Position numbers and translations under genes: made by a program
Notes under the pieces: generated by a model
What the model was told of the DNA's origin: nothing
The model's database searches: none
The model's input: the letters and a program-made list of their open reading frames with translations, nothing else
Shown: positions 1-64,000 of the stretch, in pieces
How positions within the stretch are numbered: position 1 is the stretch's first letter
Layout: every line of letters begins with the position of its first letter
Origin: Bordetella genomosp. 2
GTDB taxonomy: Bacteria; Pseudomonadota; Gammaproteobacteria; Burkholderiales; Burkholderiaceae_B
DNA: 64,000 nucleotides
Assembly: GCF_002261345.1 (NCBI RefSeq)
Contig: NZ_NEVT01000006.1
Coordinates: 124,001-188,000, forward strand
Reading direction: 5' to 3'

Positions 1-562
1 TGCCCGAAAGAAAATACAATGGCAAAAACAAAAGCGTCAATACGAATTTCGTCTCCGGGACGGCTTCTGCAATTAATGCGAGCAGAATGCCAAAGGCAAA
101 CGAAAATACAATTCCCAATCCTAAAAAAGTCAGCCATAAAATAGAATCGTGGATCGCAGTGTCATGCCCGTGCCATGTCAGGCCTATATACAAAAACATG
201 AACACGATCGCCGAAATACAAAACTCGACTATAGTTCTGGCGGCAAACGCATCTGCCGGCTGAATTTGCTTGTATGAAAAAAGGGACTTGTTCGCATCCA
301 CGCTATTCATCAACTTAAGCGCAATGTTCTTGAATAGCAGAAAAGGAGCGATCCCCACCAGTAGCCATACAAAGAAGTCATAGCCAATAGAAGTCGCCCC
401 ACGGAGACTGACGAGCGTCGCGAGAGCGGCCATGTGCGCCATGGGCTCGAGCACCACCCACAGAGCTCCCAGTCGCATCCTGCCAAATCTGCTGCGCATT
501 TCGCGCAGAACAAGTGCGAACACTACAGATCTTGTTATTTGAAACGGCGATCGTTGGCGCAT
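1..562 (-). CDS. kpsM: KpsM-like capsule polysaccharide ABC exporter permease, 3' end cut by window edge
   Basis: Inner-membrane permease of an ABC-2 exporter that moves capsular polysaccharide across the inner membrane with the KpsT ATPase. Translating the minus strand from ATG 562 gives 187 residues without a stop to base 1. The N-terminal part matches E. coli KpsM in my memory: LREMRSRFGRMRLGALW, then LEP, a hydrophobic helix, VGIAPFLLF, and VDANKSLFSYKQIQPADAF, followed by three more hydrophobic stretches. E. coli KpsM is about 258 residues, so the last ~70 are missing. The leader MRQRSPFQITRSVVFALVLRE has nearly the same length as in E. coli, which supports this ATG, though no Shine-Dalgarno sequence precedes it. 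It marks the cluster as an ABC-transporter (group 2/3 type) capsule. Confidence 0.9.
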   Translation of the reverse strand, partial: MRQRSPFQITRSVVFALVLREMRSRFGRMRLGALWVVLEPMAHMAALATLVSLRGATSIGYDFFVWLLVGIAPFLLFKNIALKLMNSVDANKSLFSYKQIQPADAFAARTIVEFCISAIVFMFLYIGLTWHGHDTAIHDSILWLTFLGLGIVFSFAFGILLALIAEAVPETKFVLTLLFLPLYFLSG

Positions 563-736
563 AGGAAGGGGTGAACAGGGCAGAACTGACGCATTCTAAC
601 GTATCGGTACTGACATGGCACATTCTTTTCCATTAAAATTCACGTCAGAACACATCTTTCTCCCTATAGTCATTTTTTGTTTCGTACACATGGCCTATCA
701 AGCGACGTGTATCGTATAACTGCAAAGGCCGCTTTG
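563..736. promoter_or_regulatory. Divergent intergenic region between kpsM and the plus-strand glycosyltransferase
   Basis: AT-rich, about 170 bp, between two divergent genes, so it should hold a promoter for each. I see no convincing sigma-70 pair or operator. If the glycosyltransferase used the upstream TTG at 677, the region would be 60 bp shorter. Confidence 0.4.
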
Positions 737-1783
737 ATGTTATTTTTGCGAAATCTTTTTCGGAAATCCACGGTGCGTCGCGTTGACGGAAGGTATGGCG
801 CATTGAAAGTGGCGCTTATTGCTGACGAGTTGACCACGGCTTCTCTTTCCGTCGAATGCCAGATCCGTAACTTGACGCCACAAAACGCAGTTGAAGTGTT
901 AAGAACCTGGCGGCCAGATTTGCTTTTTGTCGAGTCCGCGTGGCATGGCTATAGGAATGCATGGAAGTATCAGTTAGCTAGCTATGACGGATTTCCAAAT
1001 CGAAACAACCGCAATCTGAAAAAAACTTTGGACGCTGCGGCAGCCTTGCAAATTCCATCCGTATTCTGGAATAAAGAAGACGGAGTCCATTATGCTCGCT
1101 TTATTGATACGGCCAGTCTGTTTGAAAATGTGTTCACCGTGGATGAGGGATGTTTAGAGCGATACAAACTTGATTTGCCGTCGTACAATCATGTAGGTAC
1201 GCTAATGTTCTCGGTCCAGCCTCGATTTCACTACCTATTGGATGGCAAGCCCACGCAGCGAGGTTTTGGCTGCTTCGTGGGAAGCTATGGCACGCATGTC
1301 CATGCTCGCCGTCGCTACTGGCAGAATATGCTTTTTGAGATGGTAGCCCCCTATGGGCTCCATATATACGACCGCAACTATAGGCGTAAGGCGCAGTGTT
1401 ATCGGTATCCAGTGATGCCTGGCCTGAAAGTATATCGTGGCGTTCCCCATCCCGAGACCGCACAGGTATACAGAAGCTATCGCGTGAACCTAAATGTAAA
1501 TACAGTCGAAAACTCCAGTACAATGTATTCTCGGCGCTTGGCGGAGATTTTGGCGGTGGGGGCGGTAGCAGTTACTACACCATCGCTAGCAGCGCACCAA
1601 CTATTTTCTGATTACTGTTTCATCGTCAATACGCCCGAAGAGCTTGCTGCAGTCCTTGAGGAGGTGAAGGGTAGTGGCTATTCAAAGGCTCAAGAGCGGG
1701 CCCATCACGGTGCCGATATGATTGCTCGTCACCATACTTGGGAACAGCGGTTGGCCCAGATCGAGTGCCTAGGCCTCTTTTAG
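737..1783 (+). CDS. CgeB-like glycosyltransferase (GT-B type)
   Basis: Predicted glycosyltransferase of 348 residues; donor and acceptor unknown. Landmarks are PDLLFVESAWHG, IPSVFWNKEDGVHY, a conserved IYDRNY, and near the C-terminus NVNTVENSSTMYSRRLAEIL followed by a short GAVAVTTPS strand, the pattern of the CgeB/Glyco_trans_1_2 group. The same landmarks occur in the middle of the 1,769-residue protein at 7864-13173, so the two are paralogous. I prefer ATG 737, preceded by AAAGG at good spacing, over a TTG at 677 in the same frame. It is the only plus-strand gene in the capsule cluster and ends 9 bp from the convergent DUF6270-like gene. AT-rich like its neighbours. Confidence 0.75.
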   Translation: MLFLRNLFRKSTVRRVDGRYGALKVALIADELTTASLSVECQIRNLTPQNAVEVLRTWRPDLLFVESAWHGYRNAWKYQLASYDGFPNRNNRNLKKTLDAAAALQIPSVFWNKEDGVHYARFIDTASLFENVFTVDEGCLERYKLDLPSYNHVGTLMFSVQPRFHYLLDGKPTQRGFGCFVGSYGTHVHARRRYWQNMLFEMVAPYGLHIYDRNYRRKAQCYRYPVMPGLKVYRGVPHPETAQVYRSYRVNLNVNTVENSSTMYSRRLAEILAVGAVAVTTPSLAAHQLFSDYCFIVNTPEELAAVLEEVKGSGYSKAQERAHHGADMIARHHTWEQRLAQIECLGLF

Positions 1784-1792
1784 TATTGAATT

Positions 1793-2530
1793 TCATGCCA
1801 ACGCAGGTCTTGTGGTTTTCATCCTATTAACGAAATCTTGCACAGCCTTCAACGAAAATAAGGTGGACTCATCGTCAAAATGAAAAGGTGTTGGGGACCA
1901 GATATGGTTATCCGGGCATTTTCTCATGTTGCCATACTCAATGAATTGGGCTGATGACAGAGATTTACGTTGAACGGCAAACATCTGGTCAAACATTTCA
2001 TTAGCTTGGTCAACCATTCGAGCGTCGAACGGAACGCCGCTTTCAGTGTGATATTGCCAATAGCTCTTATTGATCAAAACTCGGTCCCTTAACCCCTGGG
2101 CATCGAGCGTCTCGATGAACTTAAACCAACCGTCTTCCCAGTGGTGCATGAAAGAAGAGCCGCCACTGGGTACGAACGTAAGTTGCGGGCTTCGACGTAG
2201 GCCCGCAGCTTTCAGTTCCAGTGAGTAGGTACAGCGGCCAAACTTATTTGCGACCAAGTCGAAACGCTCATCCACTAAGTCAATTACAATGACATCCGGT
2301 TCAATGGTACGCAATCGAGGGATGGCCTGTTTGAGAATGTCCATGGCGACTGTGCGTCGTTGAAATGGAGACTTCAGATTGGCGCTCCAATGGTCGGCGA
2401 ATGGGGAAGGGGCGAACAACGAGCCGAACGAACTGCGTGCGGAGTAAAGTAACAAATCGAAGCTGCTACGATCCATTTTATTGAAGATGTCTCGCGAAAC
2501 GCAGCTTCCAAAAATGGCGACCTTCATCAT
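1793..2530 (-). CDS. DUF6270-like capsule-locus protein
   Basis: Uncharacterised cytoplasmic protein of 245 residues. It opens with MMKVAIFGSCVSRDIFN, a beta strand followed by GSC-S/T-RD, as in the DUF6270 family found in polysaccharide loci. A later strand, DVIVIDLVDERFD, and a C-terminal HFDDES resemble the catalytic blocks of SGNH-type hydrolases or acyltransferases; this is an inference from layout only. There is no signal peptide or membrane segment. I chose ATG 2530 because AAGGA lies 7 nt upstream; the frame stays open to 2584 but without a binding site. Last gene of the leftward capsule transcript. Confidence 0.6.
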   Translation of the reverse strand: MMKVAIFGSCVSRDIFNKMDRSSFDLLLYSARSSFGSLFAPSPFADHWSANLKSPFQRRTVAMDILKQAIPRLRTIEPDVIVIDLVDERFDLVANKFGRCTYSLELKAAGLRRSPQLTFVPSGGSSFMHHWEDGWFKFIETLDAQGLRDRVLINKSYWQYHTESGVPFDARMVDQANEMFDQMFAVQRKSLSSAQFIEYGNMRKCPDNHIWSPTPFHFDDESTLFSLKAVQDFVNRMKTTRPALA

Positions 2531-2608
2531 TTCTATATCCTTCCATAACTTGACAATCAACTTCGATGGAAGCTTCCAAGTCAAGTTTATTCACGTCGTC
2601 TATCATTA

Positions 2609-4543
2609 TTACGCGGCTTGCTTTACTCTAACCAACCGGACAGTATCGGTTGGCGCGTAAATTCGTATTGGCTTTTCTTGTTTATTTTTGAAAATCAAGC
2701 CTAGTACGAGGTTGTGTGCGGAAAGAACTTCGAAAATATTCTTAAACGCCTCTGGTTTCTTATAGGCCAACTCTATTACGGCCTCTTGATTGAAGCCGTC
2801 TTTTTCTAAATTGACGTGCTCCACCAGATGTTGGAATTGTTGCTGAATCTTGTCAAGCTCGCTCCAATGCCATTTTCTTCCCAACTTAAGCTGCGACTTT
2901 TTCCAATCCGAATGAGTGATGACTTTCTCGGCTCGCGACGCTGGCCGAGGAGCCTCTCTCGGATATTTTATGTGGAAATAGTGGATTTCTGGCTCTTTTT
3001 TTACAAGGTTGGGGCTGGTTCTGACAATCGATTTGACGCCCTTAAGCCTGCTTGTCAGGCTGGTTCCGCGATAAGCTGCCTCTGGCCAGACACGGTTTTC
3101 AAACGGTAGGCAGGCAACTTCCTGATCTAAAGCGGTCATCAGGCGGAACGTAATCAAGTGCTCTTTTCTTGATCTATCGTCAATCGAGAACCCTAGCCGG
3201 ATGGTCGCAGCGCTATATAATGGATGTGCTTTTCCGCCAGTCACTCTGCCCCAGTGCTCGCACAACCCATTATGAAACCTTCCTCGATGCTCAATATAAA
3301 AACGATCGAGTGCCGCTGGCATTGTCATTCCCTGATTAATACTCCATTCGCGAAGCATCTGGTTAAAGTTACTCGTTATCTCCTCTCGCACAGGTTGTTG
3401 CAAGATATCGAGATTTGTAACCATGAGTTTTATTGCATCGTCTAGCGTCGCATCGGGTGCAAGTTGTTTGGAGTAGAGCGCCTTGTAAAACTCCGAGTTG
3501 CCACCTCCAAGTCGGAAAACTGCGTCATTCCGTATTAGCGTGGTGAACGCTCGGTCAAGATTATTCTTGCATCCTGACGAAGCGTATGAGAAGGCAAGTA
3601 GCTCCTCCGTCAGGTCCGTGCTTGTCAAGTTCCTGCGAAATTCGTCTACAACACGAATTTTTCGAAGATTGTATTTTTGGATAATAAAGTTGGAGACGTT
3701 GGCATCCGGAGAAGGGTATGAGCCATTAGTATTATAGTAAAAAGCGTCTTTCGTATTCGATTTCAATATCGCTGCAAATACCATGCGGCTATCCATGCCG
3801 CCGGTAATGTCAGCAATTTTTATCGGATAGGAGGCATTAGCGATAGCGCTCACATTATCGCAAATATCACTTACTGCCGCGTCCAGTAAGTTATCAAAGG
3901 ACTCCTGTGCGCAATAAAAATAATCATCCCCTTTTTTTCGTTTAAATGAAAATTCGCCTTGGGGGCCGATGATTAGCTCATTATCGAATGGAAGGTAATA
4001 GAGGTTCTTATATGGCCCGACGTTCAGTGGCGCGCTTACAGAAATTTCGTTGACCAAGTGCTTCAAATGCCTGGTCATTTTATGGCCATACATTTCTGTC
4101 ATGATGCTCTCAAGCAGCATGGGGTTATTTGTCACTGCATTAAAACGGTCGTTCTTATAGTAGAAGAGTGGGTACAGGCCCAATTGGTCGGTGGTTGCAC
4201 GGAAATACTCCGAGTCATGTGCTTTAAAAAATCCGCCGATAAAAAAAGATCCTCGCCCGTTCTCCGAAAGGTCGAAGTAGCCTTTAGTCGATTTGATGTC
4301 TATATCTTTGTAGTGTTTTTTTTCAAATACCACTTCACCGTCAAAGAAAAACGTGGGCACCGTACGGAAGCTATTGCCAGTTGTGCTATTGATATATATA
4401 TGCGAGCCTAAGACTTCATTGGAAAAAAAGTAGGTATGCGGATTATCTATCAATGAGCCATGAAACGTTCTTCCGATTACCATTTCGGGCGTTATCTTAA
4501 ACTGACGTCCTTTCGGTTGGACGAACACAAATTCAATGCTCAT
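2609..4543 (-). CDS. Asparagine-synthase-like ATP-dependent synthetase lacking the glutaminase cysteine
   Basis: About 644 residues. The C-terminal half carries the PP-loop signature of asparagine synthetase B as ADITGGMDSRMVF (around residue 250), which binds ATP for substrate adenylation. The N-terminal part has the length of the Ntn glutaminase domain, but position 2 after the initiator Met is Ser (MSIEFVFVQ), not the nucleophilic Cys of true glutamine amidotransferases. It therefore probably does not draw ammonia from glutamine; it resembles beta-lactam-synthetase-type or capsule-locus homologues. A role in amidating or otherwise modifying a uronic acid such as ManNAcA fits the neighbours but is inference. 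Start ATG 4543 has GGA 5 nt upstream; the frame is open to 4612. AT-rich. Confidence 0.7.
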   Translation of the reverse strand: MSIEFVFVQPKGRQFKITPEMVIGRTFHGSLIDNPHTYFFSNEVLGSHIYINSTTGNSFRTVPTFFFDGEVVFEKKHYKDIDIKSTKGYFDLSENGRGSFFIGGFFKAHDSEYFRATTDQLGLYPLFYYKNDRFNAVTNNPMLLESIMTEMYGHKMTRHLKHLVNEISVSAPLNVGPYKNLYYLPFDNELIIGPQGEFSFKRKKGDDYFYCAQESFDNLLDAAVSDICDNVSAIANASYPIKIADITGGMDSRMVFAAILKSNTKDAFYYNTNGSYPSPDANVSNFIIQKYNLRKIRVVDEFRRNLTSTDLTEELLAFSYASSGCKNNLDRAFTTLIRNDAVFRLGGGNSEFYKALYSKQLAPDATLDDAIKLMVTNLDILQQPVREEITSNFNQMLREWSINQGMTMPAALDRFYIEHRGRFHNGLCEHWGRVTGGKAHPLYSAATIRLGFSIDDRSRKEHLITFRLMTALDQEVACLPFENRVWPEAAYRGTSLTSRLKGVKSIVRTSPNLVKKEPEIHYFHIKYPREAPRPASRAEKVITHSDWKKSQLKLGRKWHWSELDKIQQQFQHLVEHVNLEKDGFNQEAVIELAYKKPEAFKNIFEVLSAHNLVLGLIFKNKQEKPIRIYAPTDTVRLVRVKQAA

Positions 4544-4633
4544 GTTTTTCCATAATTCAAAAAAGCGAAACGTGGGGCGATCGCAAACTCGGAAAAAAGC
4601 GCCTTGTGGCAATTGGCTGAGAATTCTCGTTTT

Positions 4634-6316
4634 CTACGTGCCTTCAAAACTAATAATGGAAGTTATATCGTTTTCAGTTTGTGCAGGGAGACCGATTTCG
4701 ATTACTTGAGAGGCAACATACTTATTGGCTAGAGTAGAAACAACAGAATATACCTTAGAGCCGGCGACCCCGCATTTTACGCTGATGTTAAGCGGAGCAT
4801 CACTCTTAAAATCCATCAGCATGCAACGATTTGAAAGCTTCGAGGTGACCCGAACCTGGGTACCGACAGTCTCAATATTCTTATGTGCATCTACATGCCA
4901 AAGCAACTTGACGCCGCGTGCTTGGCCATCAGTACTGCGAATGATGTCCCTCACTCTAATGAAAGCATGCTCGAAGGCAATATGCCTATTCATTACTAGA
5001 TCTTCAAACCCGGAGAAGGAAAAAGTGAGAGCTTGCTCACCCGTATGAGGACGCTCATCAACGAGCCACCAGCCATTTTTAATTTCCTCCCAAGGCTTAT
5101 ACCGTGCTCCATCTACGATCGCCACGTTATGTGCATCGCGTGATCGGACATAGCGGCGAATAGGATCGGATTTGTTGTAGTTGTACATACCGGAATCTAT
5201 CAGCCAATCTTCCCCATATGCATAGATGATAAGATGACCTTCATCTTGCTGCCTATGATATTGGCTCAAAGGACCCGCTTTGAAGATCGTATGTGTGACC
5301 TGCGTAAAATCGGCTGGGCCAGCCCATTTATCCCGATGTATGGCATATCCGGATGTCGGGAAGACTTGGTAAGTAGATGTTGGACGTACCCCTGACTTCC
5401 CTTTCGTGAAGACGTAGAGAAATTCTCGATACTCCTTGGTATGCCCCAATATTTCTCGAAATGAATCCGTAGGGCGTAAAAGCTCAGAATCGCCGATTAT
5501 GGGCGTAAATCCGTCAGGGCGAAGTATATGAATAATATAATTCATAATCAATTTCGCCTTCGACATGAACTCTGTGGCCAGGGTGCCGAGATCATGCTGA
5601 TCGAATTCCTGAACAATGGAGATAAATACTTTAAATACGAAGATGTGATAAGCGGGACTATTTTCTACGTGGACCCCATCCTCTGTATAGGCAAAATGTA
5701 GCTCAGAGCGCAGCCGGTCTAACGCTATTGCGCGCCATTGATTTGCATCCTTCCAAGCGGCTGCGCCCACCGTACCCAATAGCAACAGCACACGTGCCTG
5801 CTCCAACCCATGGTTAGTGTGTTGAGAATAAAAATCATTTCTCATCAAAATCGAGCCATGCTTTTCCAGCAGCTCAACAGCTTGTGGGCAATTCTGGGCG
5901 AACGATTCTTCTGAGCCGATGGCGACCGAGTGCGCGTAGAACCACAGCACGTGCTCAGCTCGCAATGCTGTGCCGTGATCATGCCAAACAAATTCATTCA
6001 GATCGGTGCCACCAGGCTCAGTCGTCAGGAATTTGGCGCACCAGTGGTTGACCAGTTGAGCGCCAATCTCAAGGGCCTTTCTGTCACCAGATTGAGCATG
6101 ATATGCAATCAAATAACCCAGAGCCGAAAGGGTGCCCCATCGCCACTGCCATGAGCGATTATGTACTGGATTTTGATCCCAATCCAAGCGATATGGGACA
6201 GACGGAAATGGGCCCAGTTGAATTTTTTTTTCGGTGACGATCTCCCGCCCACGTGCCGCAAAATCTGTATTCTTCTTTAAAAGAGAGAGCCTTTTTTCAA
6301 TAAAGTCCAAGCGCAT
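4634..6316 (-). CDS. Heparinase II/III-like polysaccharide lyase, first of two
   Basis: About 560 residues with the architecture of the heparinase II/III superfamily: an N-terminal alpha/alpha-toroid (RWGTLSALGYLIAYH, WHDHGTALRAEHVLWFY, NHGLEQARVLLLLG) and a C-terminal beta-sandwich with QYHRQQDEGHLIIYAYGEDW, SGMYNY and RDAHNVAIVDG. These proteins cleave uronic-acid polymers by beta-elimination or serve in polysaccharide synthesis; the substrate here may be a ManNAcA-containing polymer (inference from wecBC). No signal peptide is visible, so it is predicted cytoplasmic, unlike most secreted lyases. The start is uncertain: ATG 6316, or TTG 6361 that overlaps the upstream gene; neither has a clear ribosome site. 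A run of nine A lies early in the reading frame. Confidence 0.75.
   Translation of the reverse strand: MRLDFIEKRLSLLKKNTDFAARGREIVTEKKIQLGPFPSVPYRLDWDQNPVHNRSWQWRWGTLSALGYLIAYHAQSGDRKALEIGAQLVNHWCAKFLTTEPGGTDLNEFVWHDHGTALRAEHVLWFYAHSVAIGSEESFAQNCPQAVELLEKHGSILMRNDFYSQHTNHGLEQARVLLLLGTVGAAAWKDANQWRAIALDRLRSELHFAYTEDGVHVENSPAYHIFVFKVFISIVQEFDQHDLGTLATEFMSKAKLIMNYIIHILRPDGFTPIIGDSELLRPTDSFREILGHTKEYREFLYVFTKGKSGVRPTSTYQVFPTSGYAIHRDKWAGPADFTQVTHTIFKAGPLSQYHRQQDEGHLIIYAYGEDWLIDSGMYNYNKSDPIRRYVRSRDAHNVAIVDGARYKPWEEIKNGWWLVDERPHTGEQALTFSFSGFEDLVMNRHIAFEHAFIRVRDIIRSTDGQARGVKLLWHVDAHKNIETVGTQVRVTSKLSNRCMLMDFKSDAPLNISVKCGVAGSKVYSVVSTLANKYVASQVIEIGLPAQTENDITSIISFEGT
6223..6231 (-). repeat. Homopolymer A9 tract in the coding strand of the heparinase-like gene
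   Basis: Nine consecutive A on the coding strand (T on plus), read as Glu-Lys-Lys-Ile near residue 45 from the TTG start. Runs of this length are prone to replication or transcriptional slippage; a one-base change would truncate the protein almost completely. Confidence 0.7.
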
Positions 6317-6350
6317 ATTATATGGTTGCCGGCGCACGTGATGCCTATAA

Positions 6351-7826
6351 TTAGAATTCAATTTTGAAAGGAACAGTTTTATCGCCGCTTTGAAGGAACC
6401 GCAATTTGCGCGTATGTATATACTCGAAGCGGTTGGTGCCTACGTAGATCTGTTCGGCGGTATCCCATTTTCCCTGGTGTGCAGGCGCCGAGATTCGAGC
6501 AATAAGACGGCCTTCACAGATAAGATCCGCGAAGTTGCTCGTCACTTTAGGCTCTATCTTCGGATTCAAGATAAAAGTATGGATGCTGGTAAACTGTTTT
6601 TCTGAGCTACTTTGGATCGTATCCTCAACGTCCAATGTATTATTGGATAGGCGAAATTGTCGCTTAATTTCGTAGCCTTTTATCCGTTCGTGCTTAGCTA
6701 GCAGGTGGAATCCTGAAGCAGTTTCTTCCCATTCCACCAAAGCACTGCCTTGCGCGTATTCGGTTCGGTCACAAAACGATTCGCCCATTATTGTGACCGT
6801 ATTGTGCGCATCCGCGTCGCGTAGCTTCGTATCGAGATTATTTCTGTAGACAGTATATCCAACGTCGTCGAATAGCATCTTTCCATTAATTTCCAAGCAG
6901 AATGACAATTCGTCATCCTGCTTATGATTGTGCGAATTCCACGCACACGTGGCCGCAAAATGTAAATTTGTATTGGCGGTAGATTTGCGTTTGTAGAAAA
7001 ACATTCCGCCAGCACAATAGAGGCGATTTCCCTCTTTTCCTATTTGCTCTCGCACCTTATCTGATTCTTTAATTTCAGTGCATGCTGAGAGAATGGAATT
7101 GTTGGGCTGTCTGAACGAATCTCCAAGTGGAAAATATTCTCCGCAATCGCGCAATGCAAAGGCCAGCAACTGCCGTGTGTTGGAAGTCAGCGCGGGTGCG
7201 TAAGCACTATTTCCCTTTAGCGAGGTATAGTGCTTGAGAAAATCTCGCGCTAACGGATAGTTATGTTCTTGATAAGAAACCGAATGTTCGCGTGTAATGC
7301 CGGTAGGGTCGAACATTTGCTTGAGTGTATTGATGCCTCGCTCCAAAATCTTTTCCTTATTGATTTTGGGCCTATAGCGATGATCTGCCTCATATAAGTC
7401 TAGTAGAGCGATATCTGCCATTAATCCATGGTTGTGGCCAGCACGATACATCGTCGGACTTTGTAAGTTGGCAATATCCCTGATAATGAGTCGATTGCAC
7501 AATCCGACACCTGGCACATCATCCTTTGATTCGTAGTATCGCCTGAACGTAATTAATTGCTGTAAACGTATAGTCGCAGTATGATCGCCACGTAAATTAT
7601 TATAATACGGGTTGTTTATTTCCTTCACGCAGTGGAAATTATAGAAACTACGAAGTACGGTGAGTAGGTTCTCTCCCAGTATTTCCGGGTTGATCCAACG
7701 AAGACTCATGAAGTGATGTTGCCATGATTTCGACTGGAACGGATCCATTCGCCACTCGATAGGAAGGTGAAGGGTGACATTATCGAATGCTTGATGACGA
7801 ACGACAGCCAGTTTTTCATTGATCAT
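6351..7826 (-). CDS. Heparinase II/III-like polysaccharide lyase, second of two
   Basis: 491 residues, second heparinase II/III-family protein, upstream of the first. The toroid half contains PTMYRAGHNHGLMADIALL and TREHSVSYQEHNYPLARDF; the beta-sandwich half contains WNSHNHKQDDELSFCLEI, DDVGYTVYRN and RDADAHNTVTIMG, with conserved His, Tyr and Glu/Asp positions typical of the family. No signal peptide. It is clearly diverged from its neighbour, so the pair may cleave different linkages or act as a heterodimer (inference). Start ATG 7826 lacks a recognisable Shine-Dalgarno; it follows the 1,769-residue gene by 37 bp and is probably cotranscribed. Confidence 0.75.
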   Translation of the reverse strand: MINEKLAVVRHQAFDNVTLHLPIEWRMDPFQSKSWQHHFMSLRWINPEILGENLLTVLRSFYNFHCVKEINNPYYNNLRGDHTATIRLQQLITFRRYYESKDDVPGVGLCNRLIIRDIANLQSPTMYRAGHNHGLMADIALLDLYEADHRYRPKINKEKILERGINTLKQMFDPTGITREHSVSYQEHNYPLARDFLKHYTSLKGNSAYAPALTSNTRQLLAFALRDCGEYFPLGDSFRQPNNSILSACTEIKESDKVREQIGKEGNRLYCAGGMFFYKRKSTANTNLHFAATCAWNSHNHKQDDELSFCLEINGKMLFDDVGYTVYRNNLDTKLRDADAHNTVTIMGESFCDRTEYAQGSALVEWEETASGFHLLAKHERIKGYEIKRQFRLSNNTLDVEDTIQSSSEKQFTSIHTFILNPKIEPKVTSNFADLICEGRLIARISAPAHQGKWDTAEQIYVGTNRFEYIHTRKLRFLQSGDKTVPFKIEF

Positions 7827-7863
7827 AGCTATGGTGGCGGGATTTTATATAACAACGGGGAAT

Positions 7864-10800
7864 TTAGTTTGATGCGGTAATGAATAATTCCAGTTCACGC
7901 TGAATTGTGCGTGCAAAATTCAAGTGATTGCTTATCCGTTTGCTGGCAGCGAGTGATTTTTCTAGAAATTCGGTTGGATGATTGAACGCGTGCTCGATCG
8001 CATTCGCGAGGGATGCAGCGTCTTCCGCTGGGCACATATAGCCTTCCTTTTCGGAAAAGAATTCGCTAACGGCAGCCACGTCTGACGTGATCGGCACCAA
8101 TCCGCTTGCCATAGCTTCGTCTCGCGAAACCCCTTGAGTGTCCATACGAGTAGGGCAAAGAAGAATGCCGTATCCCTTGTGTTTTTTCGAAATTTCCCGG
8201 TGAGTTAGAAATTTCTTGGTAAGCGTGACATTGCTGAAACTAGCAAGAGGCCTCGTTGTATCGTCATACAATTCGCCATCCCCGCAAAGTTCGAAATGTA
8301 AATTCTCGAAAAATGGTTTTTTCGACAACGCAAGAATGGCGTTAACTGTTAGGTCATTTGCGTAAGTGCGGCCGGAGTATGGGCGGATTGATAGTATTTT
8401 TGTACGATCGGCCGCTGTTTTTTGAGAGTAGGTGAATATTGTGTTGTCGACAAAATTTGGAATTACCTGGAATTTGTCGTGTGCAAGTGATACGCCGATA
8501 TCTTGCTCAGTAGTATTTTTGAGCCAATTCGAGACAAACACGATTGACAGATTCTTGCTGGGATGACTAAGTACTGTGCGCCAGAATGACTTCCGGTTGT
8601 CGCTCAACTTTTTCTTGCGGGCCACTTGCTCCGGTGTCATATCCACAAATTCATATGCACGTCGAGGCCATAGTTGAATTTCGGAACCGTGAGCCCATAC
8701 CGTCACCTTGATCGTGTCGAGAAATTCTTTGAGCACATTCCACATATTCGTATCCAATATGTGGACCAGAACATGTTTGTAACGGCCAGATTTGAGAGTG
8801 TTGCGCAGCAGCGTGGCATCGCCTGACGCAACATCTATATTCTCGAACTCGCGATAGGGTTGGCTGGGTTGACTGGTGATGCGAAAGATCTCAACTGGAT
8901 GGCCTTCCCGGACATAGGCTCGGACTCTCGTATGCAGGAAGCCATAGCGATATAGATCATCATAGGCAGGATACTGCTTGGTAAGCACCAGGATAGGCGA
9001 GCGTCCGGCGATGACGGCCGGCTTCTCGCCATGTGTACCGAGCACCAGTTTGTGGATTTTAATGTCCGCCGCTCCCAGAACCCGAAGGCCAAAGCGGATG
9101 TAGACGCATTCGTTCGGGATGGCCAAGGCATGAGTACCACTGGCCCCCATCATGGAGTGCGAGATCTTCTTGCCGTCCTTGTCCTGAAATTCGAAGACGG
9201 TCCTGACGTCACCAGGATCATCGCAGACCAGTTGAAACTGGCTATTGAGGACCATGTTGATATCTTCTCGCCGATACGCAGTGCGCACATACATATAGGC
9301 GTGCTTTTCGGGCGGCAAGCGCGACGTGATTCGAAGGGCGTTGCCATTCATCTTGAGGGTGATCAGCTTGGATGCTGGCGGCACAATTGCTTCTGCCAGC
9401 TCGGCGGCTGATATGGAAGGCAGGTCATCGTCCGAATCGCCATTCAGTGTTTCAGCAGGAACCATCGATTCCGCCAGCGGAGCGAGATCGCGCACCAATG
9501 ACACCCCGCCTAGCGCGAACTTGAGGTCCCTGACTAGAGCAATAGACTCGTCCGGCGCGTCGGCGCCGCTGGCGAGATAATTGAATTCGTCGATAGCCAA
9601 CGTATTGCGCTGTTCTGTCGTCGCGCCGTCGGCGTTCGTAAGCCACGCTGTGAGTTGGTGGTCATTCACCGTGGTAATGCGTACGGCAGCGGCGCGCAGC
9701 GGAAGCTCTTTCATGAACTTATATTGTTGGCCGTCATTGCGCAACGAGCTCTGACCCGCCTCGTATCGATATTGGGCTGCTTTGCCATATGCATCGGCGG
9801 CGGAACAATAGGTAGCTGCCCAAGCCAGATCGTCGGCGTAGTGTTCGCCATAATAATCTTGTGGGTGCATCAGCCCCAGCAATTCCAACTGGCTGGCATT
9901 GGTGCGAATCGCCGCAATCAGCGATTCGGCCGAATCGTGGTGACTGATTCGAGTATCTGTCCGGTCAATTTCTGTCATAGACAGGGTAGTCAGCACGAAT
10001 AAGCGGCAGCCTGGATGCTTCTGGCGGCGCAAGCCGTCTGCCAGCGTACGCAGCTCCGCTTGATTGTTTGCTGTTGCGACAAACCCAATTCCGGGAATCT
10101 GGCTGATGTAGCTAGTGTTCGAGAGTTTCGCCCTGATATAGGCCAGTCGGTGCCTGTACGTATGCTCGGCCATGACCTTGCGGAGACCTGCGAGGCGAAA
10201 CTTCCGATACATAAGTTCGTCGCCACATAGCTCGCGTACTCTGTTGTCGATCTGATCCGCGCTATCTGAAGAGATCACTAGGTCACCGAACAGCAGGCGC
10301 ATGCCACGCGAGAAGTTGCTGACGACGACTGTATTAGACGCCAGTAGTTCGAACACCCGGCGTGCAAACATTGTTTGCGACTGCTTGATGGTGTTCATAT
10401 TGATGCCATATCGATAGCCCTTATAGGCGCGATCGATTTCATCGAACTTCAGGGTACCCAGGATATATCGGCTGTACTTTTCCGGAAACTGATAGTGCGG
10501 ATGCGGTTTCTCGTAGTTGCGGTCGTAGATCTCGACGGGACGGAATTGCTGCACGGTGTCGATCAACGCAGCGAAATCACGTTGGCGTTCCGGGTAGCGT
10601 AGGTAATACGAGCCGGCGAAGTTGAAGGCGTCCTTTCGGTCGTAGATCTCTATGGGATTATGCGTCGCAGGTTGGGCAGCAAAGGGCAGAAGATAAACCC
10701 GATTGTGTCCAAGGATCTTCTTGTATTTTGGAATGCAGTCAATATCGGTAGTGAACACGTGGTCCACTAGCGAAGCCAATTCGATGAACGTGCTGAAGTG

Positions 10801-13173
10801 GACCGGGTCCTCTTTATTCCAGAACATGCTGGGAACTTGATTGGCCTTTGCCCATTGCAGCAATGCCCGAACTTCCTCGGTGCAGTTGCTGACCTTGCGC
10901 GCCCAAAGATCTTCCACACCCTTCCAGGCCGATTCGATGAAAACAAGGTCAGGCTTGAATGCTTCGATTTCTTGCTGCCAGCTTTCCGGACGCAGTTGTA
11001 GCAAGTCGCATTCTGGCGCATAGGAATGGAACGTGAATTCATCCATGATTGCCGCGATGCGGGTTTTGGCGGCCTGTTCCCCAATCGTGACGGCGGGTTG
11101 GCTGACCAGCATGGTCGGCGACTGGGGGGGGCGTATGACAGGCCTGCTTGGCGCTGCGGTAGTAGTGGCCTGTCCTTGAGCTGATAGCTTGCGCTGTTTG
11201 CGTTCGCGACGTGCCTTTGCTTCGCGGCGGATGCGCATCAGATCAGAGGGGAGCCTGGAGAAAGCAGACCAGGACTTGAAACCATGTAATAGCGCGTACC
11301 CAAGCTGGAACGACTGGGTGTTGCGGGTTTGCTCTACTTGATGCAGCGCCTGTTCTTTTTCATGCTGCAGGTTGCGTACGCGACGCTCCAAATGGCGGAT
11401 CTTTCCTTCAGCCTCTTTCTCCCGGCCCTGGGCATCTCGATATTGACCGAGCGCGTCCCGGTATTTGAGTTGTGCGTCCTTTAACTGTGTGGACACAGTG
11501 GTCAGTTCCATCTGCGCACGGGCGAGCTTGTCCTGCAGCTCTTTGGCCTGTGCCGCTGCCCGGGTTTGGGTTTGCTCGTTCTGGGTGCGAACTTGTAGTA
11601 GTTGCGCGTTGAGTGTCTTGAGTGACAGTTCCGCCTGGCGATGCTGGCCAGCCAGTTGTTCTCGGGCTGTGCGCAGCCCTGTTACTTCCGTTCGCAGGGC
11701 CGCCATTTCTGTTTGCAGCATAGCCAGCTGCTTTTCAGATTGGACTTTGTCTGCTTCCAGCGATGCGAGCCGTTGCGCCGCTTGTTGCTGATCTTGTTCG
11801 TATTGAGCGCGCAGAGCGGCGTACTCCGCGAGCCTTGAGTCCAGGGATACTCGCAGTTCTTGAATGCGCTGCTCGAACTGGGTCCTTTGGGTGTGGGTAG
11901 CCGTCTCGCTGGCGTGAAGTTGCTGTGCGGCCTCTTCGCGCGCCGTTTGCGCATCCCGCAAGGCCTCGGCCGCCTGGGCTTCCAGTTCCCGTGCCCGGGC
12001 TTCCAGGTCCCTAATGCGTGACTCGAATTGTTCCCGTTGAACTTTGGCCGCCACTTCGCCAGCCAGCAGGCTCTGCTTCGCGGCATCTCGAGCGTTTTCG
12101 GCGTCGCGCGCATCTCGCTGGGCATCCGCCGCGCGGCGCTCGAGCTCCTGGATACGCAGGTCGCGTTCGAGTTTTTCGTGGCGCAGCACTGCGATCTGCT
12201 GGACTTGCTCCAACTCGAGAATGCGGGATTGCGCCTGCACCTGGGCAACTGCCTGGGCCGCCTGGTCGGCGGCGGATTGGCGAGCCTGGAGTTCAGCCTT
12301 CAGCTCGGCGATCTCTTGCTGGGCCGCAGCTTCCGCATCTTTCTGGGCGTGTTGAACGGCTTCGAGCTGTGCGCGCAGGGTGGTTGCTTGCGATTCATGT
12401 TCGGCTTGCAGGCTGTCCAACGCCGCCAGCCGCTCCGTGGCGTCGTCGTACTGGGCCTGCATGGCCAGGAGCTGCTCATGCGCGGCGTGGAGCTTGTCCA
12501 CGGCGGCTTGTTCGGCGTCTTTAAGTGCAGCTTCCAGGTCTTTGACCAGGGCGTCCGGCCATGTAGTCGTGGCGGGGGTGCGTGCCAGCACCTTCTTGCG
12601 CGCTTTGCTGACAAACGCGATGGCGTCGCCGAAGACACGGGTTTCCTGGGTATCGAAATGACGTCCCAGGTGGCGTGCCGGCTCACGCACGAAAAATGTA
12701 TGGCGGGCGCGGATGGTGTCTTGTACGCCCAACGGCCACAGGGTGATCAGCCTGCCTTCGGGCTTCAGCTTGCGGTAGGCGAGTTCGATCAACTCGCGCG
12801 GCTTGCTCGCCTGGGCAATGCTCTCGGTCAGGATGATGGTGTCGAAGCTGCGGTCGATGAGAGAGGGCACTTCATCCAGGTTGCCTTCATGAAGCGTCAC
12901 CGCGCGCTGCACCTGCGCGGGTTCCTGGCCGATGAAAGCGCGCGCCTGTTTATAGACGACAGGGTCGCTGCACAAGCCTACGACGGTCTTGCCATCACGA
13001 GCCAGCAGGATGAGCGCGGCTGCCTGGCCGCAATCTGCTTCAAGTATGTGGTCGCCCTGGACCTGCTCGCAGAGCCACGCCAACCGGTCCTGGGCCTTCT
13101 GCATGAGGTCCGTGCCCAGTTTGCCGGCGTACGCTTCCCATCCTTGTTGCTGCATCGTAAGTATGGCTGACAT
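7864..13173 (-). CDS. Giant methyltransferase / coiled-coil / multi-glycosyltransferase fusion protein
   Basis: 1,769 residues. Approximate order: class I SAM methyltransferase-like domain (1-200; ILEADCGQAAALILLARDG, then FDTIILTE and LKPEGRLITLWPLG); a ~400-residue heptad-rich, Ala/Gln/Glu-rich coiled coil (210-615); a basic linker; a CgeB-like glycosyltransferase (700-1015; FKPDLVFIESAWKG, MFWNKEDPVHF, NTIKQSQTMFARRVFELL); a GT2-like segment (1030-1215; HPQDYYGEHYADDLAWA); a beta-rich segment (1240-1385); and a GT4 domain (1390-1769; ILSIRPYSGRTYAND, FELCGDGELYDD, DEAMASGLVPITSD). The layout recalls WbdD, where a methyltransferase plus coiled coil terminates and measures O-antigen chains; a similar capping or length-setting role joined to polymerisation is inference. 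The 5' part is GC-rich and the 3' part AT-rich. Start ATG 13173 is only ~22 bp past a terminator. Confidence 0.8.
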   Translation of the reverse strand: MSAILTMQQQGWEAYAGKLGTDLMQKAQDRLAWLCEQVQGDHILEADCGQAAALILLARDGKTVVGLCSDPVVYKQARAFIGQEPAQVQRAVTLHEGNLDEVPSLIDRSFDTIILTESIAQASKPRELIELAYRKLKPEGRLITLWPLGVQDTIRARHTFFVREPARHLGRHFDTQETRVFGDAIAFVSKARKKVLARTPATTTWPDALVKDLEAALKDAEQAAVDKLHAAHEQLLAMQAQYDDATERLAALDSLQAEHESQATTLRAQLEAVQHAQKDAEAAAQQEIAELKAELQARQSAADQAAQAVAQVQAQSRILELEQVQQIAVLRHEKLERDLRIQELERRAADAQRDARDAENARDAAKQSLLAGEVAAKVQREQFESRIRDLEARARELEAQAAEALRDAQTAREEAAQQLHASETATHTQRTQFEQRIQELRVSLDSRLAEYAALRAQYEQDQQQAAQRLASLEADKVQSEKQLAMLQTEMAALRTEVTGLRTAREQLAGQHRQAELSLKTLNAQLLQVRTQNEQTQTRAAAQAKELQDKLARAQMELTTVSTQLKDAQLKYRDALGQYRDAQGREKEAEGKIRHLERRVRNLQHEKEQALHQVEQTRNTQSFQLGYALLHGFKSWSAFSRLPSDLMRIRREAKARRERKQRKLSAQGQATTTAAPSRPVIRPPQSPTMLVSQPAVTIGEQAAKTRIAAIMDEFTFHSYAPECDLLQLRPESWQQEIEAFKPDLVFIESAWKGVEDLWARKVSNCTEEVRALLQWAKANQVPSMFWNKEDPVHFSTFIELASLVDHVFTTDIDCIPKYKKILGHNRVYLLPFAAQPATHNPIEIYDRKDAFNFAGSYYLRYPERQRDFAALIDTVQQFRPVEIYDRNYEKPHPHYQFPEKYSRYILGTLKFDEIDRAYKGYRYGINMNTIKQSQTMFARRVFELLASNTVVVSNFSRGMRLLFGDLVISSDSADQIDNRVRELCGDELMYRKFRLAGLRKVMAEHTYRHRLAYIRAKLSNTSYISQIPGIGFVATANNQAELRTLADGLRRQKHPGCRLFVLTTLSMTEIDRTDTRISHHDSAESLIAAIRTNASQLELLGLMHPQDYYGEHYADDLAWAATYCSAADAYGKAAQYRYEAGQSSLRNDGQQYKFMKELPLRAAAVRITTVNDHQLTAWLTNADGATTEQRNTLAIDEFNYLASGADAPDESIALVRDLKFALGGVSLVRDLAPLAESMVPAETLNGDSDDDLPSISAAELAEAIVPPASKLITLKMNGNALRITSRLPPEKHAYMYVRTAYRREDINMVLNSQFQLVCDDPGDVRTVFEFQDKDGKKISHSMMGASGTHALAIPNECVYIRFGLRVLGAADIKIHKLVLGTHGEKPAVIAGRSPILVLTKQYPAYDDLYRYGFLHTRVRAYVREGHPVEIFRITSQPSQPYREFENIDVASGDATLLRNTLKSGRYKHVLVHILDTNMWNVLKEFLDTIKVTVWAHGSEIQLWPRRAYEFVDMTPEQVARKKKLSDNRKSFWRTVLSHPSKNLSIVFVSNWLKNTTEQDIGVSLAHDKFQVIPNFVDNTIFTYSQKTAADRTKILSIRPYSGRTYANDLTVNAILALSKKPFFENLHFELCGDGELYDDTTRPLASFSNVTLTKKFLTHREISKKHKGYGILLCPTRMDTQGVSRDEAMASGLVPITSDVAAVSEFFSEKEGYMCPAEDAASLANAIEHAFNHPTEFLEKSLAASKRISNHLNFARTIQRELELFITASN
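11124..11131 (-). repeat. Homopolymer C8 tract in the linker of the fusion glycosyltransferase
   Basis: Eight C on the coding strand, read as Arg-Pro-Pro-Gln, at about residue 682, exactly between the coiled coil and the first glycosyltransferase domain. In this sequence the frame is intact. A one-base slip would leave a methyltransferase/coiled-coil protein without glycosyltransferases. Confidence 0.75.
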
Positions 13174-13195
13174 AGCTATCGTCGTATTCCAAATC

Positions 13196-13238
13196 CAAAA
13201 AAGGGCACTTGCACCGGGACCATGCCGGTGCCAGTGCC
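13196..13238 (-). terminator. Rho-independent terminator downstream of wecC
   Basis: Minus strand: arms GGCACTGGCACCGG and CCGGTGCAAGTGCC (one mismatch) around a 7-nt loop, followed at once by C and six T. A second GC-rich hairpin lies just upstream at about 13253-13275 (GGCGGCGG with CCGCCGCC). Good terminator geometry; it separates wecBC from the fusion gene. Confidence 0.8.
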
Positions 13239-13291
13239 CACAGGCTTCCAGTGGCGGCGGCGAGGCGCCGCCGCCGGTGTCGAGTGGTGCG

Positions 13292-14563
13292 TCAGGCCGT
13301 GGGCAAGCCTACTACGTCGACGACATGCAGGCCCTCGCGCTCGGGCCAGGTGATCTCGGTGAACTGGCCATGCTTGACAAGTACGGCGATTACGTCAGCA
13401 TCGGCCAGGGCTTCATCGAGCGTGGCCAGGCGGCCACGCTTGAGCGTCGCCGGCAGCTTCTCGATGTAGGGTTCGACATAGAGCACGTCGCACGGCACCT
13501 GCTCGCTGATGTCCTGTGCGATGTGCAGGGCAGGGCTCTCGCGCAGGTCATCGATGTTCGGCTTGAAAGCCAGGCCAAGCAGCGCGACCTTGATTTTTTC
13601 CGGCGCGGTTCCACGGGCCTCGACTTGGCTGATTGCGGCCTTGATCTGCGCCGCGACCCAGTGCGGCTTGCTGTCGTTGACCTCGCGGGCGATACGGGTC
13701 AGGCGGGCCTGTTCGGGGGTCTTGTTGACGATGAACCACGGATCCACGGCGATGCAGTGTCCACCGACGCCGGCGCCCGGCTGCAGGATGTTGACGCGCG
13801 GATGATGGTTGGCCAGCTGGATCAGTTCCCAGACGTTGATCTGCAGCTTGTCGCAGATGAGGGAAAGTTCGTTGGCGAACGCGATATTGACGTCGCGGAA
13901 CGCATTTTCCGTCAGCTTCGACATTTCGGCGGTGCGCGCATTGGTCTCGAGCAGTTCGCCCTTGACGAAGGTGCGGTAGACCTCCTTGGCCTTCTCGGCC
14001 GAGATGGCGTTGATGCCGCCGACGATGCGGTCATTTTCGACCAGCTCGCGGACGACCTGGCCGGGCAGCACGCGCTCGGGGCAGTAGGCGACGTAGATGT
14101 CGCTGTCGGTGCTGCCTTGCAGCGGCAACTTCAGGTCGGGGCGCAGTTCGGACAGCCATTGGACCATCTGCTCCGTAGTGCCGACCGGCGAGGTCGATTC
14201 CAGGATGACGATGTTGCCCGCTTTGAGCACCGGGGCGATGGCTTCGATGGCGGCCTGGATATATGACAGGTCGGGCTCGTAGTCGCCCTTGAACGGGGTG
14301 GGGACGGCGATCAGGAAGGCGTCGGCGGCTTCGGGCTTGGTGGTGGCTCGCAGAAAGCCCTCTTTGACTACCGACTGGACGATTTTTTCCAGGCCGGGTT
14401 CGACGATGTGGATGGCACCCCGGTTGATGGTGTCGACGGCGTGCTGGTTGATGTCTACGCCGATGACCTTGACCTGGCGGGAGGCCAGCATGGCCGCGGT
14501 CGGCAGGCCGATGTAGCCCAGGCCGATAACCGAGAAGGTGGGAGAAGTCATGTTCGAGCTCAT
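13292..14563 (-). CDS. wecC: UDP-N-acetyl-D-mannosamine dehydrogenase
   Basis: Cytoplasmic NAD-dependent enzyme that oxidises UDP-ManNAc twice to UDP-ManNAcA. 423 residues, the usual family length. Visible: N-terminal Rossmann motif [49 protein letters not shown] with the catalytic Lys/Asn block, and [13 protein letters not shown] with the catalytic Cys. The ATG overlaps the wecB stop as ATGA, so translation is probably coupled to wecB; that matters because wecB is frameshifted here. Downstream lies a strong terminator. Among UDP-sugar dehydrogenases the pairing with WecB favours ManNAc as substrate. It would supply ManNAcA for the capsule polymer. Confidence 0.9.
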
Positions 14564-15706
14564 TTCTGGGTCTGCGAGGATTGGAAGTGTTTCAAGAGCG
14601 CCTGGACAATGCGCTGCGAGGCCTGGCCGTCACCGTAGGGGTTATGGGCATAGGCCATTTTCTGGTACGAGATGTCGTTGTCGGTCAGGTCGGAAACGGC
14701 CTGGACGATGCGTTCGGTGTCCGTGCCGACCATGCGCACCGTGCCGGCCGCCACGGCTTCGGGGCGCTCGGTGTTGTCGCGCATGACCAGCACTGGCTTG
14801 CCCAGCGAGGGGGCTTCTTCCTGGATGCCGCCGGAATCGGTCAGGATGATGAAGCTCTTGCCCATGAAATACACGAACGGCTCGTACTCCAGCGGTTCGA
14901 TCAGGTGCACGTTCTCCAGGCCCTTGAGCAGGCGGTTGACCGGCTCGCGGACATTCGGATTCAGGTGCACCGGATAAACGAAATGCATATCCGGATAGCG
15001 CTGGGACAGCTGCTGGATGGCGCGGCAGATATTTTCGAAGCCGTTGCCGAAATTCTCGCGCCGATGGCCGGTGATCAGGACGATGCGATTATCGCCAGTC
15101 AGGTACGGATATATCGCTCTGCGAGATCGCGCTGCAGTTCGGCATTGGCGTCCACTTTGGCCTTGACCGTAAGCAGCGCGTCGATGACGGTATTTCCGGT
15201 TACCAGGATGGCGCTTTCGGGTTTGCTTTCGCGCAGCAGGTTCTGGCGCGACTGTTCGGTGGGCGCGAAATGCAGGCTGGCCAGGTTGCCGGTGAGCTGC
15301 CGGTTGGCCTCTTCGGGCCACGGCGAGTAGATATTGTGTGTACGCAGCCCTGCCTCGACATGGCCGATCGGCACGCGGGCGTAGAAGGCGGCCAGCGAGG
15401 CGGCCAGCGTGGTCGTGGTGTCGCCATGGACCAGCACGTAGTCCGGCTTGAAATCGTCGAGTACGCCGCGCATGCCTTCCAGTACACGCGCCGTGATGCT
15501 GTGTATAGATCCTGCCCCGGACGCATGATGTCCAGGTCGTACTGGGGCGTGATGGCAAACAATTGCAGTACCTGATCCAGCATGTGGCGGTGCTGGCCGG
15601 TAACGCAGACGCGCGCCTCGAAGTCGCCGTGGGCATTCAGCGCTGCGACGACGGGAGCCATTTTGATGGCCTCTGGTCGGGTCCCGAAGACTGTCAGGAT
15701 TTTCAT
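14560..15706 (-). pseudogene. wecB: UDP-GlcNAc 2-epimerase, broken by two frameshifts
   Basis: WecB interconverts UDP-GlcNAc and UDP-ManNAc, the step before wecC. The protein can be followed through three frames: [18 protein letters not shown] to [10 protein letters not shown]; then [19 protein letters not shown] through [18 protein letters not shown] and [10 protein letters not shown] to DLAERY; then [20 protein letters not shown] to [12 protein letters not shown] and the end. The joins lie at about 15499-15505 and 15109-15114. Each is explained by one extra dinucleotide (CA, then AT on the coding strand); removing both gives 380 residues that line up with E. coli WecB without gaps. All catalytic blocks are otherwise preserved, so the damage is recent or an assembly error. 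Start ATG 15706 has GGAGA upstream at rather long spacing. Confidence 0.85.
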
Positions 15707-16142
15707 ATTACTGGGAACTTCTCCAACAAAATACAGAAGAGGCCGAACATGTCGTCGGCGACGGGCCACGGAAGAGAGCGGAATGGCGAACCTGGAGTGT
15801 CTTGCTGCACCTCTGTCTTCAAACCGCGCCTGCTCGATTGTTATTGAGCGGGCAGGCGCAGCAGAACCGGAGTGATGGTTTCACCTCTGAGTAGGGGCTA
15901 GGTGCATGCATGTACATCGATAGCTGCTCAAAAATGAGAGCCTATCAATAAACTAGCCCTGCCATATGACTGCGATGTGGCGCAGATTGGCATGTTGCAA
16001 GTAATTGTTTTGTTGCCTGCAAAATTGGCCATAGTTGTTAACGTTGTTTACATATGGACGCGGTTTTGAAGCTAGCCTGTAGGAATTGTAGATCGTCCGT
16101 GCATAAAAATTACAGAATAATTTGGTCAATAAAAATAAAGGG
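15707..16142. other. 436-bp intergenic region upstream of wecB
   Basis: No gene that I can support. The part near 15950-16140 is AT-rich and probably holds the promoter of wecBC, but I cannot single out a clean -35/-10 pair. A hairpin at 15827-15858 (CGCCTGCTCG with CGGGCAGGCG) has no T-run. Confidence 0.4.
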
Positions 16143-17165
16143 CTAGGGGGGAAGCGGCGCAGGCGAGCCGGCCTCGGGACGCAGGAAATAAAGTTGCTGC
16201 CAATCGTCGAGCTGGGTCCGGATAATGCCGCTGAACAGGTCGTCCAGCTCCCGCGCGAGGCGAAGCTGCCCGGCGTCGTCGCCAGCGGACGGGATGGGCC
16301 GGTCCTCGAGGATGTGCAGCTCGAAGCGGGCGCCTTTGCTGCGGCGCAGGTAGACGGGCACCAGCGGCGCGCCGGTGGCGGCCGACAGGCGTATGGCCAG
16401 GCTGAGGTTGCTGCCGTAGGGCAGTTCGCGGCCGAAAGTGGGGAAATACACTTGGCGGCCGCGGGCTTCATCGAGGTGTATCAGTACTGAACCGCCCGGT
16501 TTGCGCAAGTGCTCGACCAGTTGGCGGGCCGCCTTGAGGCCGGGTTCCAACACGGCGGCGCCGTGTTTGCCGCGCAGTTTTTCGCTGAGGCGTTGGCGGA
16601 AGCGGTTCGGCAGGCGGCGGCTGATGGTCATGCCGGGAGAACGGATGATGCGCATCAGGCACATGCCGAGCAAGTCGCCCAGGTTGCCGGTGTGCACGGA
16701 TACGAAAATGCGCGACGTCGGCTCGGTTTGCAGTTGCCGCAGGCGCTCGGCGGGCAGGGCGGTGACCCGGCCGCCGTCCCAGATGCGGTCCATGACCAGG
16801 GTTTCCAGCAGGGCACGGCCGGCATTGCGGTGCAGGCGCTGCAGCAACTGGTCGATTTCGGCGCCGGCCAGGTTCGGCGCTACCAGAGCCAGTGCCTGGC
16901 GCGCCTGGGCTTCGGCGTTTTTCCTGGCCTGGCCGAGGTAGCGCCCGCGCAACGCCCCAAAGGAGGAGCACATGCCGACAGGCAGGCTGCGGAACAGGTA
17001 GTAGGCGCCAAACTCGCCCGCGCCCGCCAGCGGCTCTTCCAGCCAGTATTTGCGCCAGCGCCGCAGGCTCCCGGCGTCGCGCCAGTCCGGGAGCAGGGCG
17101 GGCGCGTCGGCCGCCACAGCCGCGGGCGGCTTGACGCGGGGAACGTTGCGCTGGCGGCGAGCCAT
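16143..17165 (-). CDS. LpxL/HtrB-like acyltransferase of the capsule lipid module (WcbS-like)
   Basis: 340 residues, lysophospholipid/lipid A acyltransferase superfamily. The catalytic His block appears as VSVHTGNLGDLLG (about residue 157), a variant of H-GN-E with Asp in place of Glu. Other landmarks are ISRRLPNRF, GGSVLIHLDEARG and TGAPLVPVYLRR. Such enzymes move an acyl chain from ACP or CoA to a sugar or amine at the inner membrane. It follows the PLP enzyme by 6 bp; the trio PKS, PLP enzyme, acyltransferase matches the wcbR-wcbT-wcbS group of the Burkholderia pseudomallei capsule locus as I know it. Substrate not determined; probably part of lipid anchor or acyl decoration synthesis. Confidence 0.7.
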   Translation of the reverse strand: MARRQRNVPRVKPPAAVAADAPALLPDWRDAGSLRRWRKYWLEEPLAGAGEFGAYYLFRSLPVGMCSSFGALRGRYLGQARKNAEAQARQALALVAPNLAGAEIDQLLQRLHRNAGRALLETLVMDRIWDGGRVTALPAERLRQLQTEPTSRIFVSVHTGNLGDLLGMCLMRIIRSPGMTISRRLPNRFRQRLSEKLRGKHGAAVLEPGLKAARQLVEHLRKPGGSVLIHLDEARGRQVYFPTFGRELPYGSNLSLAIRLSAATGAPLVPVYLRRSKGARFELHILEDRPIPSAGDDAGQLRLARELDDLFSGIIRTQLDDWQQLYFLRPEAGSPAPLPP

Positions 17166-17171
17166 GTCTGG

Positions 17172-18527
17172 CTACAGCGCGGCGCGCAGCGCGGCGACGG
17201 TGTTGCGCAGGTCTTCCTCCGTATGCTGGCACGATACGAAGAAGCGCAAGCGGGCCGATTTTTCCGGTACGGCCGGGTACAGGATGGGTTGCACGTTGAT
17301 GCCGCGCTCGAACAAGGCGGCCGACAGGCGCGCGGCCCTCAGCGAACTGGCGGTGATGGCGGGAACGACCGCGAAGCCGGCGCTGCCGCCGGTGTCGATG
17401 CCGGCGGCCTGCGTCAATTCCAGGAAGTACCGGCCGCGCGCCTGCAGCGTGGCGACCCGTTCGGGCAACTCCTGCATGCGCCGCAGCGCGGCCAGCGAGG
17501 CGGCCGCCACGCTGGGAGGCATGCCGACGCTGTAGAGGAATCCTGGCGCCAGGAATTTCAGGTGTTCGACCAGTGCGGCCTCGCCGGCGATGTATCCGCC
17601 GCAGCCGGCCAGCGTCTTGCTGAGCGTGCCCATCCAGATGTCGACGTCCTTGCCGGCCAGTCCGAAGTGCTCGCGGATGCCATAGCCGCGCTTGCCCATG
17701 ACTCCCAGCGAATGGGCCTCGTCGACCATCAGGAAGGCCTTGTGGCGGCGCTTGATCTCGACGAAGCGCGGCAGGTCGGGGAAGTCCCCGTCCATGCTGT
17801 AGATGCCTTCGAGCACGATGAGGACCCGCTCGAACTGGTGCCGCTGGTCCTGCAGGATGGCGTCCAGGGCGGCCCAGTCGTTATGGGCGAAGGGCAGGCG
17901 GCGCGCGCCGGAGAGCTGGATGCCCTGCAGGACGCTGTTGTGGATGAGTTCGTCGTGCAGGACCAGGTCGCGCGGGCCGAACAAGTATCCGATAGTGGAT
18001 ACATTGGTGGCATGGCCGCTGACGAAGGTGACGGCGTCCTCGACTTCGTATACCTCGGCCAGGGCGCGTTCCAGCTCGCGATGGATGGGGCGCTCGCCCG
18101 ACACCAGCCGGCTGGCCGAGACCGAGGTGCCGTAGCGGTCGATCGCGTCCTTGGCGGCCTGGGCGACTACCGGGTCGCCCGACATGCCCAGGTAGTTGTA
18201 GCTGGCGTAGTTGATGTAGGGCTTGCCGCCGATGCGCGTGGCTGCGCTGGCGGTGGCTTCGTGCAGCTTGAAGAAGGGGCTGCGCACGCCCATGCGCGCC
18301 GCTCCTTCGTTCAGGATGCGCAGCTGCCGGTAGCCGGGATGCAGCTCGAAGCGGTAGTACTCCTCGGGGATCGCGCTGCGCTGGGCGGCAGGCCCGGACA
18401 TGGAGCGCGTCTCCTGTTCCTGGCCCGCTTGCCGCAGCTTGCGTTCGAGCGCCTGCTGAATCAGTTTGTCCTTGATGCTGGCGGACAGGCCAGGCAGTCC
18501 TTTCTTTGCTTGGCTCACGGTGCTCAA
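17172..18527 (-). CDS. 8-amino-7-oxononanoate synthase-like PLP enzyme (WcbT-like)
   Basis: 451 residues, alpha-oxoamine synthase family (AONS, KBL, serine palmitoyltransferase): PLP-dependent decarboxylative condensation of an acyl thioester with an amino acid. Visible: YNYLGMSGDP, the glycine-rich GTSVSASRLVSG, VDEAHSLGVMG with the PLP-binding Asp, and GTLSKTLAGCGGY with the Schiff-base Lys at about residue 304. An N-terminal extension of ~60 residues precedes the core. Its ATG overlaps the PKS stop by 4 bp, so it is translationally coupled to the PKS. The likely role is to release the polyketide or fatty acyl chain by condensing it with an amino acid into a sphingoid-like amino ketone; this is inference from fold and context. 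It is not biotin synthesis: no bio genes are near. Confidence 0.8.
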   Translation of the reverse strand: MSTVSQAKKGLPGLSASIKDKLIQQALERKLRQAGQEQETRSMSGPAAQRSAIPEEYYRFELHPGYRQLRILNEGAARMGVRSPFFKLHEATASAATRIGGKPYINYASYNYLGMSGDPVVAQAAKDAIDRYGTSVSASRLVSGERPIHRELERALAEVYEVEDAVTFVSGHATNVSTIGYLFGPRDLVLHDELIHNSVLQGIQLSGARRLPFAHNDWAALDAILQDQRHQFERVLIVLEGIYSMDGDFPDLPRFVEIKRRHKAFLMVDEAHSLGVMGKRGYGIREHFGLAGKDVDIWMGTLSKTLAGCGGYIAGEAALVEHLKFLAPGFLYSVGMPPSVAAASLAALRRMQELPERVATLQARGRYFLELTQAAGIDTGGSAGFAVVPAITASSLRAARLSAALFERGINVQPILYPAVPEKSARLRFFVSCQHTEEDLRNTVAALRAAL

Positions 18528-21500
18528 TGGATCATCCGCTGTTTCGGCGCGCCGGCCTCGAGTTCGCTGGCAAATTTCGCCATGAGTTCGCTGGGCACTT
18601 CATCGGTATGCTGCGAGACGACATGCTCGACCTGCGCCAGCAGCGTGTCCTGCGCGGGCGTTTCGCCGTCGTTGCGCAGTAGCTGGATCAGCCTGCCCGC
18701 CAGTTTGACCAGCGTCGGGCTTTCGTTGAGCGCCATGACCGGCAGGCGAATGCCGAAGCGGTTTTCCAGGGCCACGACGAGTTCCACGCCCATCAGGGAA
18801 TCGAGGCCCATGTCATAGACCGACACGTCGGGGTTGATCTTGTCGGCCGGCACGCGCAGGATCTCGCCGACCTCGCTCTTGAGCATGTCGACGAACAATG
18901 GATGCAGCGCCTCGTCGTCCAGGGTGGCCAGCAGGTGGGCGATGTCCCGCGCGTCGCCTTCGTCTTCGCCGCTTTCGCCCGCATGGTGGGCGAGCATGCT
19001 GAACTTGGGCGTGGCGGCGCTCGGCAGGAAGCGTCGCAAGGCGCGCCAGTCGAGTTCCAGCACGCCCAGGCCGCTGGCGTTGGCCAGCAGCATGTCTTCC
19101 AGCGCCCGCAGCGCGATGTCGGAGGCCAGTGCCGCGCCGCCCATGCGGCTTTGCAGGGCATCCTTGACTTTCTTGTTGCGGGCCAGGTAGCCGACGTCGT
19201 CGATGGCGCCCCAGCGCACGCAGGTGGCCGGCAGGCCCAGCGAGCGGCGCTGGCGCGCCAGGCTCTCCAGCCAGTTGTTGGCCGCCACGTAGTTGGCCTG
19301 TCCGGGGTTGCCGAACAGGGTGGTGGCCGACGAGAAGATCACGAAGAAGTCCAGCGGCAGGCTGCGCGTGGCGGCATCCAGGTGCAAGGCGCCCAATATC
19401 TTGGGCGCCAGCACGCGCTGGATCTGCTCGGCCGTGGCGCCGCGCACCAGGCCGTCGTCGATCACCATGGCGGCATGCACGATTCCCTTGACTGGCGGCA
19501 TGGCCTGGCTCAGGTCCTGCAGCAGCGCGGCCACTGCCGGCGCGTCGGTCACGTCGCAAGCGGCGGCGTGGACGGCCACGCCGCGAGCCTGGAGGGCGGC
19601 GATGGCCTGCTGGGCGGTGTCGGAGACAGGGCCGCTGCGGCTGATCAGCGCCAGGTGGCGGGCGCCCTTGTCGGCCAGCCACTGGGCGGTGCGCAGGCCG
19701 AAGCCGCTCAGGCCGCCGGTGACCAGGTATGTCGCCTGGGCCGGCAGGGAGAGCCCGGCGGGTTCGCCCTGGGGCGGCGAGGCCACATGTGCCTGGCGAA
19801 TGCCATTGCGGTAGGTGATGACGATCTTGCCGATCTGGCGCGCCTGTTGCATGTAGCGGAACGCGTCGACGATGTCGTTGGCATCGAATTCCTGGTAGGG
19901 CAGCGGATGCAGCACACCCTCGGCGAAGAGCTCCATCATCTCGCCGAACAGGCGGCGCGTCAGGGCGGGGCGCTCGTGCATCAGCTGGTCGGCGTCGATG
20001 CCGAAATAGCTGATGTTGTTGCGGAATGGGCGCAAGCCGATGCGCGTGTTCTCGTAGAAATCGCGCTTGCCCAGTTCGAGGAAACGGCCAAAGGGTTTCA
20101 GCACGCGCAGGTTGCGGTTGATGGCTTCGCCGGCCAGCGAGTTGAGCACCACGTCCACGCCCCGCCCGCCGGTGTCGGCCAGGATCTCGTCGGCGTAGGC
20201 GAGCGAGCGCGAGTCGTAGATATGCTGCACGCCCAACAGGCGCAGGAAGTCGCGCTTTTCCTCCGAACCGGCGGTCGCGTAGATTTCCGCGCCGCGCCAT
20301 TGCGCGAACTGGATGGCGGCGATGCCCACGCCGCCGGCGGCGCCGTGGATCAGCACTTTTTCGCCTTCTTCGAGCTGGGCCAGGTGGTGCAGCGCGTAGT
20401 AGACGGTGAAGAAGGTGCTGGGAATGGTGGCGGCCGCCTCGAACGAGATGCCCGGCGGAATGCGCGCGATGGCGCTCGATTTGGTCAATACCCGGTTGGC
20501 GAAACTGGCCGGGCCAAAGCCCACCACGGCATCGCCCGGGCGGTAGTCGCCATCGGCCTGGGAGCCGACGCGCACCACCGTGCCGGCGAATTCCAGGCCC
20601 AGCGTCGGGCCGGCAAAGCCATTCTCGATGGCTTCGTCCGACAGCAAGCCGAGGGCATACATCACGTCACGGAAGTTCAGCCCGGTGGCATGCACCTGGA
20701 TTTCCAGCTCGTCGTCGGCGGGCGTCGCTTCCGGCGCGGCTTCCCAGCGCAGGTTGCGCAGCTGGCCGGGGAATTCGAAGCCCAGCCGCACGGCGGTGTC
20801 CGCGCCGGCCGGCTCCGCCAGCCCGGCGGGGCGAGGTACGGTGCGCAGGCGCGGCACATAGCGCCGGCCCTGCGCGGTGAGCGCGGCTTCTTGTTCGGCG
20901 TCGGGCCAGCGCAGCTCGCGCTCCAGCGCGTCAAGGACGGCGTCGGCGACCGGAGCGCCGGCGGGCAGGTCGAGCAGGCGCACGCCGAATTGCCCGGCCT
21001 CGTTCATCATGGTGCGACCGTAGCCCCACAATACGGCATCGTCTGCGCTGGCCGCTGCCGCGCCGGCGCCTGCCAGGTGCTGCGCCGCGCCGCAGGTCAG
21101 CAACCACAGCGTGGCGGCGCTGCCGCTGCGCTCCAGGGCCTGGAATGCGGCGGCTGCCAGGGCGCAGCGGCGCACCTGGTTGTGCAGCACATCATCGGGG
21201 GTGTCCGCCGGGGATGCCAGTCCGTCGAGGTGGACAATGCCGTCCAGGCGCGCCAGTTGCGACTTGGCCTGCGAGAGTACGGCGTCGAACTTGGCGGGAT
21301 CGGCATTGCGCTGGATGACCGTGCGGTGGCCGGCGGCGGCGAGGCGCGCCGACAGGGCCGCGGCCAGGCCGGCGTCGGCATCTGCCGCGCCGGTCAGCAG
21401 CAGCCAGCCCGTCGGTGCCGGGGCCGCCTGCGCGGCCGGGGCGGCGGCGAGTCGGTCGGCGGGGGCCGCCAAGTCGCCGGCGGCCGCCGCCAGCAGATAA

Positions 21501-24500
21501 GGGCCGGTCAGCGTGCCGGGAGCGAATTCCAGCAGCGGGCCGCAGGTCCAGCCGGGCTGTTGCGTGATCGCGTCCTGCCAATAGCGGGCGGGATACTGGC
21601 ACGAGGCTTTGCCGTGGTCGTCGGTGCCGGCGGTCCACCAACTGGCGTCGGCGCCCGCAATGAAGTCGAGCCAAGCCATGGGATGCATGGCCGCCAGCAA
21701 CAGCGTGCCGCCGGCTTTCAGATGCGTCTGGGCGTATTGCAGGCTGCGCTGGGCGTCGTCGGCATTGGCGTTGTCGGCATGCAGGATGACCAGGTCGTGG
21801 AGCCGCCGATCGGACTCCTCGTTGTCGGATCCGATCAAGTCGTACGCGGTTTGCGGGTAGGCATCCAGCAGACGCTGAGCCTGCTCGAGGGCGCCGGCCG
21901 AGGTCGAGGCGTAGCGATAGTCGGACAGGTCGGTGTCGAGCACCGCATGGCAGTCGACCGCGAAAGCGGGCGCGTGGGCGCTGATTTCCAGCACGCCCAG
22001 GCGCGCGCCGGCGGGCAGGGATGCCTGGGTGCGTGCCAGCAGGACCTGCAAGGCGCTGCCCAGCCGTTGGCGCGCCTCGGCGCCGAAGATCTGCCGGACC
22101 AGGGCCGCGGGCGAGGCGTCTTGCGGGCAGATGTCGGCCAGCTTGGCATGTCCCTGCAGCAGAGCCGGCAGGTGCAGGCCGATACGGCCCACGGCATGGA
22201 CGATATGCGCGTAGTCGGGATATTCGCGCACCAGGCTGTTCCAGATATCGACCACGCCGGGCGCGCCGTCGTCCTGGTCGCGCACGGCCCAGCCGGAGGG
22301 GGTGCGTTCCAGCAGGCCGGCATCGGTGGCGCGAGCCAGCAAGTGGTTCAGCAGGGCGGCCGAGTCAGGCGCGGCCTGGCGGCAGCGCTCGATCGCGTCG
22401 TCGTAGATATGGCCACTGCCGCCGAGTTCGCGTAGCGCCTGTACCAGGAAACGGTCGCACAGGCTGTCGAGCAATGGCTCGATTTCATGGGCGTAGCGCG
22501 CATGCGTGCCGTCCTGCGCGGCGCCTGCGGCTGCCGCCGCCAGGGCATCGGCGGCCGCGACCGCATCCAGGATGCTCGCGCGACTTTGCGCGTCGTGAGC
22601 GTGCGGGCAGGGCACGCCCGGGTCGTCGAGGAAGTCCAGCGTGCCGGCGTTGGCCTTGGACAGGCGTATGCTGCGAAAGCGCGCTTCGCGCACCGCGGCG
22701 ATCTGCTCGCCCTCGGCGTTGAACAGCGCGAACTCGGCCGTCAGCGAATGCGGGCCGCGCCGCAGCAGCCGGGCGCGCACCAGGCGCGGGGCGCCTCGGT
22801 CGGTGCGTAGCGCCAACCGGCCAATCTTGGCGGGCACGAAGGCCACCCCGCGGCCCATGGCCGGGTCGTCGCGCAGCAACTGGATGATCAACTGGAAGGT
22901 GCAGTCGAGCAGGGCCGGGTGCAGATGGCTTTGCTCAAGCTGGGCCTGGACGTCCGCCGATGGCTCCAGGACGGCCAGCACGCTGTCGCGGTCTTCGTTC
23001 CAGCCGTGCTTGACGGCGCGGAAGGCCGCGCCATAGTCCAGCCCGACGGCGCGCGTCAACAATGCATGGGTTTCGCCGGTGAAGTCATGGGCCCGCTCGG
23101 GCAGCTGGAGCGCAGCGTCGTTCAACAAGGCCTGGCCGGGCTCGCGCAACACCCGGCCGACCGCATGCAGGGCCCATGGCTCGGTGCTGCCCAGGTCCTT
23201 GCCCTGGATGCGCAAGCCGCCGTCGGCGATATCCAGGCTGCACCGGATGCGTTTCGAGGGAGAGGCCGCCAGCAGCAGGGGCGCGCGTATCTCCAGCTCT
23301 TCGATTTCGGCGTATGGGCCAGGCTGCCATTGCAGCGCCGCGGCCAGGGCCATTTCGGCGAACCCCGTGCCGGGAAAGACGACTGCATCCCCGACGACGT
23401 GGTCGGCCAGCCAGGGGCACAGCGCCGTATCGAGCTGGTTTTCCCACAGGCCTTCGTGTTGCCGCAACGGGTAGCCCAGCAGGGGATGCACCTTGGCGCG
23501 CTGCAATTGGCCCAGGGATTCGGGCGTGACAGGGTGCCAATGCCGTTCGCGCTGCCAGGGATAGGCGGGCAGGGCGACGTGGCGGCCTGCCCACGGGAAA
23601 AGGTCCTGCCAGTCGACCTGGGCGCCGCTCAGCAAGGCCTGGCCGGCGGTTTCGCGGATTTTTGCGGGTTCGTCGTTGCCGCGGCTCGCGGTGATGAGTA
23701 CCCGGCCCTTGCGATCTGCAGCTGCGAGGCTGTCGTTGACGTACGAGCGCAGCACGGGGTGCGGACCGACTTCGATGAACACGTTGTCGCCGCGCGCCAC
23801 CAGGGCGTCCACGGCTTGCTGGAAGCGCACGGGTTCGCGGACGTTGCGCCACCAATAGTCGGCGTCCAGCTGCCGGCCGTCCAGCCGCTCGCCGGCGATG
23901 GTGGAATAGAACGGCACGTGCCCGGACTGGGGGTGCAGATTCTCCAGCGCCTGCCGCAATCCTGGCCGGATGGCGTCCATGGCGGCACTGTGGAAGGCGT
24001 AGTCGAGATCCAGGCGTTTATAGAAAACGCGGCGTTCGGCCAGGACTCCCTCGACCGTCGCCATGGCGGCCGGGTCGCCCGCCAGTGTCGCGCCGCGCCC
24101 GCTGTTGAAGCCGGCGACGCACACCGCGCCGGTGAGCTGCAGTTCGGCCAGCAACGCCTGGGCGGTGCCGCCGTCGATGCCGACTGCCGCCATGCAGCCC
24201 TGGCCTTTCGTGGTGCCTTGCAAGCGGCTGCGATGGAAAATGACCTGCACGGCGTCGGCCATCGAAAGCGCGCCGCAAGCCCAGGCCGCAGCCACTTCGC
24301 CCACACTGTGGCCGACCACCGCGCTGGGCAGGATGCCGCGTTGCGCCAGCATGCGCGTGATGCCCACCTGGATGGCGAACAAGGCGGGCTGGGCGATTTC
24401 CGTACGCTCGTACTGGTTGGCGCTTTCGGCGCGTGCCAGTTCGTCGGCAAGCCGGTAGCCGGCCAGCGGCGCAAAGAGGTTGTCGATTTCGTGCACGGCT

Positions 24501-26169
24501 TCGGCGAAGACCGGCTCGGCCAGCAGTTGCCGGCCCATGCCGGCCCATTGCGAGCCGTTGCCCGAATACACGAACACCGGCCCCTGGGCATTGGCGACGG
24601 CGCTGCCGGTGGCCACGCTGTAGCGGGGCGCGTTGTCGTCGGCGAACTGGCTGAGGGCCTGCGCGATGCTTTCGCTGTCAGTGCCGTACACGACGGCGCG
24701 TTCGGCGTGCCATTCGCGCCGCATGACGGAGTGATAGGCGATGTCGTACAAGGCGCGCGCCGGTTGCCCCTGCAGCACGCCGGCCAGGTGGCGGGCGCTG
24801 GCCCGCAGGGCCTCGGTGGTCTTGCCGGAGACGATGACCGGCACGGCGGCCGTGTTGGCCAGCTTGTCCGCCGGATCGGCATCCGGCTCGGGGGGGGGCT
24901 TTGCAGAATGACGTGCGCATTGGCGCCGCCGAACCCGAACGAGTTCACCCCGATGGTCAACGGCCCTTCGCGGCGCAGTGGGTAGTTCTGTGTAGCAATC
25001 TCGATGTTCCAGCCATCGAAGTCGATTGCCGGATTGGGATTCCGGACGCCGATGGTGGCCGGTACGGTGCGATGTTGCAGGCTGTAGATGGCCTTGACCA
25101 GGCCTGCGACGCCGGACGCCGCTTCCAGGTGTCCCAGGTTGCTCTTGACCGAGCCGATCGGCAGCGGGTTGCCGGGCCCCCGCGGCTGTCCCAGCGCGGC
25201 CCCGATGGCGCGCGTTTCGACCGGATCGCCGACCGCGGTGCCGGTGCCGTGCGCTTCCAGATAATCGATTTCAGTGACGGGGATGCCGGCCTTTTCATAG
25301 ACTTGCTGCATCAGCGCGATCTGCGCGTCGGCATTGGGCACGGTCAGGCCGGACTTGCGGCCGTCGGTATTGACGGCACTTCCCGGGATTACCGCCAGGA
25401 TATGGTTGCCGTCGGCCACGGCCTGGTCGTAGTCCTTGAGCAGGAACAGGCCCCCGCCTTCGGAACGTACATAGCCGTCGCCCGATGCGTCGAAGACCTT
25501 GCAGCGTCCTTCGGGCGAAAGCATCGATGCTTTCGAGAAGGTAATGAAACCGTAGGGATGCAGGTGCAGGCTGACGCCGCCGGCGATCGCCAGGCTGGTT
25601 TCACCGGTGACGATGGCACGGCACGCCTGGTGGAACGCCACCAGGGACGAGGAGCAGGCGGTATCCACCGCCATGCTGGGTCCATGCAGGTCGAACAGGT
25701 AGGACAGGCGGTTGGCGGCGATGCTCGACGTGTTGCCGGTGGCCATCGAAGCGTCGATCGCACCGGTATCGTCGGACAGGCGGTAGGAATAATCCGCGCT
25801 CGCAATGCCGATATAAACCCCGCAATCGCTGCCCCGCAGGCTGGATGGCTTGATTCCGGCGTGTTCGATGGCTTCCCAGCACAACTCCAGCAACAGGCGC
25901 TGCTGGGGGTCCATCAACGCGGCCTCGCGCGGGGAAATGCCGAAAAAGTGCGCATCAAAGCCCGACACGTCGCCGATCGAGCCGGCGGCGAAAGTGTAGG
26001 CGGTGCCGGGGTGGTCCTTGGCGGGATGCAGGTAAGCGTCCTGTTGCCAGCGATCGGGGTCGACTTCGGTGACCAGGTCGCGCCCGGCCAGCAGGTCGGC
26101 CCAGTACCGATCGGTATTGGTTTGCGGGAACCGGAACGACAGCCCCACGACGGCAACGCGCTTTGCCAT
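18524..26169 (-). pseudogene. Reducing type I polyketide synthase (WcbR-like), out of frame at a C9 tract
   Basis: Would be 2,548 residues if the frame were restored. Domains with rough positions: KS (active Cys ~172 in DTACSSSLVAFH; EAHGTGT; KSNLGHLEAASG); AT (~619, GHSVGEVAAAW); DH (~900, LADHVVGDAVVFPGTGF); a degenerate methyltransferase-like segment (~1420); ER (~1943, LIHGAAGGVGIAA); KR (~2149, TYLVTGGLSGFG); ACP (~2456, MGLDSLMG). A fully reducing set, suited to making a saturated chain like a fatty acid. The KS frame passes into nonsense at a run of nine C; the AT-to-ACP frame continues from the other side, and 10 or 7 C joins them. Start ATG 26169 has GGAAG 7 nt upstream. First gene of the capsule lipid operon; the next gene overlaps its stop. 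Confidence 0.85.
24890..24898 (-). repeat. Homopolymer C9 tract joining the KS and AT frames of the PKS
   Basis: Nine C on the coding strand, read Ser-Pro-Pro-Pro-Ser in the KS frame. With nine the frame is wrong; ten or seven gives Ser-Pro-Pro-Pro-Glu-Pro-Asp-Ala and continues into the AT domain. Position and length fit a contingency tract that turns the gene on and off. Confidence 0.85.
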
Positions 26170-26733
26170 GTATTTCTTCCTTCGAACAACAGCTCTCGAG
26201 AGCTTCTTGATTTTCTTTTGTTAGGGACAGACGACTCAGGGGCCGGGCGCCATGGCGCGGGGCGGGCTGGGTCTACAGGCAATGACCAGAAGAGCGGCCG
26301 CTTCGGGGCGGCTTGGCGGATAGGAGATGCAAAGATTCCTTGAACGGTAGGGAGCAGGATTTTTCCGGGACGCCGGCATTTGCTGCGTTGCCCGCGCCAA
26401 AGGAAAGCGACTCGGCCATTATGGTCAGGTTGTCCGAAGAATTCGAGAGTCAGATTTTACTGTTTATAGTGCGAATGGAAGACAGGTGGCGATGCTTGGC
26501 AAAATACAGATACAAAACGCTGCGGAATGCCCAAGGAATTGCAGCCAACTGCGCAAATTTTCCCGGATTTCCCCGATTTATACGATTTCTATACGCCGCG
26601 CCGCCTTTATTGACTAGCTGCTTATTGCAAATCATGTAACCAAATGAACAAAAAACAGGGAAAACAGCGTGGCGGGAAATCCCGCGTTTCGATTATCCCG
26701 GCCTTGCTGTTGCATCGCAACAATTGTTCTCCA
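26170..26733. promoter_or_regulatory. Upstream region of the PKS operon
   Basis: 564 bp with no gene that I support (short frames on either strand lack family features). It becomes AT-rich near 26440-26660. A weak minus-strand sigma-70 candidate is TAGTCA (26611-26616), 17 bp, TATAGA (26588-26593). It would leave a leader of about 410 nt, so confidence is low. Confidence 0.3.
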
Positions 26734-26782
26734 TAAAAAGAGGCCCGGATGGGCCTCGAATGCCGGCCTGTTGGCCGGCATT
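26734..26782 (-). terminator. Double-hairpin Rho-independent terminator after the orphan LivK-like gene
   Basis: On the minus strand, AATGCCGGCC-AACA-GGCCGGCATT is followed by GAGGCCC-ATCC-GGGCCTC and five T. The second hairpin is a classic terminator. It also shields the capsule operon from read-through. Confidence 0.9.
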
Positions 26783-26805
26783 AATAAGATGGCGGAAGCC
26801 GGAGT

Positions 26806-27933
26806 TTATTTAAAGGCCGTCTTGCTGCCGTCCTTGTGCCAGGTGAATACCTGGAATTCGAAATCGTTCAGGTCCCCTTGCTTGTTCCAGGACGTCTTGC
26901 CGATGGGGGTGTCGAACGAATTGGCGTGCAGATACTCGGCGACCTTGGTGGGGTCGGTGCTGCCCGCGCCCTTGATGCCTTCGGCGATGACCTGGGTGGC
27001 CGCGTAGGCCGTCAGCTGGAACGCGCCGCCGGCATTGCGCTTCTTGGCTTCGAAAGCCTTGACGATTTCGGCGTTGGCGGGATTCTGGGTGAAATCGGCG
27101 GGCAGGGTCAGCAGCATGCCTTCGACGGCGTCGCCGGCGATGGCGTTGATGTCGGGGTTGCCGACGCCTTCCGGCCCCATGAACTTGGCATTCACGCCTT
27201 GTTCGTGGGCCTGGCGCAGCAGCAGGCCCATTTCGGGATGGTAGCCGCCGTAGTAGACGAAATCGACGTTATTCGACTTGAGTTTGGTGATGACGGCGGA
27301 ATAGTCGCTGTCGCCGGCATTGATGCCCTCGAACATCACGACTTTGACGCCGCCTTTCTCGAGGTTGTCCCTGACCGCCGTGGCGATGCCCTGGCCATAG
27401 GACTGCTTGTCGTGCAGGACGGCGACCGTCTTGGGCTTGATTTTTTCCAGGACGAACTTGGCGGCGGCCGGGCCTTGCTGGTCGTCGCGGCCGATGGTGC
27501 GGAAGATGAACTCGTAGTTCTTGCCGTCGGTCAGGGCGGGCGAGGTGGCCGAAGGGGTCACCATGACCACGCCTTCATTGTTGTAGACGTCGGCGGCGGC
27601 AATGGTGGCGCCGGAGCAGACGTGGCCGACGACGAAGCCGATTTCGTCGTTGACGACCCGGTTGGCGGCGACCGGGCCCTGCTTGGGTTCGCAGCCGTCG
27701 TCGATCACCACGGTTTCCAGCTTCTTGCCGTCGATGCCGCCCGCGGCGTTGATGCGCTCGACCGCGGTGTCGACCCCTTCGCGCACCATGGCGCCATATT
27801 GGGTAACAGGGCCGGTGGTGGGGCCGACCACGGCGATCTTGATGCTTTGCGCCTGTGCGCCGGCCGCGCAGGCCAGGCCCGCCGCCAGGCCCAGCGCGGC
27901 CAGGACCGGCGTGAGGCGGAATGCTTGTTTCAT
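26806..27933 (-). CDS. Branched-chain amino acid ABC transporter substrate-binding protein, orphan LivK-like
   Basis: 375-residue periplasmic binding protein of the LivJ/LivK (Peripla_BP_6) family. Signal peptide MKQAFRLTPVLAALGLAAGL with cleavage after AGAQA, then SIKIAVVGPTTGPVTQYGA. It shares DDGCEPKQ, HVCSG, RTIGRDDQQGP and MFEGIN-GDSDYSAVITKLK with the LivJ at 34921, so the two are paralogues. No permease or ATPase gene adjoins it; it may deliver ligand to the LivHMGF complex encoded 8 kb away. ATG 27933 has AAAGGAG 8 nt upstream, whereas the longer frame to 28005 has no site. Ends in a double-hairpin terminator. Confidence 0.9.
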   Translation of the reverse strand: MKQAFRLTPVLAALGLAAGLACAAGAQAQSIKIAVVGPTTGPVTQYGAMVREGVDTAVERINAAGGIDGKKLETVVIDDGCEPKQGPVAANRVVNDEIGFVVGHVCSGATIAAADVYNNEGVVMVTPSATSPALTDGKNYEFIFRTIGRDDQQGPAAAKFVLEKIKPKTVAVLHDKQSYGQGIATAVRDNLEKGGVKVVMFEGINAGDSDYSAVITKLKSNNVDFVYYGGYHPEMGLLLRQAHEQGVNAKFMGPEGVGNPDINAIAGDAVEGMLLTLPADFTQNPANAEIVKAFEAKKRNAGGAFQLTAYAATQVIAEGIKGAGSTDPTKVAEYLHANSFDTPIGKTSWNKQGDLNDFEFQVFTWHKDGSKTAFK

Positions 27934-28146
27934 GGGGAATCTCCTTTGCGTCGTTATATAAGCCTGGCGCCCGCTGGGCGCCGCGAGGCTTGTGGTGGCA
28001 AGCATACCTGAAAGCCAGCTTGATTTGCGTCGGCGGGGTAGACAATCCGCGGCGATTGGGCGATGGTCGCTTTATGCGCATCCGCGTATATGCAAAAGAC
28101 GATTTGTTCGTTTGCCTTCATAAGGCAGCAGGGCATTATTGACGCC

Positions 28147-28743
28147 ATGAGATTCCAACCGATCATCGTTCCGGGCTGGAAAGACTCCGGGTCCGGCCAT
28201 TGGCAGACGTTGTGGGCGCAGTGCCTGCCTCACGCCCAGCGCGTGCGCCAGCCTGACTGGCATACCCCGGATCCGGCGGTCTGGAATGCCACCGTGGCCA
28301 CCTACGTGGATGCGGCCGCCTGCCCGGTGCTGCTGATCGCGCACAGCCTGGGCTGCCTGGCGGCGGTCGGCCTGCCGGTGCCGCTGCGGGCCAAGGTGGC
28401 GGGGGCCTTGCTGGTCGCGCCGGCGGACGTCGAGCGGGCCGGGGCGCCGGCGTGCCTGCGCGGCTTCGGCCCGGTGCCGCGCCATTCCTTGCCGTTCCAG
28501 TCCGTGGTGGTGGCCAGCGACAACGACCCCTATTGCCAGCTGGAGCGGGCGCGCCAGTTCGCCGCCGACTGGGGCAGCCGCTTCGAGGTCGTGCCGGGCG
28601 GCGGGCATATCAATGCCGAAGCGGGCTTCGGGGAGTGGCCGCAGGGGCTGAAGATCCTGGCCGCGCTGCGGCGGCGCGCCACCTGGCGCGTGACGGCTCC
28701 CTTGCCGCGCGTATCGCCGGTGCCGATGTCGCTGGCGTCGTAG
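28147..28743 (+). CDS. RBBP9/YdeN-family alpha/beta hydrolase
   Basis: 198-residue small alpha/beta hydrolase. The N-terminus FQPIIVPGWKDSGSGHWQ is typical of the RBBP9 (DUF1749/Ser_hydrolase) family; the nucleophile elbow is IAHSLGC, with the acid in ASDNDPYC and the His in GGGHINAEAGFGEW. Probably a cytoplasmic serine esterase; substrate unknown. The start is ATG 28147, where homology begins; the frame extends back to 28063 without family sequence. It is convergent with ugpC, 11 bp apart, and divergent from the LivK-like gene. Confidence 0.85.
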   Translation: MRFQPIIVPGWKDSGSGHWQTLWAQCLPHAQRVRQPDWHTPDPAVWNATVATYVDAAACPVLLIAHSLGCLAAVGLPVPLRAKVAGALLVAPADVERAGAPACLRGFGPVPRHSLPFQSVVVASDNDPYCQLERARQFAADWGSRFEVVPGGGHINAEAGFGEWPQGLKILAALRRRATWRVTAPLPRVSPVPMSLAS

Positions 28744-28754
28744 CGCGGGCGCTG

Positions 28755-29843
<1,089 letters not shown>

Positions 29844-29884
29844 GGAATGTTCTTCGTGTAGACGGGTGAGGGCGGGGCGGCGGG

Positions 29885-30712
29885 CTATTTCTCGGTGTCG
29901 ACCAGGCCCTTGACGAACCATTTCTGCATCAGGATGACCACCAGCGCGGGCGGGATCATGGCCAGCATGGCGGTGGCCATGGTGATGTTCCATTCGGTGA
30001 CGCTGTCGCCGCCGCTGATCATGCGCTTGATGCCGATCACTACGGGATACATGTTTTCCTGGGTGGTGATCAGCAGCGGCCAGAGATACTGGTTCCAGCC
30101 GTAGATGAACTGGATCACGAACAGCGCGGCGATGCTGGTGCGCGACAGCGGCAGCAGCACGTCGCGGAAGAAGCGCAGCGGGCCGGCGCCGTCGATGCGG
30201 GCCGCCTCGACCAGTTCGTCGGGCACGGTCAGGAAGAACTGCCGGAACAGGAACGTGGCGGTGGCCGAGGCGATCAACGGCAGGGTCAGGCCGGCGTAGC
30301 TGTTGAGCAGCCCCAGGTCGGCCACGACCTTGTAGGTGGGCGCGATGCGCACTTCGACGGGAAGCATCAGGGTGACGAATATCATCCAGAAGAAGAACAT
30401 GCGGCCGGGGAAGCGGAAGTACACGACGGCGAAGGCCGACAGCAGTGAGATGGCGATCTTGCCGAGCGAGATGACCAGCGCCATGATCAGGCTGACGTAC
30501 AGCATGCGTCCCACGCCGGCGCCGGCCAGGGCGCGCGCGTAGTTCTCGGCGAAGTGCGGACCGGGCAGCAGCGACATGGGCGCGGCGGCGACTTCCTGGG
30601 CCGTCTGGGTCGAGGCGACGAAGGTCACATACAGCGGGAAGGCCACCAGCGCCACGCCGCACAGCAGGATCAGGTGGGCCAGGATGTCGAGCCAGGGGCG
30701 GCGTTCAACCAT
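29885..30712 (-). CDS. ugpE: sn-glycerol-3-phosphate ABC transporter permease UgpE
   Basis: 275-residue inner-membrane permease with six predicted hydrophobic helices and the EAA loop near [22 protein letters not shown], which contacts the ATPase. It forms the channel with UgpA. Fits the MalG/UgpE subfamily in length. It lies 24 bp after ugpA. Confidence 0.92.
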
Positions 30713-30736
30713 GGTGTCGTAGCCTTGTGGGGAGGA

Positions 30737-31618
30737 TCAGTACTGGACCTTGCGGTCGATGTAGCGGAACTGCACGACGGTGAGCGCCACCACGATGGCC
30801 ATCAGCACCACCGACTGCGCGGCCGACGAGCCCAGGTCCAGGCCGTGGAAGGCGTCGCTGTATACCTTGTAGACCAGGATCGAGGTGGCCGTGCCCGGGC
30901 CGCCCTGGGTGGTGGTGTCGACCACGGCGAAGGTATCGAAGAACGCGTAGATGATGTTGACCACCAGCAGGAAGAAGGTGGTGGGCGACAGCAGGGGGAA
31001 GACGATGGTCCAGAAGCGCCGGGCCGGGGAGGCGCCGTCGATGGCCGCCGCCTCGATGAGCGAGCGGGGGATCGACTGCAGGCCGGCGAGGAAGAACAGG
31101 AAGTTGTATGAGATCTGCTTCCATACCGCGGCGATGAGCACCAGGGTGAGCGCCTGGTTGCCGTCCAGGCGCGGGTTCCAGGCCACGCCCAGGCTGTGCA
31201 GCGCGACGGCCAGGATGCCCACCGAGGGCGAGAACAGGAACAGCCACAGCACGCCCACGACCGCGGGGGCCACGGCATAAGGCCAGATCAGCAGGGTCTT
31301 GTACAGGCCGGCGCCGCGCATGACGCGGTCGGCCATGACGGCCAGCAGCAGCGAGACCGCCAGGCCGACGAAGGCCACCAGCGCCGAGAACACGGCCGTG
31401 ACGCGGAACGAGTCAAGGTAGTCGGACTGGCGGAACAGCTCGGCGAAGTTGGCCAGCCCGACGAACTCGGAGGACAGGCCGAAGGCGTCCTGCAGTTGCA
31501 TGGACTGCCACATGGCCTGGCCGGCGGGCAGGAAGAAGAACACCAGCGTGACGGCGATCTGCGGCGCCAGCAGCAGGTAGGGCAGGGTCTTGTGCCGGAA
31601 TATGACGCGTTTTTCCAT
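30737..31618 (-). CDS. ugpA: sn-glycerol-3-phosphate ABC transporter permease UgpA
   Basis: 293-residue inner-membrane permease, MalF/UgpA type, six hydrophobic helices, EAA loop at [20 protein letters not shown]. The N-terminus [20 protein letters not shown] matches UgpA. It is separated from ugpB by 96 bp that hold a strong stem-loop, so its level is probably set lower than that of the binding protein. Confidence 0.92.
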
Positions 31619-31678
31619 GGAGACAAGTCCCAGGAGCGAAGATGGCGGCGCGCGGGACGCCGCCGCCTGTGGTGTCGC

Positions 31679-31708
31679 GGGGCGCCGGCGGCCGACTGCC
31701 GGCGCCCC
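31679..31708 (-). promoter_or_regulatory. Stem-loop between ugpB and ugpA
   Basis: Perfect 11-bp arms GGGGCGCCGGC / GCCGGCGCCCC with an 8-nt loop, and no T-run. Probably an mRNA-stabilising or attenuating hairpin 3' of ugpB rather than a full terminator. Confidence 0.65.
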
Positions 31709-31714
31709 CGCGGC

Positions 31715-33028
31715 TTACTTGGCGCTTTTCTCGAATTTCTCGAGCAGTTCGTTGCCGCGCGTGACCATGACTTTCAGGCCATCCTGGGCGGACGCCTTGC
31801 CCGACATGATGCGCTCGATTTCCTGGTCTTCGATTTCGCGGATCTGCGGCAGGAAGCCCAGCCGCAGGCCGCGCGACTGGGCGGTCGTTTCGACGTTGAG
31901 CTGCTTGACGCCGACTTCGGTGCCGGGGTTCTTGTCGTAGTAGCCCTGCTTCTTGGTCAGTTCATACGCAGCCTTGGTGACGGGCACGTAGCCGGTCTGC
32001 TGGTGCCAGCGGGCGGCGATTTCCGGGCTGGCCAGGAAGTGGAAGAACTCGGTCACGCCCTTGTAGACCTCGGGCGACTTGTTGGCGAATACCCACAGCG
32101 AGGCGCCGCCGATGATGGTGTTCTGCGGAGCGCCCTGGACGTCGGCGTAGTAGGGCAGGGTCGAGGTGCCGAACTCGAACTTGGCGTTCTTGGCGATGTT
32201 GGCGCGCAGGCCGCTGGAGCCGGTGATCATGGCGCACTTGCCGCCGATGAACAGCGAGTTGGGCTGGTCGCCGCGCCCGCCGTACATGAAGATGCCTTCC
32301 TTGGCGAGCTTGGCCAGGTTGTCCAGGTGGCGCACGTGCAGCGGCGTGTCGATGGCCAGGCGGGCGTCGAGGCCGCCGAAGCCGTTGTCCTTGGTGGCGT
32401 AGGGCACGTTGTGCCAGGCCGAAAAGGTCTCGAGCTGGACCCACGACGGCCAGGAGGTGGTGTAGCCGCATTCCTGGCCGGCTGCCTTCAGTTTCTGGCC
32501 GGCGGCGGCCAGCTCTTCCCAGGTCTTGGGCGGCTTTTCGGGATCCAGGCCGGCTTTCTTGAAGGCGTCCTTGTTGTAATAGAACACCACGGTGGAGCTA
32601 TTGAACGGCATCGAGATCAGCTTGCCGTCCTGCGAGGAGTAGTAGCCGGCGACCGCGCCGATGAAGGCCTTGGGGTCGAGCGGCTTGCCGGCTTCTTCGG
32701 ACATCTGCTGCACGGGCTTGATGGCGCCCTTGGCGTACATCATGGTGGCCGTGCCCACTTCGAACACCTGCAGGATGTCGGGGGCATTGCCGGCGCGGAA
32801 CGCGGCGATGCCGGCATTCATGGATTCGCCGTAGTTGCCCTTGTAGACGGCGTTGACCTTGTAGTCGGGGTTCTTCTTGTTGAAATCCTGGACCAGTTCG
32901 TTGACCCGTTCGCCCAGCGCTCCTTCCATTGAGTGCCAGAACTGGATTTCGGTGGCGGCGTGGGCCGAGGCACCGGCAAAAGCCGTCATCAGGACGGCGA
33001 AGGTGAACGCGAGACGCTGGGGTCGCAT
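31715..33028 (-). CDS. ugpB: sn-glycerol-3-phosphate-binding protein UgpB
   Basis: 437-residue periplasmic binding protein of the SBP_bac_1 family. Signal peptide RLAFTFAVLMTAFAGASAHA, cleavage before ATEIQFWHSMEG; the FWHSM start and the ASLWVF and LASPEIAARWHQQTGYVP blocks are typical of UgpB. It binds glycerol-3-phosphate and glycerophosphodiesters for UgpAEC. ATG 33028 has GGAGGA 9 nt upstream; the frame upstream to 33148 is leader. First gene of the operon, with a Pho-box candidate in front. Confidence 0.93.
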   Translation of the reverse strand: MRPQRLAFTFAVLMTAFAGASAHAATEIQFWHSMEGALGERVNELVQDFNKKNPDYKVNAVYKGNYGESMNAGIAAFRAGNAPDILQVFEVGTATMMYAKGAIKPVQQMSEEAGKPLDPKAFIGAVAGYYSSQDGKLISMPFNSSTVVFYYNKDAFKKAGLDPEKPPKTWEELAAAGQKLKAAGQECGYTTSWPSWVQLETFSAWHNVPYATKDNGFGGLDARLAIDTPLHVRHLDNLAKLAKEGIFMYGGRGDQPNSLFIGGKCAMITGSSGLRANIAKNAKFEFGTSTLPYYADVQGAPQNTIIGGASLWVFANKSPEVYKGVTEFFHFLASPEIAARWHQQTGYVPVTKAAYELTKKQGYYDKNPGTEVGVKQLNVETTAQSRGLRLGFLPQIREIEDQEIERIMSGKASAQDGLKVMVTRGNELLEKFEKSAK

Positions 33029-33104
33029 GGGAAGGTCCTCCGGGTTGCGTGGCTGCGGCGCGGGGGTGTCCGGCCGCAGGGAACACGACACCTTATGTAT
33101 GGCT

Positions 33105-33123
33105 TGTGACAGAGACGTGACTT
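33105..33123 (-). promoter_or_regulatory. Pho-box candidate upstream of ugpB
   Basis: Minus strand AAGTCACGTCTCTGTCACA: a good second half-site (CTGTCACA) and a weaker first one 11 bp before it, as in PhoB sites (CTGTCATA repeated every 11 bp). It lies 77 bp before the ugpB start. In E. coli ugp is a Pho-regulon operon. Confidence 0.55.
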
Positions 33124-33217
33124 TTACACCACCGGCGGGGCCTGTCAAATATGGAATACGCGGGAGGGGGCGGGTTTGTTCGCCCTATCGTGGGGGGCGG
33201 CCCGGGCCGCGGCGGGG

Positions 33218-33787
33218 TCAGGCGCCGGAGCGGGCCGGCTGCTCGGCCGGCCGGGCCAGGTTCCACATCAGCGCGCGGAACGGCGCCAGCATGCTGACGT
33301 TGACGGCCAGCTTGATGGCCAGGTCGCCCAGCAGCCAGGTGACCCAGGGCAGGCCCGAGCCGGCGAACGCCACGCTGAAGAACACGGCCGTGTCGAGCAG
33401 GGCGCCCACGGTGCCGGACAGCAGCGGCGCGCGCCACCAGCGTTGGTCGCGCAGGCGGTCGAAGACCTGGATGTCGGCCAGCTGGGCGCAGATATAGGCC
33501 AGGCCCGACGCCAGGGCGATGCGCGGCGAGGCGACCCATACCGATATCGCCAGGGCGGCGGCGAACCCGACCCAGGCCACGCGGCGCGCGGCCGCGGGGC
33601 CGAAGCGGCGGTTGAGGACATCGGTGACCAGGAAGGCGACTGGATACGACAGGCCGCCCCAGGTCAGCCAGTCGTTCAGCGGCACCTGGACCAGGATGTT
33701 CGAGCCGACCACGATCAGGCCCATGCAGCCCACGGCCACGGCGAAGTGCCGGGGCGTCATGGGTTGGAAGCGCCGCGCCGTGCTCAT
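33218..33787 (-). CDS. yhhQ: Queuosine precursor transporter (YhhQ/VUT family)
   Basis: 189-residue integral membrane protein, five to six hydrophobic helices, with SYPVAFLVTDVLNRRFG, SPRIALASGLAYICAQLADIQ, a RLRD-RWWRAPLLSGTVGALLDT block and WLLGDLAIKLAVN, typical of the YhhQ (vitamin uptake-like) family that imports preQ0/preQ1. Its ATG overlaps the proC stop (ATGA), so it is translationally coupled. No preQ1 riboswitch is seen; the coupling to proC leaves no room for a leader. Confidence 0.88.
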   Translation of the reverse strand: MSTARRFQPMTPRHFAVAVGCMGLIVVGSNILVQVPLNDWLTWGGLSYPVAFLVTDVLNRRFGPAAARRVAWVGFAAALAISVWVASPRIALASGLAYICAQLADIQVFDRLRDQRWWRAPLLSGTVGALLDTAVFFSVAFAGSGLPWVTWLLGDLAIKLAVNVSMLAPFRALMWNLARPAEQPARSGA

Positions 33788-34617
33788 TTGCCGAACTCGT
33801 CGGCCAGCTCGCGCGAGCGCTGCGCGGCGGCTTCGATGGCCTGCTGCACGATGGCGGGCAGGCCGGCCTGCTGGAACACTTGCAGGGCGGCGGCCGTGGT
33901 GCCGCCCTTGGAGGTGACGCGTTCGCGCAGCACCGCCGGCGGCTCGTCGGACTGCGCCGCCAGCCGGGTGGCGCCGGCCAGCGTGCCGAGCGCGAGCTGG
34001 TGGGCCTGGTCCGGGCTCAGGCCGGCGGCCACGCCGCCCGTCACCAGCGACTCCAGGAAAAGGAAGACATAAGCGGGGCCGCTGCCGGACAGCGCGGTGA
34101 CGGCATCGAGCGCGGCATCGTCGGCGACCCACACGACCTGGCCCACCGAGGACAGCAAGCGCTCGGCCAGCTCGCGGCCGGCCTGGTCGACGCCCGGCAA
34201 GGCGGCCAGGCCGGTCACGCCGGCGCCGACCAGGGCAGGGGTGTTGGGCATGCAGCGCACCAGGTTCTGCCAGGGCTTGCCCGGCTCGCCGAGCCAGCCG
34301 GCCAGTGTGTCGGCCCGGATGCCGGCCGCCACGCTGATGACCAGGGTGTCGGGCCGCAGCCAGGCGCGTGAGGCGGCGACCGCTTCGCGCAGCTGCTGCG
34401 GCTTGACGGCGTAGATCCAGACCCGGCATGCCTGCAGCGCGGCATCGGGGGCGGCGGCGGCGCTGGCGCCGCGGCCGCGCCAGGCTTCTTGCGCCGCCGC
34501 GGTCGGGTCGACGACATGCAGGTTCGCGGCCGGGCAGGTCTTGCCGGCCAGCCCGCTGGCCAGGGCCGTCGCCATGTTGCCGCCGCCGATGAAAGCGATA
34601 GTCAGATCTTGGTCCAT
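33784..34617 (-). CDS. proC: Pyrroline-5-carboxylate reductase
   Basis: 277 residues, last step of proline synthesis (P5C to proline, NAD(P)H). Rossmann motif IAFIGGGNMATALASGL, then VKPQQL, VRCMPNTPALVGAG and the C-terminal signature LSGSGPAYVFLFLESL with TSKGGTT. Start ATG 34617 begins the homology; the frame runs back to 34737 without it. No clear ribosome site. Coupled to yhhQ downstream. Confidence 0.93.
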   Translation of the reverse strand: MDQDLTIAFIGGGNMATALASGLAGKTCPAANLHVVDPTAAAQEAWRGRGASAAAAPDAALQACRVWIYAVKPQQLREAVAASRAWLRPDTLVISVAAGIRADTLAGWLGEPGKPWQNLVRCMPNTPALVGAGVTGLAALPGVDQAGRELAERLLSSVGQVVWVADDAALDAVTALSGSGPAYVFLFLESLVTGGVAAGLSPDQAHQLALGTLAGATRLAAQSDEPPAVLRERVTSKGGTTAAALQVFQQAGLPAIVQQAIEAAAQRSRELADEFGK

Positions 34618-34920
34618 GGGGCAGGATTGTAGCCCTCTGGGTGGCGGCAAGCGTGGTGTAAGGATGTTGTCAGATACTGGCGCCGACTTGGCGCGCCGCC
34701 GCGGGGGCGGTCCGCGCCGGACAAGGTGTGTCCCCATTTGTTTTTTGCTTGGAAATATTGGGGATTACACGCAGTGACACCGTGAGGCCCTGCTTTCAGA
34801 ATACCGCCCACGCTGTACTTTTGCCCAAGAAGCCGGCAATGGTCGCCTCGGGCCGCCGGGTATCCCCCGGCGATGCCGACGTTCCCAAAGCCGCTCATCC
34901 CTCTCGCCGGAGAACTCCGT
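34618..34920. promoter_or_regulatory. 303-bp divergent region between proC and livJ
   Basis: Holds the promoters of proC (leftward) and livJ (rightward). A T-rich stretch near 34738-34760 may be part of the livJ promoter; I could not fix a -35/-10 pair and found no gene. Confidence 0.35.
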
Positions 34921-36036
34921 ATGAAGCTGCTGCATCGTGCAACTCCCGTGGCCATGGCATTGGGAGCGTTGCTCCTGGCCGGCGCCGCCCAGGCGGCCGA
35001 CACTATCAAGATCGGCATTCCCCAGCCCATGACCGGGCCCAACACCCAATACGGCACGCAGATCCAGGCCGGCGCGCTGACCGCCATCGAGACCATCAAT
35101 GCCAAGGGCGGCGTCAAGGGCAAGAAGCTCGAGCCCATCCTGATCGACGACGGCTGCGAACCCAAGCAGGCCGTGCCGGCCGCCAACCGGGTGGTCAATT
35201 CGGGCGCCAAGTTCGCCGTCGCGCACGCCTGCTCGGGCGTGACCGTGCCGGCGGTCAATGTCTACGAGCAGGAAGGCATCGTCGCCATCACCCCGGGGGC
35301 CACTTCGCCGCTGGTGACCGACACCATCAAGCCGCACTTCTTCTTCCGCACCATCGGCCGCGACGACCAGCAGGGTCCGTTCGCCGCGCGCTACATCGCC
35401 AACACCCTCAAGCCCAAGAAAGTGGCCGTGCTGCATGACAAGCAGACCTACGGCTCGGGCGTGGCCACCCAGGTCAAGGACACGCTGGAAAAGAACAAGG
35501 TCAACGTGGTGATGTTCGAAGGCATCAACGTCGGCGACAGCGACTATTCGGCCGTGATCACCAAGCTCAAGACGGCCGGCGTCGACCTGGTCTACTTCGG
35601 CGGCTACCACCCCGAGCTCGGGCTGTTGCTGCGCCAGTCGCGCGAGCAGGGCCTGGACGTGCAGTTCATGGGTCCCGAGGGCACCGCCAACCAGGACCTG
35701 GTCGCCATTGCCGGCCCCGCCATCGAGGGTCTGCTGGTGACGCTGCCGTCGGACTTCACCAAGCTGCCCGGCAACGAGGGCATCGTGAAGGCTTTCCATG
35801 ACGCCAAGCGCGATCCGGACGGCGCCTTCCAGATGCCGGCCTATGCCGCCGTGCAGGTGCTGGCCAAGAGCATCGAGGCGGTGGGCGAGGATCCCGCCAA
35901 GGTGGCCGACTATATGCACAAGACGTCGTTCGACACGGCCATCGGCAAGGTCGAGTACGACGCCAAGGGCGATCTCAAGGACTTCGAATTCGCCGTCTTC
36001 AAGTGGGACAAGAACGGCAAGAAGACCCAGCTGTAA
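34921..36036 (+). CDS. livJ: Branched-chain amino acid ABC transporter substrate-binding protein
   Basis: 371-residue periplasmic LivJ-type receptor. Signal peptide MKLLHRATPVAMALGALLLA with cleavage after AAQA, mature start ADTIKIGIPQPMTGPNTQYG. Conserved DDGCEPKQ, HACSGVTVPAV, FRTIGRDDQQGPFAARYI and GGYHPELGLLLRQ. ATG 34921 has GGAGAA upstream. First gene of livJHMGF; a hairpin follows it before the permeases. Confidence 0.93.
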   Translation: MKLLHRATPVAMALGALLLAGAAQAADTIKIGIPQPMTGPNTQYGTQIQAGALTAIETINAKGGVKGKKLEPILIDDGCEPKQAVPAANRVVNSGAKFAVAHACSGVTVPAVNVYEQEGIVAITPGATSPLVTDTIKPHFFFRTIGRDDQQGPFAARYIANTLKPKKVAVLHDKQTYGSGVATQVKDTLEKNKVNVVMFEGINVGDSDYSAVITKLKTAGVDLVYFGGYHPELGLLLRQSREQGLDVQFMGPEGTANQDLVAIAGPAIEGLLVTLPSDFTKLPGNEGIVKAFHDAKRDPDGAFQMPAYAAVQVLAKSIEAVGEDPAKVADYMHKTSFDTAIGKVEYDAKGDLKDFEFAVFKWDKNGKKTQL

Positions 36037-36045
36037 ACACGCGCC

Positions 36046-36066
36046 GCCCCGGCCATCCGCCGGGGC
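36046..36066 (+). promoter_or_regulatory. Stem-loop between livJ and livH
   Basis: GCCCCGG-CCATCCG-CCGGGGC, 7-bp stem, directly after the livJ stop and followed only by TTGAA. Likely a partial terminator or 3'-stabilising hairpin that keeps receptor mRNA above permease mRNA. Confidence 0.6.
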
Positions 36067-36142
36067 TTGAACGCACGCCCAGGTTTCCGGCTCCGGGTCG
36101 CTCCACCGGGGCCGGAACCATTTGGAGCATAGGTAATAATCC

Positions 36143-37069
36143 ATGTCAGACCTTATCCCCCAACTCACCCAGCAGGTCTTCAACGGCCTGTCGCTGGGCG
36201 CGATCTACGCGCTGATTGCCATCGGCTACACAATGGTCTACGGCATCATCGGTATGATCAACTTCGCCCACGGCGAGATCTATATGATCGGCGCCTACGT
36301 GGGCCTGGTCACGCTGACCGCCATCGGCACCAACAGCGGCCTGCCGCTGCCGTTCATCATCGCGGCCATGCTGGTGGTGGCCATCCTGGTCACCGGCGTA
36401 TACGGCTTCAGCGTCGAGCGCGTGGCCTATCGGCCGGTGCGCGGCAGCCAGCGCCTGGTGGCGCTGATCTCGGCCATCGGCATGTCCATTTTCCTGCAGA
36501 ACTGGGTCGCCCTGGGCCAGGGCGCGCGCGACATGGCCGTGCCGTCGCTGATCTCCGGCTCGCTGCAATTCAATATGGGCTCGGGCTTCGACGTGACCCT
36601 GCCGTATTCGCGCATCATGATCATCGTGGTGACGGTGCTGCTGATGATCGCGTTGTCGCTGTTCATCAAGTATTCGCGCATGGGCCGCGCCTCGCGCGCC
36701 TGCTCGCAGGACATGCACATGGCCAACCTGCTGGGCATCGACACCAACCGGGTCATCTCTTTCACCTTCGTACTGGGCGCCATGCTGGCGGCCGTGGGCG
36801 GCGTGCTGATCGCCATCACCATCGGCAAGCTCAACCCGTTCATCGGCTTCCTGGCCGGCATCAAGGCATTCACCGCCGCGGTGCTGGGCGGCATCGGCAG
36901 CATCCCCGGCGCCATGCTGGGCGGCGTGCTGCTGGGGCTGGCCGAGACCCTCGCCGCGGCCTACATCTCGTCCCAGTACAAAGACATCGTGGCGTTCGCG
37001 CTGCTGGTCCTGATCCTGCTGTTCCGCCCCACCGGGCTGCTCGGCAAACCTGAGGTGGAAAAAGTCTGA
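36143..37069 (+). CDS. livH: Branched-chain amino acid ABC transporter permease LivH
   Basis: 308-residue permease with about eight hydrophobic helices; [40 protein letters not shown] and the late [20 protein letters not shown] with [14 protein letters not shown] are LivH hallmarks. Forms the inner-membrane channel with LivM. The stop overlaps the livM start by one base (TGATG). Confidence 0.93.
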
Positions 37070-38300
37070 TGGCCAACAACACCCTGAAAAACGCCACGAT
37101 GGCGGCCATCCTGACGGCTGTCATCGTCATGCCGGTGTTCGGGCTGCAACTGGTTCGCCAGGGCGCCCGCACCAACCTCGAGACCCACTGGGACATGGTG
37201 GCCCTGGCCGCCGCGGTGGTGTTCGTCTTCCAATTGCTGCGCCCCTGGATCGCGCGCCCCTTCCAGCGGCTCAAGACCAGCATACCCGTGCTGCCCGCCG
37301 CGCCCGCCAAGGGCAACAAGTGGATCATCGCGCTGGTCATCGCGGCCGCGGTGATCTGGCCGTTCTTCAGCGGCCGCAGCTCGGTCGACATTGCCACGCT
37401 GGTGCTCATCTACGTAATGCTGGGCCTGGGCCTGAACATCGTGGTGGGCTTCGCCGGGCTGCTCGACCTGGGTTTCGTGGGCTTTTACGCGGTCGGCGCG
37501 TATACCTACGCATTGCTGTATCACTGGGGCGGCTGGGGCTTCTGGGAAGCGCTGCCGTTCGCCGGCGCCATGGCGGCGCTGTTCGGGTTCATCCTGGGCT
37601 TTCCGGTGCTGCGGCTGCGCGGCGACTACCTGGCCATTGTCACGCTGGGCTTCGGCGAGATCATCCGCCTGCTGCTGATCAACCTGAATTTCCTGACGGG
37701 CGGCCCGGACGGCATCTCGGGCATTCCCAAGCCGTCGGTCTTCGGCATGGAAATGGCGCGCCGGTCCAGCGAGGAGGGCGTGCGCACGTTCCACGAGATC
37801 ATGGGCTGGACCTTCGACAACCAGCACATGGTGAATTACCTTTACCTGATGGCGCTGGCGCTGGCACTGGTGACGCTGTTCGTGTCCACCCGGCTGATCC
37901 GCATGCCGGTGGGCCGCGCCTGGGAGGCGTTGCGGGAGGACGAGATCGCCTGCCGCTCGCTGGGCCTGAACCCCACTCGCATCAAGCTGTCGGCGTTCAC
38001 GCTGGGCGCCATGTTCGCGGGTTTCGGCGGCGCCTTCTTCGCGGCGCGCCAGGGCATGGTCAATCCCGAGTCGTTCACCTTCATCGAGTCGGCGCTGATC
38101 CTGGCTATCGTGGTGCTGGGCGGCATGGGTTCGCAGGTGGGCGTGATCCTGGCGGCCATCCTGCTGACGGTGCTGCCCGAGGTGGCGCGCGAGTTCGCCG
38201 AATACCGCATGCTGATGTTCGGCCTGGTGATGGTGTTGATGATGATGTGGCGTCCACAGGGGCTCCTGCCCATGAAGCGTCCCCATGTGGAGCTGGCCAA

Positions 38301-38304
<4 letters not shown>
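37069..38304 (+). CDS. livM: Branched-chain amino acid ABC transporter permease LivM
   Basis: 411 residues, the long LivM form with an N-terminal extension of two helices before the core. Core landmarks: [59 protein letters not shown] and [19 protein letters not shown]. Its stop overlaps the livG start (ATGA). Confidence 0.93.
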
Positions 38305-39064
<760 letters not shown>

Positions 39065-39068
<4 letters not shown>

Positions 39069-39769
39069 TGCTGAAGCTGGACAACATCCATACCTACTAT
39101 GGCGCCATCCAGGCGCTCGATGGCGTATCGGTCGAGGTCAACCAGGGCGAGATCGTCACCCTGATCGGCGCCAACGGCGCCGGCAAGACCACGCTGCTGA
39201 TGACGGTCTGCGGCAACCCGCGCGCGCGCGAGGGCACCATCACGTTCGAGGGCGAGGACATCACGCACAAGGACACCCACCACATCATGCGCAGCGGCAT
39301 CGCCATCTCGCCGGAAGGGCGCAGAGTCTTCAAGGACCTGACGGTGGCCGAGAACCTGATGATGGGCGGCTTCTTCGCCAGCCGCGAGGCCATCCAGGCG
39401 GGGCTGGAGCATGTCTATGGCCTGTTCCCGCGCCTGAAGGAGCGCGCCAACCAGCGCGCCGGCACCATGTCCGGCGGCGAGCAGCAGATGCTGGCGATCG
39501 GCCGCGCGCTGATGACCCGGCCCAAGCTGCTGCTGCTGGACGAGCCCACGCTGGGCCTGGCGCCGCTGATCATCGCGCAGATCTTCGACATCATCCGCAC
39601 CATCCGCGACCAGGGCGTGACGGTATTCCTGGTCGAGCAGAACGCCAACAAGGCGCTGCAGGTGGCCGACCGCGGCTATGTGCTGGAGAACGGCAAGGTG
39701 GTGCTGCAGGACACCGGCGCCAACCTGCTGGTCAACGCCGACGTGCGCAAGGCATACCTGGGGGCGTAG
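39065..39769 (+). CDS. livF: Branched-chain amino acid ABC transporter ATP-binding protein LivF
   Basis: 234 residues, LivF ATPase. IHTYYGAIQALDGVSVEV, Walker A GANGAGKTTLL, PEGRRVFKDLTVAENLMMGG, signature MSGGEQQMLAIGRALM, Walker B LLLLDEPTLGLAP, H-loop VEQNANKAL, ending in YLGA. It begins with a double ATG; the first overlaps the livG stop as ATGA. Last gene of the liv operon, convergent with the racemase gene 9 bp away. Confidence 0.94.
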
Positions 39770-39778
39770 CGCCTGCCG

Positions 39779-40516
39779 CTAGGCGGCCTGCCGGTGCAGC
39801 GGCGCGTCGAAGTAGTAGTCGATCGCCGCGCGCGCCAGCGCGTCGATGGAGTCCGTCAAGGGCACGTCCAGCGCCGCGCGCCGGTCGTGCGGCAGGGCCA
39901 GCGGCAATTCGGTGCAGCCCAGCACCACCGCGTCGGCCCCGCGGGCCCGCAGCCGGCGCGCGCCCTCCGCGGCCGGCTCCAGGGCTGCGGCGACGGCGTT
40001 GGCCTTGACGGCGCGGATCGGCGCGACGCAGTGGCGGTCGATTTCGTCGGCCGTGGGCACGATGCACTCGTAGCCGTGCCGCGCGAGGCGGTCCTGGTAG
40101 AGATTCAGCGCCAGGGTGGCGGGCGTGCCCATCAGGCCGATGCGGCCGCGCGCGATGCCCATGCGGCGCAGGTCGTCGATCACGGCATCGATGATGTGCA
40201 GGATCGGCAGCGCGGTGGCCGCGGCCAGTTCGTCGTACCACAGGTGCGCCGTGTTGCACGGGATGGCGATCACGCGGGCGCCGGCCGTCTCGAGGAAGCG
40301 CAAGCCTTCCCGCATGTAGGGCAGCGGGTCCTCGCCGCCGCGCATGCGCGCATCGCTGCGATCCGGGATGCGCGGGTCATTGCGCAGCAAGGTGGGCACA
40401 TGCTGCTGGTCGGTGGCGGCGGGCGTCAGGGCCGCCACGCGCATGGCGAACGTGGCGCCGGCCAGGGGGCCCATGCCGCCGAGGACGCCCAGGTAGCCCG
40501 GATGGGAAATGTTCAT
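39779..40516 (-). CDS. Aspartate/glutamate racemase family protein
   Basis: 245 residues. YLGVLGGMGPLAGATF is the N-terminal signature of aspartate racemases, and both catalytic cysteines are present in IPCNTAHLW and VVLGCTELPL. Cofactor-independent racemisation of D-Asp or D-Glu (or a related amino acid) is expected. Its start overlaps the deacylase stop (ATGA), so product hand-over is plausible: the deacylase frees a D-amino acid and the racemase turns it into the L-form. Confidence 0.85.
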   Translation of the reverse strand: MNISHPGYLGVLGGMGPLAGATFAMRVAALTPAATDQQHVPTLLRNDPRIPDRSDARMRGGEDPLPYMREGLRFLETAGARVIAIPCNTAHLWYDELAAATALPILHIIDAVIDDLRRMGIARGRIGLMGTPATLALNLYQDRLARHGYECIVPTADEIDRHCVAPIRAVKANAVAAALEPAAEGARRLRARGADAVVLGCTELPLALPHDRRAALDVPLTDSIDALARAAIDYYFDAPLHRQAA

Positions 40517-41949
40517 GCGTGTCCCGGCTCCAGTACGTGGCCGGGCCGGGCAGCGCCCGGCTGGCGGCCGTCCCAGACCTGGGCGCCATTGACCCACACG
40601 CCATGGATGCCCTGGCTGACCTGCACGGGTTCGCTGAAAGTGGCGGTGTCGGTGACGGTGGCCGGGTCGAACAGCACCAGGTCGGCGTAGTAGCCGGGGC
40701 GCAGCAGGCCGCGGCCGGCCAGGCCGTACTGGGCGGCCGCCAGCCCGGTCATCTTGTGAATGGCGCCCTCGAGCGTGAGGAGATTCTGTTCGCGCACCAT
40801 TGTGCGCAGCACGTTGGTGAAGGTGCCCCACTGGCGCGGATGCGGGTGCGGGTCGAACGGCAGGCCGTCCGAGCCCACCATGGTGAGGGGGTGGCCGAAG
40901 ATGCGGCGCACGTCCGCCGGATCCATCAGGAAATAGATGGCGCCGGCCGGCTTCAGGCGCTCCAGCGTGGCGGCGTCGTCCAGGCCCAGTTCGGCCATGA
41001 CGTCGGCGAAATCGCGGCCGGTGGCCGCCGGATAGCCCTTGGACCAGGTGACCAGGGTGCGCTGCGCTAGCCGCACGCGGTCGAGCCGCAGCATGGTCGA
41101 GGTGGCGGGGTAGGGGTGGCAGTCCAGGCATACCGGCTGCCGCCGCGCCGCCTGGCTGATCAGGTCCAGGGTTTCGCGCGAGCGGCCATGGTTGCGTGCG
41201 CCGGCCAGCTTGTGGTGCGAGAACACCACGCGGCATTGCAGCGCCCGGCCGATCTCCAGCGCTTCTTCCATGGCGGGCACGATGTGATCGGCCTCGTCGC
41301 GCAGATGGGTGGCGTAGATGCCGGCGCGCCCGCGCAGCGGCTGGCAGACGTCGATGATTTCCCGCGTGGTCGCGGCCGCCGCCGGAGGATAGAAGGTCCC
41401 GGTGGACACGCCGAAGGCGCCGGCCTCCAGCGCTTCCTCCAGCAGGCCGCGCATGCGGCCGATCTCGGTCGCGTCGGCCTCCCGCGCGACGTCGCCCATG
41501 GTGGCCACGCGCAGGGTGGTGTGGCCCACCAGGGGCACCACGTTGACGGCGGCCGGGGTGGCGCGCAGCGCGGCGATCCAGCCGGCGAAGCTGTCGAAGC
41601 GGAACAAGGCCGGCGGGCCGAGCAGGTCGAGCGGTTGCGGAATGGCCGCGCCGGCCAGCGGGGCCAGGCTGATGCCGCAGTTGCCCGTGACCACCGTGGT
41701 GATGCCTTGCGATACCTTGGGCGTCATGTCGGGATGCGCCAGCAGGTAGCCGTCGTCGTGGGTATGCGAATCGATGAAGCCGGGCGCGGCCACCAGGCCG
41801 CGGGCGTCGATGACCGGCACGCCGGCGGGGATGGCGAAGTCGCCGACCTGGGCGATGCGCTGCCCGGAGACGGCGATATGGGCCCGCTGGCGGGCGCTGC
41901 CGCTACCGTCCACGACGGTAGCGTCCGACAGGATGAAATCGGCTTGCAT
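40513..41949 (-). CDS. N-acyl-D-amino-acid deacylase family amidohydrolase
   Basis: 478 residues, D-aminoacylase branch of the amidohydrolase superfamily (TIM barrel plus small beta domain). Metal and catalytic residues visible: GFIDSHTHDDGYLL, the bridging Cys in TGNCGISLAP, ATHLRDEAD, VFSHHK, and Asp in MVGSDGLPFDPHPHPRQWG. Zinc-dependent hydrolysis of N-acyl-D-amino acids, possibly N-acyl-D-glutamate or -aspartate given the coupled racemase. ATG 41949 lies 8 bp after the Bug gene stop; its stop overlaps the racemase start. Confidence 0.88.
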   Translation of the reverse strand: MQADFILSDATVVDGSGSARQRAHIAVSGQRIAQVGDFAIPAGVPVIDARGLVAAPGFIDSHTHDDGYLLAHPDMTPKVSQGITTVVTGNCGISLAPLAGAAIPQPLDLLGPPALFRFDSFAGWIAALRATPAAVNVVPLVGHTTLRVATMGDVAREADATEIGRMRGLLEEALEAGAFGVSTGTFYPPAAAATTREIIDVCQPLRGRAGIYATHLRDEADHIVPAMEEALEIGRALQCRVVFSHHKLAGARNHGRSRETLDLISQAARRQPVCLDCHPYPATSTMLRLDRVRLAQRTLVTWSKGYPAATGRDFADVMAELGLDDAATLERLKPAGAIYFLMDPADVRRIFGHPLTMVGSDGLPFDPHPHPRQWGTFTNVLRTMVREQNLLTLEGAIHKMTGLAAAQYGLAGRGLLRPGYYADLVLFDPATVTDTATFSEPVQVSQGIHGVWVNGAQVWDGRQPGAARPGHVLEPGHA

Positions 41950-41957
41950 GCGGGCGG

Positions 41958-42929
41958 TCAGTCCAGTTTCTCGATGCCGGCCTGGTCGATGATCTGCCGC
42001 CATTTGGCGGTTTCGCTGTCGATCAGCCGCTTGAAGTCGGCCGGCGAGCCCTGGACGGGCTCGGCGCCGAGCTTGGCCAGGCCGGCCCGCACCGTGGGTT
42101 CCTGCAGTGCCTTGTTGAAGGCGCCATTCAGGCGTTCGATGACGGCGGGCGGGGTGCCCTTGGGCGCCACGACGCCGCCCCAGGCGACCGTCTCGTAGCC
42201 CTTCAGGCCGAGTTCGTCGAGCGTCGGCACATCCGGCAGCAGTTCCAGGCGGCGCAGGCTGCTCACTCCCAGCGCGCGCACCCGGCCGCCCTGGATCAGC
42301 GGCACCGCTTCGGACGAGTTCACGAAGATGAAGTCCAGGCGGCCGCCCAGCAGGTCCTGGATGGCGGCCGGGCCGCCGTTGTACGGAATGAACATGACGT
42401 CGATGCCGGCCATGCTCTTGAACAACTCGCCGCCCATGTGGCCGGTAGTGCCGACGCCCGAGGCCCCGTACGACAGCTGGCCGGGCTTGGCGCGGGCGCG
42501 TTCGATAAGGTCCTGCACGGACTTGTCGGGCGAGCCGGCCGGCACGATCAGCACGTTGTACAGGTTGAACAGGTGCGCCACCGGCTCCAGGTCGGCCTCG
42601 ACGTCGTAGGGCAGCTTGTTGAAGAGCGTGCGATTGACGGCCAGCGTGTTGATGTTGCCGTAGCCGATGGTGTAGCCGTCGGGCGCGGCGCGCTTGATCA
42701 GCGCGATGCCGATGTTGCCGGCGGCGCCCGGGCGGTTTTCGACGACTACCGAGGTGCCCAGGTCCTGGGCCAGCTGGTTGGTGACCAGCCGCGACAGCAC
42801 GTCGGGCGAGCCGCCGGCGGCGGACGGGACGATGAAGTCGACCGGTTTGTCGGGCCAGGCATGGGCGCCGGAGACGAGTCCGGCGGCCAGCGACAGGGCG
42901 GCGATGCTGCGAGCCAGTGTGTGGCGCAT
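41958..42929 (-). CDS. Bug-family (TctC-like) periplasmic solute receptor
   Basis: 323 residues. Signal peptide MRHTLARSIAALSLAAGL with cleavage after GAHA, then WPDKPVDFIVPSAAGGSPDVL, the Bug signature. Such receptors bind carboxylates or amino acids for tripartite tricarboxylate transporters; no TctA/TctB genes are near, as is usual for the many orphan Bug genes of Bordetella. Bug proteins are known to bind aspartate or glutamate, which would suit the two genes behind it. First gene of the operon, divergent from the LysR gene. Confidence 0.9.
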   Translation of the reverse strand: MRHTLARSIAALSLAAGLVSGAHAWPDKPVDFIVPSAAGGSPDVLSRLVTNQLAQDLGTSVVVENRPGAAGNIGIALIKRAAPDGYTIGYGNINTLAVNRTLFNKLPYDVEADLEPVAHLFNLYNVLIVPAGSPDKSVQDLIERARAKPGQLSYGASGVGTTGHMGGELFKSMAGIDVMFIPYNGGPAAIQDLLGGRLDFIFVNSSEAVPLIQGGRVRALGVSSLRRLELLPDVPTLDELGLKGYETVAWGGVVAPKGTPPAVIERLNGAFNKALQEPTVRAGLAKLGAEPVQGSPADFKRLIDSETAKWRQIIDQAGIEKLD

Positions 42930-43047
42930 ATTGGTTTCCCCTTGTGTTGATGAAGCCCGGGCAGATTAGCACCGGCGCCGCCGCACTCCCTCATCGAAAA
43001 TTGTCCCCGCCCTATAATCCGCCGTTATCGAGGGACAGAGGGCAGAC

Positions 43048-44013
43048 ATGGACGCAGGGCAGGCCGAGGACATGCCGGACGCGCGGCCGGGCCAGGGTGG
43101 CCGGGCCGCGCCGCCGTTGAGCCTGCGGCAGATCGAGGTGTTCCGGGCCATCATGATGGCCGGCTCCATCAGCGGCGCCGGCCGGATGCTGCATGTCTCG
43201 CAGCCGGCCGTCAGCCGCGTGCTGGCTCTGACCGAAAGCCGCCTGGGCTACCCGTTGTTCGAGCGCGCCAAGAGCCGGTTGCTGCCTACGCCCGAGGCGC
43301 GCCGCCTGTATCAGGAGGTCGAGCAGGTGTATGGCGGCATCCAGCGCGTCAACGACCTGGCGGCCAGCCTGGGGCGCCAGGGGGCGGGCATGCTGCGGGT
43401 GGTGGCCAGCGCCAGTTTCGGGCAGGGCATGATCCCGCGCGCGCTGGAGCGGTTCCGCGCCCGCAACCGCACGGCGCGGGTCGATTTCCGCAGCGTTACT
43501 TTCGACGAGCTGGTGGGCTATTTCCTGAGCGACCGCGCCGATATCGGCATTTCCATGTCCGCGCCGGACCATCCCAATCTCAGTTCGACCCGGGTGGGGG
43601 AGGACGCCATCGTCTGCGTGCTGCCGCAGGGCCACCCGCTGGCGGCGCGCGCGGTGATCCGCGCCGACGACCTCGCGTCGGCGGCCTGGATCGGCTACCC
43701 GGCCGGGACGCCGCTGGATCGGGCCCTGGAGGGCTTCTTCGGCGCAGGCCCGCTGGCGCCCGCCACCATCGAAGTGCATTCGCCGGTGACGGCCCATGCC
43801 TTCGTGCAGCAGGGGCTGGGGCCGGCGCTGGTGGACCGCTGGTGCATTCCGGCGGAATCCAGCGTGATCGTGCGGCCGATCGAGCCCGCGGCGCGGGTCG
43901 AGATCTGGGCCACCCATTCGAACCTGGCGCCGCTGCCCCTGCTGGGCCGGCGCTTTCTCGCGGCCTTGAAGGACGTGCTGGCCGATGCATCGAATTTTGT
44001 CGCACGCACATAA
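43048..44013 (+). CDS. LysR-family transcriptional regulator
   Basis: 321 residues: an N-terminal winged helix after a ~25-residue leader (LSLRQIEVFRAIMMAGSISG, QPAVSRVLALTESRLGYPLF) and a C-terminal LysR substrate-binding domain. Divergent from the Bug-deacylase-racemase operon with 118 bp between, and upstream of the carbamoylase gene, so it probably controls both in response to a substrate of the pathway. The sequence resembles OccR/NocR-type opine regulators in style, which is only an impression. Confidence 0.88.
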   Translation: MDAGQAEDMPDARPGQGGRAAPPLSLRQIEVFRAIMMAGSISGAGRMLHVSQPAVSRVLALTESRLGYPLFERAKSRLLPTPEARRLYQEVEQVYGGIQRVNDLAASLGRQGAGMLRVVASASFGQGMIPRALERFRARNRTARVDFRSVTFDELVGYFLSDRADIGISMSAPDHPNLSSTRVGEDAIVCVLPQGHPLAARAVIRADDLASAAWIGYPAGTPLDRALEGFFGAGPLAPATIEVHSPVTAHAFVQQGLGPALVDRWCIPAESSVIVRPIEPAARVEIWATHSNLAPLPLLGRRFLAALKDVLADASNFVART

Positions 44014-44186
44014 CCTGGCGCTATTGCGCGCCCGCCGCTGCCGCGCCCAATCGCCCGCAAACCGTTGAGCGGCGCGGCCTGGCGCGGCAATGGCCAGCCC
44101 GTGACGCGCGTACGGCGGCGGGTTTACGGCGGCTGGCCGGCCCGGCATGCTTCTGCCTTTTGGCAAAGCCGCATAGGAGCGACAGG

Positions 44187-45131
44187 ATGAGCAAGGGGCA
44201 AAGAAAGATCGGACTGGCCGTGGCCCAGATGGGGCCGGTGCATCTGGCCGATACGCGCAGGACGGTAGTGGCGCGGCTGGTCGAGATGCTGCGCGAGGCG
44301 CACGGACGGGGCGCAGAGCTGGTGGTGTTTCCCGAACTGGCGCTGACCACATTCTTTCCGCGCTACTGGATGAGCGACGCCGAGGCGCAGGCCCGCTTCT
44401 TCGAGGCGCAGATGCCCAACCCCGAGGTGCAGCCCCTGTTCGACGAGGCGCGGCGGCTGGGCGTGGGATTTTACCTGGGCTATGCCGAACTCACGCCCGA
44501 GGGAGTGCCGTTCAACACGGCCATCCTGGTGGACCGTTCGGCGCGCATCGTGGGCAAGTACCGCAAGGTCCACTTGCCCGGGCATGACGACCACAAGCCC
44601 GACGCGCCGTTCCAGCACCTGGAGAAGAAGTTCTTCCAGGTCGGCGACCAGCCTTTCGGCGTGTGGGACGCCATGGGCGCGAAAATCGGCATGTGCCTGT
44701 GCAATGACCGGCGCTGGCCGGAGACCTGGCGGGTGATGTCGCTGCAGAGCGCGGAACTGGTGCTGCTGGGCTACAACACCCCCTCGGTGAACATCCATTG
44801 GCCCGAGCCGGTGCACTTGCGCATGCACCACCACCTGATCACCCTGCAGGCCAGCGCCTATCAGAACTGCGTCTGGGCGGCGGCCGCCGCCAAGTGCGGC
44901 TCGGAAGACGGGCACCACATGATCGGCGGCTCGGTGATCGTGGCGCCCACCGGGGAAATCGCGGCGCAGGCCAGCACCGAAGAGGACGAGGTCATCGCCG
45001 TGCGCGCCGACCTGGGGCTGGCCGAGACATTCCGCCGGCATGTGTTCGATTTCGCGCGGCACCGGCGGCCGGAGCACTACGGCCTGATCGTCGAGCGCAC
45101 CGGGCCGGGCGCGCCGCTGCCGCGCGATTGA
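44187..45131 (+). CDS. N-carbamoyl-D-amino-acid hydrolase
   Basis: 314 residues, nitrilase superfamily. The Glu-Lys-Cys triad is visible: VVFPELALTTFFP, YRKVHLPGHDDH and MCLCNDRRWPE; RKVHLPGH and CNDRRWPE are characteristic of D-carbamoylases, which convert N-carbamoyl-D-amino acids to D-amino acid, CO2 and ammonia. ATG 44187 follows AGGAGCGACAGG. No hydantoinase gene is in the window. It sits behind the LysR gene and shares the theme of D-amino-acid derivatives with the divergent operon. Confidence 0.88.
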   Translation: MSKGQRKIGLAVAQMGPVHLADTRRTVVARLVEMLREAHGRGAELVVFPELALTTFFPRYWMSDAEAQARFFEAQMPNPEVQPLFDEARRLGVGFYLGYAELTPEGVPFNTAILVDRSARIVGKYRKVHLPGHDDHKPDAPFQHLEKKFFQVGDQPFGVWDAMGAKIGMCLCNDRRWPETWRVMSLQSAELVLLGYNTPSVNIHWPEPVHLRMHHHLITLQASAYQNCVWAAAAAKCGSEDGHHMIGGSVIVAPTGEIAAQASTEEDEVIAVRADLGLAETFRRHVFDFARHRRPEHYGLIVERTGPGAPLPRD

Positions 45132-45146
45132 GCAAGGGCGTCCCGA

Positions 45147-45758
45147 CTAGAGGCCTTCGGCCTTGAGCGCGGCCTGCACGCCCGGGTCGCGCTCCATGCG
45201 GTCGAAGAAGGCCGCCAGGTTGTCCATGCCGGACAGGTCGATGTTCTTGGCGCGCGCCCAGCGGGTCACCACGTACAGGTAAGGATCGGCGATCGAAGGG
45301 GCGGTGCCGGCCAGGTAGTCTTGGCCGGCCAGCTGCCGGTCCAGCAGGCCGAACTGCTTGCTCAGCATGGCGGCCGCCGAGGCCCGCAGCTCGTCCTGGG
45401 CGGCCTCGTCCGACAGGAATCGCTGCGCGCCGAAGAGCAGCGAAAAGGTGCGGTGCAGGTCGGAGTTGATGAAGCCTAGCCAGCGACGCACCTCGGCGCG
45501 CGAGCGGGCGCTGCCGTCGCCCAGCAGCTTGAGCTGCGGGGCCTGTTCGGCCAGGTACTCGAGGATGGCGGCGTTCTGGGTCAGCGCCAGGTCGCCGTCG
45601 ACCAACGCGGGGACCGCGCCCAGCGGATTGATCTGCAGGAATTCGGGCTGCTTGAGTTCATCGCGCGCCAGCTTGCGGGTGTCGTAGGGCTGGCCGATCC
45701 ATTCCAGCACGATATGCGCGGCCAGCGAGCAGGCACCGGGCATGTAGTACAGTTTCAT
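45147..45758 (-). CDS. gst: Beta-class glutathione S-transferase
   Basis: 203 residues. MKLYYMPGACSLAAHIVLEW is the beta-class N-terminus with the conserved Cys10; thioredoxin fold with NPLGAVPALVDGD and LTQNAAILEYLAEQ, then the helical domain with SIADPYLYVVTRWA. Conjugates glutathione to electrophiles. ATG 45758 has GGAG 9 nt before it. Confidence 0.9.
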   Translation of the reverse strand: MKLYYMPGACSLAAHIVLEWIGQPYDTRKLARDELKQPEFLQINPLGAVPALVDGDLALTQNAAILEYLAEQAPQLKLLGDGSARSRAEVRRWLGFINSDLHRTFSLLFGAQRFLSDEAAQDELRASAAAMLSKQFGLLDRQLAGQDYLAGTAPSIADPYLYVVTRWARAKNIDLSGMDNLAAFFDRMERDPGVQAALKAEGL

Positions 45759-45880
45759 TGAGCGTTTTCTCCAGAAGAACAAGACGGCCGCCCGTCTCTC
45801 GCACCCATGGTACCCCTTCGGCGCGAGGCAGGCTGCCGCGTTCCGACCACGACCATCGACACCGCCGCGGGAGGTGCTTC

Positions 45881-47074
45881 ATGTCGAGATTGCGATCATG
45901 GCGGGCGGCGCGCGCCGCCCCACTGGCCGGCGCCATGCTGGCCGCGCTGCTGGGCGCGACCGCGCCGGGCGCGCCGCGGGCCCAGATGCAGGCGCCCGCG
46001 CCCACGCGGGCCGAAGTCCGGGCCGTCGAGGTGGTCCGCGGGCTGGAGCATCCTTGGTCGCTCGCGTTCCTGCCCGACGGCGGCATGCTGATCACCGAAC
46101 GCCCCGGCCGCCTGCGGCTGCTGGATGGCCAGGGCAAGTTGTCGGCGCCGCTGGCGGGCGTGCCCAAGGTGCATGCCGAGGGGCAGGGCGGCCTGCTGGA
46201 CGTGGCGCTGTCGCCCGATTTCCGCGATGACCGCCTCGTGTACCTGTCGTACGCCGAAGCCGATGCCAAAGGCGAGCGCAGCGGCACGGCGGTCGGGCGG
46301 GGCCGGCTGGCCGACGACGCGCGCGGGCTGGAGGATTTCCAGGTCATCTTTCGCCAGGAACCCAAGCTGTCCAGCGGGCAGCATTACGGCAGCCGCCTGG
46401 TGTTCGGACGCGACGGCATGTTGTATGTCTCGCTGGGCGAGAACAACCGCCGCCCGACCGCGCAGGACCTGGACAAGCTGCAGGGCAAGATTGTGCGGCT
46501 CAAGCCCGATGGCTCGGTGCCCGCCGACAACCCGTTCGTGGGCCGCGCCGGCGTACGTCCCGAGATCTGGACCTACGGCATGCGCAACCCGCAGGGAATG
46601 GCGCTGAACCCCTGGACCGGCGAGCTCTGGGAACACGAGCACGGCGCACGCGGCGGCGACGAGATCAACATCATCCGGCCAGGCCTGAATTACGGCTGGC
46701 CGCTGGCCACGCACGGCGTCAATTATTCCGGCTTCGCCATCCCCGAGGCCAAGGGCGAGACCGTGCCAGGCACGCAGGCGCCGTTGTACTGGTGGAAGAA
46801 ATCGCCGGCGGTCAGCGGCATGGCTTTCTACGATTCGGACCGCCATCCGGCCTGGCGCGGCTCCCTGTTCATCGGGGCGTTGGCCGAGCAAGTCCTGATC
46901 CGCCTGCAACTCGACGACGGCAGGGTGGTGGCCGAGGAGCGCCTGCTGCACGACCTGGGCGCGCGGGTGCGCGACGTACGGCAAGGGCCCGATGGCGATG
47001 TGTACGTATTGACCGACGCGGGCGACGGCGCCTTGCTGCGCCTGGCGCCAGCCGGCAAAGGAGAAGGCAAATGA
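45881..47074 (+). CDS. PQQ-dependent aldose sugar dehydrogenase (YliI-like)
   Basis: 397 residues, soluble six-bladed beta-propeller glucose/sorbosone dehydrogenase family. Signal-like N-terminus (AAPLAGAMLAALLGATAPGA), then GLEHPWSLAFLPDGGMLITE, GGLLDVALSPDF, GRDGMLYVSLGE, YGMRNPQGMALNPWTGELWE-HEHG and GPDGDVYVLTD, which match E. coli YliI. Periplasmic oxidation of aldoses. ATG 45881 has GGGAGGT 5 nt upstream. Its stop overlaps the next gene. Confidence 0.88.
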   Translation: MSRLRSWRAARAAPLAGAMLAALLGATAPGAPRAQMQAPAPTRAEVRAVEVVRGLEHPWSLAFLPDGGMLITERPGRLRLLDGQGKLSAPLAGVPKVHAEGQGGLLDVALSPDFRDDRLVYLSYAEADAKGERSGTAVGRGRLADDARGLEDFQVIFRQEPKLSSGQHYGSRLVFGRDGMLYVSLGENNRRPTAQDLDKLQGKIVRLKPDGSVPADNPFVGRAGVRPEIWTYGMRNPQGMALNPWTGELWEHEHGARGGDEINIIRPGLNYGWPLATHGVNYSGFAIPEAKGETVPGTQAPLYWWKKSPAVSGMAFYDSDRHPAWRGSLFIGALAEQVLIRLQLDDGRVVAEERLLHDLGARVRDVRQGPDGDVYVLTDAGDGALLRLAPAGKGEGK

Positions 47075-47709
47075 GCACTTACGAATTGATCGGTTCCCGC
47101 GGCTGCGGATCGGCCATCGTGGAAATGGCGCTGACCTTGGCCAACGTGCCGTATACCCTGACCGACTTGCCCTACCTGAAGCCAGGGCCCGGGCGCGAAC
47201 GGTTGCTGCGCCTGAATGTGACCGGCCAGGTGCCCACGCTGGTGCTGCCGGACGGCGAGGTCATGACCGAAAGCGCGGCGATGATCCTGCACTTGAACGA
47301 TGTGGCGCCGGCGGCAGGTCTCGCGCCGCCGCCCGACAGCCCGGAGCGGACGCGCTTCTGGCATTTGCTGATGCGCCTGGTCGGGGCGGTGTATCCCACC
47401 TTCACGTATGCGGACGACCCGCCCAAGTGGACCACGGCCGGCGAGCCCGCCGAGCTGCTGCGTACCCGCGTGCATGATCGCCGCGCCGAACTCTGGCAGG
47501 AGATCGACCGCCACGCCGGCGCGCCGCACGTGCTGGGCCGGCGTTTCAGCGCGCTGGACCTGTACGTGGCGGTGATGGTCCGCTGGCGGCCGGGCATGTC
47601 GTGGTTCCAGCAGTATTGCCCGGCGCTGTACGCCGCGGCCGGCGAGGCCGCCCGGCAGCCCGACGTGGGGGCCGTCCTGGCGCGTCATTTCGACCCGCCG
47701 ATGGAATAG
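47071..47709 (+). CDS. Glutathione S-transferase-like protein
   Basis: 212 residues. Thioredoxin-fold half with YELIGSRGCGSAIVEMAL, NVTGQVPTLVLPDG and MTESAAMILHL, then an all-helical half with RRFSALDLYVAVMVRW. The catalytic position is occupied by Ser/Cys in GSRGCGS. Start ATG overlaps the dehydrogenase stop (ATGA) and has AAGGAGAAGG upstream, so the two are coupled. Substrate unknown. Confidence 0.85.
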   Translation: MSTYELIGSRGCGSAIVEMALTLANVPYTLTDLPYLKPGPGRERLLRLNVTGQVPTLVLPDGEVMTESAAMILHLNDVAPAAGLAPPPDSPERTRFWHLLMRLVGAVYPTFTYADDPPKWTTAGEPAELLRTRVHDRRAELWQEIDRHAGAPHVLGRRFSALDLYVAVMVRWRPGMSWFQQYCPALYAAAGEAARQPDVGAVLARHFDPPME

Positions 47710-47721
47710 CCGCGGCGGGCG

Positions 47722-48096
47722 TCAGGCGGCTCGCCAGGCGGCCCACGCCACCAGGGCCCAGGCGGCCAGGAAGGCCACGCCGCCCAGCGGCGTGACCGCG
47801 CCGAGCCAGCGCGTGCCCGTCAGCGCCAGCAGGTACAGGCTGCCGCTGAACAGCACGATGCCGGCGAACATCACCGCCCCGGCGGTGGATAGCAGCGCCG
47901 AGCCGAAGCGCGCGCCCAGCAGGGCCACCACGAACAGGCCCAGCGCATGGACCAGGTGATACAGCACGCCGGTCTGCCATATGGCCAGCAAGTCGGGCGC
48001 CAGCATGCGCTTGAGCCCGTGCGCGCCGAAGGCGCCCGCGCCCACGGCGGCGATCATGTTGAGGGCTGCCAGAATGGTCAGTTGGCGGTCGGTCAT
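47722..48096 (-). CDS. DUF423 family small membrane protein (YgdD-like)
   Basis: 124 residues with four hydrophobic helices. AALNMIAAVGAGAFGAHGLK and the later FSGSLYLLALTG and TPLGGVAFLAAW are the DUF423 signature. Inner membrane; function unknown. Confidence 0.88.
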   Translation of the reverse strand: MTDRQLTILAALNMIAAVGAGAFGAHGLKRMLAPDLLAIWQTGVLYHLVHALGLFVVALLGARFGSALLSTAGAVMFAGIVLFSGSLYLLALTGTRWLGAVTPLGGVAFLAAWALVAWAAWRAA

Positions 48097-48143
48097 GGCG
48101 ATGTCGTCCTGTGCAGTCGCGGAAACGGCGCGGCCCGGCCTGG

Positions 48144-49202
48144 TCAGGCAGCCAGGACCGCGCGACCCACGACTTTACCCTGCCGCAGCGCGTCCAGCAC
48201 CGAGTCGGCTTGCGGCAGGGGGTAGCGGCTGACCGGGATGGGCGGGACCCGGCCGGCGCGTACGAGCTCCATGAGTTCGCGCAGCTCGGCCAGGTTGCCC
48301 ACGTAGCTGCCGAGGATCGACAGGGCCTTGAGCGGGATCAGGGCCAGCGGCCAGTTCGAGCCGCCGCCGAACAGGCCCACCATGACCAGCTTGCCGCCCT
48401 TGGCCAGGCAATCGAAGGCCAGCGCGGTCGTGGCGGGCGCGCCCACCAGGTCGATGGCGCCGTAGAGGGGGCGCCCGCCAGCCGCCTGCAGCAGCTGCGC
48501 GGCCGCGTCGGGGGCGGCGCCGTCGATGGCCGCCAGGGCGCCGGCATCGAGCGCCGCCCGGCGCTTGGCCGGGTCGATGTCGACCACGATGGCGCCGGCG
48601 CCGTCCAGCGCCTTGAGCAGCGACAGGCACATCAGGCCCAGGCCCCCCGCGCCGAAGATGACGATGGGGTGCTGGCGGTAGAGGTCCGGGCCGAGCTTCT
48701 TCAGTGCGGAGTAGGTGGTCAGGCCGGAGCAGGCGTATGGCGCGGCCAGCGCCGGGTCGAGGTCGCCGATGTCGATCAGGTAGCGGGCGTGCGGCACCAG
48801 CACATATTCGGCGTACCCGCCGGGACGATGGATGCCCAGGCAGGCGGGCGCCGGGCAGTGGTTTTCCTGGCCGGCCTGGCAGGCCGGGCACTGGCCGCAA
48901 CCGATCCAGGGGTAGACCAGGTAGTTGCGCCCCGGCTGCAGGCCGGCGGCGTCCGGCCCGGCCGCGGCCAGCGTGCCGACGGTTTCGTGCCCCATGGTCA
49001 GGGGCAGCGTGACGCCCCGGTCTTTCAGAGTGAGCGTGCGTCCCTGGCCGAGATCGTAGCCGCCTTCCCACAGGTGGATATCGCTATGGCAGACGCCGGC
49101 CGCCCGCACCTGCAGGAGCACTTGCGCGCCCTGCGGCTCGGGCATGGGCAGGTCGAGCGGCTCGAGCGGCGCGCGGAAGTTGACGACGCAATAGCATTTC
49201 AT
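48144..49202 (-). CDS. Zinc-dependent alcohol dehydrogenase
   Basis: 352 residues, medium-chain dehydrogenase. Catalytic zinc ligands in GVCHSDIHLWEGGYD and GHETVG; structural zinc cysteines in CGQCPACQAGQENHC; NAD site VIFGAGGLGLMCLSLL. The insertion DLGQGRTLTLKDRGVTLPL with WEGGYD is typical of a bacterial AdhA-like group with long aliphatic or xylitol-type substrates; the exact substrate is not inferable. ATG 49202 has AAGGAGG 7 nt before it. It follows arginase by 20 bp, possibly in one transcript. Confidence 0.88.
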   Translation of the reverse strand: MKCYCVVNFRAPLEPLDLPMPEPQGAQVLLQVRAAGVCHSDIHLWEGGYDLGQGRTLTLKDRGVTLPLTMGHETVGTLAAAGPDAAGLQPGRNYLVYPWIGCGQCPACQAGQENHCPAPACLGIHRPGGYAEYVLVPHARYLIDIGDLDPALAAPYACSGLTTYSALKKLGPDLYRQHPIVIFGAGGLGLMCLSLLKALDGAGAIVVDIDPAKRRAALDAGALAAIDGAAPDAAAQLLQAAGGRPLYGAIDLVGAPATTALAFDCLAKGGKLVMVGLFGGGSNWPLALIPLKALSILGSYVGNLAELRELMELVRAGRVPPIPVSRYPLPQADSVLDALRQGKVVGRAVLAA

Positions 49203-49222
49203 GGGGTGCCTCCTTGTGGGAA

Positions 49223-50182
49223 TCAGGAATTGCGGCGTGGCGGGCGCCGGATCAGCGTGGATTTGCCGAACAGGCTCTGCACCAGCTCGGTGGCGAGCAT
49301 GGCCGTCTTGTTGCGTATGTCGAGCGCCGGGTTCAGTTCGACGATGTCCAGCGACCCCAGGCAGCCAGTGTCGGCGATCATTTCCATGCACAGCTGCGCT
49401 TCGCGATAGGTGGGGCCGCCGGGAATGCTGGTGGCGACCGCCGGCGCGATTTCCGGATCGAGGAAGTCGACGTCGAAACTGACGTGCAAGTGGGTATCGG
49501 GCGCCAGGCCGGCCAGCGCTTCTTCCATGACGGCGCGCATGCCGATCTCGTCGATGGCGCGCATGTCGTGGATTTCGATGCCGGCGGCGGCGATCAGGCG
49601 CTTTTCGCCTTCGTCGACACTGCGTATGCCGATCTGGCGGACCCAGTCGGGCTGCAGCGCCGGCGTATGTCCGGCCAGGCTGGTGAGCGGCTCGGGGCCG
49701 TGGCCGCACAAGCAGGCCACCGGCATGCCGTGCAGGTTGCCGGAAGGGGTGAGCGCCTGGGTGTTGAAGTCGGCATGGGCATCCAGCCACAGCACCCGCA
49801 GCGGCCGGCCCACCCGCCGGCAGTGGCGCGCCACCGCGCTGATGGAACCGACGCCCAGGCAGTGGTCGCCGCCCAGCAGGATGGGCAGGCGGCCGCGTTC
49901 GAGCTCGGCGTGAATGGCGTCGTGCACCGCGACGTTCCAGGCGACGACTTCGGTCAGGTGGCGGTAGCCGTGTTCGGCCGGCAGGCCGGGGTTGGCGGGG
50001 CCCGACAGATTACCGGCGTCTTCGACGTCGTAACCCAGGGCCTGCAGGGCCAGGTCCAGGCCGGCGACCCGCAGGGCTTCCGGCCCCATGGAGGCGCCGC
50101 GCGAGCCGGCGCCTACGTCGGTGGGCGCGCCGACCAGGGTCAGTGCACGGCGGGCGGCGGGGCGGGCGGCGGTCAGGGACAC
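49223..50182 (-). CDS. rocF: Arginase
   Basis: 319 residues, ureohydrolase that splits arginine into ornithine and urea. Mn-binding blocks: GGDHCLGVGS, WLDAHADFN and SFDVDFLDP, with ASMGPEALRVAGL near the N-terminus. I choose GTG 50182, where AGGAG lies 9 nt upstream and homology (LTLVGAPTDVGAGSRG) begins 15 residues later; the open frame extends to 50365 without similarity. Divergent from the metQ-like gene. Confidence 0.9.
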   Translation of the reverse strand: MSLTAARPAARRALTLVGAPTDVGAGSRGASMGPEALRVAGLDLALQALGYDVEDAGNLSGPANPGLPAEHGYRHLTEVVAWNVAVHDAIHAELERGRLPILLGGDHCLGVGSISAVARHCRRVGRPLRVLWLDAHADFNTQALTPSGNLHGMPVACLCGHGPEPLTSLAGHTPALQPDWVRQIGIRSVDEGEKRLIAAAGIEIHDMRAIDEIGMRAVMEEALAGLAPDTHLHVSFDVDFLDPEIAPAVATSIPGGPTYREAQLCMEMIADTGCLGSLDIVELNPALDIRNKTAMLATELVQSLFGKSTLIRRPPRRNS

Positions 50183-50367
50183 GATGGCGGGCTCCTGGCG
50201 GCCCGGGGCCGCCTGCTTCGATGTACCGGTATCTTTATCGATGTGCGGCCGCGGCGCAAGCGGCGCCGCCGGTGCCCCGGTCGACGGCAGGGGCATGCGC
50301 GGGACGCCGCCCGGCCTGCGGCACAATGCGGTTTTCGGATACTGCCGCCCATGGCGGCCGCTCAATC

Positions 50368-51177
50368 ATGTTCCGCTCGTTCATTTCGCGCCTGGCCGGC
50401 CTGCTGTGCCTGCTGGCGCTCGCCGCGCCGGCGGGCGCCGCCCAGGACGCCCCGTTGCGCATCGGCGTCATTCCCAGCGTGGCCAACGAGGCCACGGAGA
50501 TCGCCATCGCCCAGGCGCGCAAGCAGGGGCTGCGCGTCGAGCTGGTCGAATTCAGCGACTGGGTCATGCCCAACATCGCCGTCGCGGAAGGCTCGGTGGA
50601 TGCCAACTTCTTCCAGCACGCGCCTTTCCTGGAGTTGTTCAACCGCAGCCGCGGCACCAACCTGGAACCCATCGCCTATGGGTACTCGACCACCATCGGG
50701 CTGTTTTCCAAGCGGCTCAAGCGCGGCGACCCGATTCCCGAGCGCGCCACCATCGCCATACCCAATGACCCGGTCAATACCGGGCGGGCGCTGCTGCTGT
50801 TGCAGTCGATGGGATTGATCACCTTGCGCACCTTCGCCGACCATCAGGCCACCATGCAGGACATCGTGGCGAACCCCCATCAGCTGGCGCTGATCCAGGT
50901 GGAAGGTTCGCAGTCGGCGCGCACGTTCGACGATGTGACCGCGTCGGTCACCTACACGACCTTCGCCAAGCACGCGGGCATCGACGAGAAGGACGGCCTG
51001 GCATTCGACAATACCGATCCGGAGAACGTGCGGCGGTATGCCATCCGCTGGGTGACCACGCCCGAGCGCGCGCAGGATCCGCGCCTGCTGGCGTTCATCC
51101 GGATTTATCAGCAGTCGCCGGAGGTCAAGGCGACGCTGCGCCGACTGTACGGGGACCTGATCGATTTCCCGTGGTGA
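50368..51177 (+). CDS. metQ: MetQ/NlpA-family methionine-binding protein, orphan
   Basis: 269 residues, periplasmic binding protein of the methionine transporter family: APLRIGVIPSVANEATEIAI, VDANFFQHAPFLELFN, ATIAIPNDPVNTGRALLLLQ, NPHQLALIQVEGSQSARTF. Family members are usually lipoproteins, but here the signal MFRSFISRLAGLLCLLALAA runs to AGAA without a proper lipobox Cys, so it is probably a soluble periplasmic protein. No metN or metI is adjacent. Start at ATG 50368; the 75 codons of open frame upstream show no similarity. Confidence 0.85.
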   Translation: MFRSFISRLAGLLCLLALAAPAGAAQDAPLRIGVIPSVANEATEIAIAQARKQGLRVELVEFSDWVMPNIAVAEGSVDANFFQHAPFLELFNRSRGTNLEPIAYGYSTTIGLFSKRLKRGDPIPERATIAIPNDPVNTGRALLLLQSMGLITLRTFADHQATMQDIVANPHQLALIQVEGSQSARTFDDVTASVTYTTFAKHAGIDEKDGLAFDNTDPENVRRYAIRWVTTPERAQDPRLLAFIRIYQQSPEVKATLRRLYGDLIDFPW

Positions 51178-51180
51178 GCC

Positions 51181-52044
51181 TCAGGCGGGCAGGGCGAGCA
51201 GCTCGCCCATGCGCACAGGGCCGCGCACCGACGGCGTGTCGGTCCAGCGGATGCGCCCGGGGCCGAATAGCACGATGACCGTCGAACCCAGGTTGAAGCG
51301 GCCCATTTCGGCGCCCTTGGCCAGGCGGATGGGGCCGCGCGCCGCTTCGTCGTAGCGCTCGGCGCGCACCATGCGCTTGTGCGGGGTGACTTGTCCCGCC
51401 CAGACGGTCTCGATCGAGGCGACGATCATCGCGCCCACCAGCACCAGGGCCATCGGCCCGTGTTCGGTGTCGAACAGGCAGGCCACCCGCTCGTTGCGGG
51501 CAAACAGTTCGGGGACGTGGCTGGCGGTGAGCGGATTGACCGAGAACAGCCGGCCGGGCACGTGCACCATTTCCCGCAGCGTGCCGTCGCAAGGCATGTG
51601 CACCCGGTGGTAGTCGCGCGGCGACAGGTACACCGTGGCGAAGTCACCGTTCATGAAGGGTTCGGCGCGGCGCGGATCGCCGCCCAGCAGCTCGGTCAGG
51701 CTGTATGAGTGGCCCTTGGCCTGGAAGATGCGGCCGTGCTCGATGCGGCCGAGCTGGCTGATGGCGCCGTCGGCCGGGCAGAGCACCGAGCCGGGATCGG
51801 GATCGAGCGGGCGGGCGCTGGGCCGGAGCGCCCGGGTGAAGAAGTGGTTGAACGTTTCGTAGGCCAGCGGATCCTGCACCAGCGCCTCGCTCATGTCGAC
51901 CCCGTAGCGGCGCACGAAGCGCGAGATCATCCAGTTCTTGACGGCGGGCGTGCGGCAGTCGGCGGCCAGCCCCATCAGGCGCGACACCAGGTGGTGGGGA
52001 GCGAGGTACTGGCTGGCGAGAAAGAGCTGGTCTTTGAAGAGCAT
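51181..52044 (-). CDS. psd: Phosphatidylserine decarboxylase proenzyme
   Basis: 287 residues. It makes phosphatidylethanolamine from phosphatidylserine at the inner membrane. The self-cleavage site that creates the pyruvoyl group is the LGST in [14 protein letters not shown] near the C-terminus; upstream [42 protein letters not shown] and NERVACLF are diagnostic. Start ATG 52044 begins the family homology ([20 protein letters not shown]); the frame upstream to 52233 is not homologous. Convergent with the metQ-like gene. Confidence 0.93.
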
Positions 52045-52087
52045 GGATTCGTGTAGGGGCCTGCTGGCCGTCCGTGGGGCTAGGATG

Positions 52088-52624
52088 TTACTTGGTATGG
52101 CCGGGCCGCGCCAGGGTGGCGCCTTCGGAAGCCGCCGCCGGCGCCGGCGGGTTCGGGACGCGCGGCAGCGGTTCGATCGGCACGCCGTCCGGGATGTGCC
52201 GCACGCGGTCCCGGTGGACCTGGCGCGCAGCAAAGCCGTGGTGCCGGCTGGCTGCGTTGCGCAACAGCACCGACAGCACGGAACCCTTGTCCTGGATCCA
52301 GCGCGTGCGGCCCTGCAGCAGCCGGCAGGCGCTTTCCGGCGTGCCCATGCGGTAGGCCGTGCCGTTGATGGTCAGCCGGCGCTTGCCGTCGAACTCGGCC
52401 GGATCCTGGTCGATGATGGCCACGGCATCGAGATTGCCCGTGCCATGGTCGATGCGATAGAGGAAAGTGATCCGGCTATGCGGGTCGTGCACCGCGACCA
52501 GTTTTTCGGCGCCGGAAATGTCGGAAAGCATTCCCACCACGGGCGATTCCACCAGCAGATTGCCGCGCTGTTCTTCCGTATACAGCAGAATGGTCGGCGG
52601 GGCGGCGGGCGGGGAAGCGGACAT
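52088..52624 (-). CDS. Hypothetical protein
   Basis: 178 residues that I do not recognise. A conserved-looking core ([53 protein letters not shown]) suggests a compact alpha/beta domain; the C-terminus is Arg/Pro-rich and looks disordered. No signal peptide. Position upstream of psd in the same direction, 43 bp away, suggests one transcript. A plus-strand frame of similar length over it looks less protein-like. The start ATG 52624 is the only one before the core. Confidence 0.6.
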
Positions 52625-52762
52625 GGGCGGGCGGCGGGCTGGGAAGCGGGGCAGGCGGCCCGATTCTAGCGTATCGCGCCGGTTGGCCGGCGGGCATGCA
52701 GCTTGCGGCGACCCGGGCGGTCGCGCGCGTGGACGCGGCCGCCCATGCCAGGAGGACAACCC

Positions 52763-53635
52763 ATGCCAACTACCCCCACCCCGCAGGCGAGCGACGACGG
52801 CAAGCCGCGCGAACAGGCCCAGCCAGGACGCCAGGACCGCATGGAGCCGCCGCCCGAGGGCGAAGAACGCGCCTATCAGGCCGCCGGCAAGCTGCGCGGC
52901 CGCTGCGCGATCATCACCGGCGGCGACAGCGGCATCGGCCGGGCCATTGCCATCGCCTACGCCAAGGAAGGCGCCGATGTGCTGATCACCTATCTGGAAG
53001 AGCACGAGGATGCGCGCGAGACCGTCCGCCTGGTGGAGCAGGCCGGCCGGCGTTGCCTGTCGATCGCGGGCGACCTGGGCGACGAGGCGCATCTGCAGCG
53101 CGTGGTCGAACTGGCGCGCAAGGAATTCGGCCGCCTGGATGTGCTGGTCAACAACGCCGCGGAGCAGCACGTGATGCAGACGTTCGAGAATATCGGGCGC
53201 GACCAGCTGGAGCGCACCTTCCGCACCAACTTCTTTGCCATGTTCCGCCTCTCGCAGGAGGCGCTGCCGTTGTTGTCCGAGGGCGGGTCGATCATCAACA
53301 CGACCTCCGTGACGGCATACCATGGCAACCCCAAGCTCATCGACTACTCCGCCACCAAGGGCGCGATCGTGGCTTTCACGCGCTCGTTGTCGATCGCGCT
53401 GGCCGAGCGCGGCATACGGGTGAACGCGGTGGCGCCGGGGCCCATCTGGACCCCGCTGATCCCGTCGACATTCCCGGCCGACAGCCTCGAGTCATTCGGG
53501 AAGAATACGCCGATGAAACGGCCCGGCCAGCCGGACGAAGTGGCGCCGTGCTATGTCTTCCTGGCCAGCGACGATGCCAGCTATATGTCCGGCCAGGTGC
53601 TGCATCCCAACGGCGGTCAGATCGTCAACGGCTGA
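52763..53635 (+). CDS. Short-chain dehydrogenase/reductase, YghA/general-stress type
   Basis: 290 residues. A hydrophilic N-terminal extension (QPGRQDRMEPPPEGEERAYQ) typical of the YghA/GSP39 group precedes the Rossmann core: CAIITGGDSGIGRAIAIAYA, VNNAAEQHV, Ser in NTTSVTAYHG, YSATKGAIVAF with the catalytic Tyr and Lys, VAPGPIWTPLIPS. An NADP-dependent aldehyde/ketone reductase, often stress-induced. ATG 52763 follows AGGAGG. Confidence 0.9.
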   Translation: MPTTPTPQASDDGKPREQAQPGRQDRMEPPPEGEERAYQAAGKLRGRCAIITGGDSGIGRAIAIAYAKEGADVLITYLEEHEDARETVRLVEQAGRRCLSIAGDLGDEAHLQRVVELARKEFGRLDVLVNNAAEQHVMQTFENIGRDQLERTFRTNFFAMFRLSQEALPLLSEGGSIINTTSVTAYHGNPKLIDYSATKGAIVAFTRSLSIALAERGIRVNAVAPGPIWTPLIPSTFPADSLESFGKNTPMKRPGQPDEVAPCYVFLASDDASYMSGQVLHPNGGQIVNG

Positions 53636-53644
53636 CGGCGCGCG

Positions 53645-53968
53645 CTATTGCCGCGGAGTGCGTATCTGGATGTCGTTGCGTACTTCCTTGACGCCGGATA
53701 CGCCGCGCGCGGCCTTGACCGCCTGCGCGGCGGCATCCTGGCTCTGCACGAATCCGCTGAGCTGCACCACCCCGTTGTAGGTTTCCACCTGCACGTCGTT
53801 GGCCGAGACGCCCGGCGCTTCCACCAAGGCGGCCTTGACGCGGGCGGTCGTGGCCGTATCGTCGGTGTACTGGCCGGTGCTGCGGTGGCCATCCTGCCCG
53901 GCGCAGGCTGCCAGGACGGCAGTGAACGCGACGGCGATGAAACTGCGGAGAATGCGGGAAGTGCTCAT
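53645..53968 (-). CDS. BON-domain lipoprotein
   Basis: 107 residues. Lipoprotein signal with lipobox FTAVLAAC, then one BON domain (TTARVKAALVEAPGVSANDV, VQLSGFVQSQDAAAQAVKAA, VKEVRNDIQI) of the OsmY type, which associates with envelopes. ATG 53968 has AGGAG before it. Confidence 0.88.
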   Translation of the reverse strand: MSTSRILRSFIAVAFTAVLAACAGQDGHRSTGQYTDDTATTARVKAALVEAPGVSANDVQVETYNGVVQLSGFVQSQDAAAQAVKAARGVSGVKEVRNDIQIRTPRQ

Positions 53969-54171
53969 GGCTTGCTCCTGGAAAGTGGCGACCGTCGGAT
54001 ACGGCCCCCGGCACCAAAGCAAGCGCCGTTCCCGGCCCTGCCGGGCGGATTTACCACTCTCTGCAAAGATGGCGCGGCGTCGGCGGGCAGCGCGCGCCGG
54101 CGGGGCCGTGGCAATTCATGGGCATGCGGGTTGCGGTACGGAAGTTCCCTACATCCGTTTTGGAGACTCGC

Positions 54172-54537
54172 ATGAAACGTGAACTATTTTCCTGGACCGC
54201 GGCCGTGGCCGTCATGGGTGCGCTGGCGGGCGGCGCGTATGCGCAGTCCACGCCGGATACCGGCAAGCCGTCGAGCACGTCGCCTTCGACCACCCCGAAT
54301 GATGGCTCCGCCGTGCCGCCCAATACGCCCGTGCCGCCGGGACAAACGCCGCCCGCCGGCGAAACCAATCCGACCACGGCGCCGGGACGGGGCGGAATGG
54401 ATTCGGGGCACACCAGCCCCGGCGGCGATGCCAGCCCGGGCTCCAAGACCGGCCTGCCGACCGACAAGAACCACGTGCCGGAACGCAATGAGCCGGGCAC
54501 GACCGAGCCCCAGATGCCCAACACGGGCGGCAAGTAG
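54172..54537 (+). CDS. Small secreted Pro/Thr/Gly-rich protein
   Basis: 121 residues. Cleavable signal (FSWTAAVAVMGALAGGAYAQ) and a mature part made almost only of Pro, Thr, Ser, Gly and Asn with no predicted fold, such as TPVPPGQTPPAGETNPTTAP. Probably a periplasmic or secreted disordered protein; function unknown. ATG 54172 has GGAG 8 nt upstream. Convergent with rpoN. Confidence 0.75.
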   Translation: MKRELFSWTAAVAVMGALAGGAYAQSTPDTGKPSSTSPSTTPNDGSAVPPNTPVPPGQTPPAGETNPTTAPGRGGMDSGHTSPGGDASPGSKTGLPTDKNHVPERNEPGTTEPQMPNTGGK

Positions 54538-54546
54538 CGAGCGAGG

Positions 54547-54573
54547 GTGGCGGCGCGGCGCACGCGCCGCCAC
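54547..54573. terminator. Hairpin between the secreted-protein gene and rpoN
   Basis: GTGGCGGCG / CGCCGCCAC, 9-bp perfect arms, 9-nt loop, between two convergent genes. No T-run on either side; could terminate in both directions with help or simply protect the 3' ends. Confidence 0.5.
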
Positions 54574-54588
54574 GATGCGCCTGGCAGA

Positions 54589-56022
54589 TCAGTACTGGCG
54601 CCGCATTTCCGCGGGCGGGCGCTTGATCTGCGCGCGGTATTTCGACACCGTGCGGCGCGCCACCACGATGCCGTCGGCGGCGAGCTTGTTGGCCAGGGCC
54701 ACGTCCGACAGCGGCATGCGCGGGTCCTCGTTGTCGATGAGCTCGGCGATCAGCGCGCGCACCGCGCCAGCCGAGCACGATCCGCCGGTATCGGTGGCCA
54801 GTTCGCGCGAGAAGAAATATTTGAACTCCAGGATGCCCATCGGCGTGGCCATGTACTTGTTGGCGGTGGCGCGCGAGACGGTCGATTCGTGAATGTCCAG
54901 TTCGGCCGAGACTTCGCGCAGCATGAGCGGACGCAGCGCCACCGGGCCGTACTCGAAGAACATGTGCTGCAGCCGCACGATGGCCTCGGCGACGCGCTGG
55001 ATGGTGCTGTAGCGCTGCTCCACGTTGCGCACCAGCCAGCGGGCTTCCTGCAGTTCCTGCGCCATCGGGCCGCGGTCGCGGTGGCGCGCGGTGCGGAACA
55101 GGTCGGCGTAGACCTTGTGCAGGCGCGGCTGGGGCACCGCGCCGCGATTGCAATAGACGCGCCACTGGCCCTGGTCCTTGCGCACGATGACGTCGGGCAC
55201 GATGTAGGCGGGCGGCGCCTGGTCATAGCGGCGGCCGGGGCGGGGGTCGAGCGAGCGGATGATGTCGCAGGCCTGCCGCAGTTCGCTCGCCTGGCAACCG
55301 GCCGCGCGCTGCAGGGCCTCGTAATCGTGGCGCGCCAGGATATCGAGGTGTTCGTCGACAATGCGCTGCGCCAGCGCGACACCCGGCCGCGCGCTGCCGG
55401 CCATGGCCTGCAGCTGCAGTGTCAGGCATTCGCGCAGGTCGCGCGCCGCCAGGCCCGGCACGTCCAGTTGCTGGACCAATTTCAGGGCCGCGCGCCATTC
55501 GCTCTCGTCCGGCGCGACGCTGAAGACCGACGCGTCGGCCAATTCGGCCAGCGGCAGGCGCAGGTAGCCGTCTTCGTCCAGCGCCTGCACGATGTACTGG
55601 GCCAGCAGGCGATCGCGCGGCGACAGGCGGTAGGTGCGCAGTTCCTGGTCCAGGCGCTCCTGTAGCGATACCGAGGCCCCCACCCATTGCCCCATGTCCA
55701 TGGGCGCGCCATCGTGGGTGGCGCGCGAGGACGGGTAGTCGCCCGAATACTCGGAAGGCGGCGCGCCTTCGGACGGCGCGGTCGCCTGGGCGGGTAGCTG
55801 CTCGGCCGGCTCCGCCGCGCCGCGCGCCATTTCGCCATCCATGGCGGGGAACGCCGCGGCAGCTTCTTCGTCTTCCTCCAGGAACGGATTCTCGACCAGT
55901 GCCTGGCGGACTTCCTGATTGAATTCGAGCGCCGACATCTGCAGCAGCTTGACCGACTGCTGCAGACGAGGCGTGAGGGCGGTTTGCTGGTGCAGGCGCA
56001 GCTCATGGGCGGCGTGGATCAA
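54589..56022 (-). CDS. rpoN: RNA polymerase sigma-54 factor
   Basis: 477 residues, normal length. Region I is Gln/Leu-rich (RLHQQTALTPRLQQSVKLLQ, ALVENPFLEEDEE), followed by an acidic region II, the core-binding domain, the helix-turn-helix (ESTVSRATANKYMATPMGIL) and the C-terminal RpoN box VARRTVSKYR. It directs core polymerase to -24/-12 promoters with AAA+ activators. The start is TTG 56022, with AAGGAG upstream. Unlike enterobacteria, no lptB lies in front and no hpf or ptsN follows it here. A near-consensus sigma-54 promoter precedes it. Confidence 0.95.
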   Translation of the reverse strand: MIHAAHELRLHQQTALTPRLQQSVKLLQMSALEFNQEVRQALVENPFLEEDEEAAAAFPAMDGEMARGAAEPAEQLPAQATAPSEGAPPSEYSGDYPSSRATHDGAPMDMGQWVGASVSLQERLDQELRTYRLSPRDRLLAQYIVQALDEDGYLRLPLAELADASVFSVAPDESEWRAALKLVQQLDVPGLAARDLRECLTLQLQAMAGSARPGVALAQRIVDEHLDILARHDYEALQRAAGCQASELRQACDIIRSLDPRPGRRYDQAPPAYIVPDVIVRKDQGQWRVYCNRGAVPQPRLHKVYADLFRTARHRDRGPMAQELQEARWLVRNVEQRYSTIQRVAEAIVRLQHMFFEYGPVALRPLMLREVSAELDIHESTVSRATANKYMATPMGILEFKYFFSRELATDTGGSCSAGAVRALIAELIDNEDPRMPLSDVALANKLAADGIVVARRTVSKYRAQIKRPPAEMRRQY

Positions 56023-56067
56023 AGTCGTCTCCTTGTCGTGTCGATGCTGGGTGGCTTTACAGAGTCA

Positions 56068-56083
56068 TGCAAAAACCATGCCA
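56068..56083 (-). promoter_or_regulatory. Sigma-54 (-24/-12) promoter upstream of rpoN
   Basis: Minus strand TGGCATGGTTTTTGCA matches TGGCACGrNNNTTGCW at all defined positions except one (T for C at position 6, a common variant). It lies 46 bp upstream of the rpoN TTG start, giving a leader of about 35 nt. Confidence 0.7.
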
Positions 56084-56271
56084 GCTGCTTTTCCCCCCGC
56101 CTGCGCAAGCCGGCGCGGGCACGCCCGCGCTCATTCTTACGGCGCCATGTAAGAAGTGCCGGATTGGCGGCGGGGCGGCGCGGCGGTGCGAGAGACGGCA
56201 TACCGCTTGCTCATGATGAGGTCGGCCCCGGCTGGCAGCGTGCCGGGATGACTATCCTAGGAGAGCCCATC

Positions 56272-57552
56272 ATGAAGAAGATCGCGATCGTCAGTGAACA
56301 TGCCTCGCCACTGGCTTTGGCCGGCAGCGTCGACAGCGGAGGCCAGAATATTTATGTGGCCCAGACGGCGCGCCAGTTTGCGGCGGCGGGACACCAGGTC
56401 GACGTCTTCACACGCAAGGACAACGCATTTCTGCCCGCAGAAGTGTCGTGGCATCCGAACATACGGGTGATCCATGTGCCCGCCGGGCCGGCGCGCTATG
56501 TGCCCAAGGAAGACCTGCTGCCGTACATGGACGACTTCGGCGCATTCCTGTCGCGTCATTTCGCCCGGCAGGCCCGTCCCTACGATGTGGTGCATGCCAA
56601 TTTCTTCATGTCGGCGCTGGCATGCCTGCCGGTGGCGCGCCGTCACGGCGTGCCCCTGGCGGTGACTTTTCACGCGCTGGGCCGCGTGCGGCGGCTGCAT
56701 CAGCGCGAGGCCGACCGCTTTCCCGACAGCCGTTTCCAGATCGAGGCCGACATTGTGCGCGAGGCCGACCGGATCATCGCCGAATGCCCGCAGGACCGCC
56801 GCGACTTGTTGAACTTGTATGACGCGGATCCTCGCCGCATCAGCGTGGTCCCGTGCGGCTATGACCCGGCCGAGATGGCGCCCATGGACGAAGGCGAGGC
56901 GCGCGCCGCCCTGGGCTGGGGCGCCGACAAGTTCCGCATCCTGCAGCTCGGCCGCATGGTGCCCCGCAAGGGCGTGGACAATGTGATCGAGGCGCTCGGG
57001 CTGCTGCATGCGCAGCACGGGGTGGCTGCGCGCTTGTGCGTGGTGGGCGGCAACGACGTGCGGCCCGACGAGCGCACCACGCCGGAGCTGGCGCGCCTGC
57101 GCGGCATCGCCGAGCGGGCGGGCGTGGCGCCGTTCGTCGAGTTCACGGGGCGGCGCGACCGCCAGGAGCTGTGCCGCTACTACTGCGCCAGCGATGTGTT
57201 CGTGACCACGCCCTGGTACGAGCCGTTCGGCATTACGCCCGTGGAAGCCATGGCCTGCGGCCGGCCGGTGATCGGTTCCGATACGGGCGGCATCCGCACC
57301 ACCGTCAAGGACGGCGCGACGGGCTTTCTGGTGCCGGCGCGCGACCCCGCGGCGCTGGCCGGGCGCCTGGCCGTTCTGGCGCGCGATCCCGTGCTGCGTC
57401 GTCGCATGGGCCTGGCGGGAGCGCGCCGGGCGCGTCGCTTGTTCACCTGGCAGCAAGTGGCCCGCGACCTGCTGGCCGTGTACGACGGCTTGTACAGCGG
57501 CACCACCGCGCCGCCGCTGGTCGCCGGCCATTCGGCGGTGCTGGCCGCCTGA
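56272..57552 (+). CDS. GT4-family glycosyltransferase, sucrose-phosphate-synthase-like
   Basis: 426 residues, GT-B fold. The N-terminus IAIVSEHASPLALAGSVDSG with SGGQNIYVAQTARQFAAAGH resembles sucrose synthase/SPS-type GT4 enzymes; the donor site is ILQLGRMVPRKGVDNVIEAL, and the E-x7-E motif is YEPFGITPVEAMACGRPVIG. Probably uses a nucleotide sugar to make a disaccharide phosphate or glycoside; product unknown. ATG 56272 has AGGAGAG 8 nt upstream, better than the in-frame ATG at 56248. It diverges from rpoN with 249 bp between them. Confidence 0.85.
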   Translation: MKKIAIVSEHASPLALAGSVDSGGQNIYVAQTARQFAAAGHQVDVFTRKDNAFLPAEVSWHPNIRVIHVPAGPARYVPKEDLLPYMDDFGAFLSRHFARQARPYDVVHANFFMSALACLPVARRHGVPLAVTFHALGRVRRLHQREADRFPDSRFQIEADIVREADRIIAECPQDRRDLLNLYDADPRRISVVPCGYDPAEMAPMDEGEARAALGWGADKFRILQLGRMVPRKGVDNVIEALGLLHAQHGVAARLCVVGGNDVRPDERTTPELARLRGIAERAGVAPFVEFTGRRDRQELCRYYCASDVFVTTPWYEPFGITPVEAMACGRPVIGSDTGGIRTTVKDGATGFLVPARDPAALAGRLAVLARDPVLRRRMGLAGARRARRLFTWQQVARDLLAVYDGLYSGTTAPPLVAGHSAVLAA

Positions 57553-57611
57553 GGCGGCCGGCAGGGGCCGGGCCCTGTCCGGGCGGCGCCGGCCCCGCCC
57601 GGTCACAGGCC

Positions 57612-58106
57612 CTAGTGCAGGCCGCGCCGCTTCAGGACGCTGATATTGCCGTCCGGCTCGATGTAGGCGCGCCGGATTTCGGACAGGTGGCCGATGCCGC
57701 GCTGCCGCAGCTCGCTCATCAGTTCGTCGGGCGTAATGTATTCGCGCCGCATGCTGCGCTGGAGCATCTTGCCGTCGCGCACCAGGCATACCTTGTCCGC
57801 TTCCAGCAAGCGCCCGAAGGACGGCACGAAATAGCTCAGCCGGTCGATCAGCGCCACCCAGCCGATGATGGTGGCCACCAGGATGGCTCCGTCAGTGATT
57901 GACTCGTACTGGCCGGCCATGCCGTTCTGGGCCGCGTCCGCGATGAGCACAAGGACCAGCATGTCGGCCACGCCCAGCGAGCCCACGTCGCGCCGGCCCG
58001 CCACGCGCAGCAGCACCAGGATGAACCAGTACATGATGGTGCCGCGCACGATCAGTTCCAGCGGCGATACGGTGAGGCGGAACAGGTCCAGCCAATTGAC
58101 GTCCAT
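57612..58106 (-). CDS. DUF421 family membrane protein (YetF-like)
   Basis: 164 residues: three hydrophobic helices (LELIVRGTIMYWFILVLLRV, GVADMLVLVLIADAAQN, GAILVATIIGWVALIDRLSY), then a cytoplasmic DUF421 domain with RDGKMLQRSMRREYITPDEL, SELRQRGIGHLSEIRRAYIE and PDGNISVL. Function unknown in the family. The start ATG 58106 follows a GGGAGA stretch. Confidence 0.88.
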   Translation of the reverse strand: MDVNWLDLFRLTVSPLELIVRGTIMYWFILVLLRVAGRRDVGSLGVADMLVLVLIADAAQNGMAGQYESITDGAILVATIIGWVALIDRLSYFVPSFGRLLEADKVCLVRDGKMLQRSMRREYITPDELMSELRQRGIGHLSEIRRAYIEPDGNISVLKRRGLH

Positions 58107-58176
58107 GGACGGTCTCCCTGGAATAGGTCAGAAGGAACGCCCCGCAGGCGGGCGGGGCGGGTGGCGATGGCGCGGC

Positions 58177-58461
58177 CTATTCGGTCCGTCCGCCGTTGCG
58201 CGCCGGGTCGGGCCGCGTGTGAGCCAGGCCCGCCTGGTCTTCGTCGACGATGCGGTCGGCCTGGATGTCGGTCCCGCTATCGTCTTCCAGCGTAGGCTCG
58301 ACGCTTTCCCGTTCGCCCGTGCCCTGGGCGTCCGAGTCGTTCTGGCCGGCGGTGCCGGGCAGGTCGCTGCCGGAATCTGACGAGTCGCTGGGGCCCAGGC
58401 CGGGCTCCCGCGGCGCAACATGGAAGGGGAAAGGCGAAAGACGCAAAAATTGCAGTTTCAT
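58177..58461 (-). CDS. Small acidic Ser/Asp-rich hypothetical protein
   Basis: 94 residues, not recognised. A short basic/hydrophobic start (MKLQFLRLSPFPFHV) and then an acidic, low-complexity stretch rich in Ser, Asp, Gly and Glu, probably disordered. ATG 58461 has GGAG at 6-7 nt, which supports it being real. Upstream of DUF421 in the same direction. Confidence 0.5.
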   Translation of the reverse strand: MKLQFLRLSPFPFHVAPREPGLGPSDSSDSGSDLPGTAGQNDSDAQGTGERESVEPTLEDDSGTDIQADRIVDEDQAGLAHTRPDPARNGGRTE

Positions 58462-58589
58462 GGCGGACTCCATTGCGACTGTGCGTGCGCCCCACGGCGC
58501 CGCCCGTTCTGCTGCAAGCGGCGTGCCAGCCCCGCGGGAACGGCGCTTGCGGCCTGGGGCGGCACCCTTGTCCTTATCCAGGAGCCGCC

Positions 58590-58817
58590 ATGAAACACAC
58601 TGCTGGTACCTCGTCGGAGGACCGCCCGGATGAACGCCGCGCCCGGGAGGACGAGCGCATGCGGCGCAAGGACACCGACCGCACCTTGAACGATAAGCCC
58701 GCCGATCCCAACCGCGCCGGCGCCAAGGTCCGCATACCGCCGGGCGTCGACGCGGAGGACTTCCGCGACCCCGGCCGCCAGACGCCCGACGCGCCGCCGG
58801 TGGACAATCGTTCGTGA
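58590..58817 (+). CDS. Small charged hypothetical protein
   Basis: 75 residues, hydrophilic and strongly charged (EDRPDERRAREDERMRRKD), ending in a Pro/Asp-rich tail. No recognised domain. ATG 58590 has AGGAG at proper spacing. Divergent from the small acidic gene. Confidence 0.5.
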   Translation: MKHTAGTSSEDRPDERRAREDERMRRKDTDRTLNDKPADPNRAGAKVRIPPGVDAEDFRDPGRQTPDAPPVDNRS

Positions 58818-58851
58818 ACTGGCTGGGGCCTGCGCGGTGGGGCTCGCGGTG

Positions 58852-59106
58852 AGGTGTCATACACCCTGCGAGGGGGCCGGGCAAGTTTGTAGGCTGTCTG
58901 CCCAGGGTGTCTGACACCTGGGGGAGTTCCTGGCCATGTGGCGGAGGTGTCAGACACCCTGCGGGGAGGCCCGGCAGGTTATAGGCCGTCTCCCCAGGGT
59001 GTCTGACACCTGGCGGGAGTTCCTGGTCATGTGGTGAGGTGTCAGGCACCCTGCGAGGGGGCCGAGCAAGTTTGTTGGCCGTCTCCCCAGGGTGTCTGAC
59101 ACCTGG
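58852..59106. repeat. Three tandem copies of a palindromic intergenic repeat
   Basis: Units start at 58852, 58945 and 59037 (spacing 93 and 92 bp). Each has a left arm AGGTGTCAGACACCCTG (small variations), about 34 bp of conserved middle, and a right arm CAGGGTGTCTGACACCT, so a unit can fold into a long hairpin. Each arm itself holds GGTGTC-A-GACACC, a 6-bp palindrome. Spacers (GGAGTTCCTGG-CATGTGG) are also conserved between copies. Confidence 0.85.
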
Positions 59107-59123
59107 GGTGACGCCTGGGGTAC

Positions 59124-59501
59124 CTAGGTGGCGGTCCGCTGGCCGGCCAGGTCCAGCAAGGCCTCGCGCAGCACCGCGGCGTTGTTGTGTTCGGTGTCGC
59201 GTGCCGCGTAGACGAGCGTCAGGGACCCGCGGCCGCCGGCCCGTAGCAGGGCGCCCAGGCTGTCCTGGCGGGCCGGGTCGGCCAGTTCGGCCAGGTAGCG
59301 CTTGCGGAACTCGGGCCAGTGGGCCACGTCGTGGCCGTACCATTTGCGCAGGGCCGCGCTGGGCGCCAGCTCTTTGTGCCATTCCGCCGCGAGCTCCGCC
59401 TTGGCTACGCCGCGCGGCCACAGCGCGTCCACCAGGGCGCGGTAGCCATCGCTCTTGGCGGGGGGATCGTAAGCGCGCTTGAGCTGGATTTTCCTGGCCA
59501 T
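59124..59501 (-). CDS. DUF488 family protein (YeaO-like)
   Basis: 125 residues. IQLKRAYDPPAKSDGYRALV, VDALWPRGVAK, WHKELAPSAALRKWYGHD and LTLVYAARDTEHNNAAVL are the DUF488/YeaO signature. Cytoplasmic, unknown function. The start ATG 59501 follows GAGAC. Confidence 0.9.
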   Translation of the reverse strand: MARKIQLKRAYDPPAKSDGYRALVDALWPRGVAKAELAAEWHKELAPSAALRKWYGHDVAHWPEFRKRYLAELADPARQDSLGALLRAGGRGSLTLVYAARDTEHNNAAVLREALLDLAGQRTAT

Positions 59502-59522
59502 GAGAGTCTCGCGGTGGGGGCG

Positions 59523-60275
59523 TCAGCCCGGCTGGCGTTCGAACACGCGGCGCAGCACGTCGATCGGCACGGGGAAGACGATGGTCGAACTCTTGTCGCC
59601 GGCAATATCGTACAGCGTGGACAGATAGCGCAATTGCATTGCCTCGGGGGTGCTGGCCAGCGTGTGGGCGGCTTCGACCAGTTTCTCGGCCGCCTGCTGC
59701 TCGCCCTCGGCGTTGATGATGCGCGCGCGCCGGTTGCGTTCGGCTTCGGCCTGGCGGGCGATGGCGCGCACCATGCTTTCGTCGATGTCCACATGCTTGA
59801 TCTCGACGGTGGCCACCTTGATGCCCCAGTCCTCGGTCTGGCGGTCCAGGATTTCCTGCAGGTCGGCATTGAGCTTGTCGCGTTCGGACAGCATTTCGTC
59901 GAGGTCGTGCTTGCCCAGCACCGAACGCAGCGTCGTCTGGGCGAGCTGGCTGGTGGCGTCCATGTAGCGCTCGACCTGAATCACGGCGCGGTCGGCGTCC
60001 ATCACGCGGAAGTACAGCACCGCGTTGACCTTGACCGAGACGTTGTCGCGCGAGATGATGTCCTGCGTGGGGATATCCATCACCACGGTGCGCAGGTCGA
60101 CCCGCACCATCTGCTGCACCACGGGAATGAGCACGATCAGGCCGGGGCCCTTGACCCCGGTGAAGCGACCCAGGGTGAAGACGACGCCGCGTTCATATTC
60201 GCGCAGCACGCGGATCATGGACAGGGCGAGCAGCACCAGCAGTGCCGCGACAATCAGGTAGATGATGAGGGTCAT
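59523..60275 (-). CDS. Slipin (SPFH/stomatin-like membrane protein)
   Basis: 250 residues: N-terminal membrane hairpin ([20 protein letters not shown]) and an SPFH domain ([71 protein letters not shown]) plus a short helical end. Forms membrane microdomain oligomers and is the substrate or partner of the NfeD protease encoded just before it. Its ATG overlaps the nfeD stop (ATGA). Confidence 0.92.
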
Positions 60276-61726
60276 GGGGTTTTCTCCGTGGATGCGGTGT
60301 CGGCGCGGACCGTCAGCACCAGGCCCTGGCGCGACTCGATGACCGCCTGCTGGCCGGCGGATAGCGGCGCGGCCGAGCGGGCCTGCCAGGTTTCGCCGCC
60401 GGCGCGCACCAGGCCCGTGTGCCCGTGCCACGACAGGACTTCGACACGCTGGCCCGCCCGGGTGCCGTCGCCGGCCACGACGCGGCGGCGCTGGGCGCGC
60501 AGCGCAAGGGCGAAGATCGTGAACAGCAGCAGCGCGCTGGCCGCCGAGGCGCCGATGATCAGCGGCAGCGACAGGGAGATATCCGCGGCGCCGGCGGTGT
60601 CGTAGAGGAACAGCGAGCCGAAGGCGAACATGGCGATGCCGGCCGCGCCCAGCAGCCCGAAGGCAGGCGTGAAGGCCTCCGCGGCCATCAGGCCGATGCC
60701 CAGCAGGACCAGCCCCAGCCCGGCGTAGCTGACGGGCAGCATGTTCAGCGCGAACAGGGCGGTCACCAGCGCGACTACGCCGACCGCGCCCGGCAGCACG
60801 GCGCCCGGATTCATCATTTCGAACAGGATGCCGTAGATGCCCAGCAGCAGCAACAGGTAGGCGATGTTCGGGTCGGTGATGATGGCCAGCAGCCGGGTGC
60901 GCCAGTCGGGCGCGATCTCCTGGGACGGCGCGTCGCGGGTGGCCAGCGTGAGGGCCGAGGCATTGGCCCGCACTTCGCGGCCGTCGGCCTGCGCCAACAG
61001 GTCGCGCAGGTCGCCCGCCACGATGTCGATCACGCGCTGTTCCAGCGCCTCGCGGGCGGGCAGGCTGGCGGCCCCGCGCACTGCCTGTTCGGCCCACTGG
61101 GCATTGCGCCCGCGCATTTCCGCCAGGCCGCGGATGAATGCGGCGGCATCGTTGACGGCCTTGCGTTCACGCGCGTCGGCGGGCCGGGCCGCGCTGGCGC
61201 GCTGGTCGGCATTCTTGTCCCCGGCGGCCGGCGGCTGCGGATCGCGCGGGGATTCGTCGCGGCCATTGCCGATCTGCACCGGCGTGGCCGCGCCCAGATT
61301 GGTGCCGGGCGCCATCGCGGCCACGTGGCAGGCGTACAGGATATAGGTGCCGGCGCTGGCCGCGCGGGCGCCGCCCGGCGCGACGTAGCCGATGACGGGC
61401 ACTGGCGAGGCGATGATGGCGCGCACGATGTCGCGCATGGAGGAATCCAGGCCGCCGGGCGTGTCGATGCGCAACACCACGGCCGCGGCGCGGCGCGCCT
61501 CGGCGGCGGCCAGGCCGCGTCGCAAGTATTCGGTGGTGGCCGGCCCCACGGCGCCCTCGAGCTGCAGGACGACGACGGGCGCCGGCTGCCCGGCAAGCTG
61601 CGCCGCCCGGGCGTGGCCGGGCATGGCGAGCGTCGCGGCGACCGCCAGCCACAGGCCGGCCGCCGCGCGCAGCAGCCGGGCGGCGGGGCTGGCGTGAGTC
61701 GGATGGCGTAGCCTGCATTGCGGCAT
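60272..61726 (-). CDS. NfeD-like membrane serine protease (long form)
   Basis: 484 residues. Signal peptide ([20 protein letters not shown]), a ClpP-like protease domain ([35 protein letters not shown], catalytic Ser in [12 protein letters not shown], Lys in [17 protein letters not shown]), four or so membrane helices from ~270 to 410, and a C-terminal OB-fold ([16 protein letters not shown]). This NfeD1b form is paired with slipin, which it cleaves near the C-terminus in Pyrococcus. Translationally coupled to the slipin gene. Confidence 0.9.
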
Positions 61727-61811
61727 CGCGGCGCTCCTTGTGGGCGGGCCCGCGGGCGGACCCTGTTCCCATGGTAGTGCCTGCGCCGGCCACTGCCAAG
61801 GCGCGTATTCG

Positions 61812-63791
61812 TCAGGCCGGCGGCGCGGGCTCGAGCGAATACAGATAGTGGCGGAAGCGGTCGTAATGATTGACCAGGTCGGCCACGACCTGATCGGTGT
61901 GGTAGCCGTAGATATCGTAGCCGCGCCCGCCCTTGTTGAGGAATACCTCGGTGCGGTAGTAGCGCCGCTTCTCGCCTTCGCGGCGGGCCCCGTCGCTGAG
62001 CGCGAAGGCGGGGATCGGCTGGCCGACCAGGCGCACGGCGTAGATGAAGTCCTCGGCCGTGCCGCCGTGCTGCACGGTGAGCTGCGCGCCGTCTTCGAGG
62101 CGCACCGCCTCGGTGGCGATGTCGCGTTTCTGGAGTTCGGCCGCCACCAGGCCGAAGGCTTCCATTACGGTCTTGTCGATGAAGGCGTTGGCCTGCGCCT
62201 TGGTGGGGTGGCTGACGATGCTGTGCAGGCGCTGGCGCAGCGACAGCCCGCCCTGCGAGGCGATCAGCGGGGCGGTGGGCAGGCTGCGGCTGAGATTGAT
62301 GACGACTTCGTCGCGCAGCCCCTTGAGTATGCCGTAGCACATCAGCAGCATCACGACCGACAGCGGCAGCGCGGCGATGATCGCGGCCGACTGGACCGCC
62401 TCGAGCCCGCCCGCCAGCAGCAGGCCGGCGGCCACGCCGCCGCAGGCCAGCGCCCAGAAAATGCGCAGCCACAGCGCCGGCTCCTCGTCGCCCTTGGAGG
62501 TGATCATCGACACCACCAGGGCCCCGGCGTCGGAGGCCGTCACGAAATAGACAGCCACCAGCAGTCCGGTGATCCAGGCCAGCAGGCCCGACCAGGGCAG
62601 GTAGTCGAACACGGTGAACAGCGCGATCGGCAGATTGTCCCCGACGGTGCGCGAGATATCGCCATTGGCCACGTTGGCGTCCAGCCAGATGGCCAGGTCG
62701 CCGAATACGGTGAACCACACGAAGCTGAAGCCGGCCGGCGCGAACAGCACGCCCACCAGGAATTCGCGGATGGTGCGGCCGCGCGAGATGCGGGCGATGA
62801 ACATGCCCACGAACGGCGACCAGGAGATCCACCAGCCCCAGTAGAACAGCGTCCATTTGCCCATCCAGTCGGTGGGCTCGTAGGCGCTGATGTGGAAGGT
62901 GCGCGCCACGAAGGCATGCAGGTAGAGGCCGATGTTCTCCACCAGCGCCTGCAGCAGGAAGCGGGTCGGCCCGAGGATGAGGATGAGCAGCATCAGCCCG
63001 ACCGAGACCAGGATGATGAATTCGCTGAGGCGGCGGATGCCGTTGTCCAGGCCGGTGGCGACGGTGATGGTGGCCAGCGCGGTGACGATGGCGATGAGGA
63101 TGAGCTGGGTGCCGAGGGTCTGGGGGATGCCCATCAGGTAGTTCATGCTGGCGTTGAGCTGCGATACGCCCAGCCCCAGCGAAGTGGCCAGGCCGGCCAG
63201 CGTGCCCACCACTGCGAAGATGTCGATGAAGTCGCCGATGGGCCCGTGCACGCGTTCGCCCAGGATGGGATGGAAGGCCGAGCGGATGGCCAGCGGCATG
63301 CCGCGCCGGTAGCCGAAATACGCCATGGCCAGCCCCAGCACCGCGTAAATGGCCCAGGCGTGCACGCCCCAGTGGAAGAAGGTGATTTCCATGGCGTCGC
63401 GGGCCGCCTCGGCCGAGTGGGGCGGGGCGTTGGGCGGTTGCGAATAGTGCATGATGGGCTCGGCCACCCCGTAGAACACGATGCCGATGCCCATGCCGGC
63501 GCTGAACAGCATGGCGACCCAGGTGCCGTACTTGTAGTCAGGAACCGAGTCGTCGGGCCCCAGCTTGACGGTGCCGAGGCGGCTCATGGCCAGGCCGAGC
63601 AGGAAGATGACGAAGATGCCCACTGCCAGCATGTAGAACCAGCCGGCTTCGTTGGTGATCCAGGTATTGACGACGTCGAAGTGGGCGGCGGCGGATTCCG
63701 GGGCGACGACCGCGTAGATGATGAGTCCCAACGCAATGATGGCCGAGCCGATGAAGGTGACCGGCGCGACTGGCGCGGTATTGGTCTGCAA
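61812..63791 (-). CDS. betT: BCCT-family betaine/choline/carnitine transporter (BetT-like)
   Basis: 659 residues, about 12 membrane helices. BCCT signatures: SAGMGIGIVFYGVAEPIMHY, the WGVHAWAIYAVLGLAMAYF block and GKWTLFYWGWWISWSPFVGM with the Trp substrate box. A cytoplasmic C-terminal tail of ~140 residues, as in BetT, may sense osmolarity. Ion-coupled uptake of choline or betaine. The start is TTG 63791 (codes LQTNTAPV if read normally), with GGGGAAG 5 nt before it. No betA, betB or betI is in the window. Confidence 0.9.
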   Translation of the reverse strand: MQTNTAPVAPVTFIGSAIIALGLIIYAVVAPESAAAHFDVVNTWITNEAGWFYMLAVGIFVIFLLGLAMSRLGTVKLGPDDSVPDYKYGTWVAMLFSAGMGIGIVFYGVAEPIMHYSQPPNAPPHSAEAARDAMEITFFHWGVHAWAIYAVLGLAMAYFGYRRGMPLAIRSAFHPILGERVHGPIGDFIDIFAVVGTLAGLATSLGLGVSQLNASMNYLMGIPQTLGTQLILIAIVTALATITVATGLDNGIRRLSEFIILVSVGLMLLILILGPTRFLLQALVENIGLYLHAFVARTFHISAYEPTDWMGKWTLFYWGWWISWSPFVGMFIARISRGRTIREFLVGVLFAPAGFSFVWFTVFGDLAIWLDANVANGDISRTVGDNLPIALFTVFDYLPWSGLLAWITGLLVAVYFVTASDAGALVVSMITSKGDEEPALWLRIFWALACGGVAAGLLLAGGLEAVQSAAIIAALPLSVVMLLMCYGILKGLRDEVVINLSRSLPTAPLIASQGGLSLRQRLHSIVSHPTKAQANAFIDKTVMEAFGLVAAELQKRDIATEAVRLEDGAQLTVQHGGTAEDFIYAVRLVGQPIPAFALSDGARREGEKRRYYRTEVFLNKGGRGYDIYGYHTDQVVADLVNHYDRFRHYLYSLEPAPPA

Positions 63792-63839
63792 TATCTTCCC
63801 CTTGGAGTCGTGGCGGACGCAGGTTCGGAAAACGCGCGC

Positions 63840-63859
63840 GGGCCGCCCGCGAGCGGCCC
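63840..63859 (-). terminator. Hairpin upstream of betT, possible terminator of the right-edge gene
   Basis: GGGCCGC / GCGGCCC, 7-bp arms, 6-nt loop. Read on the minus strand it is followed by GCGCGCG and then TTTTCC, so it is an imperfect terminator at best. Confidence 0.4.
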
Positions 63860-63920
63860 TTCTTCAGCTTATACCTGGACACCCCGATAATGCAACGAGC
63901 CTGGAGATTCGATGCAACAA

Positions 63921-64000
63921 TCAGCGGGCCAGCAGGGACGCCAGGTGCGGCACGGTGGTCTGCGGCGAGGCGGCTTCCAGGCCGCGCTCGAACAATTGCC
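63921..64000 (-). CDS. C-terminal end of a gene cut by the right window edge
   Basis: The last 25 codons of a minus-strand frame that enters from the right edge: QLFERGLEAASPQTTVPHLA then SLLAR and stop. It reads like a protein C-terminus, but I cannot assign a family. A competing plus-strand frame starts at ATG 63912 with GGAG before it, so the strand is not certain. Confidence 0.35.
   Translation of the reverse strand, partial: QLFERGLEAASPQTTVPHLASLLAR

What the first reader, a model, noticed from the sequence alone, without database searches (positions are those of the whole stretch)
7864..13173. Methyltransferase, ~400-residue coiled coil and several glycosyltransferases in one 1,769-residue chain
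Order: SAM methyltransferase, long coiled coil, CgeB-like GT, GT2-like segment, beta-rich segment, GT4. In WbdD/WbdA O-antigen systems a methyltransferase joined to a coiled coil caps the chain and acts as a molecular ruler, with polymerase domains on a separate protein. Here cap, ruler and polymerase would sit on one chain in a capsule locus. That would be a new single-protein way to set capsule length; the function is inference.
Basis: partly seen in the sequence, partly recalled or inferred. Interest (0 to 1): 0.75.

Follow-up and report, generated by a model that had tools for sequence, protein, structure and literature searches.

The report
Capsule enzyme with built-in coiled-coil ruler
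One large bacterial protein joins a methyltransferase-like domain, a very long coiled coil and sugar-chain-building enzymes inside a capsule gene cluster; the one-chain layout is already known from O-antigens, but finding it, and split-up versions of it, in capsule clusters suggests a testable answer to how such capsules get their length.

Summary
In detail: 7864-13173(-) is one intact 1769-codon frame: methyltransferase fold (1-204), coiled coil (217-623), amphipathic basic stretch, CgeB-like GT, GT2-like segment, beta domain, GT4. The claimed novelty does not: WbbB (O12) and Klebsiella O7 ORF6 already put terminator, coil and polymerase on one chain. New is the setting, a KpsMTEDCS-type capsule locus, where a 2025 review calls length control unsettled. 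In relatives the same GT core comes with a methyltransferase and a coil fused, split in two, or in three genes: both in 19 of 26 core loci against 0 of 10 control Kps loci (shared ancestry not corrected). Coil length is 412-419 residues in four orthologues although its sequence is only 38% identical. An E. coli Kps methyltransferase-coil gene varies in length almost only in its coil (7 alleles). Against: this protein's methyltransferase lacks canonical SAM-binding residues in all four orthologues (yet is conserved), KpsT has no cap-binding module, no cap chemistry is known, seven core loci lack the pair, and wecB is broken in this assembly. Best reading: WbdD/WbbB-like ruler-terminator logic in Kps capsules, cap activity unproven. 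New variant of a known kind.

The parts
7864..13173 (-). whole gene, 1769 aa
12562..13173 (-). residues 1-204, class I methyltransferase fold (Methyltransf_11), non-canonical motif I
   Evidence: Pfam 4.4e-10; Foldseek to solved methyltransferases E 2.7e-7 (low-confidence model)
13018..13047 (-). residues 43-52, ILEADCGQAA, position of SAM motif I; A46-A52 invariant in 4 orthologues
11305..12525 (-). residues 217-623, long coiled coil (proposed ruler)
11188..11319 (-). residues 619-662, conserved motif QLGYAL...LPSDL followed by a basic stretch, proposed membrane-binding amphipathic helix
   Evidence: 65-75% identity in 621-660; hydrophobic moment up to 0.56 and, further on, net charge up to +8 per 18 residues
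10114..11067 (-). residues 703-1020, CgeB-like glycosyltransferase
   Evidence: Pfam Glyco_trans_1_2; 74-86% identity in orthologues; core model mean pLDDT 86.6
9424..10113 (-). residues 1021-1250, alpha/beta segment resembling GT2, no conserved acidic pair seen
9004..9423 (-). residues 1251-1390, beta-strand-rich domain
   Evidence: secondary structure of model
7867..9003 (-). residues 1391-1769, GT4-type glycosyltransferase with invariant D-x7-E
13292..14563 (-). WecC, UDP-ManNAc dehydrogenase
   Evidence: NF008286 3e-199, above its cut-off
14596..15706 (-). WecB, UDP-GlcNAc 2-epimerase, broken over three frames in this assembly; no other copy found in the genome
6351..7826 (-). heparinase II/III-like protein
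4634..6361 (-). heparinase II/III-like protein with N-terminal domain
1793..2584 (-). DUF6270 protein
677..1783 (+). stand-alone CgeB-like GT, 31-32% identical to residues 704-1014
1..565 (-). KpsM-like ABC transporter membrane part, runs on into the bases left of the window (limit on the right approximate)
   Evidence: 66% identity to the KpsM-like protein of G172

Best explanation
The protein is a membrane-associated capsule polymerase with its own chain-length gauge. Inferred mechanism: the amphipathic, basic stretch after the coil holds the C-terminal glycosyltransferases at the inner membrane, where the CgeB-like GT and the GT4 extend a ManNAcA-containing chain on a KpsS/KpsC-made lipid primer. 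The coil (about 407 residues, about 60 nm at 0.148 nm per residue, a recalled value) holds the methyltransferase-fold domain away from the growing end, so only chains that reach it are recognised and stopped before export by KpsMT. Relatives seem to do the same with other cap enzymes or with the parts on separate proteins. Shown: domain order, coil, locus, intact frame, co-occurrence of methyltransferase and coil with this polymerase, conserved coil length. Inferred: membrane contact, capping, ruler action. In this protein the cap domain is either a methyltransferase with an unusual SAM pocket or a binding-only domain.
For: Architecture and coil. Kps-type locus. Modules travel together in different arrangements: a methyltransferase(-like) domain plus a coil of at least 100 residues in 19 of 26 loci with a whole core, against 0 of 10 Kps loci without it (my count; Fisher 7.7e-5, not corrected for shared ancestry; 8 of 11 against 0 of 10 among core loci with KpsC, p 0.001). 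Cap type swaps: Methyltransf_11 fold, FkbM, and a third domain that 6 of 10 members link to Methyltransf_24 at E <= 1, best 2.3e-9. The third type keeps E-x-G-S-G-x-S and an acidic residue after the next strand in 10 of 10; of 6 FkbM proteins the motif pattern was found in 3, seen by eye in a fourth that lacks its N-terminus, and not found in 2. In the one-chain cases read, the methyltransferase lies at the coil end opposite to the anchor motif or the polymerase. Coil length 416/412/412/419 with 38% identity to the query. MT dN/dS 0.14 between the closest pair.
Against: Canonical SAM residues missing in all 4 orthologues. MT is less constrained than the GTs (dN/dS 0.14 against 0.02 for CgeB and 0.065 for GT4). 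KpsT is 217 aa, matched as ATPase only, without a cap-reading module. 7 of 26 core loci lack the pair: G074 keeps only a truncated remnant; G071, G190, G419 and Acinetobacter show no methyltransferase with the probes used (the last and G190 near contig ends); the Betaproteobacteria MAG shows no coil protein (contig edge); G120 has only 82 predicted coil residues. Methyltransferases could decorate internal residues. wecB is broken in this assembly. KpsC/S family is absent from 6 of 8 genomes tested, so the pair is not tied to that primer. The methyltransferase nature of the third domain type rests on a weak profile match. No polysaccharide structure known.
Confidence: 0.5

Rival explanations
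1. Internal decoration: the methyltransferase-type domains modify repeat units during synthesis and the coil merely tethers enzymes into a complex; length is set elsewhere (KpsE, export rate).
For: FkbM and Methyltransf_24 enzymes methylate sugars in many contexts (recalled); KpsT has no cap-binding module; four core loci show no methyltransferase with the probes used.
Against: Does not explain a coil of 412-419 residues with diverged sequence, the methyltransferase at the far end of the coil in the one-chain cases read, nor E. coli alleles that differ in length almost only in the coil.
Confidence: 0.25
2. Pseudo-enzyme ruler: in this protein the methyltransferase fold no longer methylates; it binds the chain end or a partner at the tip of the coil and stops polymerisation without chemistry.
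For: Motif I ADCGQAA and C/S after beta-2 in 4 of 4 orthologues, yet under purifying selection; 18 of the first 20 residues invariant.
Against: Some active methyltransferases have deviating motifs (recalled); the model is too weak to judge the pocket.
Confidence: 0.15
3. Scaffold only: the coil oligomerises the polymerase and the N-terminal domain is a vestige.
For: Coils usually oligomerise (recalled); coil-core proteins without a Pfam methyltransferase match exist (L043:14675-19315, L050:8928-12728).
Against: The genomes of both (G134, G150) also encode an FkbM-coil protein in the same locus; dN/dS of the MT is 0.14.
Confidence: 0.1

Closest known systems
WbbB, Klebsiella O12 O-antigen (single-chain polymerase-terminator with ruler coil)
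   Same: Terminator at the N-terminus, coil, two polymerising GT modules on one chain (PMC11231755 passages).
   Different: Terminator is a beta-Kdo transferase, O-antigen ABC transporter; here a methyltransferase fold, a Kps capsule locus and other GT modules.
ORF6 of Klebsiella O7 (methyltransferase-kinase-CBM-coil-2xGT2)
   Same: N-terminal methyltransferase, central coil, C-terminal polymerase modules in one chain.
   Different: Has a kinase and an Ig-like module before the coil and GT2 modules; shown to add methyl phosphate. Here no Pfam kinase match, CgeB-like GT and GT4, no proven cap.
WbdD/WbdA, E. coli O9a
   Same: Methyltransferase at the far end of a coil, amphipathic end near the polymerase.
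   Different: WbdD also has a kinase; the polymerase is a separate protein; the transporter reads the cap.
WsaE, Geobacillus S-layer glycan
   Same: N-terminal methyltransferase plus two GT domains; 2-O-methyl cap.
   Different: The passages read name no coil; [quoted passage not shown]
Putative methyltransferases with coiled coils in E. coli group 3 kps clusters
   Same: Methyltransferase-coil gene directly after kpsE; coil-length variation mentioned in print (PMC13171606, two passages seen).
   Different: Separate from the polymerase; another methyltransferase type; [quoted passage not shown]

Membership tests
Coiled-coil terminator/ruler proteins (WbdD, WbbB, O7 ORF6) | Extended coiled coil | tested here: met
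   residues 217-623 (matrix recalled); helices 207-356 and 365-636 (low confidence)
Coiled-coil terminator/ruler proteins (WbdD, WbbB, O7 ORF6) | Terminator-type domain at the coil end away from the polymerase | tested here: met
   methyltransferase fold 1-204, GTs 703-1769; position only, not activity
Coiled-coil terminator/ruler proteins (WbdD, WbbB, O7 ORF6) | Terminator with intact cofactor-binding residues | tested here: not met
   motif I ADCGQAA, no acidic residue after beta-2, 4 of 4 orthologues. For this reason not filed as a member; 'works like' is kept
Coiled-coil terminator/ruler proteins (WbdD, WbbB, O7 ORF6) | Membrane-associated amphipathic region next to the polymerase | tested here: inconclusive
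   hydrophobic moment up to 0.56 and basic stretch, conserved motif
Coiled-coil terminator/ruler proteins (WbdD, WbbB, O7 ORF6) | Transporter ATPase carries a module that reads the cap | tested here: not met
   KpsT 217 aa, ATPase matches only
Coiled-coil terminator/ruler proteins (WbdD, WbbB, O7 ORF6) | Cap on the non-reducing end; length follows coil length | not testable with these tools
   needs polysaccharide chemistry
Kps (ABC-transporter) capsule locus | KpsM, T, E, D, C and S-type genes together | tested here: met
   by similarity: Capsule_synth above its Pfam cut-off for both KpsC and KpsS, whereas the NCBIfam equivalog cut-offs were not reached
Class I SAM-dependent methyltransferase (Methyltransf_11) | Fold / profile | tested here: met
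   40.5 bits, cut-off 21.2; Foldseek
Class I SAM-dependent methyltransferase (Methyltransf_11) | GxGxG-like motif I and acidic residue after beta-2 (motif recalled) | tested here: not met
GT4 retaining glycosyltransferase | GT-B fold and E/D-x7-E motif (motif recalled) | tested here: met
GT2 glycosyltransferase (segment 1021-1250) | Conserved DXD-type motif | tested here: inconclusive
   no acidic pair conserved at the one candidate place looked at, one Asp in 23 of 26; the segment was not folded or searched alone

The most novel reading that the evidence does not exclude
Kps-type (ABC-transporter) capsules, for which no terminator was seen described, have their own ruler-terminator system: a cap enzyme on the tip of a coiled coil, with interchangeable caps (Methyltransf_11 fold, FkbM, Methyltransf_24-like, perhaps sulfotransferase) and freely fused or split parts, used by several Proteobacteria including E. 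coli group 3 capsules; in the window's lineage the cap enzyme has become a non-canonical, possibly chemistry-free, stop domain.
Probability: 0.4. Interest if true: 0.82.

Novelty: new variant of a known kind. Interest (0 to 1): 0.58.

Why it matters
How ABC-transporter capsules get their length is described as presumed and in need of further investigation (PMC12220298, passages), and the H. influenzae b capsule is said to have no chain-terminating residue (PMC11231755). If the coil modules found here set length, the ruler mechanism extends from O-antigens to Kps capsules. Seven natural E. coli alleles whose methyltransferase part is 94-99% identical without gaps while the coil part runs from 419 to 520 residues would let the idea be tested on existing isolates.

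Tried and rejected
Rejected: (1) 'First single-chain cap-ruler-polymerase': precedents WbbB and O7 ORF6, and WsaE without a coil named. (2) 'All Kps loci carry such a pair': 0 of 10 control loci. (3) 'All relatives use the KpsC/S primer': PF05159 absent from 6 of 8 genomes tested. (4) Chance helix or low-complexity stretch instead of a coil. (5) Decaying domain: dN/dS 0.14.

Led nowhere: the solved-structure search with 3 sequences of the C-terminal domain of the split proteins gave only weak hits that look like chance, mostly ferrochelatases; with 10 sequences, weak O-methyltransferase hits (best E 0.029), and 6 of 10 members match Methyltransf_24 at E <= 1, best 2.3e-9; hhalign of that domain against the E. 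coli methyltransferase found nothing (1.2% probability). Structure search of the core listed GT4-type matches; model residues 1-690 were barely tested. One search was wasted by a wrong threshold. A literature search on the locus type found no paper. The WbbB paper (PMC5321029) and an O-antigen review are not held and were not read. Papers on terminators or rulers in capsules were sought (listings read): beyond the sentence of PMC13171606 none was seen. The likeness of the PKS and aminotransferase genes to wcb genes is recalled.

Limits: the 26 loci come from few genera and are not independent. Control loci were chosen by hand, one or two per genus, from 67 genomes with KpsC; one of the ten (G127) showed only KpsC in its 40 kb; methyltransferases other than the four probe types would be missed there, coils of 90 residues or more would not. 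The coil matrix is recalled. Several loci end at contig edges. The window's organism was not identified. Left out of the 26 core loci: G162, G167, G548 (partial cores), a second, partial core of Limnohabitans, a second core of G134, and hits to the CgeB domain alone. In G188 the FkbM-coil protein lies in two ORFs and was counted as present. The anchor motif pattern was sought in 19 proteins and found in 15; the Herbaspirillum coil protein was not among those sought.

Full report

Where it lies. To the left of the window follow, on the same strand, KpsT-, KpsE-, KpsD-, KpsC- and KpsS-like genes (Pfam Capsule_synth above its cut-off for the last two, NCBIfam equivalog cut-offs not reached), with KpsM across the window's edge. 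Next to the gene are WecC and WecB (UDP-ManNAcA supply), two heparinase II/III-like proteins and a DUF6270 protein. It is a Kps-type, ABC-transporter capsule locus. WecB is broken over three frames in this assembly and no second copy was found; the neighbouring PKS also lies in two frames, which may mean sequencing errors.

Orthologues. Among the 268 genomes of the family, 4 including this one have the N-terminal domain at E <= 1e-12, fused to coil and core in each. In the four, the coil region is 416, 412, 412 and 419 residues long although 38% identical to the query's, while the CgeB-like domain is 74-86% identical without a length change. Conserved length with diverged sequence is what a spacer would show. 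The methyltransferase domain is 57-60% identical to the query's and under purifying selection (dN/dS 0.14 between the closest pair), though less so than the CgeB domain (0.02) and the GT4 (0.065).

The methyltransferase. The place of SAM motif I reads L(E/D)ADCGQAA in all four, and the residue expected to be acidic after beta-2 is C or S. Aligned to the solved methyltransferase 3sm3, two glycines and that acidic residue are the ones replaced. So the canonical SAM residues are missing, but consistently, in a conserved domain. It may bind SAM unusually, or it may be a binding-only domain.

Swapped and split relatives. Loci with a whole core were collected from the family (19 genomes; two partial ones left out), the order (2 more; one partial left out) and named species (5): 26 loci. 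Their N-terminal parts differ. An FkbM-type methyltransferase, coil and core are fused in Stutzerimonas (1868 aa) and in one of two core genes of G134. Coil and core without a Pfam methyltransferase occur in G134 and G150 (the G150 core is itself split), and G150 has a separate FkbM-coil gene in the same locus (740 aa); G188 has one too, in two ORFs. In G136, G097, G117, G193, G077, G100, G120 and Herbaspirillum the core stands alone, and a neighbouring gene encodes a coil and a C-terminal methyltransferase-like domain, with an anchor-like motif before the coil where this was sought and found (L045, L046, L052-L054). In G132, G118, G326 and Limnohabitans coil and methyltransferase(-like) proteins are separate genes near the core. 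The C-terminal domain has E-x-G-S-G-x-S in 10 of 10 sequences, and 6 of 10 match Methyltransf_24 at E <= 1, best 2.3e-9; its being a methyltransferase is therefore likely, not shown. By this reading 21 of 26 loci have a methyltransferase, and 19 of 26 have both it and a coil of at least 100 residues outside KpsE (my count). The exceptions are G074 (a 272-aa remnant), G071, G190, G419 and Acinetobacter without a methyltransferase found, the Betaproteobacteria MAG without a visible coil protein, and G120 with 82 coil residues. G419's core carries a coil of its own (28-180). In G192, G194 and G195 the coil-methyltransferase gene stays between kpsE and wecB while this core is absent or, in G194, replaced by a shorter, 28% identical protein.

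Control. Ten KpsC-bearing loci without the core, from the same family, searched in 40 kb each, show 0 of 10 such pairs; one (G148) has a protein with 136 coil residues and no hit to the methyltransferase probes, and one (G127) shows only KpsC. Fisher's test gives 7.7e-5, or 0.001 for 8 of 11 core loci with KpsC. These numbers ignore shared ancestry, and the control loci were picked by hand. KpsC/KpsS (PF05159) were found in 2 of 8 genomes tested and not in G136, G097, G120, G077, G118 and G326, so the pair also serves loci with Kps transporter genes but another, unknown primer.

An independent case. E. coli plasmid pEC81-2 carries a 912-aa methyltransferase (Methyltransf_24, 5.4e-26) with a coil at 300-795, directly after kpsE in the kpsD-M-T-E order of group 3 clusters; two genes annotated as capsule biosynthesis proteins lie on the far flank, where KpsC/S would be. 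The gene matches 17 of 5426 E. coli genomes. Seven alleles were read: the methyltransferase part (285 aa) is 94-99% identical without any gap, the coil part is 419 to 520 residues, the end part is 112 residues and 90-93% identical in five of the six compared, 104 residues and 57% in the sixth. [quoted passage not shown] On another plasmid, at the same place, a protein annotated as sulfotransferase has a coil at 320-470 (no Pfam support).

How it most likely works. The polymerase end sits at the membrane and extends the chain; the coil keeps the stop domain about 60 nm away; a chain that reaches it is recognised and stopped, then exported. This is the WbdD/WbbB logic in a Kps capsule. Shown: parts, order, locus, co-occurrence, coil length. 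Inferred: membrane contact, recognition, stopping. Differences from the known systems: no Pfam kinase match, KpsT without a cap-reading module, a non-canonical methyltransferase.

Known or new. Chain-length control in ABC-transporter capsules is called presumed and in need of further investigation in a 2025 review (PMC12220298, passages). No paper proposing a terminator-ruler for Kps capsules was seen. I rate it a new variant of a known kind, with a testable extension to an open question.

Noticed in passing
window 14596-15706 (-): wecB, the only UDP-GlcNAc 2-epimerase copy found in the genome, is broken over three frames; intact copies exist in relatives. Either a sequencing problem or a strain that cannot make UDP-ManNAcA this way.
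   Followed up: partly
window 16143-26169 (-): Lipid A-type acyltransferase, class II aminotransferase and a type I PKS (in two frames) beside the capsule genes; relatives of the aminotransferase recur in many of the loci examined. Reminiscent of wcb genes of other capsules (recalled); perhaps they make a special lipid anchor.
   Followed up: partly
L045, L046, L052, L054, L055, L099: Loci with Kps transporter-type genes whose genomes show no KpsC/KpsS-family protein (PF05159 absent from 6 of 8 genomes tested): transporter-dependent capsules with an unknown primer.
   Followed up: partly
control loci G205, G148, G006: Proteins of 871-1196 aa near KpsM/T with a second KpsC-like domain (32-35% identity), perhaps another polymerase or a Kdo-type terminator.
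   Followed up: no
L139:13199-14962 (+): Plasmid-borne E. coli kps locus with a protein annotated as sulfotransferase carrying a coil (320-470) at the place of the methyltransferase-coil gene: possibly another cap type.
   Followed up: partly
L133 (G195): Capsule locus with KpsMTE, coil-methyltransferase, wecB and wecC genes but no large polymerase gene after wecC, where relatives have one.
   Followed up: no
window 2609-4612 (-): 667-aa protein with no Pfam or NCBIfam match; by eye it recalls asparagine-synthase-like proteins.
   Followed up: no
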